A DNA stretch of 64,000 nt from Nakamurella panacisegetis (GTDB lineage: Bacteria > Actinomycetota > Actinomycetes > Mycobacteriales > Nakamurellaceae). This document shows, one piece after another, positions 1 through 64,000 of this stretch. Within the stretch, counting starts at the first letter, position 1; each line of letters starts with the position of its first letter. The translations under genes and the position numbers were made by a program. A model generated the notes under the pieces. It had not been told where the DNA came from, did not search any database, and worked only from the letters and a program-made list of their open reading frames with translations. The DNA lies in assembly GCF_900104535.1 (NCBI RefSeq), contig NZ_LT629710.1, positions 682,001-746,000 on the forward strand. Reading direction: 5' to 3'.

Positions 1-1077
1 GGACAGCGGGATGAAGACGGCCCCGATCAGGTAGAGGAAGTTCTCGTACTGGGACACGTCGACGGTGAGCGCGAGCACCGTCGTACCCGCCCCGATCAGC
101 ACGGTCAGGATCCGCCGATCCCAACGCGGGGCCATGTTCTGGATCGAGACAGCGGTGGAGTAGACGTTCGCGAACGACTGATCGGTCTCCCGCAGCACCA
201 GGATCGCGAAGGCCACCGTGCCCAACGGGAGGGTCAGGAACAGATCGGGGATCTGATCTCCGTTGCTCGAGCCGAGCTGGGTCAGAGCCACCACGCCGAT
301 CAACAGACAGGCGACCTGGGTCACCCCGTATCCGAGGAAGCCGCCGGCGAAAGCCGAACGGGCGCTGCGGGAATGACGCGAGTAGTCGGCCCCGAGCGGG
401 ACCCAGGAGATGGTCAGGGCGATGACCGCGTCGACCGCGAGCCAGAATCCGCCCCAGGAACCGGTGATCGCGCCGGTCGGACGGCGCAGCAGGCCGACAG
501 CAAGAACGATCATCGACAGCACGACCAGGACGGAGACGTACTTGCGCAGTACCCGGATGGCGCCGAGCGGCCGGAGGGTGAGCCCGGTGGTGACGGCGCC
601 GGCGACGACGACACAGAGCCAGGACGGCAGGTGACCGCGGGAAAGGGCCTGCAGTCCACTGGAAATGACGAACAACTCGAACACAGCCCAGCCCAGGCAC
701 TGTGCGATGTTCAGCACGGTCGGGACGAACGAGGCCTTGGCCCCGAGCAGTCCGCGGAGAAGCACCATGGCCGGCGCCCCGGTCCGGGCTCCGAGCACCA
801 GCGTCGCCCCGAGGATCAACCCGCCGAGTACCGATCCGGTGACGATGGCGACGATCGCCGCTGTGAGCCCGAGCGGCGACGCGCCGGACGGCTGCAGGAC
901 GGCGACCGCCCCGGCGAAACCGAGGAGGCTGACCCCGAGGTTGCCCCACAGCCCCAGCTGGTCGAGCAGGCCCAGGGTGCGGGGGGCGGCCTCGGTGAGG
1001 GTGTGCGGCGCCTCGTCTGGAGGGGCCACCGACGATGCAGCCGATGGTCGGGACGATCTGGATACAGATGTGGACAT
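1..1077 (-). CDS. cytX: NCS1-family permease, CytX-like hydroxymethylpyrimidine transporter (3' end outside window)
   Basis: Integral membrane importer of the nucleobase:cation symporter-1 (CodB/CytX) family. The reading frame starts with ATG at 1077 and stays open to base 1 (359 codons seen). It is rich in hydrophobic helices, and the C-terminal part seen here contains the family-typical stretch SQYENFLYLIGAVFIPLS. An internal segment with DYSRHSRS and QSFANVYSTAVS also fits the family. The gene is preceded on the same strand by a TPP riboswitch. In established cases this marks transport of the thiamine pyrimidine precursor (HMP) rather than cytosine. Substrate is therefore inferred from the riboswitch. 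The N-terminus (MSTSVSRSSRPSAASS) is an unusual Ser-rich cytosolic extension, so a start further inside is possible. Confidence 0.85.
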   Translation of the reverse strand, partial: MSTSVSRSSRPSAASSVAPPDEAPHTLTEAAPRTLGLLDQLGLWGNLGVSLLGFAGAVAVLQPSGASPLGLTAAIVAIVTGSVLGGLILGATLVLGARTGAPAMVLLRGLLGAKASFVPTVLNIAQCLGWAVFELFVISSGLQALSRGHLPSWLCVVVAGAVTTGLTLRPLGAIRVLRKYVSVLVVLSMIVLAVGLLRRPTGAITGSWGGFWLAVDAVIALTISWVPLGADYSRHSRSARSAFAGGFLGYGVTQVACLLIGVVALTQLGSSNGDQIPDLFLTLPLGTVAFAILVLRETDQSFANVYSTAVSIQNMAPRWDRRILTVLIGAGTTVLALTVDVSQYENFLYLIGAVFIPLS

Positions 1078-1086
1078 GACAGCCAA

Positions 1087-1203
1087 CCTCTCCCTGCGCC
1101 GGTACTAGCCGGATCAGGTTCAAGCGGTCGGTGGCCTGGGCGGATTCGATGTTTCCGCCGCTCGTCCACCCTCTCAGCCCGATCTGCGGGCTCCCGCGGG
1201 ATG
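1087..1203 (-). promoter_or_regulatory. TPP (THI-box) riboswitch upstream of the CytX-like permease
   Basis: Read on the minus strand, the leader contains the conserved THI-box cores GGGCTGAGAGGG near 1173 and ACCTGATCCGGCTAGTACCGG near 1115-1097, followed by GCGCAGGGAG directly before the gene. These are the pyrophosphate- and pyrimidine-sensing helices of the thiamine pyrophosphate aptamer. The first codon of the permease lies about 10-20 bases after the GGGAG element, so translational control by sequestering the ribosome site is likely. Exact ends are approximate. Confidence 0.93.
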
Positions 1204-1312
1204 CGATCAGTGTAGGGGGATCGGTGCCCGTCCGCGGCACCGTCCCGGTCCGGCACCGTCCCGGTGAACCGGTGGCCCCACCGAGAAGCCGGGCCGCGTC
1301 ACCGGCGGTGGC

Positions 1313-2446
1313 TCACCCGTGCGGCTGCGGATCGGCCTCGACCCGGGCCGGGCTGACCTGGATGGTGGCGGCGGCCAGGCGACGCACCCCGGCCAGCAGG
1401 TGGGCCTCGGCGTGATCGGCGATCTGGTGCGCCTCCTGCACGGTGAGCGCCGGATCGACGGTGATCTCGGCCTCGGCCCGCAGGGTGTGCCCGATCCAGC
1501 GCAACCTGAGCTCGCGGATCTGTCGCACCCCGTCGACCGTGCCGATCGCCGCGGCGGCCAGGTCCACCACACCGGGATCGACCGCGTCCATGAGACGGGC
1601 CCCGACCTGACGGATCGCCGACCGGAGCACTCCGAGGATGGCGACCATGATCAGCAGTCCGACCACCGGGTCGGCCCAACGCCAGCCGAGGGCGACGCCG
1701 CCGGCGCCGAGCAGGACGGCCAGACTGGTGAATCCGTCGGTGCGGGCGTGCAGGCCGTCGGCGACCAGTGCGGCCGATCCGATCTGGCGCCCGACCCGGA
1801 TCCGGTAGCGGGCCACGATCTCGTTGCCCAGGAAGCCGATCAGTCCGGCCCCGGCCACCGCCCAGAGGTGCGACACCGGCTGCGGATGGATGAGCCGGGC
1901 GATGGCCTCGTATCCGGCCAGAACGCTGGACAGCAGCATCATGGCGATGACGAACAGCCCGCCGATGTCCTCGGCGCGGCCGTAACCGTAGGTGTGGCGC
2001 TTGTTCGGCGGTCGACGGACCAACGTGAACGCGATCAGCAGGGGCACTGCGGTCAGTGCGTCGGCGACGTTGTGCAGCGTGTCGCCCAACAGGGCGATGG
2101 AGCCGGACAGCAGCACCACCACGCCCTGGATGGCGGCCGTGAGACCCAGCCCGATGAGGCTGATCACAAGGGCCCGTCGGCCCGCACTGTCGGCCTCCAG
2201 CGCGTCGTCGATGGCGTCGACCGTGTCGTGGGAATGCCCGCCGACCAGTTCCGACAGCCAATGCCTGATCGATGACCACGGGGAACTCACGTCGTGTGAG
2301 TGGCCGTGCTCGTGCGAGTGGCCGTGTTCGTGCTCGTCGTGATTGGCGTGGCTGTGCCCGTGCTCATCGTGGTCGTGGTCGTGCTCGTGCTCGGCTGCCG
2401 CGGGTAGGTCGAGGTCGGAATGCTCGCGGACAACAAGGTGACTCAT
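1313..2446 (-). CDS. Cation diffusion facilitator, zinc exporter type with His-rich N-terminus
   Basis: A 377-residue CDF transporter expected to export Zn2+ (possibly Co2+/Cd2+) in exchange for protons. Residues about 18-52 are a His/Asp/Glu-rich cytosolic loop (many HDH, HGHSH units), typical of zinc-handling members. Six membrane helices follow. The two metal-binding signatures HxxxD are seen as LHNVADAL in TM2 and LHARTDGF in TM5. A C-terminal cytoplasmic domain (about residues 290-370) resembles the CDF dimerisation domain. The gene is divergent from an ArsR-type regulator that starts about 100 bp away, the classical arrangement for metal-responsive efflux. The C-terminus PQPHG may add a ligand. 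Zinc specificity is inferred. Confidence 0.92.
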   Translation of the reverse strand: MSHLVVREHSDLDLPAAAEHEHDHDHDEHGHSHANHDEHEHGHSHEHGHSHDVSSPWSSIRHWLSELVGGHSHDTVDAIDDALEADSAGRRALVISLIGLGLTAAIQGVVVLLSGSIALLGDTLHNVADALTAVPLLIAFTLVRRPPNKRHTYGYGRAEDIGGLFVIAMMLLSSVLAGYEAIARLIHPQPVSHLWAVAGAGLIGFLGNEIVARYRIRVGRQIGSAALVADGLHARTDGFTSLAVLLGAGGVALGWRWADPVVGLLIMVAILGVLRSAIRQVGARLMDAVDPGVVDLAAAAIGTVDGVRQIRELRLRWIGHTLRAEAEITVDPALTVQEAHQIADHAEAHLLAGVRRLAAATIQVSPARVEADPQPHG

Positions 2447-2489
2447 CAGGTGACTCGTTTCGCCGGGCCGGTTGGGTTCGCCGTCATAC

Positions 2490-2520
2490 TATCGTCATCT
2501 TCGCATCCGTGAAGGTATGA
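2490..2520. promoter_or_regulatory. Possible operator between CDF exporter and ArsR regulator
   Basis: The 98-bp divergent spacer contains an interrupted inverted repeat CTTC (2499-2502), eight bases, GAAG (2511-2514), with looser outward symmetry (CAT / TATG). ArsR/SmtB proteins bind imperfect palindromes of this kind near divergent promoters. The repeat is short, so this is only a candidate. Confidence 0.35.
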
Positions 2521-2544
2521 AGGTGGTCGGCTAGGGTGAGATGT

Positions 2545-2913
2545 ATGACCGTCCCCGCGACCACGGATGCCGTTGCCGCGGTCGGCGGTCCCCACCCGGA
2601 GAATCCGTCACCGGCCCAGGTGGACGCAGCCGTGGTTTCGTTCGCGATGCTGGCCGATCCGACCCGGGTGCGCATGTTGTGGGCCATGTCCTCCCGCGAG
2701 ATGGACGTGGCCAGCCTGGCCGCCGCAGCCGGCTGCCGGCCGACCGTGGCCAGCCAGCATCTGTCGAAGCTCCGGTTGGCCGGTCTGGTCGAAGGCACCC
2801 GCGAGGGGCGCCGGATCGTCTATCGGCTGCGCGGCGGGCACGTCCGCAATCTGTTGCGGGAAGCGATGTTCCAGGCCGACCACCAGATCACCGGCGAGCC
2901 CGTCCACGACTGA
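2545..2913 (+). CDS. ArsR/SmtB-family winged-helix metal regulator
   Basis: A 122-residue ArsR-family repressor. The winged-helix core spans about residues 25-105: ADPTRVRMLWAMSSREMDV, then the recognition helix region CRPTVASQHLSKLRLAGLV, and the wing TREGRRIVYRL. The family normally represses metal efflux genes and releases DNA on metal binding. The neighbouring divergent CDF exporter makes zinc or a similar ion the likely effector. A cysteine (GCRPTVASQH) precedes the recognition helix, and C-terminal His residues (DHQ, VHD) could be metal ligands. Start chosen at the ATG at 2545 because AGGGTGAG lies just upstream; an in-frame GTG at 2536 is the alternative. Confidence 0.9.
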   Translation: MTVPATTDAVAAVGGPHPENPSPAQVDAAVVSFAMLADPTRVRMLWAMSSREMDVASLAAAAGCRPTVASQHLSKLRLAGLVEGTREGRRIVYRLRGGHVRNLLREAMFQADHQITGEPVHD

Positions 2914-2938
2914 GCGCGGCCGCGGGACCGCGCGTCGT

Positions 2939-3511
2939 TCACACCTCGCGCAGGAACCGCACCGTGCGGTCGAGCAGCAGTTCAGTGGCGTCGGGGTCGT
3001 AGTCGGGCAGTGATCGGCCGACGAACAGGTGGCGATCACCCGGGTAGAGGAACAATTCAGCATCCGGCGCCGAGCTGACGAGCTCGCGGGCCGCCTCCAG
3101 ATCGCCCTCGCCGGTGAAGATGGGGTCGGCCGCCATGCCGTGGATCCGCACCGGCACCTCCGGCGGCCAGCCCCCGAATTCACCCGCCGGCAGACAGGAG
3201 CCCATGAAGACCGCCCCCCGGGCACCGGGCCGGGTCTGGGCCAGGTTCTGCGCGGGCATCACGCCCAAGGAGAACCCGATGTACACCAGGGCTTCCGGCA
3301 GCTCGGCGGCGGCCCGCACCCCGAGCTTCATCAACTCCTCGAACCCGACGCCACCGGCGTAGGCCAGCCCGTCGTCGAGCACATCGAAGGTGTGCCCGTC
3401 GTACAGATCGGGGGTGTGGACGGTGTTCCCGGCGGCGCGGAGCACGTCCGCAAGGGCCACCACGCCGGGAGTCAGCCCCTGGGCGTGATGGAACAGCAGC
3501 ACTTCGGCCAT
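2939..3511 (-). CDS. Dienelactone-hydrolase-family alpha/beta hydrolase
   Basis: A 190-residue single-domain hydrolase of the DLH family. The N-terminus AEVLLFHHAQGLTPGV carries the typical oxyanion-hole strand, and PDLYDGHTFD is a family hallmark. The likely triad is Ser81 in GFSLGV, Asp129 in AADPIF and His161 in GDRHLF. True dienelactone hydrolases have Cys as nucleophile, so Ser here points to a generic esterase/hydrolase rather than chlorocatechol breakdown. It ends convergently with the ArsR gene; a GC hairpin at about 2914-2933 lies between the two stops. Substrate unknown. Confidence 0.87.
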   Translation of the reverse strand: MAEVLLFHHAQGLTPGVVALADVLRAAGNTVHTPDLYDGHTFDVLDDGLAYAGGVGFEELMKLGVRAAAELPEALVYIGFSLGVMPAQNLAQTRPGARGAVFMGSCLPAGEFGGWPPEVPVRIHGMAADPIFTGEGDLEAARELVSSAPDAELFLYPGDRHLFVGRSLPDYDPDATELLLDRTVRFLREV

Positions 3512-3621
3512 GACGTGCCTCTCCGAAGACGGCGGACGGATCGAGGTCGGAGAAATCCTAGGCGGGGCCGGGCGATCGTGCTCGATTGGGTCAGATCGGG
3601 ATCCGGCCGGATACTTCCCTC

Positions 3622-4551
3622 ATGCACAGTGGAATATCGCGACGGGCCCTGATCGGGGTGGGCCTGGCGTTCACCGCGGCGGTCGCGGCCGCGTGCACCT
3701 CGGCCATCCGGTCCGGTCCCCCGGCCCCCTCGCCGGACGTCGCCGCGACCGGCCCCGGGTCGGCCTCCGCGGCGTTATCGGTCCCCCGGGTGAACTCATC
3801 GCCCGCCCGGCCACGGGCGACCACGACCCCCGGCACCACGACCGCGTCGACTCCCGGCCGCTCGACCGCGTCCCGGCCGTCGTCCCGCCCGGCAGCCCCT
3901 CCCACCCGGACCAGCCGGACCGCCCCGACGTCGACCCGGCCCCCCGGCGGACCGGCGGAACAGATCTCCCACGGTCCGACCGACCGGGGTCAGGTCGCCC
4001 TGACCTTTCACGGCGCCGGCGACACCGGCCTGGCCCGCCAGATCCTGCAGATCGCCCGGCAGAAGAAGGCCCTGATCACGGTCATGGCCGTCGGGACGTG
4101 GCTGGCCGAGAACCCGGAGATCGGGCCGGCGATCGTGGCCGGCGGTCACGAGATGGGCAATCACACCTGGTCGCACCAGGACATCAACTCGCTGTCGGCC
4201 ACCGATGTGACGGCCGAGATCGTCCGCTGCCGGGATCTGCTGCGTTCGCAGATCGGGTCGGCCGGCCGCTACTTCCGGCAGTCCCAGTCGCCCACCGCGA
4301 ATGCACTGGTGCGCAGGGAGGCCGGGGCAGCGGGTTACGCCACGTGCCTGTCGTACGACCTGGACTCCATGGACTGGACCGATCCTGGGGCCTCGGCGAT
4401 CCGGGCCAACGTCCGCGAGGCTCGCGCCGGTTCGATCGTGAGCATGCACCTGGGACACCAGGGCACCGTCGACGCACTGCCCGGCATCCTGGACGATCTG
4501 CGATCCCGGCACCTGACGGCCGTCACGGTGAGCACTCTGCTCCGCGGCTGA
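3622..4551 (+). CDS. Lipid-anchored polysaccharide deacetylase-like (NodB-fold) protein with altered motif 1
   Basis: Predicted 309-residue exported carbohydrate esterase 4 family protein. Residues 1-25 (SRR...AAVAAAC) form a lipoprotein signal with Cys25 as likely lipid anchor. Residues 30-118 are a Pro/Ser/Thr-rich linker spanning the wall. Residues about 124-309 are the NodB domain. The metal-binding HxxxH is present (NHTWSH, His181 and His185). The usual TFDDGP catalytic motif, however, reads TFHGAGD (128-134), so the canonical base Asp is missing or displaced to Asp134. It may act on peptidoglycan or another polymer with changed chemistry, or be a non-catalytic binder. ATG at 3622 is preferred because it begins directly at the signal peptide; an upstream in-frame GTG at 3586 is less likely. 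Confidence 0.85.
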   Translation: MHSGISRRALIGVGLAFTAAVAAACTSAIRSGPPAPSPDVAATGPGSASAALSVPRVNSSPARPRATTTPGTTTASTPGRSTASRPSSRPAAPPTRTSRTAPTSTRPPGGPAEQISHGPTDRGQVALTFHGAGDTGLARQILQIARQKKALITVMAVGTWLAENPEIGPAIVAGGHEMGNHTWSHQDINSLSATDVTAEIVRCRDLLRSQIGSAGRYFRQSQSPTANALVRREAGAAGYATCLSYDLDSMDWTDPGASAIRANVREARAGSIVSMHLGHQGTVDALPGILDDLRSRHLTAVTVSTLLRG

Positions 4552-4569
4552 TCGGCCGGGCTCACCCGG

Positions 4570-5922
4570 TCAGCGGGTGATGCCGGTGTGCCCCAGGCTG
4601 TATCGCCCGGGTATGGGCATCAGGGCCAGCCCGTGCGGCTCGTCCCCGACCGGTATCCGGGCCAGCAGGTGACCGTTGCGCGTGTCGAACACGTAGACCA
4701 CGCTGTTATACCGACCCGAGACCCACAGCTGACTTCCGTCTGCGCTGACGTTGCCCATGTCCGGGCTGCCGCCGCCCGGGATGACCCAGGTGGTCAGCAG
4801 AGCGCCGGTCCGCGAGTTCAGGACGCTGATCGTGCCCGCCAGCCGGTTGGTCACGTACAGCTCGGATGCATCCCGGCTCAGATACAGGCCGTGCGCTCCC
4901 CGACCGGTCGCGATGTGCCGCAGCACCTTTCGCGCCGCGCCGTCGAGCACCCAGACGCCGTTGGAGTCGGAATCGGCGATGTAGTAGGCACTCCCGTCAG
5001 GAGCCAGCTTGATGTCCTGCGGCCCCATCATGGTGTTGCGGACCGGCATGTCGATCAACCGCTCCACCCGGTGGGTGACGATGTCGACCACCGCCACCCG
5101 CCCGGCGAACTCGCAGGTGAACACGGCCGTGCGACCGTCGGGACTGAAGTCGGCGTGGTCGATCCCGGCGCACCCCGGAATCGAGGTGGTGTCGTGCACC
5201 TTCCAGGTCACCGGGTCGTACCAGATGAGTTGGCGATACTCCTCGGCAACGGAGATGGCATATCGGCCGTCCGGCGTGAAGTACATGTTGTACGGGTCCT
5301 TGACCGGTATCTCCCGCCCGCACTCGCCGGTCCGCGGGTCGATGACCCTGATGTGATTGCCGACGTCGTCGGTCGCGTACAGCTTCGTCAGATCGTAGGA
5401 GGGGACGACGTGCTGAATCTCGATGCCGACGTGACACTTCCGGATCACCGCGTGGGTGCGCTGGTCGATCACCCAGACGTCGCCCGATCGGTTGTGCGGA
5501 ACGTAGGCGTACGGCGGATCCCCGGCCACCGCGGCGCTGAGCCGCCCGGCGGCCGCGTCGGCGTACACGTTGTGCGGATCGGCGACCGGCGGCATGCCGG
5601 GTAGACCTCCGGCCGCGCCGGCCTTCGTGGTGGGGTGCGGCGACGACAGCGGGATCCGACCCGGGCTGGACGGCGGAGTCCGGCCCGGAACCGACGAGGC
5701 CGGAGTACTGGGTGTGGATGGACCGCTGCCCGGTGCCGCCGCCCGGGTACCCAGCGCGGTCGCGGTGGTGCTCTCGGGTGTCGTCACCGGGTGTACCGCG
5801 GATTCCTGGGCCTTGGCCCCGGCGCTGGTGCACGAGGCCATGAGCAGCCCGGCGGCCACCAGCCAGGCCAGCCGTTGCGCACCGGTTCGGTTTCGTCGCT
5901 CCGTGGTCCGGATCTGCATCAC
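4570..5922 (-). CDS. YVTN-type beta-propeller lipoprotein
   Basis: A 450-residue exported protein. The N-terminus (basic region, then LAWLVAAGLLMASC) is a lipoprotein signal peptide. A Ser/Thr/Pro-rich linker covers about residues 38-105. The rest is a beta-propeller built from roughly 40-residue repeats with YVTN-like units such as SELYVTNRLAGTISVLNSRTG, SQLWVSGRYNSVVYVFDTRNG and SAYYIADSDSNGVWVLD. Such surface propellers bind proteins or ligands; some accompany redox enzymes. No catalytic residues are apparent. It converges on the deacetylase gene; a perfect short hairpin TCACCCG / CGGGTGA at 4562-4580 overlaps its stop and may end transcription from both sides. Specific function unknown. 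Confidence 0.87.
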   Translation of the reverse strand: MMQIRTTERRNRTGAQRLAWLVAAGLLMASCTSAGAKAQESAVHPVTTPESTTATALGTRAAAPGSGPSTPSTPASSVPGRTPPSSPGRIPLSSPHPTTKAGAAGGLPGMPPVADPHNVYADAAAGRLSAAVAGDPPYAYVPHNRSGDVWVIDQRTHAVIRKCHVGIEIQHVVPSYDLTKLYATDDVGNHIRVIDPRTGECGREIPVKDPYNMYFTPDGRYAISVAEEYRQLIWYDPVTWKVHDTTSIPGCAGIDHADFSPDGRTAVFTCEFAGRVAVVDIVTHRVERLIDMPVRNTMMGPQDIKLAPDGSAYYIADSDSNGVWVLDGAARKVLRHIATGRGAHGLYLSRDASELYVTNRLAGTISVLNSRTGALLTTWVIPGGGSPDMGNVSADGSQLWVSGRYNSVVYVFDTRNGHLLARIPVGDEPHGLALMPIPGRYSLGHTGITR

Positions 5923-5964
5923 GGGGCCAACCCTATGCGGCCCGGCCCCGACCCGCTCCCAGGG

Positions 5965-8900
5965 TCAGGACGCTGCGGTGAGAGCCAACTGCACCTGTCC
6001 GGTTGCCGCGTCGCCCGGATCGAGGACAACGGTGAAGGTCCCGGTGGCCGGCAACGCGACCGGGTCGATGCCGCTGGCCCCGCCGACCAGGCACCCGGTG
6101 GTCACGACGGCACCGGACGCGTCCAGCAGCCGGAGCTGACCGCAGTCGGCCGGCAGGGTGGAGCCGGAGGCGATGACCGCCACCTTCTGGCCGGCAGTGC
6201 CCTGGAAGGTGAACCGGGAGATCGCACCCGGTTGGGCCACGGACGCCGTGACGGGCGGCCCACCGAGGGCGATGGTGCCCTGCTGGTCGATGTCGCGGAT
6301 CACCCGGAGCCGGACCGCGCCGATGCCGGCGTCGGCCGGATCCAGCACCACCGAGTACGTCCCGTCATCGGGCAGCAGGGTCGCGTCCACCTGACCCTTG
6401 CCATCCAGCACGCATCCGGTGTCGAGGACGTTCCCGGATGGCCCCCGGAGCGACAGATCGCCGCATTGACCCGGAACGGTGGCTGAATCGGCCCGTACGA
6501 ACACCTTCTCCCCGGCCGACGCCGCGAAGCTCAGCCTGGCCACCGCCCCCGGCTGGGACACGGTCGCCGCCACGGCCGGGCCGTCCACCTGGATGGTCCC
6601 GACCTGGTCGACGGCCCGGGTCAGGCGGACCTGGACCCCGCCGGTGGCCGCCCCGGCCGGATCAAGCACGAAGGCGTATGTCCCGGTGGCCGGCAAAGTC
6701 GTCCGGTCGATCGACCCCTGCCCGTCGATCACGCATCCGCTGGCCAGCACGTCGTCGTTCGGGTCGTGGATGGCGATCACTCCGCAGGCACTGGACAACG
6801 TGGCCGTCGGGATGTTGACGTAGACCACGTCCCCTTTGGTCCCGGCGAAGGTCAGGCGACCGACGCCTCCGGCCGCAGTGACCCCGACCGCCACCGGCGG
6901 CCCGTCGATGGTCAGTACGCCCCGCTGGTCGGAGGCCGAGACCAGCCTCATGGTCACCGTTCCGGTGACGCCGGCCGGTGGAGCGACCACCACCTGGTAG
7001 GCACCGTCGGCCGGCAAGGTGACGGCGTCGATGCCCCCGGTTCCGTTGATGATGCACCCGGTGGCCAACGACTTCCCGGTGCTGTCCTGCAAGCTCAATT
7101 GCCCACACGCCGACGGCAGGGTGCTGGCGACGACGTCGACGTAGAGCTTCTGCCCGGCCCGGCCCGTGAACGGCACCGTGGTCCTCGACCCGGACGGCGT
7201 GATCGCGACGGTGGTACCGCTGCCGTCCATCCGGAAGCTGGTGGCGACGGCTTGCGTCAGTTGGGATGCCGCCAGCAGGCCGGGGTTGCCGGTGTTGGCC
7301 AGGTCCAGGACACAGTTCTCCAGCGTGACCGGATCGGTGATCCCGTTCGCGGTGCACACTGCGCGGGCCCACGCGGACCGGGACGACGGGGCGGCGGAGC
7401 GGTCGGGGAACGTGCGGTCGGTGTAGGTCGTCGTGCTCGTGCCGGTGGAGTAGGTGAACAGGGATTCCGCCTGCTTGATCCGCAGACTGTCGGCGAACCC
7501 GGGGTAGAGGACGTCGTAGCTCGGGGCGGAGGATCCGGCCGCGGCGGGCAGGTCGTTGGACGGGTTGCCGTCGGCGTCGCCGAGCAGTCCCGTCAAGCGT
7601 CCGTAGTGGGCCGCCGACGGCACCACGATCAGGGTCAGGGTGCGGCTGAAGAGCGTTACCAGGACATAGGACCCGTCAGGCCAGTCGATGGTCAGGAACG
7701 GGCCGGCCGCCCTCGGCGTGTAGATGAGGTCGCCGCCCCTGGGCAGGGATCCGCCCGTCAGCGGGTGCGGCGACCCGTTGACCAGCACCGCCATCTGTCC
7801 GTTGGCCACGGTCACCTCGACCCGGTCGCCGGCCACGTTGGCCGCCATGGCGGTATTGACGCCGACCAGTCGGCTACCCGGCCAGGGTTGTGCACGGACC
7901 TGGATCTGGAACGCGGTGGCCGGGTCGGCCGCGGTGTCCCGGGTGACGACGAACTCCCCGGCCGCCTGGAAGTCGAAGCGGCGCCCGTCGAACGAGGTGA
8001 CGTGCGGGTCGGCCGTCGTCTGGCCCTGTTTGGCCGGCGGGGTCGGGCAGCCACGGGTCGGATGGCACAGCGGGTCGCTGGGCTTCGGCGGCCGGCACCC
8101 GCCGGGCGGCAGGGTGTTCGGTCCGTACTGCTTGCGGAGCGGTTCGTTCTTGCTCGCCCGGAGCTTGTTCTCCGCGTCGGTGGCGTGCACCTCCTTGATC
8201 GCGATGCCGGTCGGATTGCCGGCCTGGTCGAAGCATTCGTGGACGTCGACGCCCTGCGGAGTGGTGTCCTCGAAGGCGTGGTACATCTCGTGGTACAGCT
8301 CGTCACACGGCACCCGGGCCACGTGCCCACTCAGCTCAGAGGTGTCGGTCGGGTTCCAGTAGATGAAGATGTTGTTGGGGTCCAACCGGTTCTCCCCGTT
8401 GCTGCCCGACGTGTCCAGGTTGACGCTCACGTGCACGGCCGGATTGTTCAGGGTGCCCATGATGCCGGCCGGGTCGCCGCCGGGCGCGTTGAAGCCGGCG
8501 ACGCAGGCGGCCACGGCGCCGGCCGCCGATCCGGCTCCGGTCACGGTGGCCGCCGCTCTGGGAGGCGGGGCGGCCACCGCGGCGGCCGCGGCCAACAGGA
8601 TCACGCCCAGGGCCCCCGCGCCGATGCGCCGCCGGCGAGCCCGGCGGGTGAGCAACAGAACGGCGACCGCAAGCAACACCAGGGACACGGCCGCGATCAC
8701 CGCCCACCGCTTCCAGGACATGCCGCCGCTGTCCGCGGGCCCGGGGGCGGCCGCGGCCCGTCCGGTGGCGGCCGAGGAAGTGGAAGCGCCTGCCGGGAAG
8801 GAGGTTCCGGTCGCCGCCGTCCCGCTCGCCGAATCCGAACCGGGCACGCACAGCGGCGCCCCGGAGACCGTGATGTCCGGCGGGCTGTAGGCCGCCCGGA

Positions 8901-9357
8901 CCTCGACCGGGTGTCCGGCGTCGATCGGGTAGAGAGATCCGATGATGACCGCCGCCGAGAAGGAGACCGTCCGGAGCGCGGACCCGGTCGGCCCGGCGGC
9001 GACGACGTCCAGCGGAAGGCGAGCCGTTTGCCCTGGGGTCAGCGTGGTCAGATGCTGGCCCATGGTGTAGCCGAGGTCGTCGTCGAACGAGGGGGTGATC
9101 GCAACCGGTTCGATCGCCCGGCCGTTCTGCTGGACGCCGGTCAGGCTGATGGTGCCGATCGACATGGTGCTGACCTGGCAGGGCGATCGGCCGTGGTTGG
9201 TCAGGACCACCACCGGAACCGGATGGCCCGCCTGCACGGTGACGTCGAGACCGCCGTCATCGGCGTGGGCCGGTTGACCCAGGACCACACTCGCCGCCAG
9301 GGTGACCGAGCCCACAGCCAGACCCCGCAGCATCGTGCGAAGGTTCATCGTCGTCAT
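5965..9357 (-). CDS. Large secreted multidomain protein: HEXXH site, VWD domain, four C-terminal repeats
   Basis: About 1130 residues. A signal peptide (MTTMNLRTMLRGLAVGSV...) is followed by a beta-rich domain (about 30-170), a Ser/Ala linker and two hydrophobic stretches near 212-235 and 245-265. A domain with DELYHEMYHAFED (about 353-365) contains an HEXXH zinc-peptidase motif. Next comes a von Willebrand type D domain beginning TTADPHVTSFDGRRFDF (about 449) and including GLLGDADGNPSND. The C-terminus has four repeats of about 105 residues (genomic about 5968-7230). Each repeat carries a conserved cysteine pair (CGQL...GC) and resembles bacterial pre-peptidase C-terminal domains. ATG at 9357 is chosen because it begins the signal peptide; the long upstream open frame is not credible. 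The domain order suggests a surface or matrix protease/adhesin. Confidence 0.85.
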   Translation of the reverse strand: MTTMNLRTMLRGLAVGSVTLAASVVLGQPAHADDGGLDVTVQAGHPVPVVVLTNHGRSPCQVSTMSIGTISLTGVQQNGRAIEPVAITPSFDDDLGYTMGQHLTTLTPGQTARLPLDVVAAGPTGSALRTVSFSAAVIIGSLYPIDAGHPVEVRAAYSPPDITVSGAPLCVPGSDSASGTAATGTSFPAGASTSSAATGRAAAAPGPADSGGMSWKRWAVIAAVSLVLLAVAVLLLTRRARRRRIGAGALGVILLAAAAAVAAPPPRAAATVTGAGSAAGAVAACVAGFNAPGGDPAGIMGTLNNPAVHVSVNLDTSGSNGENRLDPNNIFIYWNPTDTSELSGHVARVPCDELYHEMYHAFEDTTPQGVDVHECFDQAGNPTGIAIKEVHATDAENKLRASKNEPLRKQYGPNTLPPGGCRPPKPSDPLCHPTRGCPTPPAKQGQTTADPHVTSFDGRRFDFQAAGEFVVTRDTAADPATAFQIQVRAQPWPGSRLVGVNTAMAANVAGDRVEVTVANGQMAVLVNGSPHPLTGGSLPRGGDLIYTPRAAGPFLTIDWPDGSYVLVTLFSRTLTLIVVPSAAHYGRLTGLLGDADGNPSNDLPAAAGSSAPSYDVLYPGFADSLRIKQAESLFTYSTGTSTTTYTDRTFPDRSAAPSSRSAWARAVCTANGITDPVTLENCVLDLANTGNPGLLAASQLTQAVATSFRMDGSGTTVAITPSGSRTTVPFTGRAGQKLYVDVVASTLPSACGQLSLQDSTGKSLATGCIINGTGGIDAVTLPADGAYQVVVAPPAGVTGTVTMRLVSASDQRGVLTIDGPPVAVGVTAAGGVGRLTFAGTKGDVVYVNIPTATLSSACGVIAIHDPNDDVLASGCVIDGQGSIDRTTLPATGTYAFVLDPAGAATGGVQVRLTRAVDQVGTIQVDGPAVAATVSQPGAVARLSFAASAGEKVFVRADSATVPGQCGDLSLRGPSGNVLDTGCVLDGKGQVDATLLPDDGTYSVVLDPADAGIGAVRLRVIRDIDQQGTIALGGPPVTASVAQPGAISRFTFQGTAGQKVAVIASGSTLPADCGQLRLLDASGAVVTTGCLVGGASGIDPVALPATGTFTVVLDPGDAATGQVQLALTAAS

Positions 9358-9635
9358 CCTCTGTTCTGCCCGGTCAGGGTGTGGCTGGTCGCGGTGTCCG
9401 GCCCACCGCACCGATCCACCCTCGCACCGACCGGCCGGCCGGGCGTCGCGAATGACCGAAACGTTGCCCTTTCGGACATCCGGGACCACGACGACCGCGT
9501 CCCGGATGGGCCGGCGGCCGCTTCGAGAGGACCGGATACCGCGCCCGATCCCCGGTCGACCGCCCTCGTCGTAGGCTCGGTCCATTGATCGGAGCCGGCC
9601 GGGTACCAACCCGGCGGCAGACCCCGGGAGCGGCG

Positions 9636-10010
9636 ATGACCACATGGACCACCGAGGATCTCACCCGGATCGGCGACGCCGAGGAACTGCAGATCGCCTC
9701 GCACCGACCCGACGGGACGTTGCGTGCCTATGTCACCATCTGGGTCGTTCGGGCCGATGACGAGTTGTACGTCCGGTCGGCCCATGGTCCCGAGAACCCT
9801 TGGTACCGAAGGGCAGTCATTTCGGGAACGGGCCGGATCCGGGCCGGCGGCGTCGAGCGGGACGTGTTGTTCGACGAGACCGGACACCACAACGCCGAGG
9901 CGATCGACGCAGAATTCCACCGTAAGTACGACCGCTACGGACCGGCCATCGTCGATCCGGTCGTCGGGCCGGAGGCCGCGCGCACCACCATCCGACTCGG
10001 GCCGAACTGA
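9636..10010 (+). CDS. DUF2255 family protein
   Basis: A 124-residue cytosolic protein matching the DUF2255 pattern: N-terminal WTTEDLTRIGDAEELQIAS, central TIWVVRADDELYVRSAHG, and C-terminal KYDRYG...TTIRLGP. The fold is thought to be related to flavin-binding split barrels, but no activity is established to my knowledge. The start ATG at 9636 has GGGAG about six bases upstream. It stands alone between divergent genes; the following hydrolase is codirectional but 150 bp away. Confidence 0.8.
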   Translation: MTTWTTEDLTRIGDAEELQIASHRPDGTLRAYVTIWVVRADDELYVRSAHGPENPWYRRAVISGTGRIRAGGVERDVLFDETGHHNAEAIDAEFHRKYDRYGPAIVDPVVGPEAARTTIRLGPN

Positions 10011-10160
10011 AGCCCGCGTCACCGCCAGATGACACACGGGCGACGGCGGGATGACGCCCGTGGAACAAGACGCACTCGCCGGCCGGCGCCGAACGCGGCG
10101 ACGTTAGGCTCGGGGAACGGACGTATCGCACGTCATCCCCAACTGCACGGAGGCAGCGCT

Positions 10161-10985
10161 TTGGCCACGATCACCACCAGCGACGGAACCGAGATCTTCT
10201 ACAAGGACTGGGGTTCGGGACAGCCGATCGTCTTCAGTCACGGCTGGCCCCTGTCCAGCGACGACTGGGACACCCAGATGATGTTCTTCCTCCTGCACGG
10301 CTACCGTGTCATCGCGCACGACCGCCGCGGGCACGGCCGCTCCACCCAGACCAGCGACGGCCACGACATGGACCACTACGCGGCCGATCTGGCCGCTGTG
10401 GTCGAGCACCTCGACCTGCACGACGCGATCCACGTCGGTCACTCGACCGGCGGCGGCGAGGTCGCCCACTACATCGCCCAGTACGGCGAGAGCCGGGTGG
10501 CCAAGGCCGTGCTCATCAGCTCGGTACCGCCGATCATGGTTCAGACACCGGCCAACCCCGGCGGCCTGCCCAAGAGTGTGTTCGACGGCCTGCAGGAGCA
10601 GGTTGCGACGAACCGATCGGCCTTCTACCGCGACCTGGCCTCGACTGCTTTCTACGGTTTCAACCGGCCGGGCGTCGAGCCGGTCGAGGCGATCATCGAG
10701 AACTGGTGGCGCCAGGGCATGATGGGCGGCGCCAAGGCCCACTACGACGGGATCGTCGCCTTCTCGCAGACCGACTTCACCGAGGACCTGAAGAAGATCT
10801 CGGTGCCGGTGCTCGTGATGCACGGCGACGATGACCAGGTGGTCCCATACGAGGACGCCGGGGTGCTGTCGGTCAAACTCGTGCAGAACGGGACGCTCAA
10901 GATCTACCCGGGCTACCCGCACGGCATGCCCACCACGCAGGCGGCCGTCATCAACTCCGATCTGCTGGAGTTCTTCCGGTCCTGA
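10161..10985 (+). CDS. Alpha/beta hydrolase, cofactor-free haloperoxidase/esterase type
   Basis: A 274-residue alpha/beta hydrolase very like the non-haem chloroperoxidase family. Motifs: [10 protein letters not shown] oxyanion region (about 29-38), nucleophile elbow GHSTGGG, Asp in HGDDDQVVP and His in GYPHGMP. These enzymes hydrolyse esters and, with a carboxylic acid and peroxide, can halogenate via peracid; the physiological substrate is usually unknown. Start chosen at TTG 10161, which sits seven bases after ACGGAGG and yields the family's normal length. The longer in-frame extension from 10029 lacks a ribosome site. Confidence 0.9.
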
Positions 10986-10996
10986 ACCCGACCCGT

Positions 10997-11032
10997 TCGC
11001 CGGCCCCGTGTGGTTCAGCGGGGCCGGCGAAC
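10997..11032. terminator. Bidirectional hairpin between convergent genes
   Basis: A perfect 12-bp stem TTCGCCGGCCCC (10997-11008) pairs with GGGGCCGGCGAA (11021-11032) around a 12-base loop. It lies just after the hydrolase stop and overlaps the last codons of the opposing DUF1905 gene. There is no clear T-run, as is common in GC-rich actinobacteria. Confidence 0.65.
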
Positions 11033-11320
11033 CGGCTCGAGCACCCTCACCCGCGCGGTGACCTCGTCGCCGAGATGGAGATCCTCGGCGCGGCGCACGT
11101 TGTCCCGGATCGGGAGGACGTACCCACCGTCCTTGGCGAACATGGCCGTGCGCCATTCCGTCCTCCCGATGCGGACCTGGACCGGGATCATCCCCCAGCC
11201 GTAGGTCAGCTCCCGGGCCTGCGCCCCGATGGCGTCAGCGTCGCCGTCCGGGATCGTCAGGAAGTGATATGGCGAAGGGCCTCGCCAGTACCAGATCTCA
11301 CCATCGAAGACGAATTCCAC
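11015..11320 (-). CDS. DUF1905 domain protein
   Basis: A 101-residue protein matching the small DUF1905 beta-barrel: MEFVFDGEIWYWRGPSPYHF at the N-terminus, GWGMIPVQVRIGRTEWRTAMF in the middle, and YVLPIRDNVRRAEDLHLGDEV at the end. Members are often fused or adjacent to YdeI/OmpD-associated modules; function is unknown. Transcribed towards the hydrolase gene with overlapping terminator hairpin. Ribosome site GGGAGAGGG precedes the ATG on the minus strand. Confidence 0.82.
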   Translation of the reverse strand: MEFVFDGEIWYWRGPSPYHFLTIPDGDADAIGAQARELTYGWGMIPVQVRIGRTEWRTAMFAKDGGYVLPIRDNVRRAEDLHLGDEVTARVRVLEPVRRPR

Positions 11321-11396
11321 GACCCTCTCCCGTCTGGAACCGGACGGTCGACCGGCCCGGCCCGATCATGCCAAACTCCGGGCCGGCCGGCAGTGG

Positions 11397-13451
11397 TCAA
11401 CGAGCCGACCGAAGGAGCGTGAACGACGAATCGCGGGCGGTCAACGTGGTGACCGGGGACAGGACCTGCTGTTCGGGATCGCTGGAGGAGGCCAGCTCCC
11501 ACTCACCGTGCGGGGCCGCCGGAACGGCGAACTCGACGCCGTTCTCGGCGGCGTTGAGCAGCAGGGCGAACGCGTCCGCGCCGTCGTGGCCGACCACGAA
11601 CATGACCGACCGGGCGGCGGGATCGGACCAGTCCTGGTCGTCGAACTCGCCACCGTCCGAGCGCAGCACCCGCACCCAGTCGCGGACGCCCTCGGCCGGC
11701 GCGTACCGGAACCACACCGGACGCAGTGCCGGATTGTCCCTGCGCAGCCTGATCAGGGTGCGGGTGAATTCCACGAGTTCGGAATCGACCGCGTCCCAAT
11801 GGAACCAGGAGATCTCGTTGTCCTGGCAGTAGGCATTGTTGTTGCCGCCCTGGGTTCTTCCCATCTCATCGCCGCCCAGAATCATCGGGACGCCAGCCGA
11901 CAGCAGGAGCGTGGCCAGGAGATTTCGGACGGCACGAGCGCGTCGGATCGTGACCGCCTCGTCCTCGGTGGGCCCCTCGGCGCCGTTGTTGCACGACTTG
12001 TTGTCGCTCTCCCCGTCGTTGTTGTCCTCGCCGTTGGCGCTGTTGTGCTTGACGTTGTAGGACGTCAGGTCGTGCAGCGTGAAGCCGTCGTGGGCGGTGA
12101 CGAATCCGACGCCGGCGTTCGGGGAGCGACGATCGCTCTCGTAGACGTCCGGGCTGCCGAGGACCCGCTGGGTCAGGGTCCCGAGCAAGCTGTCCTGCCC
12201 ACCCCAGAACGCCCGCACATCGTCGCGGAATTTCCCGTTCCACTCCGACCAGTCGGCCGGGAATCCGCCGACCTGATATCCCGCAGTGTCCCAAGGCTCG
12301 GCGATCATCTTGACCGGGGCGAGAATCGGATCCTGGGCGATCATGTCGGTGAACGCGCTGTGCAGCGAGGTGTCACCACCCTGACGGGTCAACGTGGTGG
12401 CCAGGTCGAACCGGAATCCGTCGACGTGCATCTCGGTCACCCAGTACCGCAACGAGTCCATGATCAGGCCCAGGGCGGCCGGATGGGACACGTTCAGGCT
12501 GTTCCCGGTCCCCGTCGTATCGAAGTAGTGCGCCTCGTCCCCCTCGACCAACCGGTAGTAGGCCGCGTTGTCGATGCCCTTGAGCGACAACGAGGGCCCC
12601 ATGTCATTACCCTCGGCGGTGTGGTTGTAGACGACGTCGAGGATCACCTCGAGCCCGGCCGCATGCAGAGCCTTGACCATTGACTTGAACTCGCCGACCT
12701 GGCCGCCGGCGTCACCGACCGAACTGTATTCGCCGTGCGGGGCCAGGAACGCGATGGAGTTGTAGCCCCAGTAGTTGCGCAGGCCCTTCCGTACGAGGTG
12801 ATCGTCCTGGACGAACTGGTGCACCGGCAGCAGCTCCACCGCCGTGACCCCCAGGTCGGTGAGATGCTTGATGGCAGCCGGATGGCCCAGACCGGCGTAG
12901 GTGCCACAGATCTCCTCCGGCACGTCCGGATGCAGCTGGGTGAAGCCCTTGACGTGCACTTCGTAGACGATCGTCTCGGACAACGGGGTGCCCGGAGGAG
13001 CGTCGTCAGCCCAGTCGAACTGGTTGTCGGTGACCACGCACAGCGGCGTGGACCCGGCGGCATCGGTCTCGTCCTTGACCTCCGGGTTGTTCATGTCGTG
13101 CGCGAAAACTGCTTGGCCCCAGGTGTACTCGCCGCAGACAGCGGTGGCGTGCGGGTCAAGCAACAGCTTGTGCTCGTTGTGCCTCAGGCCGATCTTCGGG
13201 TTCCACTCACCGTGCACCCGCAGGGCGTACCGCGTGCCGGCCGTCATGCCCGGCACCAGGCCATGGAAGACATGGCCGGTGCGATCGCACAACGGAGTAC
13301 GGGTCTCGTTGCCGTCGGCGTCGAAGACGCAGACCTCGACCAGGTCGGCCGTGCCGGTGTAGACGGCGACGTTCGCCCCACCGTCTCGCACGGTGACGCC
13401 CAGCGGGTGGGGAAGGGACCGGTCATGTCGCGTCAAGGGGTACTCCGCCAT
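11397..13451 (-). CDS. glgX: Glycogen debranching enzyme GlgX (isoamylase type)
   Basis: Hydrolyses alpha-1,6 branches of glycogen/limit dextrin. 684 residues, the usual GlgX size. An N-terminal CBM48-like domain (HPLGVTVRDGGANVAVYT...) precedes a GH13 barrel with its conserved regions: DVVYNHTAEG, GFRFDLATTL (Asp nucleophile), IAEPWDTAGYQVGGFP (Glu acid) and FVTAHDGFTLHD. The substrate loop NNAYCQDNEISWF is also GlgX-like. Start at 13451 (MAEYPLTRHDRSLPHPLG) matches homologue beginnings; the 38-residue upstream extension looks spurious. Followed by no obvious partner genes, so it is probably a single transcription unit. Confidence 0.95.
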   Translation of the reverse strand: MAEYPLTRHDRSLPHPLGVTVRDGGANVAVYTGTADLVEVCVFDADGNETRTPLCDRTGHVFHGLVPGMTAGTRYALRVHGEWNPKIGLRHNEHKLLLDPHATAVCGEYTWGQAVFAHDMNNPEVKDETDAAGSTPLCVVTDNQFDWADDAPPGTPLSETIVYEVHVKGFTQLHPDVPEEICGTYAGLGHPAAIKHLTDLGVTAVELLPVHQFVQDDHLVRKGLRNYWGYNSIAFLAPHGEYSSVGDAGGQVGEFKSMVKALHAAGLEVILDVVYNHTAEGNDMGPSLSLKGIDNAAYYRLVEGDEAHYFDTTGTGNSLNVSHPAALGLIMDSLRYWVTEMHVDGFRFDLATTLTRQGGDTSLHSAFTDMIAQDPILAPVKMIAEPWDTAGYQVGGFPADWSEWNGKFRDDVRAFWGGQDSLLGTLTQRVLGSPDVYESDRRSPNAGVGFVTAHDGFTLHDLTSYNVKHNSANGEDNNDGESDNKSCNNGAEGPTEDEAVTIRRARAVRNLLATLLLSAGVPMILGGDEMGRTQGGNNNAYCQDNEISWFHWDAVDSELVEFTRTLIRLRRDNPALRPVWFRYAPAEGVRDWVRVLRSDGGEFDDQDWSDPAARSVMFVVGHDGADAFALLLNAAENGVEFAVPAAPHGEWELASSSDPEQQVLSPVTTLTARDSSFTLLRSAR

Positions 13452-13632
13452 CTGATCGAGGGATGCGAACAGGGCCAAGCCGCCGACACTCACGAACCGC
13501 CAGGCTGGTGACGCGTCGAGGGCCGCGCCCGCGCCCTTCAGATCACCGGTACCGGTGGATTCCAAACGGGCTCGGCGGCCCGCTCGGGCGAAGGCCGCGG
13601 CGGCCTCGCAGCCGGCGCCGGCCGGAATGCTC

Positions 13633-14229
13633 TCAGGACGAGGTGAAGATCTCGCGAACTTCGCGAGCCGCGTAGTAGACGATGACGAGGGCCGACACCG
13701 GATCCGCCCACCACCAGCCCAGGAGGTCGTTGAGTGCGAGGCCGACCAGTACCGCCACGGCCAGCAGACCGTCGACCGTGGTGACCCGACCTTCGGTGAT
13801 CAGGACCGGATTGCTCAGTTGCTGCCCGGTTCGCCGCTTTCCGGCGGCGAGGCCGAACATCACGACCGCGGTAGCCGCGGTCCAGTAGATGCCGAGCGGG
13901 CTCGGCCGCGGATGGTGGCCGGTGATCAGGACAGCGGCCGACTGAACGGCCAGGTACACGGCGAGCAGCACGAACGCGATGCCGATGAGGCGGAGGGCGC
14001 GATGTCGCCGCTCCTCGCCGACGCCGGAGAGCTCCCACAGGACGACGGTGCTGGCGCCGATCTCGATGAGTGAGTCGAGCCCGAACCCGGCCAGGGCGAC
14101 CGAGCCGGCGCCGACCGCAGCCAAGACCAGAACGACCAGCCCGACCACATTCCAGCCCAGCGTCCCCACCTCGAGCAACCGGCCTCGGCGAAGGAGTCGA
14201 GCATGCGAGAGGGACATCGCGGCGATCAT
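13633..14229 (-). CDS. Short CDF-family cation transporter-like membrane protein
   Basis: A 198-residue membrane protein resembling the membrane half of cation diffusion facilitators. It shows the CDF-like helix GFGLDSLIEIGAS near residue 49, and the fifth/sixth-helix region VDGLLAVAVLVGLALND...WWWADPVSALVIVYYA. It lacks the cytoplasmic C-terminal domain and the His-rich loop seen in the other CDF gene in this window. The metal site is altered (GLDSLIE, TVDGLLA), so transported ion and even transport activity are uncertain. Starts at 14229 or at the in-frame ATG at 14217. Expression seems separate from glgX, which begins about 180 bp downstream. Confidence 0.78.
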   Translation of the reverse strand: MIAAMSLSHARLLRRGRLLEVGTLGWNVVGLVVLVLAAVGAGSVALAGFGLDSLIEIGASTVVLWELSGVGEERRHRALRLIGIAFVLLAVYLAVQSAAVLITGHHPRPSPLGIYWTAATAVVMFGLAAGKRRTGQQLSNPVLITEGRVTTVDGLLAVAVLVGLALNDLLGWWWADPVSALVIVYYAAREVREIFTSS

Positions 14230-14736
14230 ACGGCTCGGAGTTCACCCTCCGTCCGAGGAGTGGCAGCGCATCCCGGCGGCGCGCGAAGCGGGGCAAGCGC
14301 GGCGACCAGCGTCCGTCGCCGATCGAACCACCGCCACCGGAGACCCGCCTCCACCAACGAGTGCCCGGTGGAGCCGACAGAGCTCGTCCGGGGCAAACCT
14401 CCGACAAGTCCGGTAGCAATAGGTCACCATGAGGACCGATCAGCCCCCTGGACGGGGTCTTCTCAGCGGTGAGGCCTTTTTGTTAGCGTGCTGATACGCC
14501 CTCCGAGGGAGGGCCGACGACCCAGCACTGGCCTCCAGCTATGACACCGCAGCCCCCAGTCGCAGACATCGTGCACTCGCCCGATCACGACTAGGAACCT
14601 GTTCTGGCACAAGATCATCGGCTCGTCACGACCACCAGGTCGGCGTGCTCACCCGCAGAGTGGGACTTTCGCCGCCGATCTGACCGCAAGTTTCCCCCTT
14701 TCGCCCCGCTTCAATCGAGCTTCCCGAAATGAGAAA
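14230..14736. other. Intergenic region before the collagen-like gene
   Basis: No credible gene in either strand. Features visible: a weak stem CTCAGCGGTGAG followed by CCTTTTTG (about 14462-14481, + strand terminator-like), and a GC-rich palindrome CCCTCC / GGAGGG at 14499-14513. The last 250 bases probably hold the promoter and a long 5' leader of the collagen-like gene, but no confident -35/-10 pair could be picked. Confidence 0.5.
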
Positions 14737-15906
14737 ATGAAGAAAAGCGGATTGTCCAGATTCACGCGCCGAGGCCGCGTGATCACAGCACTGGCCGTCG
14801 TCGGACTGCTGATCGGAACCAATGCGGCTTCCGCCACCCCGGTCCCCCACACTGTCAGCAGCGGTTTGACGCTCCACACCGTCACCCCGGTCCGCCTGCT
14901 GGACACCAGGACCGGAACCGGCGGGTCCCATGTGCCGCTGCCGGCGGGTGGCGTCATCACGGTGACCGCCACCGGCGTGCCGAGCGGTGCTACGGCAATC
15001 GCCGTCAACGTGACTGTGGTCGACGGGACCAAGCCGTCCTACCTCTCCCTCTACGCCACCGGCACCCCCGCGCCGAGCACCTCGACCGTGAACTGGATCG
15101 ACAAGTCGGCAACCGCCAACGCAGCCGTGATCGCCCTCTCCCTGGACCAGAAGTTCAACATTCGGAACGCCTTTGGCACCGTCAACGTGGTCATCGATCT
15201 CCTCGGCTACTACGCCCCGGTTGCGGCCGGCCCGACCGGTCCCGCCGGCCCGACCGGCGACACCGGCGCGATCGGCCCGAAGGGCGACACCGGTGACACC
15301 GGTGCGGTCGGCCCGGCTGGGCCCAAGGGTGACACCGGCGCCAAGGGTGACACCGGCGCGATCGGTCCGATCGGCGTCAGTGGTCAGGCGGGCGCCGGCA
15401 CCATCCTGGCTGCCTCCGGCGGTGCCCCGGTCTCGATGACGACGGAGGCCGGCGGCCTCAGCGGGGCAGTCGCCGCGTTGCCACTGTCCGGTGTTGGCTC
15501 GTCCAACCCGACCCAGGTGCAGAACACGGTCGACATGACGGCCAACGGAGAGGTGGTCCAGATGTTCCCCCGCGACGGGACGATCACGTCGATTTCGGCC
15601 CGCTTCAGCACAACTCAACCCTTGAGCTTGAGCGGTACCATCGGCACGATCACGGCGCAGCTCTACACCGCGGTCGAGACGAACAGCAACACCTTCGCCC
15701 CCGTGCCGGGAGCGATGTGCACATTGAGTCCGGCATTGAGCGGAAATCCCGCGATTGGGACCGTCATTTCCTGCATCACGAACGGTCTGAGCATCCCGAT
15801 CACCACCACCACCGCCGCCATCGTGGTGGTCAGCGCAACCGCGGAGGGAATCAACCTGATCAACACCTTCACCGGCTACGCGAGCACGAGCTTGGGCGTC
15901 TCCTGA
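14737..15906 (+). CDS. Secreted collagen-like protein with BclB-type C-terminal domain
   Basis: A 389-residue exported protein. Residues 1-33 are a signal peptide ([21 protein letters not shown]...). Residues about 45-160 form a beta domain with [14 protein letters not shown] and [12 protein letters not shown], a module common in actinobacterial surface proteins. Residues about 166-215 are an uninterrupted Gly-X-Y collagen-like tract rich in GDTG and GPAG units. The C-terminal 170 residues ([16 protein letters not shown]...) resemble the C-terminal domain of Bacillus exosporium glycoprotein BclB, which is unusual in an actinomycete and probably drives trimerisation. There is no LPXTG or membrane anchor. 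A strong terminator follows, so it is monocistronic. Likely a cell-surface or spore/matrix fibre. Confidence 0.88.
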
Positions 15907-15927
15907 CCCAGACACCCGCTGTGACGG

Positions 15928-15957
15928 GGGCCGCGGTCGGATTTCCGACCGCGGCCC
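15928..15957 (+). terminator. Intrinsic terminator after the collagen-like gene
   Basis: A perfect 13-bp stem GGGCCGCGGTCGG / CCGACCGCGGCCC with loop ATTT, 22 bases after the stop codon. It has only a weak T-tract after it, but stem strength and position are convincing. Confidence 0.85.
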
Positions 15958-16013
15958 TCGGCATTCCACCCTGCCAATCCATGCGAAGTGACCGTCGCCG
16001 ATCGGGGCACGGA

Positions 16014-16979
16014 CTAACGGGCGGACGGGATGACCACGAGCCGGTCAGTGGTGACGGCAGCGTCTGCCCACGCGGCGGTGACGCGGGCAAGAGGGACGGC
16101 GCGGGCGGCGATGTCGTAGTGGCCACTGGTGATCTCCGACGCCAGCGACGGGAGTTCGGCGAGAATGTCGCGGGGCGACACGGAGCCCTGCCCGCTGCCG
16201 ACGATGTGCAGGTTGCAGGCGCGGAGAGCCGCCGAGGGAATGGGTGACTCGGGGCCGGTGATGGAACCGACCTGGATCCAGGTGAGCTTCTGCGCGTCGT
16301 CCCGGCGGGCCGGCACGATTGCGCTCAGGGCCGTCGCCGCCCACTCACCCCACAGATAGTCGACGACGACGTCGACGTCCCGACCGACCGCGGCCAGCTC
16401 GCTGGTGGCGGTGGCCTTCTCCTGGCCGAGGTTGATGAGGGTGTCGGCCCCGAGTGCCGCGAGGCCGGCCAATTTCTCGGCGTCGCGGCCGGCTGCCGTC
16501 ACGTGGGACGCGCCGAGCCGCTTGGCGATCTGGACCGCCATGCGGCCGGCGTTGCCGGTCGCACCCATCACCAGGACCCGGGAACCGGGCCGGAAGTCGA
16601 TCCGGCGCCGGAGCGCGATCCAGGACGACATCGCGGGGTTCATCGCCGCGGCGATCACGATCGGGTCGATGGTCTCGGGCAGCACGACGCTGCGACGCGG
16701 ATCGATGAGCGTCTGTTCGGCCATTGCCCCGATGTTCGTGTCGGGCAGGACGAAGTATCGCAACTGGCCGTCCGCGGTGCGGCCGACCCCGTCGATTCCC
16801 GGGATCAGCGGCAGCTCACCGACGCTCGTGTAGTGGGAACCGTCGGCCTGGGACCGGACGCGCGGGTGGATCGCGGACGCGAGGACATCGATCAGCACCT
16901 GCCCGTCGGCCGGCTCCGGGGTGGGGAATTCCTCGCAGCTGGGCGGGGTGTGGAACGCGGTGACGACGGCGGCGCGCAT
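16014..16979 (-). CDS. Zinc-independent MDR-family quinone oxidoreductase
   Basis: A 321-residue NADPH-dependent oxidoreductase of the medium-chain dehydrogenase/reductase superfamily (quinone reductase branch). It has an N-terminal GroES-like domain (about 1-120) and a Rossmann domain with VLVMGATGNAGRMAVQIAKRLGA, the AxGxxG-like cofactor loop. No structural-zinc cysteines are present, as expected for this branch. Start at 16979 is supported by AAAGGA on the minus strand just upstream; the extension to 17021 crosses the shared operator region. It is divergent from a MarR regulator 70 bp away, the typical arrangement for redox- or phenolic-stress-inducible reductases. Confidence 0.88.
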   Translation of the reverse strand: MRAAVVTAFHTPPSCEEFPTPEPADGQVLIDVLASAIHPRVRSQADGSHYTSVGELPLIPGIDGVGRTADGQLRYFVLPDTNIGAMAEQTLIDPRRSVVLPETIDPIVIAAAMNPAMSSWIALRRRIDFRPGSRVLVMGATGNAGRMAVQIAKRLGASHVTAAGRDAEKLAGLAALGADTLINLGQEKATATSELAAVGRDVDVVVDYLWGEWAATALSAIVPARRDDAQKLTWIQVGSITGPESPIPSAALRACNLHIVGSGQGSVSPRDILAELPSLASEITSGHYDIAARAVPLARVTAAWADAAVTTDRLVVIPSAR

Positions 16980-17010
16980 ATCGTGTCCTTTCGGCCGGCA
17001 TGACGGTATG

Positions 17011-17047
17011 GTTGGTAACACAAACTAGAGTAGTGAGGAATACCAAC
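17011..17047. promoter_or_regulatory. Inverted-repeat operator in the reductase/MarR divergent promoter
   Basis: GTTGGTA (17011-17017) and TACCAAC (17041-17047) form a perfect 7-bp inverted repeat whose arms are 30 bp apart, about three helical turns. The left arm is also part of a tighter palindrome GTTGGT-AAC-ACAAAC (one mismatch). The right arm abuts the MarR start codon. MarR-family autoregulation through such sites is standard, so binding by the adjacent MarR protein is a reasonable inference. Confidence 0.65.
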
Positions 17048-17048
17048 T

Positions 17049-17483
17049 ATGTCAAACGTGGACCCGGCGGGGCAGCAAGGCGGGGCGGCGGACGAACTCG
17101 CACGCGTGTCGTTCGAGGTGATGGGACGCCTCGCGCGATTGGCCGCCGAGGCCGACCTGTCCCTGACCCAGCTGCGCATGCTGGCGATCCTGCGCGATCG
17201 GCGCCCACGCATGGCTGAACTCGCCGCGGCTCTCGGCATCGACCGGTCCAGCGTCTCGGGCCTCATCGGCCGCGCGGAGCAACGCGGCCTGGTGACCCGC
17301 GAAGCCGCCACGAGCGACGGTCGAGGGGTTTCGGTCGCCCTGACGCCGACCGGGCGGAAATTCGTCGCACCGCTGGAACTGCGCTCGAACAACGCGCTGG
17401 AACCTCTTCTGGCCAACCTGGCACCCGCGGAACGACAGACGCTCGAACGCCTTCTGGCCCAGATCACCGATCAGCAGCGATAA
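17049..17483 (+). CDS. MarR-family transcriptional regulator
   Basis: A 144-residue winged-helix regulator. The DNA-binding core runs LSLTQLRMLAILRDRRPRMAE, with recognition helix IDRSSVSGLIGRAEQRGLV and wing SDGRGVSVALTPTG; helices at both ends form the dimer interface. MarR proteins repress divergent detoxification genes and respond to phenolics or oxidants. No cysteine suitable for thiol sensing is seen, so ligand binding is more likely than redox sensing. It probably controls itself and the divergent quinone oxidoreductase through the inverted repeat overlapping its start. Confidence 0.9.
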   Translation: MSNVDPAGQQGGAADELARVSFEVMGRLARLAAEADLSLTQLRMLAILRDRRPRMAELAAALGIDRSSVSGLIGRAEQRGLVTREAATSDGRGVSVALTPTGRKFVAPLELRSNNALEPLLANLAPAERQTLERLLAQITDQQR

Positions 17484-17543
17484 CCCGAGACCCAGCACCG
17501 GACGGACATCGGCGGCGGGAGCCGACGAGCGTGGTCGACCTCG

Positions 17544-19361
17544 TCAGGTGCTCTGGTCCCCCAGCGGTAGTTCGACGGCAAAGGTGGTTCCCTGGCCGAC
17601 GGTGCTCGCGACCGTGATCCGGCCGCCGTGAGCGGTCACGATGGCCTTGGTGATGTTCAGACCCAGACCCACTCCGGGAACAGCGTTGTCGGTGGCGGTG
17701 GACGCCCGGAAGAAGCGGGAGAACAGCCGGTCGAGTTCGGTGGCCGGGATTCCGAGTCCGGTATCGGTGATACAGATCAGGGCCCGGCCGGTCTCGTCGT
17801 CGGGTGTCGTCAGGTTGAGCACGATCCGCCCACCGGCGGGCGTGAACTTCACGGCGTTGGAGATCAGGTTGTCCACAACCTGGCCCAGCCGAATCGGATC
17901 CCCCCAGGCCATCACCGGCTCCTCGGGGGTGAACATCCGGAGGGTCAGTCCGCGGTCAGCGGCCAGCGGCGCGGCCGTCTCCCACGAGGCGGTCACCACG
18001 GTACGGAGGTCGACCGACTGACCCTGCAGATCGAATCGACCGGCCTCCACCTGGGCCGTGAACAGCAGGTCGGAGACCAGTCGCAGCAATCGGTTCGCGT
18101 TGCGGCTGATCACCTCCAGGAACTGGGTCTGCTCCGGCGACAGCGGGTTGTCCTCGTCGTCGCCGAGCAATTCCAGATAGCCCAGGATCGAGCTCAACGG
18201 CGTCCGGAGCTCGTGGGAAATCAGGTTGACGAAGTCGTCCTTGACCCGCGACTGCTCGCGGTCCTCCGTCACGTCGGTGGCCACGAACAGGAACCCGTCC
18301 CCGCGCCCGGAGGCGTCGCTCCGCGACGTCACGGTCAGGTGGACCCGCAGGTCCTTTCCGTCGGCCGTCCGGTAGGTCCAGTCAGCAGCCGCCGGGACGC
18401 CCTTGCGGACCGGACCGGTCAGTGCATCGAAGGGCGAACCGGTGGCGCCGTCGGCGATCTCCGGCATCCGGGCGTCCAGTTCGTCGCGGAGATGGAACTG
18501 CAGGATGGACCGCCCCAGCACGTCGTGGGCGGCGATCCGCAGCATCTTCTGGGCGCCGGAGTTGAACACCTCGACCGCCCCGGTCACATCGGTGGCAATG
18601 ATGGCCTGCTCGGTCACCGAATCGATCACATTGATGAGTTGGCTGGTCGACTCGCGGGCCGCCGCGGTCGCCATCTCGCTCCTGGCGGCATTCGCCGTCG
18701 CATCGACGAGCAGATCCTGCTGGCGACGCTGCAGGGCGTTCACCGCACGCACCCGGGCCCGCAACCTGGTCATCAACTCGTTCACCGACAGGCAGGTCAG
18801 ACCCAGCATGACCGGGATGAACACCACTTTGGTCCACTGGCCGTCCTGGAAGGTGGTCGGGTCGAACAGGATCGGCAGCCACATGATCGGGACCATCACG
18901 AGACCGCCGAACAGCAGGGGCAACCGGCCCGGTTCCACGCCGAGCGAGACGGTTGGCAGCACGAGCATCATCGTGAACACGGAGAACGCGCCGCCCGTGC
19001 CGGCCCGCAGCAGCCCGATGGACACAATGCTGAGCAGCGGCACGACCATGGCCCACCGACTCGGGATTCGCGGTTTGCGCAGGCCGTAGGCGGTCCCGGT
19101 GGCGCCGACCATCACCAGTGCGCCGGCGCCGATCAGACCACCGTGGGTGATGTTGACGTCCGGCACCAGCAGGATCAGCTGGGACGCGACATAGACCACC
19201 AGGACGCACAGTTGACGCTGGAGCACGGAGTTCTGGTCCCTGGCGAAACCGGTCGCGAACGCTCGAAGGCGTCGAAGCCGCACCGGCGGAGCCGTTTTCC
19301 CGGCCGGCACCGAGGAAGCGTCGACGAACGACCCGGTCGATGCCGAGATGGTGGATGTCAT
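17544..19361 (-). CDS. Membrane sensor histidine kinase with PAS domain
   Basis: A 605-residue kinase, last gene of a six-gene overlapping signalling operon. Residues about 45-210 hold several membrane helices. A PAS domain follows (about 255-375; TDVTGAVEVFNSGAQKML). The HisKA domain has the phosphorylated His in ISHELRTPLSSILGYLELL. The ATPase domain carries the N box NLISNAVKFTPAG, G1 DTGLGIP and G2 GVGLGLNITKAIV. Start at 19361 overlaps the stop of the preceding response-regulator gene (ATGA), showing translational coupling. Its cognate receiver is probably one of the two stand-alone receivers or the receiver-phosphatase upstream. Signal unknown. Confidence 0.92.
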   Translation of the reverse strand: MTSTISASTGSFVDASSVPAGKTAPPVRLRRLRAFATGFARDQNSVLQRQLCVLVVYVASQLILLVPDVNITHGGLIGAGALVMVGATGTAYGLRKPRIPSRWAMVVPLLSIVSIGLLRAGTGGAFSVFTMMLVLPTVSLGVEPGRLPLLFGGLVMVPIMWLPILFDPTTFQDGQWTKVVFIPVMLGLTCLSVNELMTRLRARVRAVNALQRRQQDLLVDATANAARSEMATAAARESTSQLINVIDSVTEQAIIATDVTGAVEVFNSGAQKMLRIAAHDVLGRSILQFHLRDELDARMPEIADGATGSPFDALTGPVRKGVPAAADWTYRTADGKDLRVHLTVTSRSDASGRGDGFLFVATDVTEDREQSRVKDDFVNLISHELRTPLSSILGYLELLGDDEDNPLSPEQTQFLEVISRNANRLLRLVSDLLFTAQVEAGRFDLQGQSVDLRTVVTASWETAAPLAADRGLTLRMFTPEEPVMAWGDPIRLGQVVDNLISNAVKFTPAGGRIVLNLTTPDDETGRALICITDTGLGIPATELDRLFSRFFRASTATDNAVPGVGLGLNITKAIVTAHGGRITVASTVGQGTTFAVELPLGDQST

Positions 19362-19759
19362 GGGGTGGGGGCCTCCGGGGGGAGTAACGAGGCGATCTGC
19401 TGGACCAGGAGCTTGACGCCGAACGGCTTCTGCACGTGCGATGTCACGCCGGCGTCCGCGGCCGCCTGCAGCGCAGCGGGATGCACGGCGGCCGACACGA
19501 TCAGCACCGGGGTGAGAGCGGTCGCCGGTTCCTGTCGCATGGACCGGCACACCTCCAACCCGGTCATCCCGGGCATGGACACGTCGAGGATGACCAGATC
19601 GGGACGGAACCGCTGAACGGCCAGCAGGGCGGCCGAACCGTCACCGACGCTGGCCACCACGGTCAGACCGGCGCGGCGAACCGCGGTCTCGACCAGCAGC
19701 CGTATGTCCAGGTCGTCGTCGGCGATCACCACCGTCCGGTCGACGGACGCGGCCGTCAT
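19358..19759 (-). CDS. Single-domain response regulator (CheY-like)
   Basis: 133 residues consisting of one receiver domain: acidic pocket IADDDLD, phosphorylated Asp in LVILDVSMPGMTG, Thr/Ser switch position in LIVSA and the conserved Lys in HVQKPFG. No output domain, so it passes phosphate or acts by protein contact. Start at 19759 overlaps the preceding gene by ATGA; its own stop overlaps the histidine kinase start. The tight coupling suggests the three proteins form one phosphorelay. Confidence 0.9.
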   Translation of the reverse strand: MTAASVDRTVVIADDDLDIRLLVETAVRRAGLTVVASVGDGSAALLAVQRFRPDLVILDVSMPGMTGLEVCRSMRQEPATALTPVLIVSAAVHPAALQAAADAGVTSHVQKPFGVKLLVQQIASLLPPEAPTP

Positions 19760-20178
19760 CGCACTCGCCCCGGGAAGGCAGCGCGCAGGAGGGTTCGGAC
19801 GTCCCTGGCCGTCACCGGTTTGGGCATCACGCTCTCCGCGGCTGGATAGTCGGCCGCGTCCAGCACCGAGGTGATCGCGATCGGACATCCCGGGTAGAGC
19901 GTCCGCAGCCGCTCCGTGAGCTCCCACCCGTCGATTCCCGGGAGCCGAAGATCCAGGACCATGAGTTCGGGTCGCGTCCCGGGCGGCAGGTTGAGCGCAT
20001 GCTCGGCGTCGATCGCCGGTACCACCAGGCATCCCGCGCGCTGGAAGTAGGTGCTCAGCAGCTGCAGCTGATCCGGTTCGTCGTCCACGATCAGCACGGT
20101 CGGCGGTGTCGCGTCCGGCGCGCGCTCCGGCCCACCGACCGGAAACGGCGCGTCGCTGCTGGTCCGGCTCACCGTCAT
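19756..20178 (-). CDS. Single-domain response regulator
   Basis: 140 residues: a short disordered N-terminus, then a receiver domain with LIVDDEPDQLQLL, phospho-acceptor Asp in LMVLDLRLPGIDG, switch Thr in AITSV and Lys in VMPKPVT. It overlaps both neighbours by four bases. Two consecutive stand-alone receivers in one operon suggest branched or multistep phosphotransfer. Confidence 0.88.
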   Translation of the reverse strand: MTVSRTSSDAPFPVGGPERAPDATPPTVLIVDDEPDQLQLLSTYFQRAGCLVVPAIDAEHALNLPPGTRPELMVLDLRLPGIDGWELTERLRTLYPGCPIAITSVLDAADYPAAESVMPKPVTARDVRTLLRAAFPGRVR

Positions 20179-21428
20179 GCCCGTTGCTCGGACGACATCG
20201 CGACGACCGGCGCACCCGACGCCGAGGTCGATGAGGCGACTGCGTCCCGTCGGATGACGATCAACGTGAGGTCGTCCGGCAGGACATCCCGGTTGGCCAA
20301 TCTGGTGATCCGGTCCACCACCTCTTGGCAGGTGGCGGAGGTGTGCACCATGGTCGCGACGTCGTCCAGGACCCCCAGCTCGCCGCCGAGCAGGTCGAAG
20401 AGTCCATCGCTGAAGGCGATCAGACTGTCCCCCGGCGACAACGTCAAGGACTGCGCCGCCCATCCGCTGCCGTCCATGATCCCGATCGGCAGGTCGTTAC
20501 TGGTGAGCCGCACGTGACTGCCGTCCGCGTGGACGTGCAGGCTGAGTCCGTGGCCGGCGTCGGCGTAGGCGATCGTCCCGGTGTCGGCGTCGAGCCGCCC
20601 GTGCAGAACGGTGACGAACGTCCCGGTCCGCTCCAGGTCCCCGAGCAGCGCGGAGGCGGCGGTGGCAATGGCCTCGGCCGGAGATCCGCCGGGAACCAGG
20701 CCGCGCATGACCGCTCGCACGGTGGCCGTCATGATGGCGGCGGCTATGCCCTTCCCCATCACGTCGGCGATCGTGAATTCGACCCCACCGGGCGTCGGGT
20801 GCCAGTCGTAGAAGTCTCCGCCGATGGCGAAAGACGGAACACAGACGCCGGCGAACTCGTAGCCGGCCACGACCGGCAGCTGCCGCGGCAGCAGGTCCCG
20901 CTGCACCTGTGCCGCCCGATCCATCTGCGCAGTCAGGCTCTGGTGCTCACGCGAGGCTGAGTTCAGTTCGGCCAGCAGGCTGCGCTCGTAGTCGGTCGCC
21001 GCGTGGTCGCCATCAGGACCGCTCGTCGCGCGGGCCGCGGTCGCCCGCCGGAGAACACTCCGCTCGGCGAGTTGCCGCACCTTGGAAACCAGTTCGGCCG
21101 CGGCCACCGGCTTGACGAGGAACTCGTCCACCTGATGGCGCAGCGCGGCCACGGCGTACTCGACCGTGGCGTGTGCCGTCATCATCACGATCGCCAGATC
21201 GGGATGGGTTTCCTTGACCTGTTGCACCAACTCCAGACCGGTCATACCCGGCATCTGGATGTCCGTCACCAGGACGTCGACCGGCCCGTCGGCCAGCGCC
21301 GCCAGGGCCAGCCGGCCGTCGGCAACCAACCGGACCGTGACTCCGGCCCGCTTCTGGAGGGCGAGCATCATGAAACGCCCGAGATCGGCGTCGTCCTCGG
21401 CCAGGACGACGACCCCCTGCGTCGTCAT
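20175..21428 (-). CDS. Response regulator with PP2C-type (RsbU/SpoIIE) phosphatase output
   Basis: 417 residues. N-terminal receiver (about 1-125; LAEDDADLGRFM, LVTDIQMPGMTG, FLVKPVAAAEL). A coiled linker (about 150-180) leads to a SpoIIE/RsbU-type PP2C domain with FAIGGDFYDWH, DVMGKGIAAAIMT and YADAGHGL, carrying the metal-binding Asp residues. Such proteins dephosphorylate STAS-domain anti-sigma antagonists when the receiver is phosphorylated. The STAS protein and a matching ATPase are the two genes just upstream, so the partner set is complete except for the sigma factor. Start at 21428 fits the receiver domain. Confidence 0.93.
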   Translation of the reverse strand: MTTQGVVVLAEDDADLGRFMMLALQKRAGVTVRLVADGRLALAALADGPVDVLVTDIQMPGMTGLELVQQVKETHPDLAIVMMTAHATVEYAVAALRHQVDEFLVKPVAAAELVSKVRQLAERSVLRRATAARATSGPDGDHAATDYERSLLAELNSASREHQSLTAQMDRAAQVQRDLLPRQLPVVAGYEFAGVCVPSFAIGGDFYDWHPTPGGVEFTIADVMGKGIAAAIMTATVRAVMRGLVPGGSPAEAIATAASALLGDLERTGTFVTVLHGRLDADTGTIAYADAGHGLSLHVHADGSHVRLTSNDLPIGIMDGSGWAAQSLTLSPGDSLIAFSDGLFDLLGGELGVLDDVATMVHTSATCQEVVDRITRLANRDVLPDDLTLIVIRRDAVASSTSASGAPVVAMSSEQRA

Positions 21429-21443
21429 CGGATCAGTCCCCAC

Positions 21444-21863
21444 TCAGCCCGTCCGGGTCCGGCTCAGGCGCCAGCAATTCACATGGCCCTCGCGCTGGTA
21501 GCTGAGCTGATCGAGAGCTCGTTTGGTCATGGCCAGACCCCGGCCGCTCTCGGCCAGGTCGTCGGGCATGGTCGCGGACTCCACATCGACCGCCGCTTCC
21601 TCCGCGGTGTCGCAGAACACCGCCTCCAGCCGGGTCGGATAGATCCGCAGTGTCAAGTTGCACAGGATCGGCTGGTCACTGACGCTGTGCTGCACGATGT
21701 TTCCGGCGATTTCCAGTACCGCGGACTCGAACAGGATGCGATCGATCTCGGCCACGTCGACCGACTCGGCCCACAGTTGCTCGACCAGCGCGTGCACCTT
21801 GCCGAGGCAGTCCGGGTCCACGCAGGCATGCAGCGAATGCTCGATGACGACGGCATCGGTCAC
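21444..21863 (-). CDS. Anti-sigma-factor type serine kinase / ATPase (RsbW-like)
   Basis: 139 residues with a GHKL ATPase fold: N box EIAGNIVQHS and the G2-like loop LAESGRGLAMTKRALDQL. RsbW-type proteins bind and silence a sigma factor and phosphorylate a STAS antagonist. The ATG overlaps the stop of the STAS gene. No sigma factor is visible nearby, so its target lies elsewhere or is not a sigma factor. Confidence 0.85.
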   Translation of the reverse strand: MTDAVVIEHSLHACVDPDCLGKVHALVEQLWAESVDVAEIDRILFESAVLEIAGNIVQHSVSDQPILCNLTLRIYPTRLEAVFCDTAEEAAVDVESATMPDDLAESGRGLAMTKRALDQLSYQREGHVNCWRLSRTRTG

Positions 21864-22192
21864 AACAGGGCGTCCTGGACGGTCTCATAGGGACGGAGGA
21901 TCCGGAGCATGTTGGTCAACTCCAACACGAGCCTGACCTGCGTCGTGGGACAGGCGATCCGCAGGTCCCCGCCGGCCGAGCGCGCCGCCTTGAGGCCACC
22001 GATGAGCGACCCGAGCCCGGATGAATCGATGAAGTCAGTGGCTGTGAGGTCGACGACCACGTGCGAGCGTCCCTGCTCACGGACGGCCGTCGCAACCAGG
22101 TCCCGGAGTTCCGGCGCCGCCGTCATGTTCAATCGGCCGCACGGACGAATCACGGCCGCGCCCGAATTGGGGAAGGTGACGTCGAACTTCAT
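21860..22192 (-). CDS. STAS-domain anti-sigma-factor antagonist (RsbV/SpoIIAA-like)
   Basis: 110 residues, a single STAS domain. The phosphorylatable serine is in the signature DFIDSSGLGSLIGG (about residues 53-66). It is expected to bind the adjacent RsbW-like ATPase when dephosphorylated by the RsbU-like phosphatase two genes downstream. First gene of the six-gene operon; it begins after a nearly 600-bp intergenic region. Confidence 0.9.
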   Translation of the reverse strand: MKFDVTFPNSGAAVIRPCGRLNMTAAPELRDLVATAVREQGRSHVVVDLTATDFIDSSGLGSLIGGLKAARSAGGDLRIACPTTQVRLVLELTNMLRILRPYETVQDALL

Positions 22193-22787
22193 GTAACTGT
22201 GCCTCTATTCCGGTGTGCGTTCCGATGTGATCCTACGTACCGATCTTCGGCTGCGCGCCGATCGGCGAAATGTGCACCCGAAAGGATCCGAAGGCCAGTC
22301 GGGACGGAACTGTGAGTCACGACCGCATGGCGCGAAAGGGGAACCGGCCTCTGGGCGTACACCACAGAGTTGCCAACCTGCGCCTCGCCGCGACCCTGAC
22401 GATTGACCGCCCCGCGCATTCGGGACGGCCGGCCGGGCGCCGTGAGCAAATAGAACAACCCGACCGACGCCGGAAGCCGAGTGCGAATTTACCGCCGACG
22501 GACGTCGCGGGACCGACCGAGGAGAAACAACGCCGAACTATTTATCAATGGAAAGGAATTTTGCAATATCATGACCCCCGGGGGTGGGCCCGACCAGAAT
22601 CTACGCCACCTCTCGGAGAGTAGTGTTGCGAACACGGACCGTCACCGTAGACTATGCCCGGACCGGTACGAAGAAGGAAGAGGTGGCCCGTGGTCGTTGC
22701 TGCCCGCACCGCGCACCGCGGTCGCCCGCGACCGGCGGACCGACCCGGCCCGGCGTCGGCCCGGCCGATCACCCGGGGAGGGTCGCG
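22193..22787. other. Long divergent intergenic region between the signalling operon and the GT2 gene
   Basis: No convincing gene. For the rightward gene a candidate promoter is TTGCGA (22626-22631), 16 bases, TAGACT (22648-22653). The stretch 22490-22580 is markedly AT-richer than its surroundings (AACTATTTATCAATGGAAAGG), a plausible control region. Nothing resembling a known riboswitch was seen. Confidence 0.4.
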
Positions 22788-24758
22788 ATGACCGTCGACG
22801 CCGATGTCCGGACGACCCGCAAACACGCGGCCCGGCGACTGCTGTTGATCCGGACCCTGGTCGCGATCAGCGCCGTCCTGGGCATCAACTACGTGAGCTG
22901 GCGCTGGCTCCACTCCGTGAACTGGGCGGCCTGGTGGATCTCGGTTCCGCTGGTGATCGTCGAGACCTACAGCCTGATCGACAGTCTGCTGTTCGGCATG
23001 ACGATGTGGCGGTTGAAGGAACGCGGTGAACCCGACCCGGCGCCCGTCGGGCTGACGGTCGATGTCTTCATCACCACCTACAACGAGCCGGTCGAGATGG
23101 TGATGGCGACGGCCCGGGCCGCCCAACTGATCACCTATCCGCACCGGACGTGGATCCTCGACGACGGCGCGCGGGCCGAGATGCAGGCGGCGGCGGAACT
23201 GGAATCGGTGGGCTATCTGACCCGGTCCGACGCCTGGGTGGACCGGCCCCGGCACGCCAAGGCCGGCAATCTGAACAACGCGCTCCTGGTCACCGACGGC
23301 GAGTTCATTCTCATCCTGGATTCCGACCAGATCCCCGAACCCCACATCCTGGATCGCACTCTCGGCTATTTCTCCGACCCTCGGGTCGCCTTGGTGCAGA
23401 CGCCCCAGTTCTTCGTCAACGTGTCCGAGTCCGATCCTCTGGGCAGCCAGGCGCCGCTGTTCTACGGCCCCATCCAGCAGGGCAAGGACGGCTGGAACAG
23501 CGCCTTCTTCTGCGGGTCGAACGCCGTCATCCGGCGGGAAGCGTTGATGCAACTCGGCATTCAGGGTTACGTGGCCGCCGTCGAGAAGTCGGTGCGTTCC
23601 ACCCTGCGGACGGCCGACACGATGATGGCCAAGGCCCAGCGACAGGTGCCGTCCGACGACACCCAGCTCAAGGCGGCCCTCCAGGAAGTCCGCGACGCGG
23701 TCGGCACGGCCCGCCGGTCACTGTCCGACGGCACCCCCCTGTCCGAGATCACGTACGCGTTCCAGCAGCGCGTCAATCAGGTCGCCCGTGGGGTCGTGTC
23801 GGAGGATGTCGCGCGCCTGCGCGCCGACCTGGCCGAGATCAACGAGTTCAACGCTTCCGTGGACGCCGACCCGGAGCTGGTGTTCTTCGAGGACGACCTC
23901 ATCGACCGGCTCGCCGAACGTGACTGGTCACCGTTGGGCGCCATCGAATCGGTCAAAGCGCTCCTGCTCGCGGTCGACGTCGATCGCGATGACGAGGCGC
24001 AGCCGATCATGCCGATGGCCACCATCTCCGTCACCGAGGACATGGCGACGGCGATGCGACTGCACTCGCACGGATGGCGCACGGTGTACCACCACGAGAT
24101 CATGGCCAACGGGCTCGCCCCCGAGGATGCCGCGACCATGCTGACCCAGCGCCTGCGCTGGGCGCAGGGCACCCTGCAGGTGCTCTTCCGGGAGAATCCT
24201 CTGACGCAGAAGGGTCTGTCGTTCGGTCAGCGACTGATGTACTTCGCGACGATGTGGTCCTATCTCTCCGGGTTCGCGGCCATCGTCTACATCGCGGCGC
24301 CCATCATCTATCTGTGCTTCGGCGTCCTTCCCGTGCACGCGTTCAGTTTCGACTTCTTCATCCGCCTGATTCCATTCCTGGTGTTCAACCAGTTGGTGTT
24401 CGCCGTCGTCGCCCGCGGCATCAAGACCTGGCGCGGCCAGCAGTACAGCCTGGCCCTGTTCCCGATCTGGATCCGGGCCTTCACCACGGCCTTCAACAGC
24501 GTCGTGTTCGGTCGGAGCCTCGGATTCGCCGTGACCCCGAAGACCAAGCAGGTCAGCCGGCGAGCGTGGCGGCTGGTGCGCCCCCAGCTGATCGCCATGG
24601 GCGCGCTGGTCGTGGCCGCCTGTATCGGATTGATCAGGATGGCGATCGGGGACGGCGCCGCGAGCGGCACCCTGGTCAATGTCGCCTGGGTGCTGTTCGA
24701 CCTGCTCATCCTGAGCGTGATCGTCCAGGCCGTCCGCTACCCGGGATACGAGGCCTGA
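22788..24758 (+). CDS. Cellulose-synthase-like family 2 glycosyltransferase with a large internal insertion
   Basis: 656 residues. Two N-terminal membrane helices (about 17-70), a cytoplasmic GT2 domain and about five C-terminal helices. Processive GT2 signatures: FITTYNEP (94-101), first Asp in ILDDGAR, DSD (178-180), acceptor-site TED (416-418) and QRLRW (454-458), the QxxRW motif. It should polymerise a beta-linked glycan from a UDP-sugar and extrude it. Oddity: between FFCGSNAVIRR (about 240-250) and TED, where BcsA has roughly 20-25 residues, there are about 165, mostly helical and charged. No PilZ domain and no bcsB-like partner are next to it. Start ATG 22788 has GGGGAGGG upstream; product identity is open. 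Confidence 0.88.
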   Translation: MTVDADVRTTRKHAARRLLLIRTLVAISAVLGINYVSWRWLHSVNWAAWWISVPLVIVETYSLIDSLLFGMTMWRLKERGEPDPAPVGLTVDVFITTYNEPVEMVMATARAAQLITYPHRTWILDDGARAEMQAAAELESVGYLTRSDAWVDRPRHAKAGNLNNALLVTDGEFILILDSDQIPEPHILDRTLGYFSDPRVALVQTPQFFVNVSESDPLGSQAPLFYGPIQQGKDGWNSAFFCGSNAVIRREALMQLGIQGYVAAVEKSVRSTLRTADTMMAKAQRQVPSDDTQLKAALQEVRDAVGTARRSLSDGTPLSEITYAFQQRVNQVARGVVSEDVARLRADLAEINEFNASVDADPELVFFEDDLIDRLAERDWSPLGAIESVKALLLAVDVDRDDEAQPIMPMATISVTEDMATAMRLHSHGWRTVYHHEIMANGLAPEDAATMLTQRLRWAQGTLQVLFRENPLTQKGLSFGQRLMYFATMWSYLSGFAAIVYIAAPIIYLCFGVLPVHAFSFDFFIRLIPFLVFNQLVFAVVARGIKTWRGQQYSLALFPIWIRAFTTAFNSVVFGRSLGFAVTPKTKQVSRRAWRLVRPQLIAMGALVVAACIGLIRMAIGDGAASGTLVNVAWVLFDLLILSVIVQAVRYPGYEA

Positions 24759-24877
24759 CCGCCTCGACCGCGGGTGACGACCGCTGCGTCCTGCCCGCCC
24801 GGCTCACCGTCGGCGGACTGGGCGCAGGGTAGCGAGGCGACACCGGCAGGTGGCGGCCGAGATCAAGGTGAACGCCT

Positions 24878-25942
24878 TCAGGCCGGCTGCCTGGACGTTG
24901 ACACTGCCTGTGCCGCAGCGGGTCCGGTCGACCCGCGGACGACCAGTTGGGTCGGCAGGCGGACCGCCCGCGGGGTCTGTCGGTCGCCCGCCAGGCGTCG
25001 CTCCAGCAGTTCCAGACTCAGCGCCCCCGCGCGGGCCATCGGCACGGCAACGGTCGTCAGGGTCGGGTGGGTGATGGCCGCGAGCGGGATGTCGTCGATA
25101 CCCACCACGCTGAGATCCTCGGGTATCCGTACGCCCAGTGCTCGAGTTCCGGCGACCACCCCGAGCGCCATGAGGTCGTTGTGGGTGATCACCGCGGACG
25201 CCCCGGTGGCCATCACACTGGCGGCGGCCGCCGTGCCTCCGGCCACGGTCTCGGCCTGCCAGCCCAGAACCTGGAGGTCCAGACCGGCTTCGGCGGCCAG
25301 CCCACGCACCACGGCGACCCGGTGTTCGTTGGACCAGGACAGCTGCGACCCCTGGACGTAGGCGATCCGGCGGTGTCCAAGAGCGGCCAGGTAGTCAATG
25401 GTCTGGCGCAGTCCGTCGCCGGCGTCGGCCACCACACAGTCGGTGCCGATGGCCTCGCGGTTCACCAACACCACCGGGATCCGTGAGCACAGGGCCAGGA
25501 TGTGCTCGGCATCCAGGCGCGGGGAGCACACCACCATCCCATCGACCCGTTCGCGCAGGTGCGTGATGACCTCCCGCTCGCGTTCCGGATTCAGGTCGGT
25601 GTCGGCCAGGACGACCGTCTGCCGCCGATACCACCCCTGGCCCTGCGCGGCCTTGACGAAGGCGGCGAACACCGGGTTCGCGATATCCGGAACGATGACG
25701 GCAATCGTGGTGGCCCCGTCCTCCGCGAGGGGCTCCACCAAGCGGGCAACGGGGGGCTGGTAGCCCAGTTCCTGGGCCACGGCAAGAACCTTGCGGAGGG
25801 TCTCGGCGCCCACCCGTTCCGGATCGCTGTAGGCACGCGAGGCCGTGGACAGTGCGACACCCGCGCGCTTGGCAACGTCGGTCAAGGTCGCGGCCACGAG
25901 GGCCTCCAAGTCTGGATCGGGTGTTTCCTTCGATTGATTCAC
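24878..25942 (-). CDS. LacI-family repressor of the sugar-acid operon
   Basis: 354 residues. The helix-turn-helix spans about residues 19-45 (TLTDVAKRAGVALSTASRAYSD), followed by a hinge helix and a periplasmic-binding-protein-like effector domain (IAVIVPDIANPVF..., GIDDIPLAAITHPTLTTV). It is divergent from the catabolic operon that starts at 26174, and matching operator-like palindromes precede both genes. It therefore most likely represses both and is released by an intermediate such as a hexonate or KDG; the inducer is inferred only from the operon content. The N-terminus may be shorter, since the HTH begins late. Confidence 0.92.
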   Translation of the reverse strand: MNQSKETPDPDLEALVAATLTDVAKRAGVALSTASRAYSDPERVGAETLRKVLAVAQELGYQPPVARLVEPLAEDGATTIAVIVPDIANPVFAAFVKAAQGQGWYRRQTVVLADTDLNPEREREVITHLRERVDGMVVCSPRLDAEHILALCSRIPVVLVNREAIGTDCVVADAGDGLRQTIDYLAALGHRRIAYVQGSQLSWSNEHRVAVVRGLAAEAGLDLQVLGWQAETVAGGTAAAASVMATGASAVITHNDLMALGVVAGTRALGVRIPEDLSVVGIDDIPLAAITHPTLTTVAVPMARAGALSLELLERRLAGDRQTPRAVRLPTQLVVRGSTGPAAAQAVSTSRQPA

Positions 25943-25955
25943 GCTCGAGTCTGCT

Positions 25956-25976
25956 GTTGTTGCACAACCTTGTCAA
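25956..25976 (-). promoter_or_regulatory. LacI-type operator 1 (regulator side)
   Basis: On the minus strand the site reads TTGACAAGGTTGTGCAACAA, 14 bases before the repressor start. It shares TTGACAAG-N-TTG-N-GCAA with the site at 26091-26114. The centre TTGTGCAA is the usual half-symmetrical core of LacI-family operators, supporting autoregulation. Confidence 0.7.
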
Positions 25977-26090
25977 TTATTGCGCGGATCCGGAGCGGCG
26001 CCCGCGCGAGGCGGGTCAAGCCCCTCACAGACGGCGGGGTTGGAGGTGGACGGCGGGTGATCCGGCGGCCTGGAAACTCCCGGGCAAGCA

Positions 26091-26114
26091 TTGACAAGAT
26101 TGCGCAAGGTTGTC
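26091..26114 (+). promoter_or_regulatory. LacI-type operator 2 (catabolic operon side)
   Basis: GACAA (26093-26097) and TTGTC (26110-26114) enclose the perfect palindrome TTGCGCAA. The site lies 60 bases before the first gene of the operon, a position where a repressor would block the promoter. Sequence agreement with operator 1 supports control by the adjacent LacI protein. Confidence 0.75.
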
Positions 26115-26173
26115 ATAGTTGTGATCGGCGTCGCAATGAGGTGACGTCCATGGGACCAAGTGCAGGAGCGGTC

Positions 26174-27157
26174 ATGAGAATCGTCGTCAGCGACGCGAAC
26201 CTTGCCTCCTGGCGGAGCGATCTGGAATCGGCCCTGCCCGACGGCACCGTCGTGGCCTGGCCCGATCCGACCGATGACGTCGCGATCGGACAGGCGCTGA
26301 TCTCCGCGGACGTGCTCGTCGGGCCCCGGTTCACCGCCGAGATGGGTGAGGCCGCAACCAACCTGCGGCTGGTCCAGGTCGCGGGCGCCGGTACGGACAA
26401 GATCGACGTGAACGCGCTGCCGCACGGAGCGAAGGTGGCCAACACGTTCCACCACGAGGACTCCATCACGGAGTACGTCGTCGCGGCAACGGTGATGCTG
26501 CGACGCGGAATCCGGCAGCAGGATGCCGCACTCCGTCGCGGTGAGTGGGTTACACCCGCGCATGACGCGGCCCAGCCCTGGGTCAGCGGTCTGGCCGGTG
26601 CCACCGTCGGGTTCGTCGGCTTCGGCCACATCGGTGCCCGCACCTGGGAGTTGTTCAAGGCCTTCCGGGCCCATGGGATGACCGTCACCCGCCGGGGCGA
26701 GATCGATGCCACGGCACAGGGACTCGAATGGGCGGGCACGGTCGATGACATCGACAAGCTCCTCGAGATGTCCGACGTCGTCGTGGTTTCGGCGCCCCTG
26801 ACGCCGGAGACCACGGGAATGATCGGGGGGTCCGAGCTCTCCCGGATGGGCCCGTCGGCCGTGCTGGTCAACGTCGGACGCGGACCGTTGGTCGATCAGG
26901 ACGCGCTGTACGCCGCCCTGCGGGACGGCGCGATCGGCGGCGCGGCCATCGACGTCTGGTATGACTACCCGCCCGCCGGACACACCGGATCACCGTCCAC
27001 CCAACCCTTTCACGAGTTGAGCAATGTACTGATGACCCCTCACTCCTCGGGACTGACCCGGCAGACCTTCGACGGTCGCGTCGTCGACGTCGCCGAGAAC
27101 ATCAACCGGCTCGCCGCCGGCCGACCGCTCCGTAACGTCGTGGCGGTGGCGTCATGA
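26174..27157 (+). CDS. D-isomer-specific 2-hydroxyacid dehydrogenase
   Basis: 327 residues, NAD(P)-dependent 2-keto acid reductase family. The Rossmann motif is [14 protein letters not shown] (about 139-152). The catalytic Arg is in [11 protein letters not shown], Glu is supplied after it, and His is in [10 protein letters not shown]. First gene of the LacI-controlled operon and overlapping the next gene by four bases. Its role in hexonate breakdown is not the textbook one; it may reduce a 2-keto-sugar acid, linking an extra substrate to the mannonate route. Start ATG 26174 has GGAG nine bases upstream; a long upstream extension in frame is not credible because it crosses the operator. Confidence 0.88.
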
Positions 27158-28380
27158 CGGGCAACGTCGACAAGATCGTCTCCGCGCAGGTCATCGTCTG
27201 CAGCCCGGGCCGCAACTTCGTCACGCTGAAGATCACCACCGACGACGGACTGGTCGGCTGGGGGGACGCCACGCTCAACGGCCGCGAGTTGTCGGTGGCC
27301 AGCTACCTGCGGGACCACGTGGCTCCCCTGTTGATCGGCCGGGACCCGGCCCGGATCGAGGACACCTGGCAGTACCTGTACCGCGGGGTGTACTGGCGGC
27401 GCGGTCCGGTCACCATGGCCGCGATCGGCGCGGTCGACGTCGCGCTCTGGGACATCAAGGGCAAGGTGACCGGGCAGCCGGTGTACCAGCTGCTGGGCGG
27501 CGCCGTCCGGGACCGGATCCTCAGCTACACCCACGCCACCGGTTGGGACATCCCGGCCCTGCTCGACTCACTCGACGAGAAAAAGGCTCTCGGTTTCCAG
27601 GCCCTGCGGGCGCAGACCGGGGTTCCCGGGCTGGACACCGTCTACGGCGTCACCAAGGGCGGAAAGCCCTACGAGCCGGCCGGCCGGGGCGCGGCACCGA
27701 TCGAAGAGGTCTGGGACACCGATGCCTACCTGCGGTACGCCCCCAAAGCGTTGGCCGCGGCGCGCGAGCACGTCGGACCGGAACTGAAGCTTCTCCACGA
27801 CGCGCACCACCGGCTCACCCCCAACCAGGCGGCACGGCTGGGCAAATCGCTGGAAGCGGTCGATCTGTTCTGGCTGGAGGACGTCACTCCGGCCGAGAAC
27901 CAGGAGGTGCTCCGGCACATTCGGGCGCACACCACCGTTCCGCTCGCGATCGGCGAAGTGTTCAACACGGTCTGGGAATTCCAGACGCTGATCACCGAGC
28001 AGCTCATCGACTTCGTCCGCGCCGCTGTGTCGCATGCGGGTGGGATCAGCCCGCTCCGCCGGATCGCCGCTCTGGCCGACCCCTGGCAGATCAAGCTCGC
28101 GCCTCACGGCCCGTCGGACATCTCCCCCATCGCCCTCGGGGCGTCCACCCACATCGGCCTGTCCACGCCCAATTTCGCCATCCAGGAATACATGGGCTAC
28201 CCCGATCTGACCAACGAGGTCTTCCCACACTCGTGGAGCTATGCCGATGGCCACCTGCACCCGGGGGACCAGCCCGGTATCGGGGTCGAACTGGACGAGG
28301 CGCTGGCCGCGAAATTCCCCTATGAACCCGCCTACCTACCGGTCGCCCGACGCGTCGACGGCTCGATGACGGACTGGTGA
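27154..28380 (+). CDS. manD: Mannonate dehydratase family enzyme (ManD/RspA, enolase superfamily)
   Basis: 408 residues. Dehydrates D-mannonate (or D-gluconate in related members) to 2-keto-3-deoxygluconate. The enolase-superfamily N-terminal cap (about 1-120) precedes a barrel with metal ligands in [13 protein letters not shown] (Asp), [11 protein letters not shown] (Glu) and [13 protein letters not shown] (Glu). HDAHH, HGPSD and the substrate-binding C-terminal [12 protein letters not shown] fit the ManD subgroup. Four-base overlaps with both neighbours show translational coupling. Substrate (mannonate versus gluconate) cannot be settled from sequence, but the adjacent fructuronate reductase favours mannonate. 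Confidence 0.92.
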
Positions 28381-29909
28381 CCACGATGACTCCGCCTTTG
28401 CTGACGGCGGCGACCACGCCGGCCACCGCCCTGATCCACCCCCGTAGTTCCCTCACGACGGGGATCGTCCACCTCGGGCTGGGCAACTTCCACCGCGCGC
28501 ACCAGGCCGTCTACACGGCCCAGGCGCTGCGGGTCGAGGACGGGCCGTGGGGCATCCTGGGGGTGGCCAATCGATCCGGAGCCATTGTCACCGCCATGCG
28601 GCAACAGGATCTCCGGTACGCCGTGCTGGAGATCTCGCCGGAGGGCTCCGAGGCCGTCGTCCCCGCCGTCCACACCGGGGCCGTCGTCGCCGCCGACGAC
28701 CCGAACGTCGTGGTCGACGCCATCGGCAGCTCCGGGACGGCGATCGTCACGCTGACCGTCACCGAACACGGCTACACCTACTCCCCCCGCACCCACCGGC
28801 TCGACGTCGACTCCCCCGCGGTCCGGTCCGATCTGAACCCGGCCAACCCGCCGGTCACCAGCATCGGACAGATCGTCCGCGGCCTGCAGCGCCGTGTCCG
28901 CACCCACGGCCGCGCCGTCACCATCCTCAGTTGCGACAACCTGTCCCGCAACGGATCTCACACCGGAAGGCTGGTCCGGGAATTCGTCGAGGCGATGCCG
29001 GCCGCGGAGCAACGCGACCTGCTCTCCTACCTGGACCAGGCGGTGACCTTTCCCGACAGCATGGTCGACCGGATCGTGCCGACCACCACCGACGCCGAGC
29101 GGCAGGCGGTGGCCCGGATACTCGGCGTCCGCGACCAGATCCCGGTGCCCGCCGAACCGTTCTCCATGTGGGTCATGCAGGACGAATTCGCCGCCGGACG
29201 CCCCGCGTGGGAACACGGTGGAGCGGTCTTCACCGACGACGTCCATCCCTACGAGATGCTCAAACTCCGGCTGCTGAACGGAACGCATTCGCTGATCGCC
29301 TATCTCGGTGCTCTGGACGGCCGGCCCACGATTCCGGATTCCGCCGCCCGGACCTTCATCGCCGACGCCGCCCGCCGCGTCCTGCTCGAGGACTACCTGC
29401 CGTCGATCACGGTCCCGGACGACATCGACCTGGACACCTACGTCGATCAGCTGTTCACCCGTTGGTCGAACTCCGCGCTCGGGCACGGCACCCATCAGGT
29501 CGGATCCGACGGCTCGGTCAAGCTCGCCCAGCGGATCCCCGAGCCGGCGCTGCTGCACCTGGACAACGGCCGGATGCCGCATCATCTCGCCCTCACCCTG
29601 GCCGCCTACCTGACCTGTGTCGCCCCGCCCGCCGGTTACGAGCCCGGACCGCACGCGGCCGCGATGAGCGACCCGGCCCGAGCCGGCCTGGTCGCACTGC
29701 AGAGCGAAACCTCCAGCAGTACCGCGTTCGTGAAGGCGGTACTGGACGGCGGCCTGCTCGGTCAGGACCTGGCCCAACACCCCGAGTTCATCACCAGAAC
29801 GGCCGAATTCCGCGACATCCTCGCCCGGCACGGTAGCGCCGCAGCCGCCGCCGAGGCCGCCGCGGCTTCCGACCACGAGATCCACCCCTTGGCCAGCACC
29901 CGCGCTTGA
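28377..29909 (+). CDS. uxuB: Mannitol-dehydrogenase-family oxidoreductase, likely fructuronate reductase
   Basis: 510 residues of the long-chain polyol dehydrogenase family. NAD-binding N-terminus [13 protein letters not shown] (about 32-44); catalytic signature [10 protein letters not shown], giving the Lys, Asn and His of the family's active site. In operons with ManD such enzymes interconvert D-fructuronate and D-mannonate; a mannitol- or tagaturonate-type activity is possible. GTG start overlaps the manD stop; the in-frame ATG at 28386 is an alternative. The last residues overlap no functional gene start (next gene begins at 29957). Confidence 0.88.
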
Positions 29910-29956
29910 CCCTTCGGACGCGCATCCATCATCGCCTTGAGACAACGGAGTTTCAC

Positions 29957-31015
29957 GTGACATCGACTACCGCCCAGTTCATTCCGCCCGGCCGCAGCCT
30001 GCCCACCCGTACCAGGGCGGCCATGCTCTACGGGGCCAGGGATCTGCGCACGACCGAGATGGACATTCCTGCTCTGGGCGACGACGACGTCCTGGTGCAG
30101 GTCGCCGCGGTCGGGGTCTGCGGCTCGGACATGCACTACTACGACGCCGGCCGGAACGGCCAGAACATCCTGCGCCGGCCCACCGTGCTCGGCCACGAGG
30201 CCGCCGGAGTGGTCGTCGCCAAGGGACCGGCCGCCGCCGTGCCGGTCGGCACCAGGGTCGCCATCGAACCTGCCGTCGGATGCGGTAACTGCCCGACCTG
30301 CCGCCTGGGTGCGTACAACATCTGCCCAACCGGAACGTGTTTCGGCTCCCCTCCCACCCACGGCACGATGACCGAATACCTGGTGGCTCCCAGCCGGGCC
30401 GCACATCCGTTGCCCGACACCATCGACACCATCACCGGGTCGATGATCGAACCCCTCGCCGTCGCCGTCTGGGCCGTCCAACGGGCTCAGGTCGCGGTCG
30501 GCCATCGCCTGCTGATCACCGGGGCCGGACCGATCGGGCTGCTCGTCACCCAGGTCGCCCGCGCGGCCGGCGCCGTCGAGATCACCGTCACCGACATCAA
30601 CGACGACCGGCTCGCCGTCGCCGCCCAGCTCGGGGCGACCAGGACCATCAACACGGCCCGCACCCCCCTGGACGAACGCCCGGTCCACGACCGGGTGATC
30701 GAATGCACCGGCAACGCCGCCGTCCTCTGGTCCGCCATCCGCACCGTCACCCCGCACGGCCGGGTCACGGTGGTCGGCCAGGCCCAGCCCAGCGTCGACG
30801 GACTGCCCCTGGCCGTCCTGCAGCGATTCGAGATCGATCTGGTCACGGCGTTCCGCTACGCCCACGCCTTTCCGACCGCGATCGCATTGGTCGAATCCGG
30901 GGCGGTCGACATCGAGCGCATCATCACCGGACGTTTCACCCTGGATCAGGCAGCCGAAGCCGTACAGGCCCCGGTCACCGATCCGCGACACCTGAAGGTC
31001 GTCGTCATTCCGTAG
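29957..31015 (+). CDS. Zinc-dependent L-idonate/sorbitol-type dehydrogenase
   Basis: 352 residues of the zinc MDR family. Catalytic zinc ligands: Cys in VGVCGSDMHYY, His-Glu in LGHEAAGVV. Structural zinc cysteines cluster in GCGNCPTCRLGAYNICP. The NAD site is ITGAGPIGLLVTQVA with Asp in TVTDIND favouring NAD. Homologues oxidise L-idonate, sorbitol or similar at C5/C2, which would supply a keto-acid to the operon. GTG start at 29957 has ACGGAG in good position; the ATG-less extension from 29906 overlaps the preceding gene's end and is not supported. Confidence 0.87.
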   Translation: MTSTTAQFIPPGRSLPTRTRAAMLYGARDLRTTEMDIPALGDDDVLVQVAAVGVCGSDMHYYDAGRNGQNILRRPTVLGHEAAGVVVAKGPAAAVPVGTRVAIEPAVGCGNCPTCRLGAYNICPTGTCFGSPPTHGTMTEYLVAPSRAAHPLPDTIDTITGSMIEPLAVAVWAVQRAQVAVGHRLLITGAGPIGLLVTQVARAAGAVEITVTDINDDRLAVAAQLGATRTINTARTPLDERPVHDRVIECTGNAAVLWSAIRTVTPHGRVTVVGQAQPSVDGLPLAVLQRFEIDLVTAFRYAHAFPTAIALVESGAVDIERIITGRFTLDQAAEAVQAPVTDPRHLKVVVIP

Positions 31016-31163
31016 TCCTGGTTATTCGGTATTCCCCCCATTTGTGCGTTGTTTGGCATTCCCGCCGTACTCGTAGTCCTGATCTTCCCCACCGTGGCCG
31101 GCTGTCCCGCCGTCCCGCCCCTTGCTCGCATCCCGGCGAGCCCAGCCCCTGAGGATCCCCGTC

Positions 31164-32609
31164 ATGACCGAAACAGCACCGCGGGTCGGCAAACCCGGTG
31201 AAGTCGCGCACGTCGACCCGAAGAACGTCAGGCGCGCCGCCTGGGCCGGCATGGTCGGCACCGCCCTGGAACAGTACGACTTCATCATCTACGGCACGGC
31301 GTCGGCGCTGATCTTCAGCAAGCTGTTCTTCCCGAACATCTCTCCCGTGGCCGGCCTGATCGCATCCTTCTCCGCGTACGCCATCGGATTCCTGGCCCGC
31401 CCGCTGGGCGGCCTGTTCTTCGCCCACTTCGGTGAGAGATACGGGCGGAAGTGGGTTCTGGTCAGCACCCTGTTCCTGATGGGAGCGGCCACGTTCCTCA
31501 TCGGCTGCCTTCCCACCTTCAAGTCGGTCGGTGTGCTGGCCCCCATCCTGCTGGTCGTCCTGCGCTTCCTGCAGGGCTTCGGCGCCGGCGCCGAGCAGGC
31601 CGGCGGCGCCACCCTGCTCACCGAGACGGCCCCGCTGGGCCGCCGCGGACGCCTTTCGTCGTTCGTCATGGTCGGTGCGGCTCTTGGCACCGTTCTCGGC
31701 GCTACGGCCTGGGTCCTGGCCCAGAAGCTCCCCGACGACATCCTGATGTCCTGGGGCTGGCGGATGATCTTCTGGGCCAGCATCTTCGTCACCGCCGGGG
31801 CCTGGATCATCCGGGTGAGAATGGCCGAGAGCCCGATCTTCGAGGAACTGAAGAAGGCCATCGACGTCGAGCACGCCGCACCATTGAAGGATGTCGCCAA
31901 GCACGGCAAGAAGAATGTCCTCAAGGTCATCTTCATGAACTGGGGCATCAGTACGCAGTCCTACACCTACCAGGTGTTCATGGCTTCCTACCTGGTCACC
32001 TTCGTCCACGTGAACAAGAGCTTCGTTCCCAACGTGTTGTTGTACGGGGCGCAGTTCGGGGCGGTCGCCGCCTACGTCATGGGCGTGTTGGCGGACAAGA
32101 TCGGTCGCCGCCGGATGTTTCTCATCCTGGCCGGCGCGGCCATTCTGATTCCCTTCCCGGCCTTCATCGCCTTGAACACCGGATCGCACTTCTGGATCAT
32201 CGTGGTGATGGCGCTGGGCTTCATCACCGCCGCCCAGGGCATCACCGCGGTCACCATGAGCTTCTTCCCGGAGATGTTCGGAGCGCGGTACCGCTACGCC
32301 GGTGTCACGCTGGGCCGCGAGTTCTCCTCGATCATCGGTGGTGGCGTGGCTCCACTGGTCGCGACCGGCCTGATGGCGTGGTTCTTCAACTCCTGGATCC
32401 CGGTCGCCGCGTACATGGTGCTGACCATGGTCGTGAGCTTCCTGATCGCCCGGACCGTGCCGGAAACGGCCGACCGCGACCTGCAGGTCCTCACCGACGC
32501 GCAACCCGGCGAATCCCGACTGGGTGTGGCCGGCAGCGACCAGACCAGCAGCCACACCGTCGGTGCCCTGCGCCCGAGCCCGGAGCCGGCCAGCGTGCCG
32601 ACCATCTAG
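31164..32609 (+). CDS. MHS-family major facilitator, proton symporter for sugar acids
   Basis: 481 residues with about 12 membrane helices. MFS signature loops are visible: GERYGRKWVLV between TM2 and TM3, LRFLQGFGAGAEQAGG in TM4 and ADKIGRRRMFL between TM8 and TM9. The N-terminal AAWAGMVGTALEQYDFIIYGTAS is typical of the metabolite:H+ symporter branch. Inside the sugar-acid operon, it is the likely uptake system for the hexonate/hexuronate substrate. ATG at 31164 preferred. The 148-bp gap before it contains no visible terminator, so it is probably cotranscribed. Confidence 0.9.
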   Translation: MTETAPRVGKPGEVAHVDPKNVRRAAWAGMVGTALEQYDFIIYGTASALIFSKLFFPNISPVAGLIASFSAYAIGFLARPLGGLFFAHFGERYGRKWVLVSTLFLMGAATFLIGCLPTFKSVGVLAPILLVVLRFLQGFGAGAEQAGGATLLTETAPLGRRGRLSSFVMVGAALGTVLGATAWVLAQKLPDDILMSWGWRMIFWASIFVTAGAWIIRVRMAESPIFEELKKAIDVEHAAPLKDVAKHGKKNVLKVIFMNWGISTQSYTYQVFMASYLVTFVHVNKSFVPNVLLYGAQFGAVAAYVMGVLADKIGRRRMFLILAGAAILIPFPAFIALNTGSHFWIIVVMALGFITAAQGITAVTMSFFPEMFGARYRYAGVTLGREFSSIIGGGVAPLVATGLMAWFFNSWIPVAAYMVLTMVVSFLIARTVPETADRDLQVLTDAQPGESRLGVAGSDQTSSHTVGALRPSPEPASVPTI

Positions 32610-32712
32610 GTCGCGCATCCTCCCGGATGAGACCCGTTCCCCGGCTGGGAGAAACCCGGCCGGGGAACGCCCATCGCCATCGACTGACCCGCACCCGTCG
32701 CGAGAAACGGCC

Positions 32713-33723
32713 GTGATCACCATGTTCAGCACGCTCCTCTCCCCTGGACGGACTCCGGGGTCGGTGGTGACCCTCGGGGAGACGATGGCTCTGTTGACCA
32801 CGCCCACCGGCGGCCGGCTCCGCAGCGGAGCCGGTGTGCCGGTGGGGATCGGGGGCGCCGAATCGAATGTCGCGATCGGGTTGGCCCGGCTCGGTGTCCG
32901 GTCCACGTGGATCAGCCGGGTCGGCGACGACGCGTTCGGCGCCCTGGTCACCCGGGAGATCCGGGGCGAGGGTGTCCACGTGGCCGCACATCTGGACGCC
33001 GAGGCGCCGACCGGGATGATGGTGAAGGAACTGCGCGACGGCCGACCGTGGCGAGTTCGCTACTACCGCAGCAACAGCGCGGCGTCGCGCCTGGGTCCCG
33101 ACGACATCGATCCCCGCGCGATCTCCGATGCGGACGTCCTCCACCTCACCGGCATCACCCCGGCCCTGGGATCAGAACCCCTGCGGGCGGTGGAATACGC
33201 GATCGAGATCGCCCGCCGATCAGGCACCCTCGTGAGCCTCGACATCAACTTCCGGGCCACCCTCTGGTCGGCCGAGCAAGCTGCCCCCGTACTCGCTCGG
33301 ATCGCCGGCGCCGCCGACATCGTCTTCGCCGGACCGGAGGAAGCCGCCCTCCTCCTCGGCTGGCCGCCGCCAACCGGGGGATCAACGGTCGAGCACGGCG
33401 AGGAGCTGGCGCGTGGGCTGATCGGACTCGGCCCGGAAACGGCGGTGGTCAAACTCGGAGCCCTCGGCGCAGTCGGTGTGACGGCCGAGGGCGCGCACTA
33501 TGCGCCGGCGCGGAGCATCGCCGTCGTCGATGCCGTCGGGGCCGGTGACGCCTTCGTGGCCGGCTACCTCAGCGAACTGGTCGCCGGCGCATCGCTCCTC
33601 GACTGCCTGCGCATGGGCAACGTCCTCGGCGGCGCGGTCTGCCAACAACCCGGCGACTGGGAGGGCCTGCCCACCCGGGCCGAGCTGACCCACCCACTGC
33701 CGGCCGGCGACGTCGTCCGGTGA
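32713..33723 (+). CDS. kdgK: PfkB-family sugar kinase, probable 2-dehydro-3-deoxygluconokinase
   Basis: 336 residues. Ribokinase-fold signatures: N-terminal GGAESNVAIGLARLG (substrate lid region), and C-terminal VDAVGAGDAFVAGYL with the catalytic Asp in GAGD. Position between a mannonate dehydratase and a KDPG aldolase makes phosphorylation of KDG to KDPG the expected reaction. Start is GTG 32713 or ATG 32722. Together with its neighbours it completes a KDG-KDPG route to pyruvate and glyceraldehyde-3-phosphate. Confidence 0.9.
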   Translation: MITMFSTLLSPGRTPGSVVTLGETMALLTTPTGGRLRSGAGVPVGIGGAESNVAIGLARLGVRSTWISRVGDDAFGALVTREIRGEGVHVAAHLDAEAPTGMMVKELRDGRPWRVRYYRSNSAASRLGPDDIDPRAISDADVLHLTGITPALGSEPLRAVEYAIEIARRSGTLVSLDINFRATLWSAEQAAPVLARIAGAADIVFAGPEEAALLLGWPPPTGGSTVEHGEELARGLIGLGPETAVVKLGALGAVGVTAEGAHYAPARSIAVVDAVGAGDAFVAGYLSELVAGASLLDCLRMGNVLGGAVCQQPGDWEGLPTRAELTHPLPAGDVVR

Positions 33724-33790
33724 GCGCCAACATCTCGGACCGACCGGCACCCAGTCGCTGTCGACATCCCCAACCCCTGGAAGAGATCTG

Positions 33791-34438
33791 ATGAGCGAGT
33801 CGCTGCTGCACCGATGCCCCGTCGTTCCGGTCGTGGTCATCCACGACGCGGCCCACGCGCTGCCTCTCGGCGAGGCGCTCCTAGCCGGCGGCATCACCGT
33901 TGCCGAGATCACCCTGCGCACCGCCGCCGGCATCGGCGCCATCGAGGCCCTGGCCACGGCCCTTCCCGAACTGCACGTCGGCGCGGGCTCCGTCCTGGTC
34001 GCCGAACACGTCGACCAGGTCGTCGACGCGGGCGCCCGGTTCGTGGTCAGCCCGGGTCTGTCGGTGGCCGTCCTGGCCCGGGCCCAGGCGCGAGGAGTCG
34101 CGGCCCTGCCCGGCGTCGCCACCTCCTCCGAACTGATGACCGCGGTGGGCCTCGGGGTGACCGAAGTGAAATTCTTCCCGGCCGGCCTGCTCGGCGGCCC
34201 CGCCGCGATCCGCGCCCTCGCCGCGCCGTTCACGTCCATGACGTTCATGCCCTCCGGCGGCGTCAGCGCCGACAACATGGCCGACTACCTCGCCATCCCC
34301 GCCGTTCCTGCGGTCAGCGGCAGCTGGATGGTCGACCCCGGCCTTCTGGCCGAGGGCCGGTGGGACGAGGTCACCGCCCGGTCGGCGGCGGCGATCCGGG
34401 CGGCGCGCGGAAGTGGTGCGTTTCAGCGGGTTGTGTGA
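33791..34438 (+). CDS. eda: KDPG/KHG aldolase
   Basis: 215 residues, class I aldolase that splits 2-keto-3-deoxy-6-phosphogluconate into pyruvate and glyceraldehyde-3-phosphate. Family motifs: ITVAEITLRTAAGI, VGAGSVL, Schiff-base lysine in EVKFFPAG, phosphate site FMPSGGVSADNM. Last gene of the sugar-acid operon; a Shine-Dalgarno GGAAGAG lies before ATG 33791. Usual length for the family. Confidence 0.95.
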   Translation: MSESLLHRCPVVPVVVIHDAAHALPLGEALLAGGITVAEITLRTAAGIGAIEALATALPELHVGAGSVLVAEHVDQVVDAGARFVVSPGLSVAVLARAQARGVAALPGVATSSELMTAVGLGVTEVKFFPAGLLGGPAAIRALAAPFTSMTFMPSGGVSADNMADYLAIPAVPAVSGSWMVDPGLLAEGRWDEVTARSAAAIRAARGSGAFQRVV

Positions 34439-34856
34439 GCGGCGATGAGCAGGGTGGAGGCCGTCGAAAAGGATCGGGCCGCCGGGCCTGTGAGACCAGA
34501 GAGGGCCAGTGCGCCGATGCTGCGCACTGCCCTGAACTGGGGGAATGTGGTGGAGCTGCGGAGAATCGACCCGGACCTCTTCGATGTGAACGACAATCAC
34601 GCCGATTCCGGCCCGCACAACCTCGGACAACTGGCCGCTGACCAGCGACAATCATCATCCAGGTTCATGCCGCTTCACCGGCGATCGGCACCAAGTGTGC
34701 CCGATATGTGCCCACGCCGTTGAACACCGCGAACTGGCCGCCAGAGTCCACTTGTGGCTCCGCAACACCTTGTTGCTCCCCATGACGAACCATTGCTCAC
34801 ACGCTCGCGATGCTCTCAACTCGCTGCCGATCTTGAACATCGGCCGCGGCTCGAGG
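34439..34856. other. Non-coding stretch at the junction to the defence island
   Basis: About 420 bp without a recognisable gene. Codon-like composition is poor in all frames and none of the short open frames resembles a known protein. No tRNA gene is seen that could serve as an integration site. It marks the transition from the high-GC chromosome to the IS-rich island. Confidence 0.5.
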
Positions 34857-35465
34857 GGACTGTCTCCGAAACGGTGTTTCCGGCCCGACACGCTGAGCCA
34901 GCCTGGCCGGCGGGGAAGGTGCCGTGATGACTACGACACTTGATGCTGTGAACGCGAGGAAGAAGCCGGATCCGGCTGCGGAGGCTGCTGCGGCCGCGGA
35001 GCTGGTCCGGATGGGCCCGGGAGAAGGGTTGGTCGTTGACCGGCCCGGACGGCTGCTCAAACAGCTCACCAAAACGGTCCTGGAGACTGCGCTGAACGAG
35101 GAGATGACCGAACATCTCGGCTACGAGAAACACGACCCCTGCCGGTCGGGAGTCCGGGAACATCCGCAATGGCACCCGCGCCAAAACGGTGCTCACCCAG
35201 TCCACCGGGCATGTCGACATCGAGGTGCCCAGGGACCGGGCCGGCACCTTCGAGCCGCAGATCGTGAAGAAGCGGCAACGCCGGTTGACCGGGGTCGATG
35301 AGATCGTGCTGTCGTTGTACGCGAAGGGATTGACCACCGGCGACATCTCGCCCACTTCGCCGAGATCCACGGCACTTCGGTGTCGAAGGAAACCATCTCC
35401 AGGATCACTGACAAGGTCATCGAGGAGATGCAGACCTGGCAGACCCGGCCGCTCGAGCAGGGGCG
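34857..35465 (+). pseudogene. IS256-family transposase, 5' fragment with two frameshifts
   Basis: Translation from 34927 begins TTLDAVNARKKPDP and shows the IS256/Mutator N-terminal region LLKQLTKTVLETALNEEMTEHLGYEKHDP. The match continues in the +2 frame (AGRESGNIRNGTRAKTVLTQ, DIEVPRDRAGTFEPQIVKKRQ) and then in the third frame (FAEIHGTSVSKETISRITDKV) up to RPLEQ at about 35463, where it is cut off. The catalytic part is missing. A possible left terminal repeat GGGACTGTCTCCGAAAC lies at 34857. Different from the intact IS256 element at 58.5 kb. Confidence 0.88.
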
Positions 35466-35486
35466 GTTTCTAGCGAACGTTGCGAA

Positions 35487-36092
35487 TCATTGAGTTGCCA
35501 GTCGGCGGTCCCATCGTCGCATGAGCTGTGCTGGTGTGCGATCCGCCAGGCACAGGCGTGGTCGCGAGTTCATTTCCGCTGTTACCTGAGCGAGGTGGGC
35601 GGCGGTGATGAGCGAGAGGTCGGTGCCCTTCGGAAAGTACTGTCTCAAGAGGCCATTGGTGTTTCGTTGCTGCCTCGCTGCCAGGGTGAGTGTGGATCCG
35701 CGAAGTAGATTTTGATCTTGGTGGCCCGTTCGATCCGGTCGTGGTGAAACATCTCGTTGCCCTGGTCCCAGGTCAGTGTGCGACGCAGCGCTGGTGGCAT
35801 GCCGGCGAACACAGCGATCAGTGCGTCACCGACGGATTGGGCCGAATGTCCGTCGGGCAGTGGGACCAGGACGGTGTGTCTGGTCTTGCGTTCGACCAGT
35901 GTTGCGATCGCAGACCGTTGTCCCGCACCGATGATGAGGTCACCTTCCCAGTGACCGACCTGACCGCGACGCTCGACCACGGCCGGCCGGTTTGAGATCG
36001 ACTTCATCTTGGTCAACTGCTTCATCGCGCCTTCACGGGTTCGGCCCCTACCTCTGCGGTGGCGGTAGATACGGGCCGTACGCAGGTTGCTA
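35487..36092 (-). pseudogene. IS30-family transposase remnant, frameshifted and truncated
   Basis: Minus-strand translation gives the IS30 integrase core: ISNRPAVVERRGQVGHWEGDLIIGAG, RRTLTWDQGNEMFHHD and DPHSPWQRGSNE. One base is missing in the codon after GSNE, so the frame shifts into NTNGLLRQYFPKGTDLS and ends RRLATQ at 35487. The N-terminal half is absent: at about 36092 the sequence is broken by the IS630 element, and no IS30 sequence resumes on its far side. Non-functional. Confidence 0.88.
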
Positions 36093-37154
36093 GGGGTCTG
36101 TGATTGAAGTTGTTTTGCGGATGGCTTTGGTGAGGATCTGGTCGGCTGTTTTGGTCCAGACGAACGGGTGGGCGCGGTCGTTCCAGCCGTTGATGAAGCC
36201 GCGGATCTTGCCGGTGAGTTGGCTGACGGAGGTGAAGGTGCCGCGGTGGATGGCTTGTCGTTCGATGATGCCGAACCACACTTCGACCAGGTTCATCCAG
36301 GATGCGGAGGTGGGGGTGAAGTGGACGTGGATGCGGGGGTTGTCAGCCAGCCAGTCGCGGATTTCGATGCGTTTGTGGGTGGCGTAGTTGTCCATGACCA
36401 GGTGCAGGTCGGTGTCGGGGTAGGCCTTGGCGACTTGTTTGAGGAACCGCAGGAACTCCTGGTGGCGGTGTCGGGGTTGGCATATTCCGGTGACGGTGCC
36501 GGTGGCGATGTCCAGCGCTGCGAACAGGGTGGTGGTGCCGTGGCGGACGTAGTCGTGGGTGCGTTTGGCCGGCACGAAAGGTCGCATCGGCAGCATCGGC
36601 GCGGTCCGGTCCAGCGCCTGGATCTGCGATTTTTCGTCGACGCAGAGCACCACCGCGTTTTCTGGTGGGGCCAGGTAGAGCCCGACGACGTCGGTGACCT
36701 TGGCGATCAGTTCCGGGTCGGTGGAGAATTTGAACGTCTCGGACCGCCACGGCTGAACACCGGCCTCGCGCCAGGCCTTGGCGACGGTGCTGTTGCTGGT
36801 CTTCAGATGCTGGGCCAGCAGTCGGGAGGACCAGTGGGTCACCCCGAGCCGCTGCGGCGGCGGCCTCAACGTGGTGGCGATGATCTTCAGCCGGTCCACC
36901 TGGCGGGGCCGGCCGGAACGTTGCTCGTCGAACAGACCGTCGATCCCGTCCTTGGCATACCGCGCCCGCCACCCGGTCACCGTCGGACGGGAAACCCCGA
37001 CCCGCTCGGCGATCTCGGTGTTGGACACGCCGTCAGCGGCCAACAGCACGATCCTGGCCCGCTGCGCCAGACCGGCCCGCACCGACGAGGACCGCACCCA
37101 GCTCTCCAACTGCTTCCGCTCGCCATCCCGCAACACCAGTGCCGGTATCCGCAT
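36090..37154 (-). CDS. IS630-family transposase
   Basis: 354 residues, apparently intact. N-terminal HTH (ERVGVSRPTVTGWRARY) and a DDE catalytic core: Asp in VVLCVDEKSQIQAL, Asp in LHLVMDNYATHK, Glu in SWMNLVEVWFGII. The stop codon TAG falls exactly on the left TA junction, so the last residues are set by the flank. Start at 37154 (MRIPALVLRDGER) preferred over the upstream 37175. Confidence 0.92.
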   Translation of the reverse strand: MRIPALVLRDGERKQLESWVRSSSVRAGLAQRARIVLLAADGVSNTEIAERVGVSRPTVTGWRARYAKDGIDGLFDEQRSGRPRQVDRLKIIATTLRPPPQRLGVTHWSSRLLAQHLKTSNSTVAKAWREAGVQPWRSETFKFSTDPELIAKVTDVVGLYLAPPENAVVLCVDEKSQIQALDRTAPMLPMRPFVPAKRTHDYVRHGTTTLFAALDIATGTVTGICQPRHRHQEFLRFLKQVAKAYPDTDLHLVMDNYATHKRIEIRDWLADNPRIHVHFTPTSASWMNLVEVWFGIIERQAIHRGTFTSVSQLTGKIRGFINGWNDRAHPFVWTKTADQILTKAIRKTTSITDP

Positions 37155-37205
37155 GACCAATTGTCCCAAAAACAACCGCCAAACTACTTACGCCACACCG
37201 CACTA
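36091..37205 (-). mobile_element. IS630-family insertion sequence
   Basis: Element with one transposase gene. TA dinucleotides are present at both proposed ends (36091-36092 and 37204-37205), as expected for IS630/Tc1-type insertion. Subterminal sequences resemble each other in inverse orientation (AGTTGTTTTGCGG near the left end, GGTTGTTTTTGGG on the reverse strand near the right end). It separates the IS30 remnant from the defence operon. Exact ends are an estimate. Confidence 0.8.
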
Positions 37206-37496
37206 GCTCACAGGTGTCGAGCAGTTCGGCAACCCCGGGCAAGTTGAAGGTAATCGACGTGACATCCGACACAGGCGCGCTCACGCGAGCAAGGTTAGAC
37301 GGTGATCGCGTCGATGGCGAGCTCTTGACTGCCGTGTCGTTAAGTCTCCGACGCGCTACGTTCAACCGCTGGCCGTTACGATCGCCGTCTGACCGTTCGG
37401 GCGCGGAGTTCACGATCGAAGGGCGATGGCACACTGCCAACCGAGCCGTGTACTTCTCGGGTAGTGGACCATGAATCTTGCGAAGGGGAGGCGACG
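37206..37496. other. Leader region of the Dnd-associated defence operon
   Basis: About 290 bp between the IS630 end and the first operon gene. An 86-codon open frame (37214-37474, GTG start, VSSSSATPGKLKVIDV...) exists but has no ribosome site and no recognisable relatives; I do not call it a gene. The operon promoter should lie here, but no clear -35/-10 pair was found. The IS630 insertion upstream could have replaced the native promoter. Confidence 0.4.
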
Positions 37497-39722
37497 ATGA
37501 CTGAGGGGTTCGACCGGGGACGGCATGCGGCGCCTGCCAACTGGGCAGATGCCTTCCCCTGGCTCCCAAGCGTGGTCTCCGATGAGCAGCCGGACGGCTG
37601 GCCGAACGTTGCGTTGGACAGTACGCCCGAACTGCGGGAGGAACGCATCAGCGCAATCGCGACATCTCTGATCTCACGGCTGTCGAATCGCGCACTGGGT
37701 GAGGTGCTGCCTACGTTGCCACCGTCGACGACCATTGCCAGCCTATCTCTTTCTACTCGCGGACAAAACATGGTCCATCGCGCCGGATACCGGACTACTG
37801 GCGACCTGGATGAACTGAGCCCCCTGGACATGCTTCAGTGGCGTGGGATGGGGGCCGGCACGCTCGATGACATCATCCAGTCGCTTGTCGACCGTTCGGC
37901 ACAACACGCTGCCCGTGGTTATGCAAGGGACATAACGGACGGGGCGCGCCGTCTGACACCAAAAGGATCCCACTGCGGGCTCGGTCAGGATGCGCCCCAG
38001 CAGACGCCGTATGCCGCTGACTTGCGAACCCTGGCGGACTGGGCTGCGTTCATTGGCGCAACGGAAGAGCCGGTCTTGGCTGGTCCGCTGCCTCCCTGGG
38101 CACCCGCCGGAGCCAAGGAGGCTCTCGATCGGCTTTTGAAGCTAGTACCGAGGGACATCGAGGATCCGAGCGGGCGGCGGGCGGATGTCGCAACGAAGCT
38201 GACCGACGCACTCGAAGGTCTCGATGACCGGCAGCTGGACATTTTGGCGCGACGCATGTTCGCGGATTACCCGGCCACGCTCGATGAGCTGGGTCGTGAA
38301 CTCGGGGTTACCCGTGAGCGCATACGTCAAATTGAGTCCAAGGAGCGCGCCCACCTCTCTAGCCTCATCGCCCCGGGCGGTGCGCTTGCCGACATTGGGG
38401 CATCCGTCCGGCATGCGATTGGACAAGTCATGCCGCTCGACGACCTTCTTGAACTCTTCCCCTCACTCGGGCAGTGGGTTGCAGGCGTCGAGCAACCTGC
38501 CTGGCGGGTGCTTGACCGGATCGACGACGGCTACGAGATCGAGAATGGCTGGTGCCTCACGCCGTCGCGGACTGCGGTTCGCGCCGACACCCAGGTCGAG
38601 TTGCAGGAGCTTGCCGACCAGTACGGCGTCGTCCGATTGGAAGCAATCACGCTGGTCAAGACGATTCACGGGGAACGCCAAGCCGAAGTCACGGCGGCTT
38701 GGCTCGACAGCTGCGGAGGCTACGTCGTCGACGGTGGCCACGTTTTCAGCCGCACATCCTCGGTTGGCGACTACGCCGCAGCGATCTTGTCGGTCACGGG
38801 CACGCCGCTCGGGTCGCAGGAAATTGTTGATCGTTTCGCCTTCGAGCGTAGCGTTGGATCGTTGCGCAACGCGATGAGCGTGGATGACCGTTTCAAAAGA
38901 ATCGACCGCGACCGCTGGGCACTCACCGAGTGGGGAATGGACGCCTACGCGGGCATTCGGTCAAAGATTCGCGAGGTAGTCACCCAGTCGGGTGGTACAG
39001 CTCAACTGGATGATCTCATCGAGTCAATCACCTCCCGTTACAGCGTGAGCGCGAGCAGCGTGGTGACGTACGCCAGTGCACCGCCGTTCGAGACTCGGGA
39101 CGGCATTGTGCGGGTCGCGGATACGAAACGAGGAGAGCGGAAGACACCTGCTCGGACCCGGCGATTGTTTCGCCGCGATGACGCCTGGGCCTACCGCCTG
39201 CGGATCTCGACGGAACACTTACGCGGCAGTGGCTCGGTCGCCCCGATCGCCGTCGCTAGCCTACTCAACCTTGAGTACGGAGAAACCCGGCTGTTAGAGA
39301 CACCCCTCGGACCCCAGACAATCGCTTGGACCGGCACTCAGCCACAGTTCGGAACCATCCGTCGTTTCCTCATGGAAGGCGATATGCAAGCCGATACTGA
39401 AGCGTTCCTCGTGATCCGAGATGACGGCACGTTCGCGTTTGAGCCCGCCCGCCATCTGATGGACAAGTCCTTAGAGGACGCCCTGACACTCGTAGGGGCC
39501 CGAGCCGGGCTTCAAGGAGACAAGGCGCGCGCCGCGCTGGCAGTGGCTGTCGGATTGCCGGCAACCACTCCCGTCACCAGTATCATCGCCGCGTATCGCG
39601 AACGAGGCGATGGCGAGATTGCGGACCTAATCACTGACATCCGCCAGGAACTTGAGGCGGGTCAGTCCTCCGAGCGCGTTGAACACAGCGCTGAGGTCGA
39701 CGACATCTTGAGCCTGCTGTGA
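37497..39722 (+). CDS. Dnd-island protein combining RNAP alpha-CTD-like and sigma region-4-like DNA-binding segments
   Basis: 741 residues, not assigned to a named family. Residues about 78-132 (IASLSLSTRGQNMVHRAGYR, then TTGDLDELSPLDML, GMGAGTLDDI) follow the helix-hairpin-helix pattern of the RNA polymerase alpha C-terminal domain. Residues about 240-290 match sigma-70 region 4, with TLDELGRELGVTRERIRQIE the recognition helix-turn-helix. Residues about 365-480 look like further winged-helix units (GSQEIVDRFAFERSVGSLRN). The rest is unassigned. It starts at ATG 37497 behind GGGGAGG and its stop overlaps the helicase gene (GTGA), so it is the first gene of a five-gene operon. It may recognise DNA or RNAP for the defence module; that is inference. 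Confidence 0.8.
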   Translation: MTEGFDRGRHAAPANWADAFPWLPSVVSDEQPDGWPNVALDSTPELREERISAIATSLISRLSNRALGEVLPTLPPSTTIASLSLSTRGQNMVHRAGYRTTGDLDELSPLDMLQWRGMGAGTLDDIIQSLVDRSAQHAARGYARDITDGARRLTPKGSHCGLGQDAPQQTPYAADLRTLADWAAFIGATEEPVLAGPLPPWAPAGAKEALDRLLKLVPRDIEDPSGRRADVATKLTDALEGLDDRQLDILARRMFADYPATLDELGRELGVTRERIRQIESKERAHLSSLIAPGGALADIGASVRHAIGQVMPLDDLLELFPSLGQWVAGVEQPAWRVLDRIDDGYEIENGWCLTPSRTAVRADTQVELQELADQYGVVRLEAITLVKTIHGERQAEVTAAWLDSCGGYVVDGGHVFSRTSSVGDYAAAILSVTGTPLGSQEIVDRFAFERSVGSLRNAMSVDDRFKRIDRDRWALTEWGMDAYAGIRSKIREVVTQSGGTAQLDDLIESITSRYSVSASSVVTYASAPPFETRDGIVRVADTKRGERKTPARTRRLFRRDDAWAYRLRISTEHLRGSGSVAPIAVASLLNLEYGETRLLETPLGPQTIAWTGTQPQFGTIRRFLMEGDMQADTEAFLVIRDDGTFAFEPARHLMDKSLEDALTLVGARAGLQGDKARAALAVAVGLPATTPVTSIIAAYRERGDGEIADLITDIRQELEAGQSSERVEHSAEVDDILSLL

Positions 39723-41851
39723 CGCCGACACCGCGCAGCCTGCGGAGTCTGCTGTTTGCCGACCGTTACCGAAGCGACAAGGAAGACGTCGTTGCCAACT
39801 TTTATGTCCCCGCATTCTCGGTCGCAACTACCTACAGCCGGGCAGTCGGCTACTTCACTTCGACCAGCCTTGCGCTGTTTGCCCGAGGTATCGCCGAATT
39901 CGCCGAGCGAGGCGGTACAATGCGGCTGGTCGCTTCCCCGCAGCTGAACGAGGATGACATTGTCGATATGGAGCGCGGCTACGACGTACGCGAGATCGTT
40001 GAGCGAGCCACACTCCGTGAACTCGATCGGGACTCACCAGACGCCGTGCTCGACGGGCTGGGGTTGCTCGGTCGGCTAATTGCTGAGGCGCGGTTAGACG
40101 TCAAGCTAGCATTCGTTGAACAAGAGGGACGCGTCGGTATCTATCATGAGAAAATCGGTATCTTCCGGGACGGGTCCGGCGACCTAATTGCGTTTACCGG
40201 TAGTAGCAACGAGACATACGGTGGCCTGATGGCCAACTTTGAGTCGGTCGAGGTGTATCGCGGCTGGGTTCCCGGTGACGGGAAGCGCGCTTTACGGATG
40301 GAGACCGACTTTCAAGCCCTATGGGCGGACCAGACGCCGCATCTGACCGTCGAGCGCTTTCCGGATGTCGCTCGTGAACGTCTGATCAACCTGGGCAACA
40401 ACCGACCGCAGCGACCACTGCCCGGCCGCGATGACGCCCTTACACCCCCCAAGACCGTCACAACAGGGCCGGCACGCCTAGCGTTGCCCGAGGGGTTGAA
40501 AGTTCGCGATTACCAGCGCCAAGCGGTCGAAGCGTGGTTCAGGCAGCAGGGTCGAGGCATCATTAAGATGGCCACCGGGACTGGCAAGACAAAGACTGCT
40601 ATGATAGCGACGACTAAGCTGGCAGAAGTGTTGCATCAGCGCGAGCAGCCCTTGGTCTTGCTTATCCTGGCGCCGCTCACCCACCTTGTTGATCAGTGGA
40701 TTACCGAGGTTGAAGGCTTTGGGGTGCGCCCCGTCGCGGTCTATGAGTCGAGCCAGAAATGGCTTGCAACTGTAGAGGAGCAGCTGGCCGCGGCTCGGAT
40801 GGGGCAGCGTTCCGTCGTGGCATTGGTCGCGACCAATGCATCGTTCGCTGGTGAAAAATTTCAATCGGTTCTTTCTAGAATTTCCTTACCGATTCTCGTC
40901 ATTGCGGACGAGGCACATAATTTAGGGTCATCCACCTATCGTTCATTACTACCATCAAACGCAACATACAGGTTGGCCCTGTCAGCTACACCCGAGCGAT
41001 GGTTCGACGACGACGGTACTGACGCACTCGTCAATTACTTCGGCCCGATTGCGTTCGAACTCGGTATCGGGAAGGCCATTGAGATGGGCGCGCTCTGCAG
41101 ATATGTGTACGTTCCACGCCTCATCGAACTTAACCACACTGAGACAACCCTCTATGCAGACCTATCGGCCCGAATTGCTCGGCTCGCTGTTGGTAATAGC
41201 CTGGACGACATCGATCCAAACTCACCACTCGGGTTTCTCCTCCGGCAACGAGCGGGCGTCCTCGGGCACGCAGCAGGGAAACTATCTATACTGACGGCTG
41301 ACCTCAAAGCACGCCGGGACGAGTGGTTCCAGTTAATTTACTGCGCCGAAGGTCGACGACCGAGCGAGCCCGCTGACCCTCCTGGTCCCAAGCAAATCGA
41401 TGAAGTAATGAACCTCGTTGGTAACGAGTTGCACTTGTCCGCCCATTCTTACGTGTCCGAGACGCCTCGCGCCGAACGGAGCGTCCTGTTGCGCCGATTT
41501 GCGTCTGGCGACAGCCTCCGTGCACTCGTTGCGATGCGTTGCCTCGACGAAGGAGTCGACATCCCTGATGCACGAGTCGGGTACCTGCTTGCGAGCAGCA
41601 GCAACCCACGCCAATTCATCCAGCGCCGCGGTCGTCTCCTGCGTCCAGCTGAAGGCAAGGAACGAGCGGAGATTATCGACTACCTGGCGGTTCCCCCAAG
41701 CGGGCTGCCAACGAACTTCAACGTCGAGCGGGCTTTGCTCGTACGCGAGCTCGAACGAGCTAACGAGTTCGGCAGGCTATCGGAAAACTATGCGACTACA
41801 CTACAAGTACTGCGCCCACTGAAAGAGCGCTACCAACTTATGAATATGTGA
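39719..41851 (+). CDS. PLD-like nuclease / SF2 helicase fusion, Dnd-system restriction-type enzyme
   Basis: 710 residues. An N-terminal phospholipase-D-type nuclease half-site lies at about 25-180: His143 and Lys145 in YHEKIGIF, then Ser/Asn in FTGSSNETYGG. A superfamily-2 helicase follows (about 260-660): Q-like KVRDYQRQAVEAW, Walker A ATGTGKT (285-291), DEAH (397-400), SAT (422-424) and motif V-VI MRCLDEGVDIPDA and QFIQRRGRLLRP. This architecture is annotated elsewhere as a DNA phosphorothioation system restriction enzyme. It probably translocates on DNA and cuts unmodified DNA with the PLD site. GTG start overlaps the preceding stop. Composition is AT-richer than the chromosome. Confidence 0.9.
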   Translation: MTPTPRSLRSLLFADRYRSDKEDVVANFYVPAFSVATTYSRAVGYFTSTSLALFARGIAEFAERGGTMRLVASPQLNEDDIVDMERGYDVREIVERATLRELDRDSPDAVLDGLGLLGRLIAEARLDVKLAFVEQEGRVGIYHEKIGIFRDGSGDLIAFTGSSNETYGGLMANFESVEVYRGWVPGDGKRALRMETDFQALWADQTPHLTVERFPDVARERLINLGNNRPQRPLPGRDDALTPPKTVTTGPARLALPEGLKVRDYQRQAVEAWFRQQGRGIIKMATGTGKTKTAMIATTKLAEVLHQREQPLVLLILAPLTHLVDQWITEVEGFGVRPVAVYESSQKWLATVEEQLAAARMGQRSVVALVATNASFAGEKFQSVLSRISLPILVIADEAHNLGSSTYRSLLPSNATYRLALSATPERWFDDDGTDALVNYFGPIAFELGIGKAIEMGALCRYVYVPRLIELNHTETTLYADLSARIARLAVGNSLDDIDPNSPLGFLLRQRAGVLGHAAGKLSILTADLKARRDEWFQLIYCAEGRRPSEPADPPGPKQIDEVMNLVGNELHLSAHSYVSETPRAERSVLLRRFASGDSLRALVAMRCLDEGVDIPDARVGYLLASSSNPRQFIQRRGRLLRPAEGKERAEIIDYLAVPPSGLPTNFNVERALLVRELERANEFGRLSENYATTLQVLRPLKERYQLMNM

Positions 41852-41890
41852 ACGTGAATAGCCGCAATCAAGATCACGGAAGGACAAGAA

Positions 41891-42052
41891 GTGAGCGGAA
41901 AGCAAACAGAGAAGCAGGTACTCGAAGATCTAAGCGACGAGCAACGGGCTCTGCTCAAGCGAGTGCTGGAGATTGAACGGGCCAAGCTTCACATTACGGC
42001 ATATGACGCGACTGACGACCTGCTCGCCGCAGTGAAGGAGATTCTCCCGTGA
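41891..42052 (+). CDS. 53-residue Dnd-operon small protein
   Basis: GTG 41891 to TGA 42052, with AAGGACAAGAA as ribosome site. The product is highly charged and predicted helical (SGKQTEKQVLEDLSDEQRAL, KRVLEIERAKLH, TDDLLAAVKEILP). Its stop overlaps the start of the SMC-like gene, so it is translationally coupled. Small proteins in this position exist in other phosphorothioation gene clusters (from memory, annotated as DNA modification system-associated small protein). It may be an adaptor or inhibitor of the helicase or ATPase; no evidence beyond position. Confidence 0.72.
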   Translation: MSGKQTEKQVLEDLSDEQRALLKRVLEIERAKLHITAYDATDDLLAAVKEILP

Positions 42053-44106
42053 AACTCCAGTCAATTACTCTAACAAACTTCCGGCAGTTCCAAGGCATCC
42101 AATCTATTAACTTGACATCAGACGCTATCAAACCGGTGACGCTACTGTTCGGGGCGAATGGCGCAGGCAAAACGACCTTACTCAACGCCTTTACTTGGGG
42201 ACTGTATGGCAGCATGTCGGACGACGTCGAGCAGCAAGACCGCATGATTACCGACACAGTGTGGCGCGGTCTGCCGATGGGTCAGTCGGCCGACGTCGCT
42301 GTTGAGATTTGTTTCGCCCACGAAGGTCAAGACTATCGCCTGCACCGCGGTGCCACGCTGCGTAAAGTAGGCGACGAACAGGGCCGGTTGTCGCCCCAGC
42401 TGCAGCTATGGACGACCCAGGCAGACGGATCCTCAGAAGCAAGTCACGCTCCACAGGAAACTGTCCTAAGCATTTTACCAGTAGGGGTGAGCCGCTTCTT
42501 CTTCTTCAATGGCGAGCGAATCGAGAACCTTGTCAAGAAGGGTGCATACGCCGAAGTTCAGAAAGACATCAAAGTACTACTGGACCTTGAGCAGGTTGAA
42601 CGCGCGATTTCGCATCTGCCGAAGGTGAATCGAAAGTTGACGGCCGAGCTTGCAAAGCACGGCGGTGCAACGTTAAGCGCGATTCAAGATGGCATCGATA
42701 AGCTAACTGATCGCCAGTCGAAGTCCAAGGACGAGCTTAAGGTCATCGAAGCAGATCTGGCAACCCTAGCCGAGGAGCGGGATGCAACCACAGAGCTGTT
42801 GCGGCAGCACGCTGAGGCGGCACCGATTCAGGCTGAACGTGATGCAGTCTCAACCGAACTCGGTGAAGCCAAGAACTCGCGGGATGCGGCAGTTGCTGAA
42901 CAGGCCACATTAGTCGCAACTAAGGGGTTCCAGGCGTTTACTGAAGAACTGGGCGACAAGACGAGAGGCGTGGCAGACAATCTGTACGAAAAAGGGGCGT
43001 TGCCAGCTCCGTTGAAACGCGAGTTCGTTGATCAATTGCTCGACGACGGTGCTTGTATATGCGGTACGCAGTTGGTTGAGCATTCCGATCCGTGGGAACA
43101 CGTCAAGGAATGGCGCCAACGAGCCGGACTTCAGGCCGTCGAGACCGCGTGGCAGCAACTCAGTGGACAGATTGCGCTACTCGCAGATGCACGTAGTGGG
43201 CTGCGAGATGCGCTGGCAATGCTTATGGGCCGAGTCCAAACCGAGCGCGACCGCGTGGCCCGACTCGAAGCCCGCAAGTCGGAGATCGATGGCAAACTTA
43301 GGGATAGCCGACTGGAGGGCGTGCAAGACTTGGAAACCAAACGCATGGACCTTGAAGGCAGAATCGCCGTCAAGAACCAGCGCAAGGGCTCACTTGAAAC
43401 CGAGCTCGCCAACATCGCCAAAGAAATCGAACACAGGACGAAGGAACGGTCACGCGCTCAGGTTACTGACGAACTGGCCTCGAAGGCTCGGTCTCGGTCG
43501 GATCTCGTGCAATACGTCAAGAAGGCGCTTGAGGACATTTTATCGATTCGGGAGGAGGATATGCGCCTTCGGCTCGATGCTGAGCTAAAAGCGGTTTTCA
43601 AGAGCATCACGCACCAGGCACACGTCCCGACGCTTAGTGAAGGGTTCGAGCTTACGCTGCACAAGGATGTCAATGGTGTCCAATTGCAAGTTCCGAAGTC
43701 GACTGGTGAAAACCAGATTCTTAGCCTGAGCTTTGTAGCGGCTGTATCCAAGATTGCCCGCGAGGTTCGCAAGGGCCGTCGCGCGGAAGGGGCGTCGGCG
43801 GCAGACGCAGGTACGTTCCCGATTGTCATGGACGCTGCGTTCGGATCTCTTGACCAGGACTATCAGGAGGCCGTCTCACGAGCGCTTGCGAAGATGGCGC
43901 CTCAGCTCGTGGTGCTGGTAAGCAAGAGTCAAGGACTCGGCAAAGTTGTCAAAGAGCTGCTTCCATACGTCAGCCACCTAGGGGTTATTGAGACCCATAC
44001 CACGGCCGAAGGAAACGTTTCTGATGACATCGAGCTGGAGGGTATGTCTTACCCGTACATCCGTTCTGCCGATACCGATCACTCCGAGCTGAAAGTAATC
44101 AAATGA
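42049..44106 (+). CDS. SMC/Rad50-like ABC ATPase of the Dnd-associated operon
   Basis: 685 residues with SMC architecture. N-terminal P-loop GANGAGKT (35-42) after TLTNFRQFQGIQSI; FFFFNGERIENLV, a motif shared with DndD; long coiled coils (about 190-290 and 370-520); a central CxC (ACICGTQL, about 335) where Rad50 has its zinc hook. The C-terminal part has signature-like ENQILSLSFVAAVSKIA and Walker B IVMDAAFGSLDQ (about 590). It is a relative of DndD but distinct from the canonical dndD at 46.4-48.4 kb. Probably an energy-driven clamp for the restriction arm. GTG start overlaps the small gene; the stop overlaps the next ATG. Confidence 0.88.
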   Translation: MKLQSITLTNFRQFQGIQSINLTSDAIKPVTLLFGANGAGKTTLLNAFTWGLYGSMSDDVEQQDRMITDTVWRGLPMGQSADVAVEICFAHEGQDYRLHRGATLRKVGDEQGRLSPQLQLWTTQADGSSEASHAPQETVLSILPVGVSRFFFFNGERIENLVKKGAYAEVQKDIKVLLDLEQVERAISHLPKVNRKLTAELAKHGGATLSAIQDGIDKLTDRQSKSKDELKVIEADLATLAEERDATTELLRQHAEAAPIQAERDAVSTELGEAKNSRDAAVAEQATLVATKGFQAFTEELGDKTRGVADNLYEKGALPAPLKREFVDQLLDDGACICGTQLVEHSDPWEHVKEWRQRAGLQAVETAWQQLSGQIALLADARSGLRDALAMLMGRVQTERDRVARLEARKSEIDGKLRDSRLEGVQDLETKRMDLEGRIAVKNQRKGSLETELANIAKEIEHRTKERSRAQVTDELASKARSRSDLVQYVKKALEDILSIREEDMRLRLDAELKAVFKSITHQAHVPTLSEGFELTLHKDVNGVQLQVPKSTGENQILSLSFVAAVSKIAREVRKGRRAEGASAADAGTFPIVMDAAFGSLDQDYQEAVSRALAKMAPQLVVLVSKSQGLGKVVKELLPYVSHLGVIETHTTAEGNVSDDIELEGMSYPYIRSADTDHSELKVIK

Positions 44107-44573
44107 CTTTGCAAAGCGAGATTCGGGCACGGCGCCCTCAGCAGCATGAAGCGCTGATGCTAGAGCTGCAGAGCGAGGGCAGGTTTCAAACCTATCGCGA
44201 CATCCTCCTGCTGGCGGCAGCGATTGGCCACCGACAAGAGCGCCGTGTTCAATTTGCTGAGTCATCCGGCGACCCGATTCGATATGAGGTGCTAACCACG
44301 CCCGGTTTCAGCGACACCTTGATCAACATGATCGCCACCAACGTCATCACTGACGATCCCGAAATTATGGATGGTGCCCGCACTGAGGAACGCATCAAGA
44401 TCTTCGAGGAATATGCGAACGGTGGACTGGAGTACATACAGGAACAGGTGAACGTGCGACACCAACCGGCCGCGCTCGTCGTCATGGGCCTGGTCACGGA
44501 AGCCCTCACAGAGACCGGGGGAATCAAGCAAGTCTCAGTCGATGAGCTGCTGAGCGGCGTCACTTGGGCGTAG
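44103..44573 (+). CDS. DNA phosphorothioation-associated protein 4-like
   Basis: 156 residues, mostly helical: EIRARRPQQHEALMLELQSE, GRFQTYRDILLLAAAIGHRQ, LINMIATNVITDDPEIM, KIFEEYANGGLEYIQEQV. The length, the middle LAAAIG and the terminal repeat-like helices agree with the family I know as dnd-associated protein 4; function unknown. ATGA overlap with the SMC-like gene. Its last 14 bases overlap the 3' end of the opposing methyltransferase gene, so the two cassettes meet tail to tail with no terminator between. Confidence 0.75.
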   Translation: MTLQSEIRARRPQQHEALMLELQSEGRFQTYRDILLLAAAIGHRQERRVQFAESSGDPIRYEVLTTPGFSDTLINMIATNVITDDPEIMDGARTEERIKIFEEYANGGLEYIQEQVNVRHQPAALVVMGLVTEALTETGGIKQVSVDELLSGVTWA

Positions 44574-46017
44574 AAGCATCGCGGACAAGTCGATGCCCGC
44601 GCACGGTGACTCCGGCTGAGGCCAGCGTAAGACGCCAGCCGTTGCGGGTGCCGATGACCTCAGGTCGTTCATACAACCCGGCGCGGACCTCGGCGCGTGT
44701 AAGGCGTTCGTAGAGCTGACGCCTTGGGTCGACTTTGCCAAGAAACTCCTCTTTACGGTGAAGCAACGGAGGATTGTCGGATGTCCGGTAGTCGCGCCAA
44801 TCAATACTAAGTCGCTTCAAATTCACTGTCATAGCACTCACGAGCGCGGGATGAGGGTCGCGATCGAACGACGGGTAGCTAAGAAAGCTGACCTGAGGTT
44901 GCTGCACTGAGAGCTTTATCAAATTTGCTTGGTCAATTGTCCCAGTCAAAATCTGCGCACAGGCTACATACACCTGAAGCACAAGTGGTAGCTCCTGGAG
45001 CGCCGACCGATGCACGTACAAGGCGGAAGGGGTTTGCTTGCCGACCTTCGAGCTCCGCGCTGATACCAAGATCATCGCAGGGTCGCCGCACGCAAGCAAC
45101 AGTCGGTCCGCCTGAATGCATGCCGAGTTGTATGTCCCAAACATTGCCTTGATATCAGTCGCTAAGCTTGCGGACAATTGACTTAAGCGCGGACGTCGGC
45201 GGAAGCGCGACATCGCAATGTAAAGGAGCAGCTCACCTCGCCGCTGGGCACTCACGCGATCCCAGTAGGTGTCCTCAGTCACTTGGCGAATCAGCCTGAT
45301 CGCCCGCGCGTTGCTCCCGAACACCTCACGAATGCCGGTTGCCTGCTGATCGACTAGCTCGCCAGCTCGTGGCTGTCGGGCGTGGTCACGCATGAAAGCC
45401 ATGAGCGGTGCTAGCAGTTCGCGATGGGCGTCGTAACTTTCATGGGGATCAATTTGGACTCTCGGCCGATTTGTGTAGACGCGCGCTGCGAGGAACTGCT
45501 CGACGTCGGTGGGATCACGAAATACGTAAAAGATGCCTGGTGCAGCAGCGATGGGCTGGACACCCAGTGTCTGCTCGATCCAACCCCTGAGTTCGGCCTG
45601 CTCGTAGAACTTTTGGAAGGTTCCAGTCCGAGTGATCAGGCCGTCGGCTAGGGGGCGTCCGGACAGATCGCGCGCGTCCCAGGTCAGACGTGACGACACG
45701 ACCAGTAGGCGGCGCGCGAGTGCCCAAGCGGCTCGCAGTGTCTCAGCACGCTCGTCTGGATGCTCAATGACGTTAACCACGTAGCCGAGGTTCACCACAT
45801 CGGAAGCGATGCGCTCGGCATGCGGGCGATGCGCAGGATCCCACCCAAGAACGCCGTACCCAATGGCCGTCAGGTTCCTGACATCATCACCCCGCCCGCA
45901 GCCGTAGTCGAACACGGTCATGCTCGGGTCGAGAACACCATCCGCTACGGCCGTAGCGATGGGCCGCGACAAGGCTGACCGCGTCATCGCGGTCCGATGT
46001 CGTGCGACTGTGGACAT
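44560..46017 (-). CDS. DNA phosphorothioation-associated putative methyltransferase
   Basis: 485 residues. SAM-binding Rossmann motif VFDYGCGRGDDVRNL (about 35-49), then LGWDPAHRP and GYVVNVIEHPDERAETLR, as in the Dnd-related methyltransferase family. The C-terminal half (about 200-485) is helical with no known catalytic motif. Encoded directly after dndE with ATGA overlap, so it is the last gene of the dndBCDE transcript. Such proteins accompany dnd loci but are not required for sulfur insertion; a second DNA modification is possible but unproven. Confidence 0.85.
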   Translation of the reverse strand: MSTVARHRTAMTRSALSRPIATAVADGVLDPSMTVFDYGCGRGDDVRNLTAIGYGVLGWDPAHRPHAERIASDVVNLGYVVNVIEHPDERAETLRAAWALARRLLVVSSRLTWDARDLSGRPLADGLITRTGTFQKFYEQAELRGWIEQTLGVQPIAAAPGIFYVFRDPTDVEQFLAARVYTNRPRVQIDPHESYDAHRELLAPLMAFMRDHARQPRAGELVDQQATGIREVFGSNARAIRLIRQVTEDTYWDRVSAQRRGELLLYIAMSRFRRRPRLSQLSASLATDIKAMFGTYNSACIQADRLLLACGDPAMILVSARSSKVGKQTPSALYVHRSALQELPLVLQVYVACAQILTGTIDQANLIKLSVQQPQVSFLSYPSFDRDPHPALVSAMTVNLKRLSIDWRDYRTSDNPPLLHRKEEFLGKVDPRRQLYERLTRAEVRAGLYERPEVIGTRNGWRLTLASAGVTVRGHRLVRDASTPK

Positions 46018-46409
46018 CAGCCAGCGGCTGAGTCAGCCAGCGCCAGGCTCGCGAGACCGGCGACATTCGCGACTCGTGGATCTCCGACGAGGTAGCCAAC
46101 TCCACGATGGAGATGCAGCCGGAACTGTTGCGCCAGGGTCTCATCGTCGAGCGCTAGACCGTCCCTGTCACAGCGGTACCGCAACAATGCCCACAGTTCG
46201 TCGCCATGGTCGCCGGCGAAGACCCGCCACGTCATCTCGACGTTGCTATCAAACACGAGCTTTACCGCCGGTGGTACTGCAGGCTCGGCTAGCGAACGAC
46301 AGAAAGCCCAGCGACATAGGACATTCCACTGCGTGAGGCCGGTTCGACGCTTCAAGGTGATGAGCTGATCACGTGCGGTCTGCGTTAGCCGGATGTGCTC
46401 GAGTGTCAT
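46017..46409 (-). CDS. dndE: DNA sulfur modification protein DndE
   Basis: 130 residues. Hallmarks: LEHIRLTQTARDQLITLKRR at the N-terminus (ribbon-helix-helix-like, basic), NVLCRWAFCRSL, DSNVEMTWRVFAG and the C-terminal FRLHLHRGVGYL. DndE binds nicked DNA and is essential for phosphorothioation. Start at 46409, four bases after the dndD stop; a longer in-frame start at 46484 would lie inside dndD and is rejected. Stop overlaps the methyltransferase start. Confidence 0.93.
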   Translation of the reverse strand: MTLEHIRLTQTARDQLITLKRRTGLTQWNVLCRWAFCRSLAEPAVPPAVKLVFDSNVEMTWRVFAGDHGDELWALLRYRCDRDGLALDDETLAQQFRLHLHRGVGYLVGDPRVANVAGLASLALADSAAG

Positions 46410-46413
46410 AGCT

Positions 46414-48384
46414 CTACTCCCAAAAATAGCCGGGCTGTACGGCTGTCGCGTTGGTCTTTGGATTGAACTCCAGCCGGTAGGCACGACCGATGTGCGGACG
46501 TAGCCGGTCGTACGCAGACCGATCGATTTCGGTGTCGGTAGACAGCAGAATGACCTGGTGACTGGCGTACGGAAAGTACCGATCTAGGAGATGCTCCCGA
46601 TGGGAGCCGTCGAGACGACCGAGCGGTGTGTCGATGATGACCGGTAGTGGCTGGCCGGCGGCGCGGGCAAGCCCCCACAACAGGGCGACAGCCAGAAGTT
46701 GTCGCTCGCCGGCGGATAGCTCCTGAGCGGCAAGTGGACGCCCGTCGAGTCCTGTCAGCTCGACAGTGTGGGAATCAGCGTCGATGGCCACAGCGGTGAT
46801 GAGCTTGTCCTTACGCAGCAGTCGACCCAGTGCTTCCAGGATCAGCTCTGAGATTCGATCAAGGTGACGTCGCGTTGCGGCGGCACGCAGGCCTTCGAGC
46901 GTCACGCGCACTCGGTCAACGTGTTCAATGAGCCGACGCCCGTCATCGGCTGCCATGTTGGCATGCGCTGCCTTATCGAGGGCGCCTTCGTAAGCCGAAT
47001 CGGCTCGAGCCCGATCAGTGCGCAGCGACGTCAAGCGTTCGCTGGCATGCTCCAGCGATGATTCAGCGCGGATCGTTTCCGCCGCGGCTTCGTCACGCTG
47101 GATGCGAAGGGGCACCAGCGTCTCAGGGTCTGGCATTGCTACTAGCACTCGCTCCGCTTGATCGAGTTCGCTGCGCGTCATAATCCGGCGTTCTAGGAGC
47201 CCTTCGAGCCGCCGCCGGGCGGAAGGCAGAACCCTGAGCAGAGCGTCGGTCCCGCCTGCATCGCGGAGCCCGGATACTTGTTTGGCTTGTGCAAACTTTG
47301 CCCGCTCATCCCGGTCGGCTGTCAAAAATTGCTCGATGGACCGAAGCGTCACCGCATTCACTGCGTCAGATGCTAGCTGCGCAAGCACGGCAGCGTCGCG
47401 CTTCTCTACGACGTCCACGACAAGGAGTTCACGGTGGGCAGCCGATTCGCGGTGCACCTGTTCAGACAGACCTCGCAACAACTCGGTGGTTTGCAGGAGC
47501 GGCGCCGCTTCGCTTACCTCGCTTCGTATTTCGTCTTCGATCCTGGCCAGCTCAGTTCGAAGCAGCGTCACGGTGGTCTCAGCTGAGTCGCGTTGATCTA
47601 GCAAGTCTCCACCGGCCGACCGGTAACGCTCAGCCAGTTCGAACAGGCGCTTGTTGGACCGCTCAAGCTCGACTCGGACGGTGGCTACGGCATCTGCCGC
47701 AGCCTCCTCGGCCTGCCGAAGAGAGGTAACCGTCCTTTGCCGCTCTTGCACGGTCTCGCGCAGCACATCCGGTACCTGTTGCGACCGATGGCGACGGCGA
47801 AGTACGGCAAGGTCGGTTGTCAGGCGCTCGACGAGATCGAGCCCCAGAAGGGCTGCGAGCGCCGATCCTAATACCTGACGGGACCGCTCCATGTCGGCCA
47901 AGGCCTCGATCTGCTCGCCATCGAAGAAGAAGAGGCCAGCGATACCGCGCGGGAGGAAGGTCTCAACATGTTCGCTCCAGGTAGAGGTGAGCGCGTGATC
48001 GTGTCGACCGTCAACCATCACTAAGAGGATCTCGCGGATGTATGCGCCGGTACTTCGCCAGCTACGCCTAATCCAGAACCGACGTTCTTCACCCTCCTGA
48101 TGTGCATGGAAGGTCAGCTCAATCGCCGCCCCCTCCGTCTCCGGCACACCGCGGTGGATCAGGCTCCGCAAGTAGCTGTCATAGCTGCCCGAACGGCGCC
48201 CTGAAGGCTGAGCGAGAGCGCCGTACAGGGCTACATGGATTGCCTCGAGCACAGTAGTCTTGCCCGCTCCGTTGAGGCCGCCTATGAGAACGACCGGTTT
48301 TTTGGTGGACGGCGGCGTCAACGGTATCGAGTGCCGCCCCGCAAAGGTGCCGACATTGTGCAGGACCAGTTCATCCAGGATCAC
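46414..48384 (-). CDS. dndD: DNA sulfur modification protein DndD (SMC-like ATPase)
   Basis: 656 residues. Walker A GLNGAGKT (36-43) after HNVGTFAGRHSIPL; GIAGLFFFDGEQIEALAD; long central coiled coils rich in Glu/Arg; signature LSAGERQLLAVALLWGLA and Walker B PVIIDTPLGRLDG near the C-terminus. DndD supplies ATPase activity, possibly by nicking or opening DNA for sulfur insertion. GTG start overlaps the dndC stop. Canonical size. Confidence 0.95.
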   Translation of the reverse strand: MILDELVLHNVGTFAGRHSIPLTPPSTKKPVVLIGGLNGAGKTTVLEAIHVALYGALAQPSGRRSGSYDSYLRSLIHRGVPETEGAAIELTFHAHQEGEERRFWIRRSWRSTGAYIREILLVMVDGRHDHALTSTWSEHVETFLPRGIAGLFFFDGEQIEALADMERSRQVLGSALAALLGLDLVERLTTDLAVLRRRHRSQQVPDVLRETVQERQRTVTSLRQAEEAAADAVATVRVELERSNKRLFELAERYRSAGGDLLDQRDSAETTVTLLRTELARIEDEIRSEVSEAAPLLQTTELLRGLSEQVHRESAAHRELLVVDVVEKRDAAVLAQLASDAVNAVTLRSIEQFLTADRDERAKFAQAKQVSGLRDAGGTDALLRVLPSARRRLEGLLERRIMTRSELDQAERVLVAMPDPETLVPLRIQRDEAAAETIRAESSLEHASERLTSLRTDRARADSAYEGALDKAAHANMAADDGRRLIEHVDRVRVTLEGLRAAATRRHLDRISELILEALGRLLRKDKLITAVAIDADSHTVELTGLDGRPLAAQELSAGERQLLAVALLWGLARAAGQPLPVIIDTPLGRLDGSHREHLLDRYFPYASHQVILLSTDTEIDRSAYDRLRPHIGRAYRLEFNPKTNATAVQPGYFWE

Positions 48385-49922
48385 GGGGCCACCACGGCAT
48401 CGGTTCGGCGGACAAAACCGTCGGCAATATCGAGAGGGTCGGGTTCGGGTTCGCCCGTAGGCGTCCGATCGATCGCGGCTCTCCTTTGGTGGGCTCGGGC
48501 GGTGGCGTCGGCCTCATCGTCGTAAAAGCCGCGTCGCAATGCCTTTTCAAGGGAGTCGAACAAGCCGGCCCGGCGAGCCTGCGAACGGTGTCGTTGTTCA
48601 ATGTCGAGCAGCTCGCGTACGAGTTCGAAGTGAAGCCGGTCTTCGCCAGCAACCTCTTGTAATACCTGGACTGTCTCTGGCCCAAGCGGCAGGTGCTCAT
48701 CGAGCGGCTTACCCGGGTACTGCACTCCTATTGCAGCTTCATAGATTCCGGGCAGGTGGTCCTCGAATTCGTGCTTGTCGACCACCCACATCCGCCGAAT
48801 CTCTTCCAGCTCGGCGAGCGTGACCAATTCAAGCGAGTTCACGTAGTCCGGACCGTTTGCACGGATCCAAGCCTGCGCCTCAAGCAACCGTCTTAGCCAG
48901 TTCTCGCGGGCCGCCTGAGTATATGGTCCAGGGATAGGCTTGTCGTGGAACAGCTGAACAGAGCCATTCATCCTTCGAAAGTCACGCAGGTGCCGGTCGT
49001 CTGCGACATCCAGCTCGTTGCGCAGATCAAGAAGCGGGAGCATCCACTCCTTCTCCTCATCGTTTTGGATCATGGCGGACATCGACTTGTCTTTATCCAC
49101 GAGCGTGCATGTCCAGCAGCCAAACCGACTGTCGCCGCAGCTCGGAGTCGTGGAATCTACGACTAGTGGGCACTCGCCGTCGGGCGAAGCACCCTGATAC
49201 ATGGTCAGAAGCTCCTTGTTGGAGTAGCCCCAGGGGTTGGCGCTCTGCATGAGGAACGTCCACACATCGTCGTTGGACCAGTTCTCCACCGGCGAATAGA
49301 CTAGGCAGTTTGGAAGGGAGTCGTTCGGGCTCAGCAGGTCGCGGACACGCCGAGACTCAAGGTCGGTCATGCGGTGCGAACGACCTGAGCTCTCAGCCTT
49401 CCGGGTACCAAGTACCAGGATTGCCTCGCCATGGGATCTGACCATCTCGCGGATGAAGGTGTTGGACGGCTTGATCTTGAGACGCTCAGTGCACCAGCGA
49501 AACTTTGGTCGAGGTGCGGGGTAACCGCGCCCGATCAGATTGACCCAGAACGTGTCCGTGACCGCCGGGGTAAGTCGATGCGGTGTAATCGGCAAGTGCT
49601 GAGCAGTGGCCGCCGCGCCGAGCACGTCCAACGAGTGTGTCACCCAGGCAGCGACCACCGGATTCTCCACCAGAGTGTCGGTGCTGATGATGTGCACCGG
49701 CTTCGTTCGTTGGTCAACGTCAAGGCCCGCCAGCGCCATCCAGACGAGCTGCAAAACGGCCGTGGAATCCTTACCCCCGGAGTACCCAACGACCCAGGGC
49801 ACACCGTCAGCAAGGTAGAGCTGCTGGGTGGTGGCAACTAGCGCATCAATCGTGCCGGCGAAGCCGTCGTCATCGAATGCAGAGTGCGTCCGTGGTCGGA
49901 TCGGCAGGCTCTTCCTGGTCAT
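48381..49922 (-). CDS. dndC: DNA sulfur modification protein DndC (PAPS-reductase-like, 4Fe-4S)
   Basis: 513 residues. ATP pyrophosphatase P-loop SGGKDST (48-54). Four cysteines, Cys144 (FRWCTERLK) and Cys262, Cys269, Cys272 (SCGDSRFGCWTCTLV), match the iron-sulfur ligands of DndC, whose cluster is built by DndA. It activates the DNA phosphate by adenylation and accepts sulfur. All key residues are present, so the enzyme looks active. Starts within the dndB stop (ATGA overlap). Confidence 0.96.
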   Translation of the reverse strand: MTRKSLPIRPRTHSAFDDDGFAGTIDALVATTQQLYLADGVPWVVGYSGGKDSTAVLQLVWMALAGLDVDQRTKPVHIISTDTLVENPVVAAWVTHSLDVLGAAATAQHLPITPHRLTPAVTDTFWVNLIGRGYPAPRPKFRWCTERLKIKPSNTFIREMVRSHGEAILVLGTRKAESSGRSHRMTDLESRRVRDLLSPNDSLPNCLVYSPVENWSNDDVWTFLMQSANPWGYSNKELLTMYQGASPDGECPLVVDSTTPSCGDSRFGCWTCTLVDKDKSMSAMIQNDEEKEWMLPLLDLRNELDVADDRHLRDFRRMNGSVQLFHDKPIPGPYTQAARENWLRRLLEAQAWIRANGPDYVNSLELVTLAELEEIRRMWVVDKHEFEDHLPGIYEAAIGVQYPGKPLDEHLPLGPETVQVLQEVAGEDRLHFELVRELLDIEQRHRSQARRAGLFDSLEKALRRGFYDDEADATARAHQRRAAIDRTPTGEPEPDPLDIADGFVRRTDAVVAP

Positions 49923-51076
49923 TTTTCTCCTCTAGTGAACGCATCTTCTGCTCGCTGCTCTTCAGGTGGCAGCGGCATACCCAGCGCTGTGCGAATTGCA
50001 GCGGTGGTGAGCAAGACATTTCCGGCACTCTTGCTTACCTTGCCACCTAGAATCGCACGGCCTTCCCAAACAGTGGCGTTTGCGCGGTGCCAGTCGATTG
50101 TGCGCAACTTGCGCAATCTTGTCTCCCAACTCGCCGGGTCCTTCTTGGCGAGGAGCATGCTGTTCCCGATTTTGCCAAGTGCGTGGAAGACGATGCCGTG
50201 ACTGTGAATAAAGTCGCGTCGAATTTCTCCGGCGCTCACCTCGCGGTTGCGCACCTGATGCCACTCTGGGAATTGATCTGACACGCGCTCCCAGTAGCTG
50301 GTGGCAAGGTCAACTCGACGTTCGAATGAGGACGTTTCCACACCATCAAGGAGTGCCTTGTTGGCGTTGTACAGGGCCGACAGGGTAAACAACTTGCGCG
50401 AGCGGGCAGCAAGATTGCTCGTCTCCATCTCGGTTAGATCGACGAAGAAGGTGGAGCGCATCACTAGTAGCTTTGTGATGCTCGACATCTCATCGCGGTG
50501 GTCGTAGAGAACACCGATGGACTTCGACGGGCGGATGGCGTAGCGGTTCAGGTCGGCAAACATCTGCTGACAGCGGTCGAGCCCAACGTCGATGAACATG
50601 ACGATTGCGATGCTCTCGTCACCGAGTTCTGGGTTCTCGACTAGGGCCTGTTGGATGGCGGCGCGTCGGTGCTGGCCATCGTTGATGACGAACTTGGCCG
50701 ACATAGGGATGGTGAGCGTGCCGACTCGCTCCCCCCGCCCGCCGCCCGTGTCAAACGCCTCGAAGTTGACCTCCGCGTTGATGGAAGCCGTCAGCGCCGA
50801 GAAGACGTAGGTGGTGGGGTTCTCAGCGACGTACCGGGCGATCTCCGGCACGCGGGCCTTGTTCAAGGTCCGCTGCGCCCTCATCTCCGGTGGAAGCTCC
50901 TCGTCGTCGAAGACAAAGAGCCTTGGGATCAGGCGTAACGGACACATTGTCACGTAGTACTCACGGCCGGCCTGGACACCGCGGATGGCCGGGAACACGT
51001 ATTCGAAGACCGCCGATCGAGATCGGGCGGCCGGTGCGGTACTGGCGTCGTTCATCTTCGTCTGAGTCACCTTCAT
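49919..51076 (-). CDS. dndB: DNA sulfur modification protein DndB (DGQHR domain, regulator)
   Basis: 385 residues. N-terminal VFEYVFPAIRGVQAGREYYV, the nucleotide/DNA-binding DGQHR motif at 133-137 and LNRYAIRPSKSIGVLYDHR. DndB is dispensable for modification and represses or tunes dnd transcription in studied strains. It is the first gene of the leftward operon, with the divergent dndA 97 bp away; a palindrome at 51098-51121 in that gap is a candidate binding site. Shares its fold with the two DGQHR genes at the right end of the window. Confidence 0.95.
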   Translation of the reverse strand: MKVTQTKMNDASTAPAARSRSAVFEYVFPAIRGVQAGREYYVTMCPLRLIPRLFVFDDEELPPEMRAQRTLNKARVPEIARYVAENPTTYVFSALTASINAEVNFEAFDTGGGRGERVGTLTIPMSAKFVINDGQHRRAAIQQALVENPELGDESIAIVMFIDVGLDRCQQMFADLNRYAIRPSKSIGVLYDHRDEMSSITKLLVMRSTFFVDLTEMETSNLAARSRKLFTLSALYNANKALLDGVETSSFERRVDLATSYWERVSDQFPEWHQVRNREVSAGEIRRDFIHSHGIVFHALGKIGNSMLLAKKDPASWETRLRKLRTIDWHRANATVWEGRAILGGKVSKSAGNVLLTTAAIRTALGMPLPPEEQRAEDAFTRGEK

Positions 51077-51097
51077 TGCCTACCAGCCGGACTCGTC

Positions 51098-51121
51098 TGT
51101 ACGGAAGAGCAGATCCGTACA
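51098..51121. promoter_or_regulatory. Palindromic operator candidate between dndB and dndA
   Basis: TGTACGGA (51098-51105) and TCCGTACA (51114-51121) form a perfect 8-bp inverted repeat with an 8-base spacer, inside the 97-bp divergent promoter region. Its place and symmetry suit a dimeric repressor acting on both dndA and dndBCDE; DndB itself is the natural candidate. Confidence 0.7.
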
Positions 51122-51173
51122 TGTTACAGGAGTCCTCCATACATGGGTCCGAACTTGCGCGTAGGATTCCCCC

Positions 51174-52370
51174 ATGACGGTAGTGAGCGGCACCGACAGC
51201 CACGGTTTCGACGACCTGGAGATCGAGCCCGGACGGCCCATCTACCTCGACTGCAATGCGACAACACCCGTTGACCCCCGTGTGCAGGCAGAGGTTCTGA
51301 CCTTCATGGCTCAGGAGTTCGGGAACGCCGGCAGCCGTACGCACGGGTACGGCCAGACCGCCAAGGAACGCGTCAACCTCGCCCGCCGCCAGGTGGCGGA
51401 CGTGGTCGCATGCAAGCCCGAAGAGGTCATCTTCACCAGCGGTGCGACCGAGAGCGACAACCTCGCAATCCTCGGACTGGCGGCGCATGGCGAGCTAACC
51501 GCCAAGCGTCACATCATCAGCAGCCAGATCGAGCACAAGGCCGTTCTTGAGCCGCTTGAGGCGCTCGCGAAGCGTGGATGGACAGTGACGCTGCTAGCGC
51601 CTACCCCTGGAGGGTGGGTCGACCCAGAATCGGTCCGAGCCGCGCTGCGCCCCGACACGCTCCTCGTGTCGATCATGAGCGCGAACAACGAGACTGGCGT
51701 CATCCAGCCCATCGAGCAGATTGCAGATGTCCTGTCGAACCACGACGCGTACTTCCACGTAGACGGCGCGCAGGGGTTCGGCAAGCTGATCGGACAACTT
51801 CGCACACAACGCATCGATCTGATCTCAGTATCAGGTCACAAGATCTTTGCGCCAAAGGGCATCGGGGCCCTGATCGTTCGACGACGTGGATACAGCCGTG
51901 CACCGCTCGAGCCGCTGATGTACGGCGGCGGTCAGGAACGCGGTCTGCGACCCGGCACGTTGCCGGTTGCGCTGATCGCCGGCCTTGGGCTCGCTTCGGC
52001 TCTCGCATTAGAAGAGCGCGGGCGTCGAAGGGCGGAAAGCGAGGCGGTACGCCACCAAGCGCTGGCCGCACTCACTCCGCTCGGCATTGTTCTAAACGGT
52101 GACGGGGACTGTCTCCTTTCCAGCACACTCAACTTCTCGGTACCGGGGGTTGATTCCGAGGCCGCGATCGTGGCTCTGAAGGACGTAGTCGCTGTATCTA
52201 ACGGATCAGCGTGTACATCCCAAAGCTACGAACCAAGTCATGTCCTGACCGCGGCAGGACTCGAGGATGCTCAGGTGGCTGGAGCCCTTCGGTTCTCTTG
52301 GAGCTATTTGACCCCGGATGTCCCCTGGACCGCTGTTGCCGATCGGCTTGCCCGGCTCAGCCAGCGGTGA
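51174..52370 (+). CDS. dndA: Cysteine desulfurase DndA
   Basis: 398 residues, PLP-dependent NifS/IscS family. PLP Lys223 in SVSGHKIFAPKG; His in SSQIEHKAVLEP; catalytic Cys347 in SNGSACTSQSYEPSHV. It takes sulfur from L-cysteine and provides it for DndC. Divergent from dndBCDE, the arrangement known from Streptomyces. The downstream side is immediately flanked by an ISL3 remnant, so the island edge or a rearrangement lies here. Confidence 0.95.
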   Translation: MTVVSGTDSHGFDDLEIEPGRPIYLDCNATTPVDPRVQAEVLTFMAQEFGNAGSRTHGYGQTAKERVNLARRQVADVVACKPEEVIFTSGATESDNLAILGLAAHGELTAKRHIISSQIEHKAVLEPLEALAKRGWTVTLLAPTPGGWVDPESVRAALRPDTLLVSIMSANNETGVIQPIEQIADVLSNHDAYFHVDGAQGFGKLIGQLRTQRIDLISVSGHKIFAPKGIGALIVRRRGYSRAPLEPLMYGGGQERGLRPGTLPVALIAGLGLASALALEERGRRRAESEAVRHQALAALTPLGIVLNGDGDCLLSSTLNFSVPGVDSEAAIVALKDVVAVSNGSACTSQSYEPSHVLTAAGLEDAQVAGALRFSWSYLTPDVPWTAVADRLARLSQR

Positions 52371-52396
52371 CCTGTGTTGGATGTAGCCGGACCGTT

Positions 52397-53008
52397 GGGG
52401 AGTTATCGGCGAAGATGGAGAGCTGAAGGACGACGTCACCGTAGTCATGGACCCGTTTCACGTCGTGAGGTTGGCCGGACAGAGCCTGGAGCTATGTCGC
52501 CGCCGCGTGCACCAGCAGAGCCTCGGTCACCGTGGCCGCGCCGGGGATCCGCTGTATTCGGCGCGCCGCACCCGATCGACCGGCGCGGATCTGCTCACCG
52601 AGAACCAGCGGCGACGGATCTCGGCTCTGTTCGCCGACGACCAGCATCTGGAGGTGGAGGCGACCTGGGGTGTCTACCAGGCGATGGTCGGTGCCTACCG
52701 TGACCCCGACCGATCCGCCGGCAAGACCAAGATGAAGCAGCTCATCGACACCCTGGCCAGCGGCGTTCCCGCCGCTCTGAGCGAGGTCCGGACTCTCGGA
52801 CGGACGTTGAAGCAACGGGCCGCCGACGTCCTGGCCTACTTCGACCGGCCGGGCACCAGCAACGGACCGACCGAGGCGATCAACGGGCGTCTGGAGCACC
52901 TCCGCGGGTCGGCTCTGGGCTCAGGAACCTGACCAACTACGTCGCCAGGTCGCTGTTGGAAGCCGGCGGGTTCAGACCAGGACTACTGGCAGGTCCCCGT
53001 TTTGTAGG
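52397..53008 (+). pseudogene. ISL3-family transposase, C-terminal fragment with frameshift
   Basis: From about 52429 the frame reads DDVTVVMDPFHVVRLAGQSL and continues through LLTENQRRRISALFADDQHL and PTEAINGRLEHLRGSALG, as in ISL3-family C-terminal halves. A one-base change near 52920 shifts the frame, after which LTNYVARSLLEAGGFRPG completes the expected end. The N-terminal and part of the catalytic region are absent. Abuts an IS3 element on its right side. Confidence 0.85.
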
Positions 53009-53018
53009 CCGGGCAGTG

Positions 53019-53876
53019 CTAGAGCCTTGGGGTTGATGGTTCGATCTCACAGCCCACCGGTTGGTGGGTGTGGGTGCACTGGGCACCGTACTCGGCGGGT
53101 GTGAGGTAGCCCAGCGCCGAGTGGCGGTGCCGATGGTTGTGGTCTTCCTTGAAGTCGCCGATGACCACTCGGGCTTCTCGGAGGTTCGTCCAGTGGTTGC
53201 GGTTCAGGCATTCCCTTCGGAGTCGGTTGTTGAATGATTCGATGTGCCCGTTGTTCCAGGGCGTGCCGGGCGGGATGTAGATCAGGCCGACCTTGTTGCG
53301 GCAAAAGTCCTGCAGTGCATCGGAGATGAACTCGGGGCCGTTGTCCATGCGCAGCACCTGGGGTGGGCCGCCGCACTCGTCGAACGCCTGCTGCAGGTGT
53401 GTGACCAGGCGGTCGGCGGTGATCGACCGCTCGACGATGTGCAGCATCGACTGCCGGGTGTGTTCGTCGATCATCGACGCGATCTTGATGGCCTTCCCGT
53501 CGACGGTCGAGTCGTATTGGAAGTCGATGGCCCACACCACCTTCGGCGCGTCCGCCGCGATCTGCGGGACGCTGTTGATGCCGACGCGTTTGCGGGGGTG
53601 GTAGATCCTGACCTGCAGTCCTTCGTCCATCCAGAGGCGGTGGACCTTTTTCTTGTTCACCTGCCGGCCCTCGTCGTGCCGCAACGCAGCCCAGGCTCGC
53701 CGGAACCCGTGCAGCGGGTGCTGGGTGGCGTAGCGGCGCAGCCAGGCCCGCAGGTCAGCGTCCGGATCCGCCGGTGTCTGAGCGATCGGGCGGCGCTGGT
53801 AGGTGGACCGATTGAGCCCAACAGCTCTGCACGCCAACCGCTGCGACAGTTTCATTGTGTCGATGAGCATGTCCAC
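53019..53876 (-). CDS. IS3-family transposase OrfB (DDE integrase)
   Basis: 285 residues with the rve core: VVWAIDFQYDSTVDG (first Asp), LRMDNGPEFISDAL (second Asp), NNGHIESFNNRLRRECLN (Glu). N-terminal HTH_21 region LHGFRRAWAALRHDEGRQ. Normally made as an OrfA-OrfB fusion by -1 frameshift; an A-rich slippery stretch (GGGAAAATTC on the coding strand) lies at the end of orfA. Appears intact. Confidence 0.93.
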   Translation of the reverse strand: MDMLIDTMKLSQRLACRAVGLNRSTYQRRPIAQTPADPDADLRAWLRRYATQHPLHGFRRAWAALRHDEGRQVNKKKVHRLWMDEGLQVRIYHPRKRVGINSVPQIAADAPKVVWAIDFQYDSTVDGKAIKIASMIDEHTRQSMLHIVERSITADRLVTHLQQAFDECGGPPQVLRMDNGPEFISDALQDFCRNKVGLIYIPPGTPWNNGHIESFNNRLRRECLNRNHWTNLREARVVIGDFKEDHNHRHRHSALGYLTPAEYGAQCTHTHQPVGCEIEPSTPRL

Positions 53877-53899
53877 CGCGCGGCGTGCCGCTGCCGGGC

Positions 53900-54181
53900 T
53901 CAGAATTTTCCCTTCGCCACCTCCCGCAAGGCGTCCTTCTCCAGCTCCGCCTCGGCCAGCAGCCGCTTCAGTCGGCTGTTCTGCTCTCGAAGGTCCTTGA
54001 GCTCTTTCGCGGAGTCGCCGTCCAACCCGCCGTACTGCCGGCGCCAGTTGTACAACGTCGGCGCCGACACCTCCAGCTCCGCGGCGACCTCTTCCATCGT
54101 CCTCCCCGCAGCGGTCAACTCATCCGCCCGGCGCAGCTTGCGAACAATGTCCTCCGCCGAATGACGCTTCCTACCAGCCAT
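53900..54181 (-). CDS. IS3-family transposase OrfA (HTH)
   Basis: 93 residues. Helix-turn-helix AEDIVRKLRRADELTAAG... with LEVSAPTLYNWRRQYGG, then a leucine-zipper-like coiled coil LKDLREQNSRLKRLLAEAELEKD used for multimerisation. Start at 54181 (MAGRKRHSAED); longer starts at 54190 or 54217 possible. Confidence 0.9.
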   Translation of the reverse strand: MAGRKRHSAEDIVRKLRRADELTAAGRTMEEVAAELEVSAPTLYNWRRQYGGLDGDSAKELKDLREQNSRLKRLLAEAELEKDALREVAKGKF

Positions 54182-54232
54182 CCCGATCATGTCCTTCCTG
54201 CCCCTCACCTGGGGCAACAGGACTCTAAATCA

Positions 54233-54420
54233 ACTCGGCCTCATCCACCGGGGACACGCCACTACGCCGTCGATTGTGATGAGCCGAACCGGCCGCGGCC
54301 ACCTTATGATTGCCGGGTTGCATGTCTGACAACATCAGTGCTGCGACTCAACGTAACGGGTGCCGTACAGCATCTCGTGTCGAACCGATTGCGACCCCTG
54401 GGACGTGAGGCGGGATGAAC
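54233..54420. other. Spacer between two IS3 elements
   Basis: About 190 bp. No gene, RNA or repeat recognised. Confidence 0.4.
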
Positions 54421-54441
54421 CACCCCGGCATGTCCGGACAC

Positions 54442-55371
54442 TTACGGGTTTGAGAACGCAGCGGGTTGCTGGGCTCTGATTTGAGCGTAGTGGGCCTGCT
54501 CGAGCTCCACCGGTGGGAGGTCGCCGTTGTGCTCATAGAGGCGGCGGTGGTTGAACCAGTCGACCCATTCCAGGGTGGCGACTTCGACCTGCTCGACGGT
54601 CCGCCACGGGCCGCGGGGCTTGATCAGCTCGGTCTTGTAGAGCCCGTTGATCGTCTCGGCCAGAGCATTGTCGAAACTATCCCCGGTGCGACCAACGGAG
54701 GCGTCGATGCCCGCGTCGGCCAGCCGCTCGGTGAACGCCACTGACGTGTATTGAGATCCGCGGTCGTTGTGGTGAATCAACCCCGAAAGGTCCTGCACCC
54801 CTTCACGTTGCCGGGTCCAGATGGCATGCTCGATTGCGTCCAAGACCAGCTGTGCGGTCATCGTCGCCGCCGATCGCCAACCCACGATCCGACGGGAGTA
54901 GGCATCGATCACGAACGCCACGTAGACCCACCCGGACCACGTCGAAACATACGTGAAGTCGGCCACCCACAAGCGATCCGGCGACCCCGGGTCGAAATGA
55001 CGATCCACCAGATCACTTGCCCGTTTCGCTTGCGGGTCGGCGATAGTGGTGCGTTTAACCTTGCCCCGACGAGCACCGACCAGACCGAGCCGGCGCATCA
55101 GCCGCTCCACCGTGCACCGGGCCACCGCGGTGCCCTCCCGGTTCAGCGTCAACCACACCTTCCGCGCCCCGTAGACGCCGTAGTTCTCCGCATGCACCGC
55201 ACTGACCTGCGCGGACAGCGCCTCGTCCCGGACAGCGCGGGCGGAGGGCTGCTGGTGGGTGCGGTCGTAGTAGGTGGACGACGCGATCTTGCAGCCGTGC
55301 TCGGTGAGCACCCGGCAGATCGTCCCGACGCCGTATTCCGCCTTGTGCTGATCGATGTAGCTGATGATCAC
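54442..55371 (-). CDS. IS3-family transposase OrfB
   Basis: 309 residues, integrase core with LWVADFTYVSTWSGWVYVAF (Asp), IHHNDRGSQYTSVAF (Asp) and SFDNALAETINGLYKTELI (Glu). N-terminal HTH_21 segment YGVYGARKVWLTLNREG. Its ATG overlaps the orfA stop (ATGA), compatible with coupling or programmed frameshifting. Intact. Confidence 0.95.
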   Translation of the reverse strand: MIISYIDQHKAEYGVGTICRVLTEHGCKIASSTYYDRTHQQPSARAVRDEALSAQVSAVHAENYGVYGARKVWLTLNREGTAVARCTVERLMRRLGLVGARRGKVKRTTIADPQAKRASDLVDRHFDPGSPDRLWVADFTYVSTWSGWVYVAFVIDAYSRRIVGWRSAATMTAQLVLDAIEHAIWTRQREGVQDLSGLIHHNDRGSQYTSVAFTERLADAGIDASVGRTGDSFDNALAETINGLYKTELIKPRGPWRTVEQVEVATLEWVDWFNHRRLYEHNGDLPPVELEQAHYAQIRAQQPAAFSNP

Positions 55372-55691
55372 TTCTGTCGGCGGTCGAGCTCCGCCGCGAA
55401 AAAAGTTGACGCCGACTTCAATATCTCGTTGGCCCGCTTCAACTCTCGGTTCTCCGCCCGCAACTTCCGCAGCTCCTCCGCCGCCTCGGTCGACACCCCC
55501 GGCCGTTTACCGGCATCGACCTCGGCGCGGCGGACCCAGTTCTGCACCGTCTGCGCAGTCCCGATCCCCAACTTCGCCGCGACCGACTCCACCGCCGCCC
55601 ACTCCGACCCATGATCGGACCGGATCTCCGCCACCATCCGCACCGCCCGGTCCTTCAACTCGGCCGGGTACCGCTTCGACGTACTCGCCAT
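55368..55691 (-). CDS. IS3-family transposase OrfA
   Basis: 107 residues: KRYPAELKDRAVRMVAEIRSDHG, HTH GTAQTVQNWVRRAEVDAG, and coiled coil LRKLRAENRELKRANEILKSAS ending FFAAELDRRQ. Classical IS3-group OrfA. Confidence 0.94.
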   Translation of the reverse strand: MASTSKRYPAELKDRAVRMVAEIRSDHGSEWAAVESVAAKLGIGTAQTVQNWVRRAEVDAGKRPGVSTEAAEELRKLRAENRELKRANEILKSASTFFAAELDRRQK

Positions 55692-55795
55692 GACTCCATC
55701 TTTCCTAACAAGAGGAGTGTCCGGACATGCCGGGGTGACTCACCAGATGGAAAGCACTTACTACGAACATCCGCTATCCGAGTTCAGATACGCGG

Positions 55796-56569
55796 TTAGA
55801 GGACCTGGCCGCAAATTCCTATCTTTTCATCGTTCGTGAAACCACGTTGCCCCGTAGAACACGAGATAATGTGAAGATTTCTACCTACTTTGACAATTTT
55901 TAAGGCACCTTTCACCCAGTCGCGAGCGACATCTGCCGGCCGATCGATTTCCGCCGGAAATTTCATTGGGCAAGGGCCGGCCAAGCTAAGATACGCAGTA
56001 GCAGAAAGTGGGTCATGAGGAGTTCTCCACACGGGAACACATTGCCCGACTCGGTACACTATTTTAAAGCAAACGTAAGTGCTGGTTGTCTCCACCCAAT
56101 TCCGGCCATCGCTTTTACATTGCTTGGTCATGCTAGCGTATGATCCCACGAGCGCCACCTGGATTAGCGACGACTTGCTCGCACAGCTAACCGGCGCTGG
56201 AAACGAGTAGTAACTATTGGTCGACGCCGTCGCGATCTCATAGCTTGACTTGGAAAGGCACTGTCCGACCGACGGAGTACGGTCTGAACGCGATGAAACC
56301 ACTGCTTTTGTTGACGTCTTTCCAGCGGTATTCTTGCCACTCGTAGTAGCTCGTGCTGGTGGACTGCTGACACTAGAACGGGCGCCCGTCGACACTGTCG
56401 ATTTGCTTGAAGCTGTGCTTGCGCCGTCGTCCGATGCAGACCCACGCAATGACCCAATGAGCCCAAGCGTAGCTGTGAGCACCCACGCCGTTATACCGAG
56501 CCAATGCCTTGTACTCAAGTTTGCGATCCTGCGTTTAGCAAGGCGGACCAAAAAGCATCCATATGCCAC
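55796..56569 (-). CDS. Membrane-anchored extracytoplasmic Cys-rich protein, LppU-like
   Basis: About 257 residues of AT-richer, probably transferred DNA. A basic N-terminus and one membrane helix (about 24-43; WLGITAWVLTATLGLIGSL) precede a Ser/Thr-rich linker (about 45-100). The C-terminal outside domain has about nine cysteines: VGQCLSK, APVSCAS, KQCKSDG, TYVCFKI, VGQCVPV, GPCPM, ISCSTG and ICGQV. The spacing of VGQC ... VSC ... C ... C resembles the actinobacterial LppU/SCO3897 family; function unknown. Its GTG start lies within the end of the upstream coupling-protein frame (55-bp overlap), so it belongs to the conjugative remnant; it may be an entry/exclusion or accessory factor. Confidence 0.55.
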   Translation of the reverse strand: MAYGCFLVRLAKRRIANLSTRHWLGITAWVLTATLGLIGSLRGSASDDGASTASSKSTVSTGARSSVSSPPARATTSGKNTAGKTSTKAVVSSRSDRTPSVGQCLSKSSYEIATASTNSYYSFPAPVSCASKSSLIQVALVGSYASMTKQCKSDGRNWVETTSTYVCFKIVYRVGQCVPVWRTPHDPLSATAYLSLAGPCPMKFPAEIDRPADVARDWVKGALKIVKVGRNLHIISCSTGQRGFTNDEKIGICGQVL

Positions 56570-58034
56570 GGCAAAACGTCCAATGTACCTGTACGGTCAC
56601 GAGAGACATGAACAGCTTTCCCACGTGGCAACCGGGATATGTCTTCGGGTTCGAAAACACGCCGCCGTTCAGCGACTTGCCGAGCGGTCGTCCATTGGTC
56701 GAGCTCAGCAATCACGGCTTGCGTTGGAGAAAGTGTATCAATACGGTTGCGGATGTGGTCTCGCATTCGCTGAGCAGCGAGACGCGTGCCAGTCTTATTC
56801 CGAGTTAGCTCACGGCGTTTCACCGGTTCGGCAGAACAAGCAGCCTCCAGTTCAGTGCGCTCACTAATTAGTCGTGCTTCATCAGCAAACCGGTTACCCA
56901 TCGGAAGGTTAGGCTTCACCTCAACCTTTAGGTCATGAACAACGCGACGCCCCAGCATCTCACCTAAGGAGGCAAGATAGTCTACATTCCGGAGACCCCC
57001 GAATACCTCGATATGTGTCGCGGAACCCAGTACTATCGAGGCCTCCGATCACCATCGAGTCGACTGACCTGGTTCTTGCATCCCCAAGGCACACTGAATT
57101 CCGTCCCCGGCCCCTGCAGTAAGAAGAGTCGGCAAGTGAGGTAGCGGCGCGACATTCGCCACCTCATCCAGAGCAAGCAGCAGTGTTCCGTCTCTTCGAG
57201 TAGCAGCGGCCTTCCTCCATGCGGCGGTGACGGCCTCGACGAGCGCCGTGACTAACGGTTGAACAGCCTTTGCTCGTTCATGACGAATTATGATAAACAG
57301 CGTGTTCCAACCAGCTACAAACTCGGCCAAACTTATCCATTCAACTGCTTCGTCCTGGGGGTACAGAAACTGCCCCAATATTGAGCTGAAACAGTGGCGT
57401 ATACGCTCTGGCGCGTCTCAGCCGCCATCTGATTTGGATCAACTATTCCGGACAGCACCAGCCGCGCCGGATGATAGTCGTGGGTATGATATTCAATAAG
57501 GTCTTGGTAATACTGGACTTCACCACGCCTGATTCGGCCAACCATTACGCGATCCGACTCGGACGCAAGAGCCGCAGCGAAAAGGCACCCGGCCAACAAA
57601 TCGCGAGCTGCATCTCGGAAGAAGCCGTTTTTCTCATCGTGGATCGCAGTGGCCGCGAGAACATTCGCTCGATCGAGCGCTGTACCCCAGTCCGCACATC
57701 CGTCGGTCACTGACCACGATCGGCGCGGGCTCCGTGACTCCTGAGGCTCATCGAATATGAGTGTGGCCACCATAGATCCGGCTCGGCTGGCGATCTCCTG
57801 CCGGGCTGCAAGCGTTGCCGATACTATGTCGGCACGCGTTGAGGTCACAACCACTGGTCCGGGGTGGACGGCCACTGACGGAATCAGTAGTCCGCTCGTC
57901 TTCCCACAACGGGGCGGTCCAAGCACCAACGAGTGGTCAGCGCTCGATGCAAATAGCGGCACCGAGTTTTCTCGCCCGAGATAGATAGAGCGAGCGTCCT
58001 GCAGAAGCCGCCTTGCCTGATCGTATGCGCTCAC
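56515..58034 (-). pseudogene. Type IV secretion coupling protein (TraG/VirD4-like), frameshifted with in-frame TGA
   Basis: Reads in pieces: SLVLGPPRCGKTSGLLIPSV with Walker A GPPRCGKT at the start (58034 downward), then one -1 shift at a G-run near 57370 (AQYWG | GQFLYPQDEAVEW), then LLLALDEVANVAPLPHLPTLL with Walker B. An in-frame TGA at 57049-57051 (QSTRW-stop-SEASIVLGSATH) interrupts the same frame, which continues VFGGLRNVDYLASLGEMLGRR to 56515. Without these two lesions it would be a roughly 500-residue TraG-like ATPase that brings DNA to a conjugation channel. The membrane N-terminus is missing. It is a relic of an integrative or plasmid conjugative element. Confidence 0.82.
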
Positions 58035-58065
58035 AAGGTGCCCTCCCGTTCCGTGCGCATGGATG

Positions 58066-58530
58066 CTACCGGCGAGGTCCGGCCGGGCCCGTTGGGGGAC
58101 GGACCGACGCTACCTGCCTCAGAACCGGAGGTGTGGGCGGTGTTGCCTTTGCCACTGCGGGCCGAGGTACAGCGGGCCCTGCCTTTGCGACTGCTGGCGG
58201 CGTGGGAGGCTTGGGCGGTGGCGCACTCGTCTTGGCGACAGAGCGAGCTGGCACTGGCGGTCGAGGAGGCCCAGGCGGCGTATTCGATGATCGTGCATTA
58301 ACGGAGGACTGAGGCCCCTGTAGACGTGGTTGCTTTGGTGGCGACGCTGGCACGCTCTTGATCGGACCTTGCGGCGCGGCACGTCGCACTGCACTCAGGT
58401 CAATCGATTGGGGATTCTGCCCCCGCCGCTTTGCCGCGTCGATTTTCCGTCGAAGGAACGCGTCAACGCCGCCTTCCGGTTTGAAATACGTGGTCAAGTC
58501 CCAGGACGTGGTGTAGCAAGGCGCGGTCAC
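58066..58530 (-). CDS. Pro/Ala-rich protein tail, 5' end cut by an IS256 element
   Basis: 154 codons. The first residues come from the IS terminal repeat, so the true N-terminus is lost. The preserved part is TSWDLTTYFKPEGGVDAFL, KIDAAKRRGQNPQSIDLSAV and then about 90 residues of Pro/Ala/Val-rich low complexity. It precedes the coupling-protein remnant on the same strand by about 30 bp and probably belonged to the same conjugative operon. No family recognised. Confidence 0.5.
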   Translation of the reverse strand: MTAPCYTTSWDLTTYFKPEGGVDAFLRRKIDAAKRRGQNPQSIDLSAVRRAAPQGPIKSVPASPPKQPRLQGPQSSVNARSSNTPPGPPRPPVPARSVAKTSAPPPKPPTPPAVAKAGPAVPRPAVAKATPPTPPVLRQVASVRPPTGPAGPRR

Positions 58531-59851
58531 CGGTGATTCTGGGTCAGGCTGCGATGGCCTGCAGGGTGGGTTCGGTGGCTGCCTCCTTCGCTGGTTCGGG
58601 TTCCTCGGCGCCGCGGGCGCGGGTCATCACGTCAAGGCCGAGGTAGCGGCGTCCTTCGGCCCATTCGTCGTGCTGTTCGGCAAGGACGGCGCCGACCAGT
58701 CGGATCAGGGAGTCCCGGTCGGGGAAGATGCCGACGACGTCGGTGCGCCGACGGATCTCCTTGTTGAGGCGCTCCTGCGGGTTGTTGGACCAGATCTGCC
58801 GCCAGATCTCCTTCGGGAACACGGTGAAAGCGGTCAGGTCCGGCCGTGCCTCTTCCAGGTGCGCGGCGACCTTCGGGAGCTTCTCGCCCAGCGCTTCCAA
58901 GATGCGGTCGTATTGTGCGTCGACGGCTTTGGCGTCAGGCTGGTCGTAGACCGAGTGCAGCATCGTCCGCACCCACGGCCACGACGACTTCGGCGTCTGG
59001 GCCATCAGGTTCACCGCGTAGTGGGTGCGGCACCGCTGCCACGACGCCCCCGGCAACGTAGCCCCGATCGCGGCGACCAAGCCGGCGTGGGCGTCGGCGG
59101 TGACCAGTTTGACGCCGGTCAGGCCGCGGCCGGTCAGGCCGCGGAAGAACTGCAACCACCCGGCGCCGTCCTCGCTGGTGGTGACGTCGATGCCGAGCAC
59201 TTCGCGGTAGCCGTCGGCGTTGACGCCGGTCGCAACCAGCGCGTGGACCCGGGCGACCCGGCCGCCCTCACGCACCTTGAGTACCAGGGCGTCGGCGGCG
59301 ACGAACGTGTACGGGCCCTGGTCCAGCCGGCGGTTGCGGAACGCCGCGACCTGCCCGTCGAGGTCCTTGACCATCACCGACACCTGCGAGCGGGACAAAC
59401 CCGAGATACCCAGCGACTGAACGAGTTTGTCCATCCGGCGGGTCGAGACGCCCAGCAGGTAGCACGTCGCCACCACCGAGGTCAGGGCTTTCTCCGCGCG
59501 TTTGCGGGGCTCGAGCAACCATTCCGGGAAGTAGCTGCCGGTCCGCAGCTTCGGCACCGCCAGTTCGATGGTGCCGGCCCGGGTGTCCAGCTGACGGGGT
59601 CGGTAGCCGTTGCGGGAGTTCGTCCGCTCTGGGGTGCGTTGGCCGTAGTCGGCGTTGCACGCGGAGTCGGCGTCCGCGCCCATCAACGACTGCATGAACG
59701 TGGACAGCATCGAACGCAACAGGTCGGGGCTTGCCTCGGCGAGCTGATCGGACAGGAACTGGGACGGGTCGATAAAGTGGGCATCGGTCATCGCGTGAAC
59801 ATCCTTCAGGTCGACTGTGAGAGGTCTCTTGAAGAATCACGCGGTGACCGC
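58523..59851 (-). mobile_element. IS256-family insertion sequence
   Basis: Terminal repeats GCGGTCACCG-GTGATTCT at the left and, on the reverse strand, GCGGTCACCGCGTGATTCTT at the right flank one intact transposase gene. It interrupts the Pro-rich conjugative gene. No certain target duplication is visible in the flanks. Confidence 0.85.
58544..59791 (-). CDS. IS256-family (Mutator) transposase
   Basis: 415 residues, full length. N-terminal DADSACNADYGQRTPERTNS...GYRPRQLDTRAGTIELAVPKLR; catalytic Asp in FVAADALVLKVREGG, Asp in KLVTADAHAGLVAAI and Glu in NNPQERLNKEIRRRTDVVGIFP. Likely active. Confidence 0.95.
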   Translation of the reverse strand: MTDAHFIDPSQFLSDQLAEASPDLLRSMLSTFMQSLMGADADSACNADYGQRTPERTNSRNGYRPRQLDTRAGTIELAVPKLRTGSYFPEWLLEPRKRAEKALTSVVATCYLLGVSTRRMDKLVQSLGISGLSRSQVSVMVKDLDGQVAAFRNRRLDQGPYTFVAADALVLKVREGGRVARVHALVATGVNADGYREVLGIDVTTSEDGAGWLQFFRGLTGRGLTGVKLVTADAHAGLVAAIGATLPGASWQRCRTHYAVNLMAQTPKSSWPWVRTMLHSVYDQPDAKAVDAQYDRILEALGEKLPKVAAHLEEARPDLTAFTVFPKEIWRQIWSNNPQERLNKEIRRRTDVVGIFPDRDSLIRLVGAVLAEQHDEWAEGRRYLGLDVMTRARGAEEPEPAKEAATEPTLQAIAA

Positions 59852-60771
59852 CCTCGCCTCGGCTACAACACGCCGACGGATCTCAGAGCGTCGGGGTCGT
59901 ACACCACTCTGCAGGACTCAACCAGCGTCTGATCGACCTCGCAGCTGACGGTCTTCTCTCTCGCGCCAAGATCCAGGAGCGGTCGAACGCGCTGGCATTG
60001 GAGAAGGCTCGTCTTCAGTCGGGGTTTGAGGACGCAGACGCGGAGCTGACAATCGGTGTGGAACGGCTTCGAGCGTGCCTGGCTCTGGTAGCTGACCCCG
60101 CACGACTGTACGAGCGAGCATCCGACTCTGGGAAACGCATGGTCAACAGCACCTTCTACGCGCAGTTCAATCTCGACGACCTGCAGACGGAGCAACAGAC
60201 CTTGGCCGTGTACGGCGTGCTGAAGCCGCCGTTCCAGGAGGTGCAAGAAGCAGCAGCGGCCTGCAGATTGGCGAGTGGCGCGACCCCGAACCAGAAGACC
60301 CCTGACCGGATGGTCAGGGGTCTGAGGGAAAACCGAACACCCGTACTCGCCGACATGTTTTTGGACGATGTTTCGAGTAAGCGTGTTCTGGTGGTCCTCA
60401 CGGGAGAACTCTCGAACTTATGCGACCTTATTGACGACCTTGGAAGTTGTCCGCCTGGCAGGTATTCGACGTCGCCTCGCCTGCCCCGGCAGGAGCAGCG
60501 CCGGCTGACGGCGAAGGATGTAGAAGAGCTCTGCGCCCGCTACCGAGCTGGGGCCTCGATGAACGTGCTGGCCACAGAGTTCGGTGTCCATCGGACGACC
60601 GTTGCCGACAAGCTGCGTCGATCACGGGTCGCGCTCCGGCGCCAAGGCCTTCGGCCGGAAGACCTGGAGACAGCCATCCGGCTGCGCGCACAGGGCTGGT
60701 CCTATGAACGGCTTGGCCAGCAATTCAGCTGTGACGCTGAAACCGTGCGGCAGCGACTGAAGCCCCGGTAG
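59852..60771 (+). pseudogene. Large serine recombinase, C-terminal remnant
   Basis: From about 59930 the frame reads LIDLAADGLLSRAKIQERSN, then ERLRACLALVADPARLYERA and MVNSTFYAQFNLDD, as in the coiled-coil/C-terminal portion of large serine recombinases. The end carries an HTH unit, LTAKDVEELCARYRAGASMNVLATEFGVHRTTVADKL and QGWSYERLGQQFSCDAETV, often found in these integrases. The catalytic N-terminal domain and zinc ribbon are absent, removed or displaced at the IS256 boundary. The first 80 bases include RPRLGYNTPTDLR, possibly a scrap of another transposase. It suggests the mobile element that once brought these genes. Confidence 0.72.
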
Positions 60772-61088
60772 CTGGGCAGCGACGCGGAGGCACGCCCTAG
60801 GACCTGGCGCTGCTGACCAACCGACACAGGTGTTTGCGAAAACATCAGCAAAACTCTTGACAACACTCCTGTAAGTGGTAGTCTTACTGCAAACAACAGA
60901 TCAGGAACTACAAACTTGGAGGGGTGTTGGCCATGGCTGGACCATAGCTCCGGCGGCCCGGTGAGCGCAAGCTGCTCAGCGGACGGAGCCGCCTACTACA
61001 GGGCGCCGGCGACCCGCACGAGACCTGTCAGCGCCAGCCCCACAAGCAAACACTCAATCCAAATCGCCTGAAAGGAAACCCAGATGAC
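60772..61088 (+). promoter_or_regulatory. Promoter and structured leader of the GIY-YIG/DGQHR operon
   Basis: Candidate promoter TTGACA (60857-60862), 16 bases, TAGTCT (60879-60884). The inverted repeat GTAAG (60871-60875) / CTTAC (60883-60887) overlaps the -10 region, and TTTGC / GCAAA (60833-60852) lies upstream; both could be operators. After the start site a long hairpin GCTCCG (60947-60952) to CGGAGC (60984-60989) with an inner GTGAGC/GCTCAG stem follows a four-codon frame ATGGCTGGACCATAG (60933-60947). The leader of about 190 bases is unusual for a simple gene and could hold attenuation control. Confidence 0.5.
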
Positions 61089-61484
61089 ATGTCTATGACG
61101 ATCGAGCCGAGGTCCCTCGCGGACGCCGTGACCACGTTCGATCACCGCGAAGCCTTGGTGCACGACCCTCCCCAGATGGTCCTCGACGGGACGGTGCGAT
61201 ACACGCTTGGCGGCTCGGTCTCCGTGCCTGCCGACCCCGGCGTCTATCTCATCCACGACCTGCGCGGCGTTCTCTACGTCGGTCGCACCGCGAACCTCTA
61301 CCAGCGCTACTTCCAGCACTACTGGGACAGCCACAACAGCCGCGTCACCGCGGCGCTGCGTCGTCCCCTTGGCCGCATGGAGTTCAGCTGGATGTCGGTC
61401 GACCTTGTCGACCAGGCGGATCTCGAGCGCACGCTCATCCGCTCGCTTCAACCCCTCTGCAATCGACTCCTTTACAAGCACTGA
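61089..61484 (+). CDS. GIY-YIG nuclease-domain protein
   Basis: 131 residues. The GIY-YIG core is GVYLIHD (51-57) and LYVGRTANLYQRYFQHY (62-78); a conserved-type Glu in DLERTLIRSLQPLCN near residue 115 completes the expected active-site set. Stand-alone domain with a short N-terminal extension. It is the first gene of an operon in which two DGQHR proteins follow after 22 and 103 bp. It may nick or cut DNA in concert with them. Start ATG 61089; an overlapping out-of-frame ATG at 61084 gives no product. Confidence 0.85.
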   Translation: MSMTIEPRSLADAVTTFDHREALVHDPPQMVLDGTVRYTLGGSVSVPADPGVYLIHDLRGVLYVGRTANLYQRYFQHYWDSHNSRVTAALRRPLGRMEFSWMSVDLVDQADLERTLIRSLQPLCNRLLYKH

Positions 61485-61506
61485 AACCTGAAAGGACTGA
61501 CCTGAA

Positions 61507-62823
61507 ATGGCAACAACTGTTCCCGTAATCAGTGGTCGCATGGGGACCACGCAGTTCTACGAGGCCAAGATGACGGCGCGTGAGCTCGTCGCGGCTGCCC
61601 GTCCCGCTCGCGAGATGGACGACTGGGCCAACTTCTCGATCGAAGAGCGCCTCCAGCGCGAGCTGAACGACAAGCGCGTGCACGACGAGATCGCTCCCTA
61701 CCTGGCCCGCTCGGCGGACCGCTTCTTCAGCTCGATCGTCGTGCTGGTCTACAACGCCGAAGTCACCTACGAGGCGCTGGACGAGGTGGTCACCAAGGTG
61801 CCCGCGGCGTACCGGTCGATCGCCCGCGACATCGGCTTCCTGACCATCAACGGCGGCGAGCTGGTGGTGCTCGACGGACAGCACCGCATGGCGGCGCTGC
61901 GCGAGGTGATTCAGTCGGCCGGCACGCAGGGGGAATACGCCCGTGAGGTGCCCACCGATGAGCTGTCGGTGATCTTCGTGCCCTACGTCGACTCGGAGCA
62001 CACGCGGCGCATCTTCAACAAGATCAACCGCAACGCCAAGCCCACTAGCCGCGGCGACAACATCATCACCAGCGAGGATGACGGTTACGCCATCCTCACC
62101 CGCTGGCTGCTGCGCGAGGGGGAGCCTCTGGGGCACAAGGACAGCAAGGGCGATCTGATCGTCAACTGGAAGAGCAACACGCTCGCGGACCGCAGCACGC
62201 AGTTCACGACGATCAGCGCGGTGTACGAGACGGTGCAGACCGTGCTCGCTCACTACGGCATGCACGACGAGTTCAACGAGAAGAAGAACGTTGTCCGGCC
62301 CAAGGAGGAGCGCCTGGATGAGGCCTACGGCCACGTCAAGGAGTGGTGGCTGGCCGTGCTCGACGGCATCGAGGCCTTCCGGGAGGCGCTGGCCAACCCC
62401 GCGGAGATCCCCGCGATGCGCAAGGACGGCGAGCCCACCAGCCTGCTGTTGAAGCCCGCGACACACATCGTGTTCTTCCGCGGATTAGCTCGGGCCGTCG
62501 ACCTCGGGCTCAGCCTCGAGGAGGCGATCAGCCGCTCCAACAAGATCGACTGGAACCTCACCGCCGACCAGTGGCGGCACGTCCTGATTGCGCCTAACAA
62601 CCGCATCATCGCCCGCAACGAGAACTACGAGGTGACGGCCGACCTGATCGCCTACCTCGTCGCGGCGGACAAGATGACCGCCGAGGCTCAGGAGGCTGTT
62701 CGTCAGCGGGTTGCCAAGGCACGCGGTGTCGATGAGAACGAGCGCGTCGACGAGGCCGATGAGTCCGAGGGTGGCGAGGACGAGTACAAGATCTATAACC
62801 TGCCTACGCCCGTCACCGGGTGA
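61507..62823 (+). CDS. DGQHR-domain protein 1 (DndB-like)
   Basis: 438 residues. DGQHR motif at 123-127 in VVLDGQHRMAALREVI, and the second conserved block IFNKINRNAKPTSRGDNIITSEDDGYAI. N-terminal GRMGTTQFYEAKMTARELV resembles the start of DndB. The C-terminus is acidic (ENERVDEADESEGGEDE). Related to DndB at 49.9-51.1 kb but clearly different in length and sequence, and not beside the modification genes. Ribosome site AAAGGA upstream of ATG 61507. Likely DNA- or nucleotide-binding; function unknown. Confidence 0.85.
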   Translation: MATTVPVISGRMGTTQFYEAKMTARELVAAARPAREMDDWANFSIEERLQRELNDKRVHDEIAPYLARSADRFFSSIVVLVYNAEVTYEALDEVVTKVPAAYRSIARDIGFLTINGGELVVLDGQHRMAALREVIQSAGTQGEYAREVPTDELSVIFVPYVDSEHTRRIFNKINRNAKPTSRGDNIITSEDDGYAILTRWLLREGEPLGHKDSKGDLIVNWKSNTLADRSTQFTTISAVYETVQTVLAHYGMHDEFNEKKNVVRPKEERLDEAYGHVKEWWLAVLDGIEAFREALANPAEIPAMRKDGEPTSLLLKPATHIVFFRGLARAVDLGLSLEEAISRSNKIDWNLTADQWRHVLIAPNNRIIARNENYEVTADLIAYLVAADKMTAEAQEAVRQRVAKARGVDENERVDEADESEGGEDEYKIYNLPTPVTG

Positions 62824-62849
62824 CGCAGCCGCGAGGCGCACCTCGGGCA

Positions 62850-62888
62850 AGCGACGGAGGAGACGTCGAGGCGATCTCCTCCGTCGCT
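62850..62888 (+). repeat. Long perfect hairpin between the two DGQHR genes
   Basis: AGCGACGGAGGAGA (62850-62863) pairs exactly with TCTCCTCCGTCGCT (62875-62888) around an 11-base loop. It lies in the 103-bp gap and could attenuate or stabilise the transcript, lowering the second gene relative to the first; there is no T-run. The right arm ends about 38 bases before the next start codon. Confidence 0.75.
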
Positions 62889-62926
62889 GCCGGTGGCGGT
62901 CGCTGTTGGAGGGCTTGGAGCGACTC

Positions 62927-64000
62927 ATGGCAACGTACGTGTTCCCCGCGATCCGGGGACGGATTGGATCGACCGACTATTACCAGGTGACGATGTCGGC
63001 CCGCGAGCTGGCCGGTGTGGTCCGCCCGGCGAGTGAACTTGAGGAATGGACGCGCTGGACCATCGGCGAGCGAATCCAGCGCGACGTGGCGGTGACCCGG
63101 GTACGCGAGGAACTGGTGCCGTACCTGCTGCGGGCGCGTGACCGCTTCTTTGGCTCTCTCATCGTGCTCGCCTACGAGCCGGATGTCTTCGAGTTCGAGG
63201 CGCTCGATCTGGTGAACGCCACGGTTCATGCCGCCCATCGGGATGCGGCCGAGCGCATGGGCTTCCTGACGGTCGACGGCGGACGATTGGTGGCGCTGGA
63301 CGGCCAGCACCGGTTGGTCGCACTGCGCGAGATCGTCAACGGCCGATGTGAAGCCGATCCCAGCGTCATTGCCTCGGTAGCCAGCGACGAGATCTGCGTC
63401 GTCTTCATCAAGTACGACACCTTGGAGAAGACACGGCGGATCTTCAACAAGGTGAACCGTCACGCTCGACCCACCACGCCGAGCGACAACATCATCACCA
63501 GCGAAGACGACGGCTACGCCATCGTCGCCCGCTGGCTGGTGGATCGCGATCCGCCGCTTGGCCTCACCAAGCCGCGCCCGCCGCTGAACCTGTTCGATAG
63601 CGACGGCGAACCGCTCGTCGAGTGGCGGCAGACGAACTTGCCGCAGTTCACCCAGAAACTGACGACGCTGAACGCCGTCTACCAGACGGTCGAGGCGGCG
63701 TGCGACGCGCACGGCCTGCATCACTTCGACGAGAAGCACCGGGTCAACCGGCCTCGTAACGACGAGCTGGAGCGGGCCTACCGGTGGAGCGCCGGCTGGT
63801 GGACCTCGGTGCTGGACGGCCTTGAGCCCTACCGGCTGGCCGTTGCCCGGCCGCATCGGATCAGGGCGATGCGGCAGTACCAGGAGAAGTGGTCGCTGCT
63901 CTTCCGCCCGATCGCCCAGGTGGCGCTGTTCCGCGGCATCGGCGAGTCGATCAGGCTGGGGCTTGACGCCAAGCTGGCGATCGAGCGCATGAACCGGATC
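62927..64000 (+). CDS. DGQHR-domain protein 2 (DndB-like), 3' end outside window
   Basis: 358 codons seen, open to the window end. It starts ATYVFPAIRGRIGSTDYYQV, strikingly like the DndB N-terminus (VFPAIRG-GREYY). DGQHR motif at 125-129 in LVALDGQHRLVALREIV; second block IFNKVNRHARPTTPSDNIITSEDDGYAI is nearly the same as in gene 1. The two are tandem paralogues that have diverged elsewhere. ATG 62927 follows TTGGAG. Partner genes may continue beyond the window. Confidence 0.85.
   Translation, partial: MATYVFPAIRGRIGSTDYYQVTMSARELAGVVRPASELEEWTRWTIGERIQRDVAVTRVREELVPYLLRARDRFFGSLIVLAYEPDVFEFEALDLVNATVHAAHRDAAERMGFLTVDGGRLVALDGQHRLVALREIVNGRCEADPSVIASVASDEICVVFIKYDTLEKTRRIFNKVNRHARPTTPSDNIITSEDDGYAIVARWLVDRDPPLGLTKPRPPLNLFDSDGEPLVEWRQTNLPQFTQKLTTLNAVYQTVEAACDAHGLHHFDEKHRVNRPRNDELERAYRWSAGWWTSVLDGLEPYRLAVARPHRIRAMRQYQEKWSLLFRPIAQVALFRGIGESIRLGLDAKLAIERMNRI

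What the first reader, a model, noticed from the sequence alone, without database searches (positions are those of the whole stretch)
37497..44573. Non-canonical five-gene partner operon of a Dnd phosphorothioation system
The island has complete dndA and dndBCDE but no DndF, DndG or DndH gene. Facing them is an operon of five genes joined by 4-base overlaps or close spacing: alpha-CTD/sigma-4-like protein, PLD-helicase, 53-aa protein, SMC-like ATPase, Dnd-associated protein 4. The PLD-helicase type is known elsewhere as a Dnd-linked restriction enzyme, so this operon is probably the restriction or antiviral arm. From memory the archaeal PbeABCD module is the closest described parallel, but I cannot confirm orthology.
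Basis: partly seen in the sequence, partly recalled or inferred. Interest (0 to 1): 0.85.

Follow-up and report, generated by a model that had tools for sequence, protein, structure and literature searches.

The report
Five-gene PbeABCD variant with sigma-4/alpha-CTD subunit
Next to a complete DNA-sulfur (phosphorothioate) marking operon, this bacterium carries the known antiviral module PbeABCD plus one extra gene, fixed in front of it, whose product combines DNA-binding pieces normally found in RNA polymerase and its sigma factors; that extra subunit appears undescribed and could be how the defence finds its target DNA.

Summary
Genes 2-5 of the operon (39719-44573) are a textbook PbeABCD module in the same order: PLD/HKD-SF2 helicase (PADLOC PbeA, 837 bits), 53-aa small protein, CxC zinc-hook ABC ATPase (PbeC, 860 bits) and Dnd-associated protein 4. 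It converges on dndBCDE plus a putative methyltransferase, with dndA beyond. DptF, DptG and DptH are absent from the whole 5.01-Mb genome, and positive controls rang. New here is gene 1 (37497-39722, 741 aa): alpha-CTD-like HhH, sigma region 4 without regions 2/3, a HARE-HTH-like winged helix (below Pfam cut-off) and a probable B3-like DNA-binding domain. It sits directly before pbeA with a 4-nt overlap in a monophyletic PbeC clade (5 of 6 actinobacterial loci found through PbeC alone), and its divergence tracks PbeA/C/D rather than DndD. Sigma-4 proteins also sit in pbe operons of three other PbeC lineages (Rhodobacterales, Aurantiacibacter, Lactiplantibacillus). I infer that gene 1 is the DNA-reading subunit of this Pbe variant. 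Novelty: new variant of a known kind. No activity is demonstrated.

The parts
37497..39722 (+). gene 1, 741 aa: alpha-CTD-like HhH (~77-130), sigma-70 region 4 (~234-290), HARE-HTH-like winged helix (~421-485), further winged helix (~486-545), B3-like domain (~553-652), helical C-terminus; proposed DNA-reading subunit
   Evidence: Pfam Sigma70_r4 2.9e-11 and RNA_pol_A_CTD 1.9e-7, both over cut-off, scored on the 752-aa open frame; HARE-HTH only sub-threshold in homologues; B3-like by AF2 + Foldseek with weak E-values
39719..41851 (+). pbeA: PLD/HKD nuclease + SF2 helicase, 710 aa
   Evidence: PADLOC PbeA 837 bits; TIGR04095 538 bits, below its 600 cut-off; HEK...GSSN, MATGTGKT, DEAH motifs
41891..42052 (+). 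pbeB-like small protein, 53 aa
   Evidence: position and size; conserved 71-85% in three other loci and mean 76% pairwise; no family model
42049..44106 (+). pbeC: CxC-clade ABC ATPase, 685 aa
   Evidence: PADLOC PbeC 860 bits; GANGAGKT, VMDAAFGSLD, single CIC at residue 336
44103..44573 (+). pbeD: Dnd-associated protein 4, 156 aa
   Evidence: TIGR04062 78.4 bits over cut-off 74.25
44560..46017 (-). Dnd-associated putative methyltransferase, last gene of the facing dnd operon
   Evidence: TIGR04096 631 bits
46017..46409 (-). dndE
   Evidence: TIGR03184 and PF08870; start chosen by gene caller
46414..48384 (-). dndD
   Evidence: TIGR03185 568 bits
48381..49922 (-). dndC
   Evidence: TIGR03183 657 bits
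49919..51076 (-). dndB
   Evidence: TIGR03233 503 bits
51174..52370 (+). dndA cysteine desulfurase
   Evidence: TIGR03235 497 bits over cut-off
36090..37154 (-). IS630-family transposase at the left edge of the block (start per gene caller)
   Evidence: NF033545 276 bits
52447..52932 (+). truncated ISL3-family transposase at the right edge
   Evidence: NF033550 122 bits, model positions 205-356 only

Best explanation
This is an actinobacterial PbeABCD module, the non-DndFGH partner of a DndABCDE phosphorothioation (PT) system, in a five-gene variant whose first gene encodes a dedicated DNA-binding subunit. Proposed working: DndA-E mark host DNA with PT (inferred from the complete gene set). 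Gene 1 binds DNA through its HhH, sigma-4, winged-helix and B3-like domains and, with the PbeC-PbeD complex, loads the PbeA motor-nuclease on DNA that lacks PT; PbeB is a small partner or regulator. PbeA, which has no target-recognition domain of its own, then translocates and cuts, nicks or blocks the invader. Shown: gene content, order, coupling, families, absence of DndFGH, and fixed association of gene 1 with this PbeC clade. Inferred: PT-dependence, complex formation, DNA reading by gene 1, and the antiviral effect.
For: PbeA and PbeC hits, TIGR04062, order and 4-nt overlaps conserved in six loci. Loci found by PbeC alone with a score above 840 bits: 5 of 6 outside the window have full gene 1 directly before pbeA, and the sixth (G198) has a 402-aa gene in the same slot matching gene 1's HARE-like region. 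PbeC tree: gene-1 loci form one clade, support 1.0. Pairwise identities of gene 1 correlate with PbeA/C/D (r 0.74-0.84) but not with DndD (r 0.06). Other pbe loci have other DNA-associated proteins just before pbeA: MTaX1 (L112, L113), Lsr2-like (L069), 1017-1082-aa sigma-4 proteins. In SauUSI a PLD-SF2 chain carries its own recognition domain, and in CglI/NgoAVII a B3 domain does this work (PMC7913695, PMC5737866); PbeA ends about 60 residues after the helicase and has none. DptF/G/H absent with controls ringing.
Against: No activity or complex was tested. Sigma-4 plus alpha-CTD are promoter-binding modules, so a regulator remains plausible. B3 and HARE assignments are weak: Foldseek E 0.02-0.24, HARE below gathering score. 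Most Pbe systems work without gene 1 (the archaeal one has only four genes, PMC6459918). Xiong et al. saw no cleavage of viral DNA by PbeABCD. The HARE-like and B3-like parts are the most conserved parts of gene 1 (72% and 66%), which does not look like a variable sequence-specificity domain.
Confidence: 0.55

Rival explanations
1. Gene 1 is a transcription regulator of the pbe (or pbe-dnd) genes: its alpha-CTD-like and sigma-4-like domains bind promoters or RNA polymerase and control expression, while PbeABCD does all the work.
For: Sigma-4 and alpha-CTD are promoter-recognition modules; gene 1 is first in the operon; the alpha-CTD-sigma-4 core is what the protein in another Pbe lineage (Aurantiacibacter) shares most clearly with gene 1; a complete sigma-70 factor lies divergent to another pbe locus (L110).
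Against: No sigma region 2 or 3, so it cannot be a conventional sigma factor; no similarity was obvious by eye in the upstream regions of nine orthologues (not formally tested); 741-1082 aa and translational coupling to pbeA are unusual for a local regulator; in Aurantiacibacter the gene is last in the operon.
Confidence: 0.27
2. Gene 1 is part of the effector: it seizes promoters or RNA polymerase on invading DNA and blocks transcription or replication, so cleavage by PbeA is not required.
For: Xiong et al. 2019 report replication block without viral DNA cleavage (PMC6459918); in two L. plantarum plasmids the sigma-4 protein is coupled to a PbeA of only 457-458 aa that lacks the PLD nuclease domain, whereas a L. 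plantarum locus without the sigma-4 gene keeps it.
Against: The window PbeA keeps an intact HKD motif, conserved in seven loci; Rakesh et al. argue for cleavage (PMC10853773).
Confidence: 0.12
3. Gene 1 is a neighbour without functional connection, and the finding is just an ordinary PbeABCD next to dnd.
For: PbeABCD works with four genes in archaea (PMC6459918); gene-1 homologues also occur away from Pbe, e.g. next to GmrSD or nuo genes.
Against: Conserved 4-nt overlap, 5 of 6 PbeC-found loci, co-divergence, and sigma-4 proteins in three other Pbe lineages.
Confidence: 0.05
4. The operon is a degenerate DndFGH or an unrelated cluster.
For: None found.
Against: PADLOC PbeA/PbeC scores and whole-genome absence of DptF/G/H with ringing controls.
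Confidence: 0.01

Closest known systems
PbeABCD with DndCDEA (Xiong et al. 2019, PMC6459918) = CxC ABC-ATPase/HKD-SF2 system (Rakesh et al. 2024, PMC10853773)
   Same: PbeA, small PbeB, CxC PbeC and PbeD in the same order, beside PT modification genes
   Different: Extra first gene with alpha-CTD, sigma-4, HARE-like and B3-like domains; bacterial host; dndB and a TIGR04096 methyltransferase present
SauUSI (type IV, PMC7913695)
   Same: PLD nuclease fused to SF2 helicase; phmmer hit to the structure 7clg E 2.7e-7 (that 7clg is SauUSI is from memory)
   Different: SauUSI carries its own coupler and SRA recognition domain; PbeA does not
CglI/NgoAVII (PMC5737866)
   Same: PLD nuclease, SF2 motor and a B3-like DNA-binding domain in one system
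   Different: There the B3 domain is fused to the nuclease; here the probable B3 domain is in gene 1 and the nuclease is fused to the motor; homology of the B3 domains not shown
PglW of BREX and MzaA
   Same: Alpha-CTD-like and/or sigma-4 segment inside a large defence protein (PglW 31 bits, MzaA 16 bits; PMC12839542 describes an alpha-CTD-like domain and three wHTH modules in PglW)
   Different: No kinase, NERD or AAA domain was found in gene 1; similarity is limited to those short segments
DndFGH (DptFGH)
   Same: Partner module of a dnd operon
   Different: No DptF, DptG or DptH in the genome

Membership tests
PbeABCD | PbeA: PLD/HKD nuclease fused to SF2 helicase | tested here: met
   PADLOC PbeA 837 bits, motifs intact
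PbeABCD | PbeC: CxC-clade ABC ATPase with zinc hook | tested here: met
   PADLOC PbeC 860 bits; single CxC at 336, Walker A/B; separate from DndD in the tree
PbeABCD | PbeB: small protein between pbeA and pbeC | tested here: met
   53 aa, conserved position and sequence in relatives; no model exists for it
PbeABCD | PbeD: Dnd-associated protein 4, last gene | tested here: met
   TIGR04062 over cut-off
PbeABCD | PbeD is a clade-2 DndE with two RHH domains (Rakesh et al.) | tested here: inconclusive
   hhalign of PbeD against DndE alignments not significant; shallow alignments
PbeABCD | PT-dependent antiviral activity needing all four genes | not testable with these tools
   needs plating assays
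DndFGH | DptF, DptG and DptH present | tested here: not met
   whole genome negative, two control plasmids positive
sigma-70 factor (gene 1) | regions 2 and 4 | tested here: not met
   only region 4 found
HARE-HTH proteins (gene 1) | HARE-HTH domain over Pfam gathering score | tested here: inconclusive
   consistent sub-threshold hits in homologues, E 0.0085-0.06
B3-like DNA-binding domain (gene 1) | B3 pseudobarrel fold | tested here: inconclusive
   the first 20 Foldseek hits are 18 chains of plant B3-type DNA-binding domains and two of the LlaJI.R1 N-terminal domain (6c5d), but E 0.02-0.24, on a model of mean pLDDT 64
PglW/MzaA | full-length match over curated cut-off | tested here: not met
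   22-35 bits against cut-offs of 990 and 800

The most novel reading that the evidence does not exclude
Proteins combining alpha-CTD-like HhH and sigma-4 domains are a general, repeatedly recruited fifth component of Pbe (CxC-ABC/HKD) defence that targets the motor-nuclease to DNA through promoter-like or modification-dependent contacts, in some lineages making the PbeA nuclease domain dispensable; this would link phosphorothioate immunity to transcription machinery.
Probability: 0.25. Interest if true: 0.8.

Novelty: new variant of a known kind. Interest (0 to 1): 0.52.

Why it matters
How PbeABCD recognises invading DNA, and whether it cuts it, is disputed in the two papers that treat it (PMC6459918, PMC10853773). 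A conserved fifth subunit made of DNA-reading domains, coupled to pbeA, gives a concrete candidate for target recognition and a testable handle. Its sigma-4/alpha-CTD make-up, and the presence of sigma-4 proteins in three other Pbe lineages, suggest that this defence can use transcription-type DNA contacts. PADLOC and NCBIfam have no model that identifies gene 1, so automatic annotation would miss it.

Tried and rejected
DndFGH hypothesis: rejected (the earlier silent searches were inconclusive until controls were added). DndE-PbeD homology by hhalign: no signal. PDB sequence profile for PbeD or for gene 1's C-terminal half: nothing useful. Relatives of gene 1 in viral contigs: none. Full-length AF2 of gene 1 with four sequences: mean pLDDT 50, too poor except the C-terminus, so residues 415-741 were folded separately. 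The 424-aa 'gene-1 hit' at L110 is a complete sigma-70 factor, not gene 1. Orthology of the 1017-1082-aa proteins with gene 1 beyond the sigma-4 (and weakly alpha-CTD) part could not be shown. The 2012 HARE-HTH paper was not held; its content is known to me from memory only.

Full report
Observation. Three of the four junctions are 4-nt overlaps and the fourth is a 39-nt gap, a pattern reproduced in five other loci. The dnd genes are complete: DndB, DndC, DndD, DndE and DndA all score above NCBIfam cut-offs, and the operon ends in a TIGR04096 methyltransferase-like gene that overlaps the last of the five genes end to end by 14 nt. No DptF, DptG or DptH exists in the 5.01-Mb single-contig genome; the same three searches hit two plasmids with annotated dptFGH at E 1e-90 or better.

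What the operon is. Genes 2-5 are PbeABCD. Gene 2 matches PADLOC PbeA with 837 bits and gene 4 PbeC with 860 bits. Gene 5 passes the cut-off of TIGR04062, Dnd-associated protein 4. Gene 3 is a 53-aa protein in the PbeB position, conserved in relatives. Gene 4 carries one CxC motif at residue 336, with Walker A and B motifs, as expected for the CxC-clade ABC ATPase that Rakesh et al. identify with PbeC (PMC10853773). Order and families match the archaeal system of Xiong et al. (PMC6459918).

Gene 1. It is not part of the described PbeABCD. In the 752-aa open frame Pfam finds sigma-70 region 4 (E 2.9e-11) and an RNA polymerase alpha-CTD-like domain (1.9e-7), both over cut-off, and no sigma region 2 or 3. 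Homologues give consistent sub-threshold HARE-HTH hits over the stretch corresponding to residues 421-485. An AlphaFold model of residues 415-741 is moderately confident (mean 64, mostly 55-90 over the C-terminal part); in Foldseek the first 20 hits are 18 chains of plant B3-type DNA-binding domains and two chains of the N-terminal domain of LlaJI.R1, but the E-values are only 0.02-0.24. I therefore call the B3-like domain probable, not shown.

Distribution. A first scan brought three relatives, all with the same five-gene operon running into a TIGR04096-type methyltransferase gene and dndE. To avoid that bias I searched 395 genomes of the class and 399 of the order with PbeC alone. Outside the window six loci score above 840 bits; five have full-length gene 1 directly before pbeA and the sixth has a 402-aa gene there that matches gene 1's HARE-like region twice. 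More distant actinobacterial Pbe loci have no gene 1 in that place but an MTaX1 protein (two), an Lsr2-like protein (one) or neither. The PbeC tree puts all gene-1 loci in one clade with support 1.0. Gene 1 diverges faster than its neighbours (mean pairwise identity 54% against 68-76% for PbeA-D), yet its pairwise identities follow PbeA, PbeC and PbeD (r 0.74-0.84) and not DndD (r 0.06); these 15 pairs from six loci are not independent, so this is descriptive.

Other lineages. In plasmids, proteins annotated as sigma factor-like HTH are encoded in pbe operons of Ruegeria and Pontibrevibacter (1026 and 1017 aa, directly before pbeA), Aurantiacibacter (437 aa, last in the operon) and two Lactiplantibacillus plantarum plasmids (1082 and 1080 aa, before pbeA). 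The Aurantiacibacter protein matches the gene-1 family over both alpha-CTD and sigma-4 (E 6.5e-23); the Rhodobacteral ones over sigma-4, with a sub-threshold alpha-CTD hit; the Lactiplantibacillus ones over sigma-4. These loci fall in three further places of the PbeC tree, interleaved with loci without such a gene, so either recruitment or loss happened repeatedly; deep nodes are only moderately supported. In both Lactiplantibacillus loci the coupled PbeA has only the helicase (457-458 aa, no HxK...GSxN), whereas a L. plantarum locus without the sigma-4 gene has the nuclease domain.

Mechanism. Known PLD-SF2 restriction enzymes need a recognition module: an SRA domain in SauUSI, a B3 domain in CglI/NgoAVII (PMC7913695, PMC5737866). 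PbeA matches XPB helicases and the entry 7clg, which I take to be SauUSI, but it ends about 60 residues after helicase motif VI and has no such module. Gene 1, coupled to pbeA and built of DNA-binding domains, is the natural candidate. PT marking of self and attack on unmarked DNA is inferred from the archaeal system. A regulator role is the main rival. Whether the outcome is cleavage or a replication block is open: Xiong et al. saw no cleavage, Rakesh et al. argue for it, and the window PbeA retains its HKD motif.

Context. The block is a mobile-looking insert. Sequence homologous to a congener (G455) runs to window position 34.4 kb; then follow an IS630 transposase, the pbe-dnd block at 56-62% G+C against 65-70% to the left, and ISL3, IS3 and IS256 transposases; 0 of 16 other genomes of the genus have PbeC at E 1e-20.

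Verdict. Ordinary in four of five genes, new in the fifth. I found no paper in the held library that describes a sigma-4/alpha-CTD protein with PbeABCD (one search is weak because its first term was a truncated word searched as a whole word). The library lacks most subscription journals, so prior description cannot be excluded.

Noticed in passing
window 61507-62823: DGQHR-domain protein with weak DndB similarity (TIGR03187 113 bits), outside the dnd operon and beyond several transposases.
   Followed up: no
L085:3018-7636 and L118:2759-7374: L. plantarum plasmids with a 1080-1082-aa sigma-4 protein coupled to a helicase-only PbeA lacking the PLD nuclease domain, followed by small protein, PbeC-like ATPase and a PbeD-sized protein.
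   Followed up: partly
L117:4926-11928: Aurantiacibacter Pbe operon with a DNA methyltransferase first and a 437-aa alpha-CTD/sigma-4 protein last.
   Followed up: partly
L066:8123-11980: Gene-1 orthologue fused to about 550 N-terminal residues with four tandem zinc-loop (degenerate His-Me/HNH-like) repeats.
   Followed up: partly
L071, L114, L089, L116: Pbe genes beside what look like SspABCD genes (cysteine desulfurase, DUF4007, large ATPase, PAPS-reductase; Ssp assignment from memory) instead of dndCDE; in L071 a distant gene-1 homologue converges on them.
   Followed up: partly
L112:12306-12914, L113:11696-12277: MTaX1 (PF20296) proteins encoded directly before distant pbeA genes.
   Followed up: partly
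L110:12968-14242: A complete set of sigma-70 regions (1.2-4) in a 424-aa gene divergent from a pbe operon.
   Followed up: no
L072:7303-12025, L079:7979-11046: Gene-1 relatives outside Pbe loci next to restriction genes: directly before a GmrSD-type enzyme, and overlapping a REase-ARP nuclease gene.
   Followed up: partly
L073, L074: Gene-1 relatives located beside nuo (complex I) genes (Pfam-checked in L073, same gene-length pattern in L074).
   Followed up: no
window 53000-55750: Two multi-copy insertion sequences of this genome (further copies at several other places of the chromosome).
   Followed up: partly
L002:11176-13899: Two extra genes (575 and 329 aa) between pbeD and the facing methyltransferase gene.
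   Followed up: no
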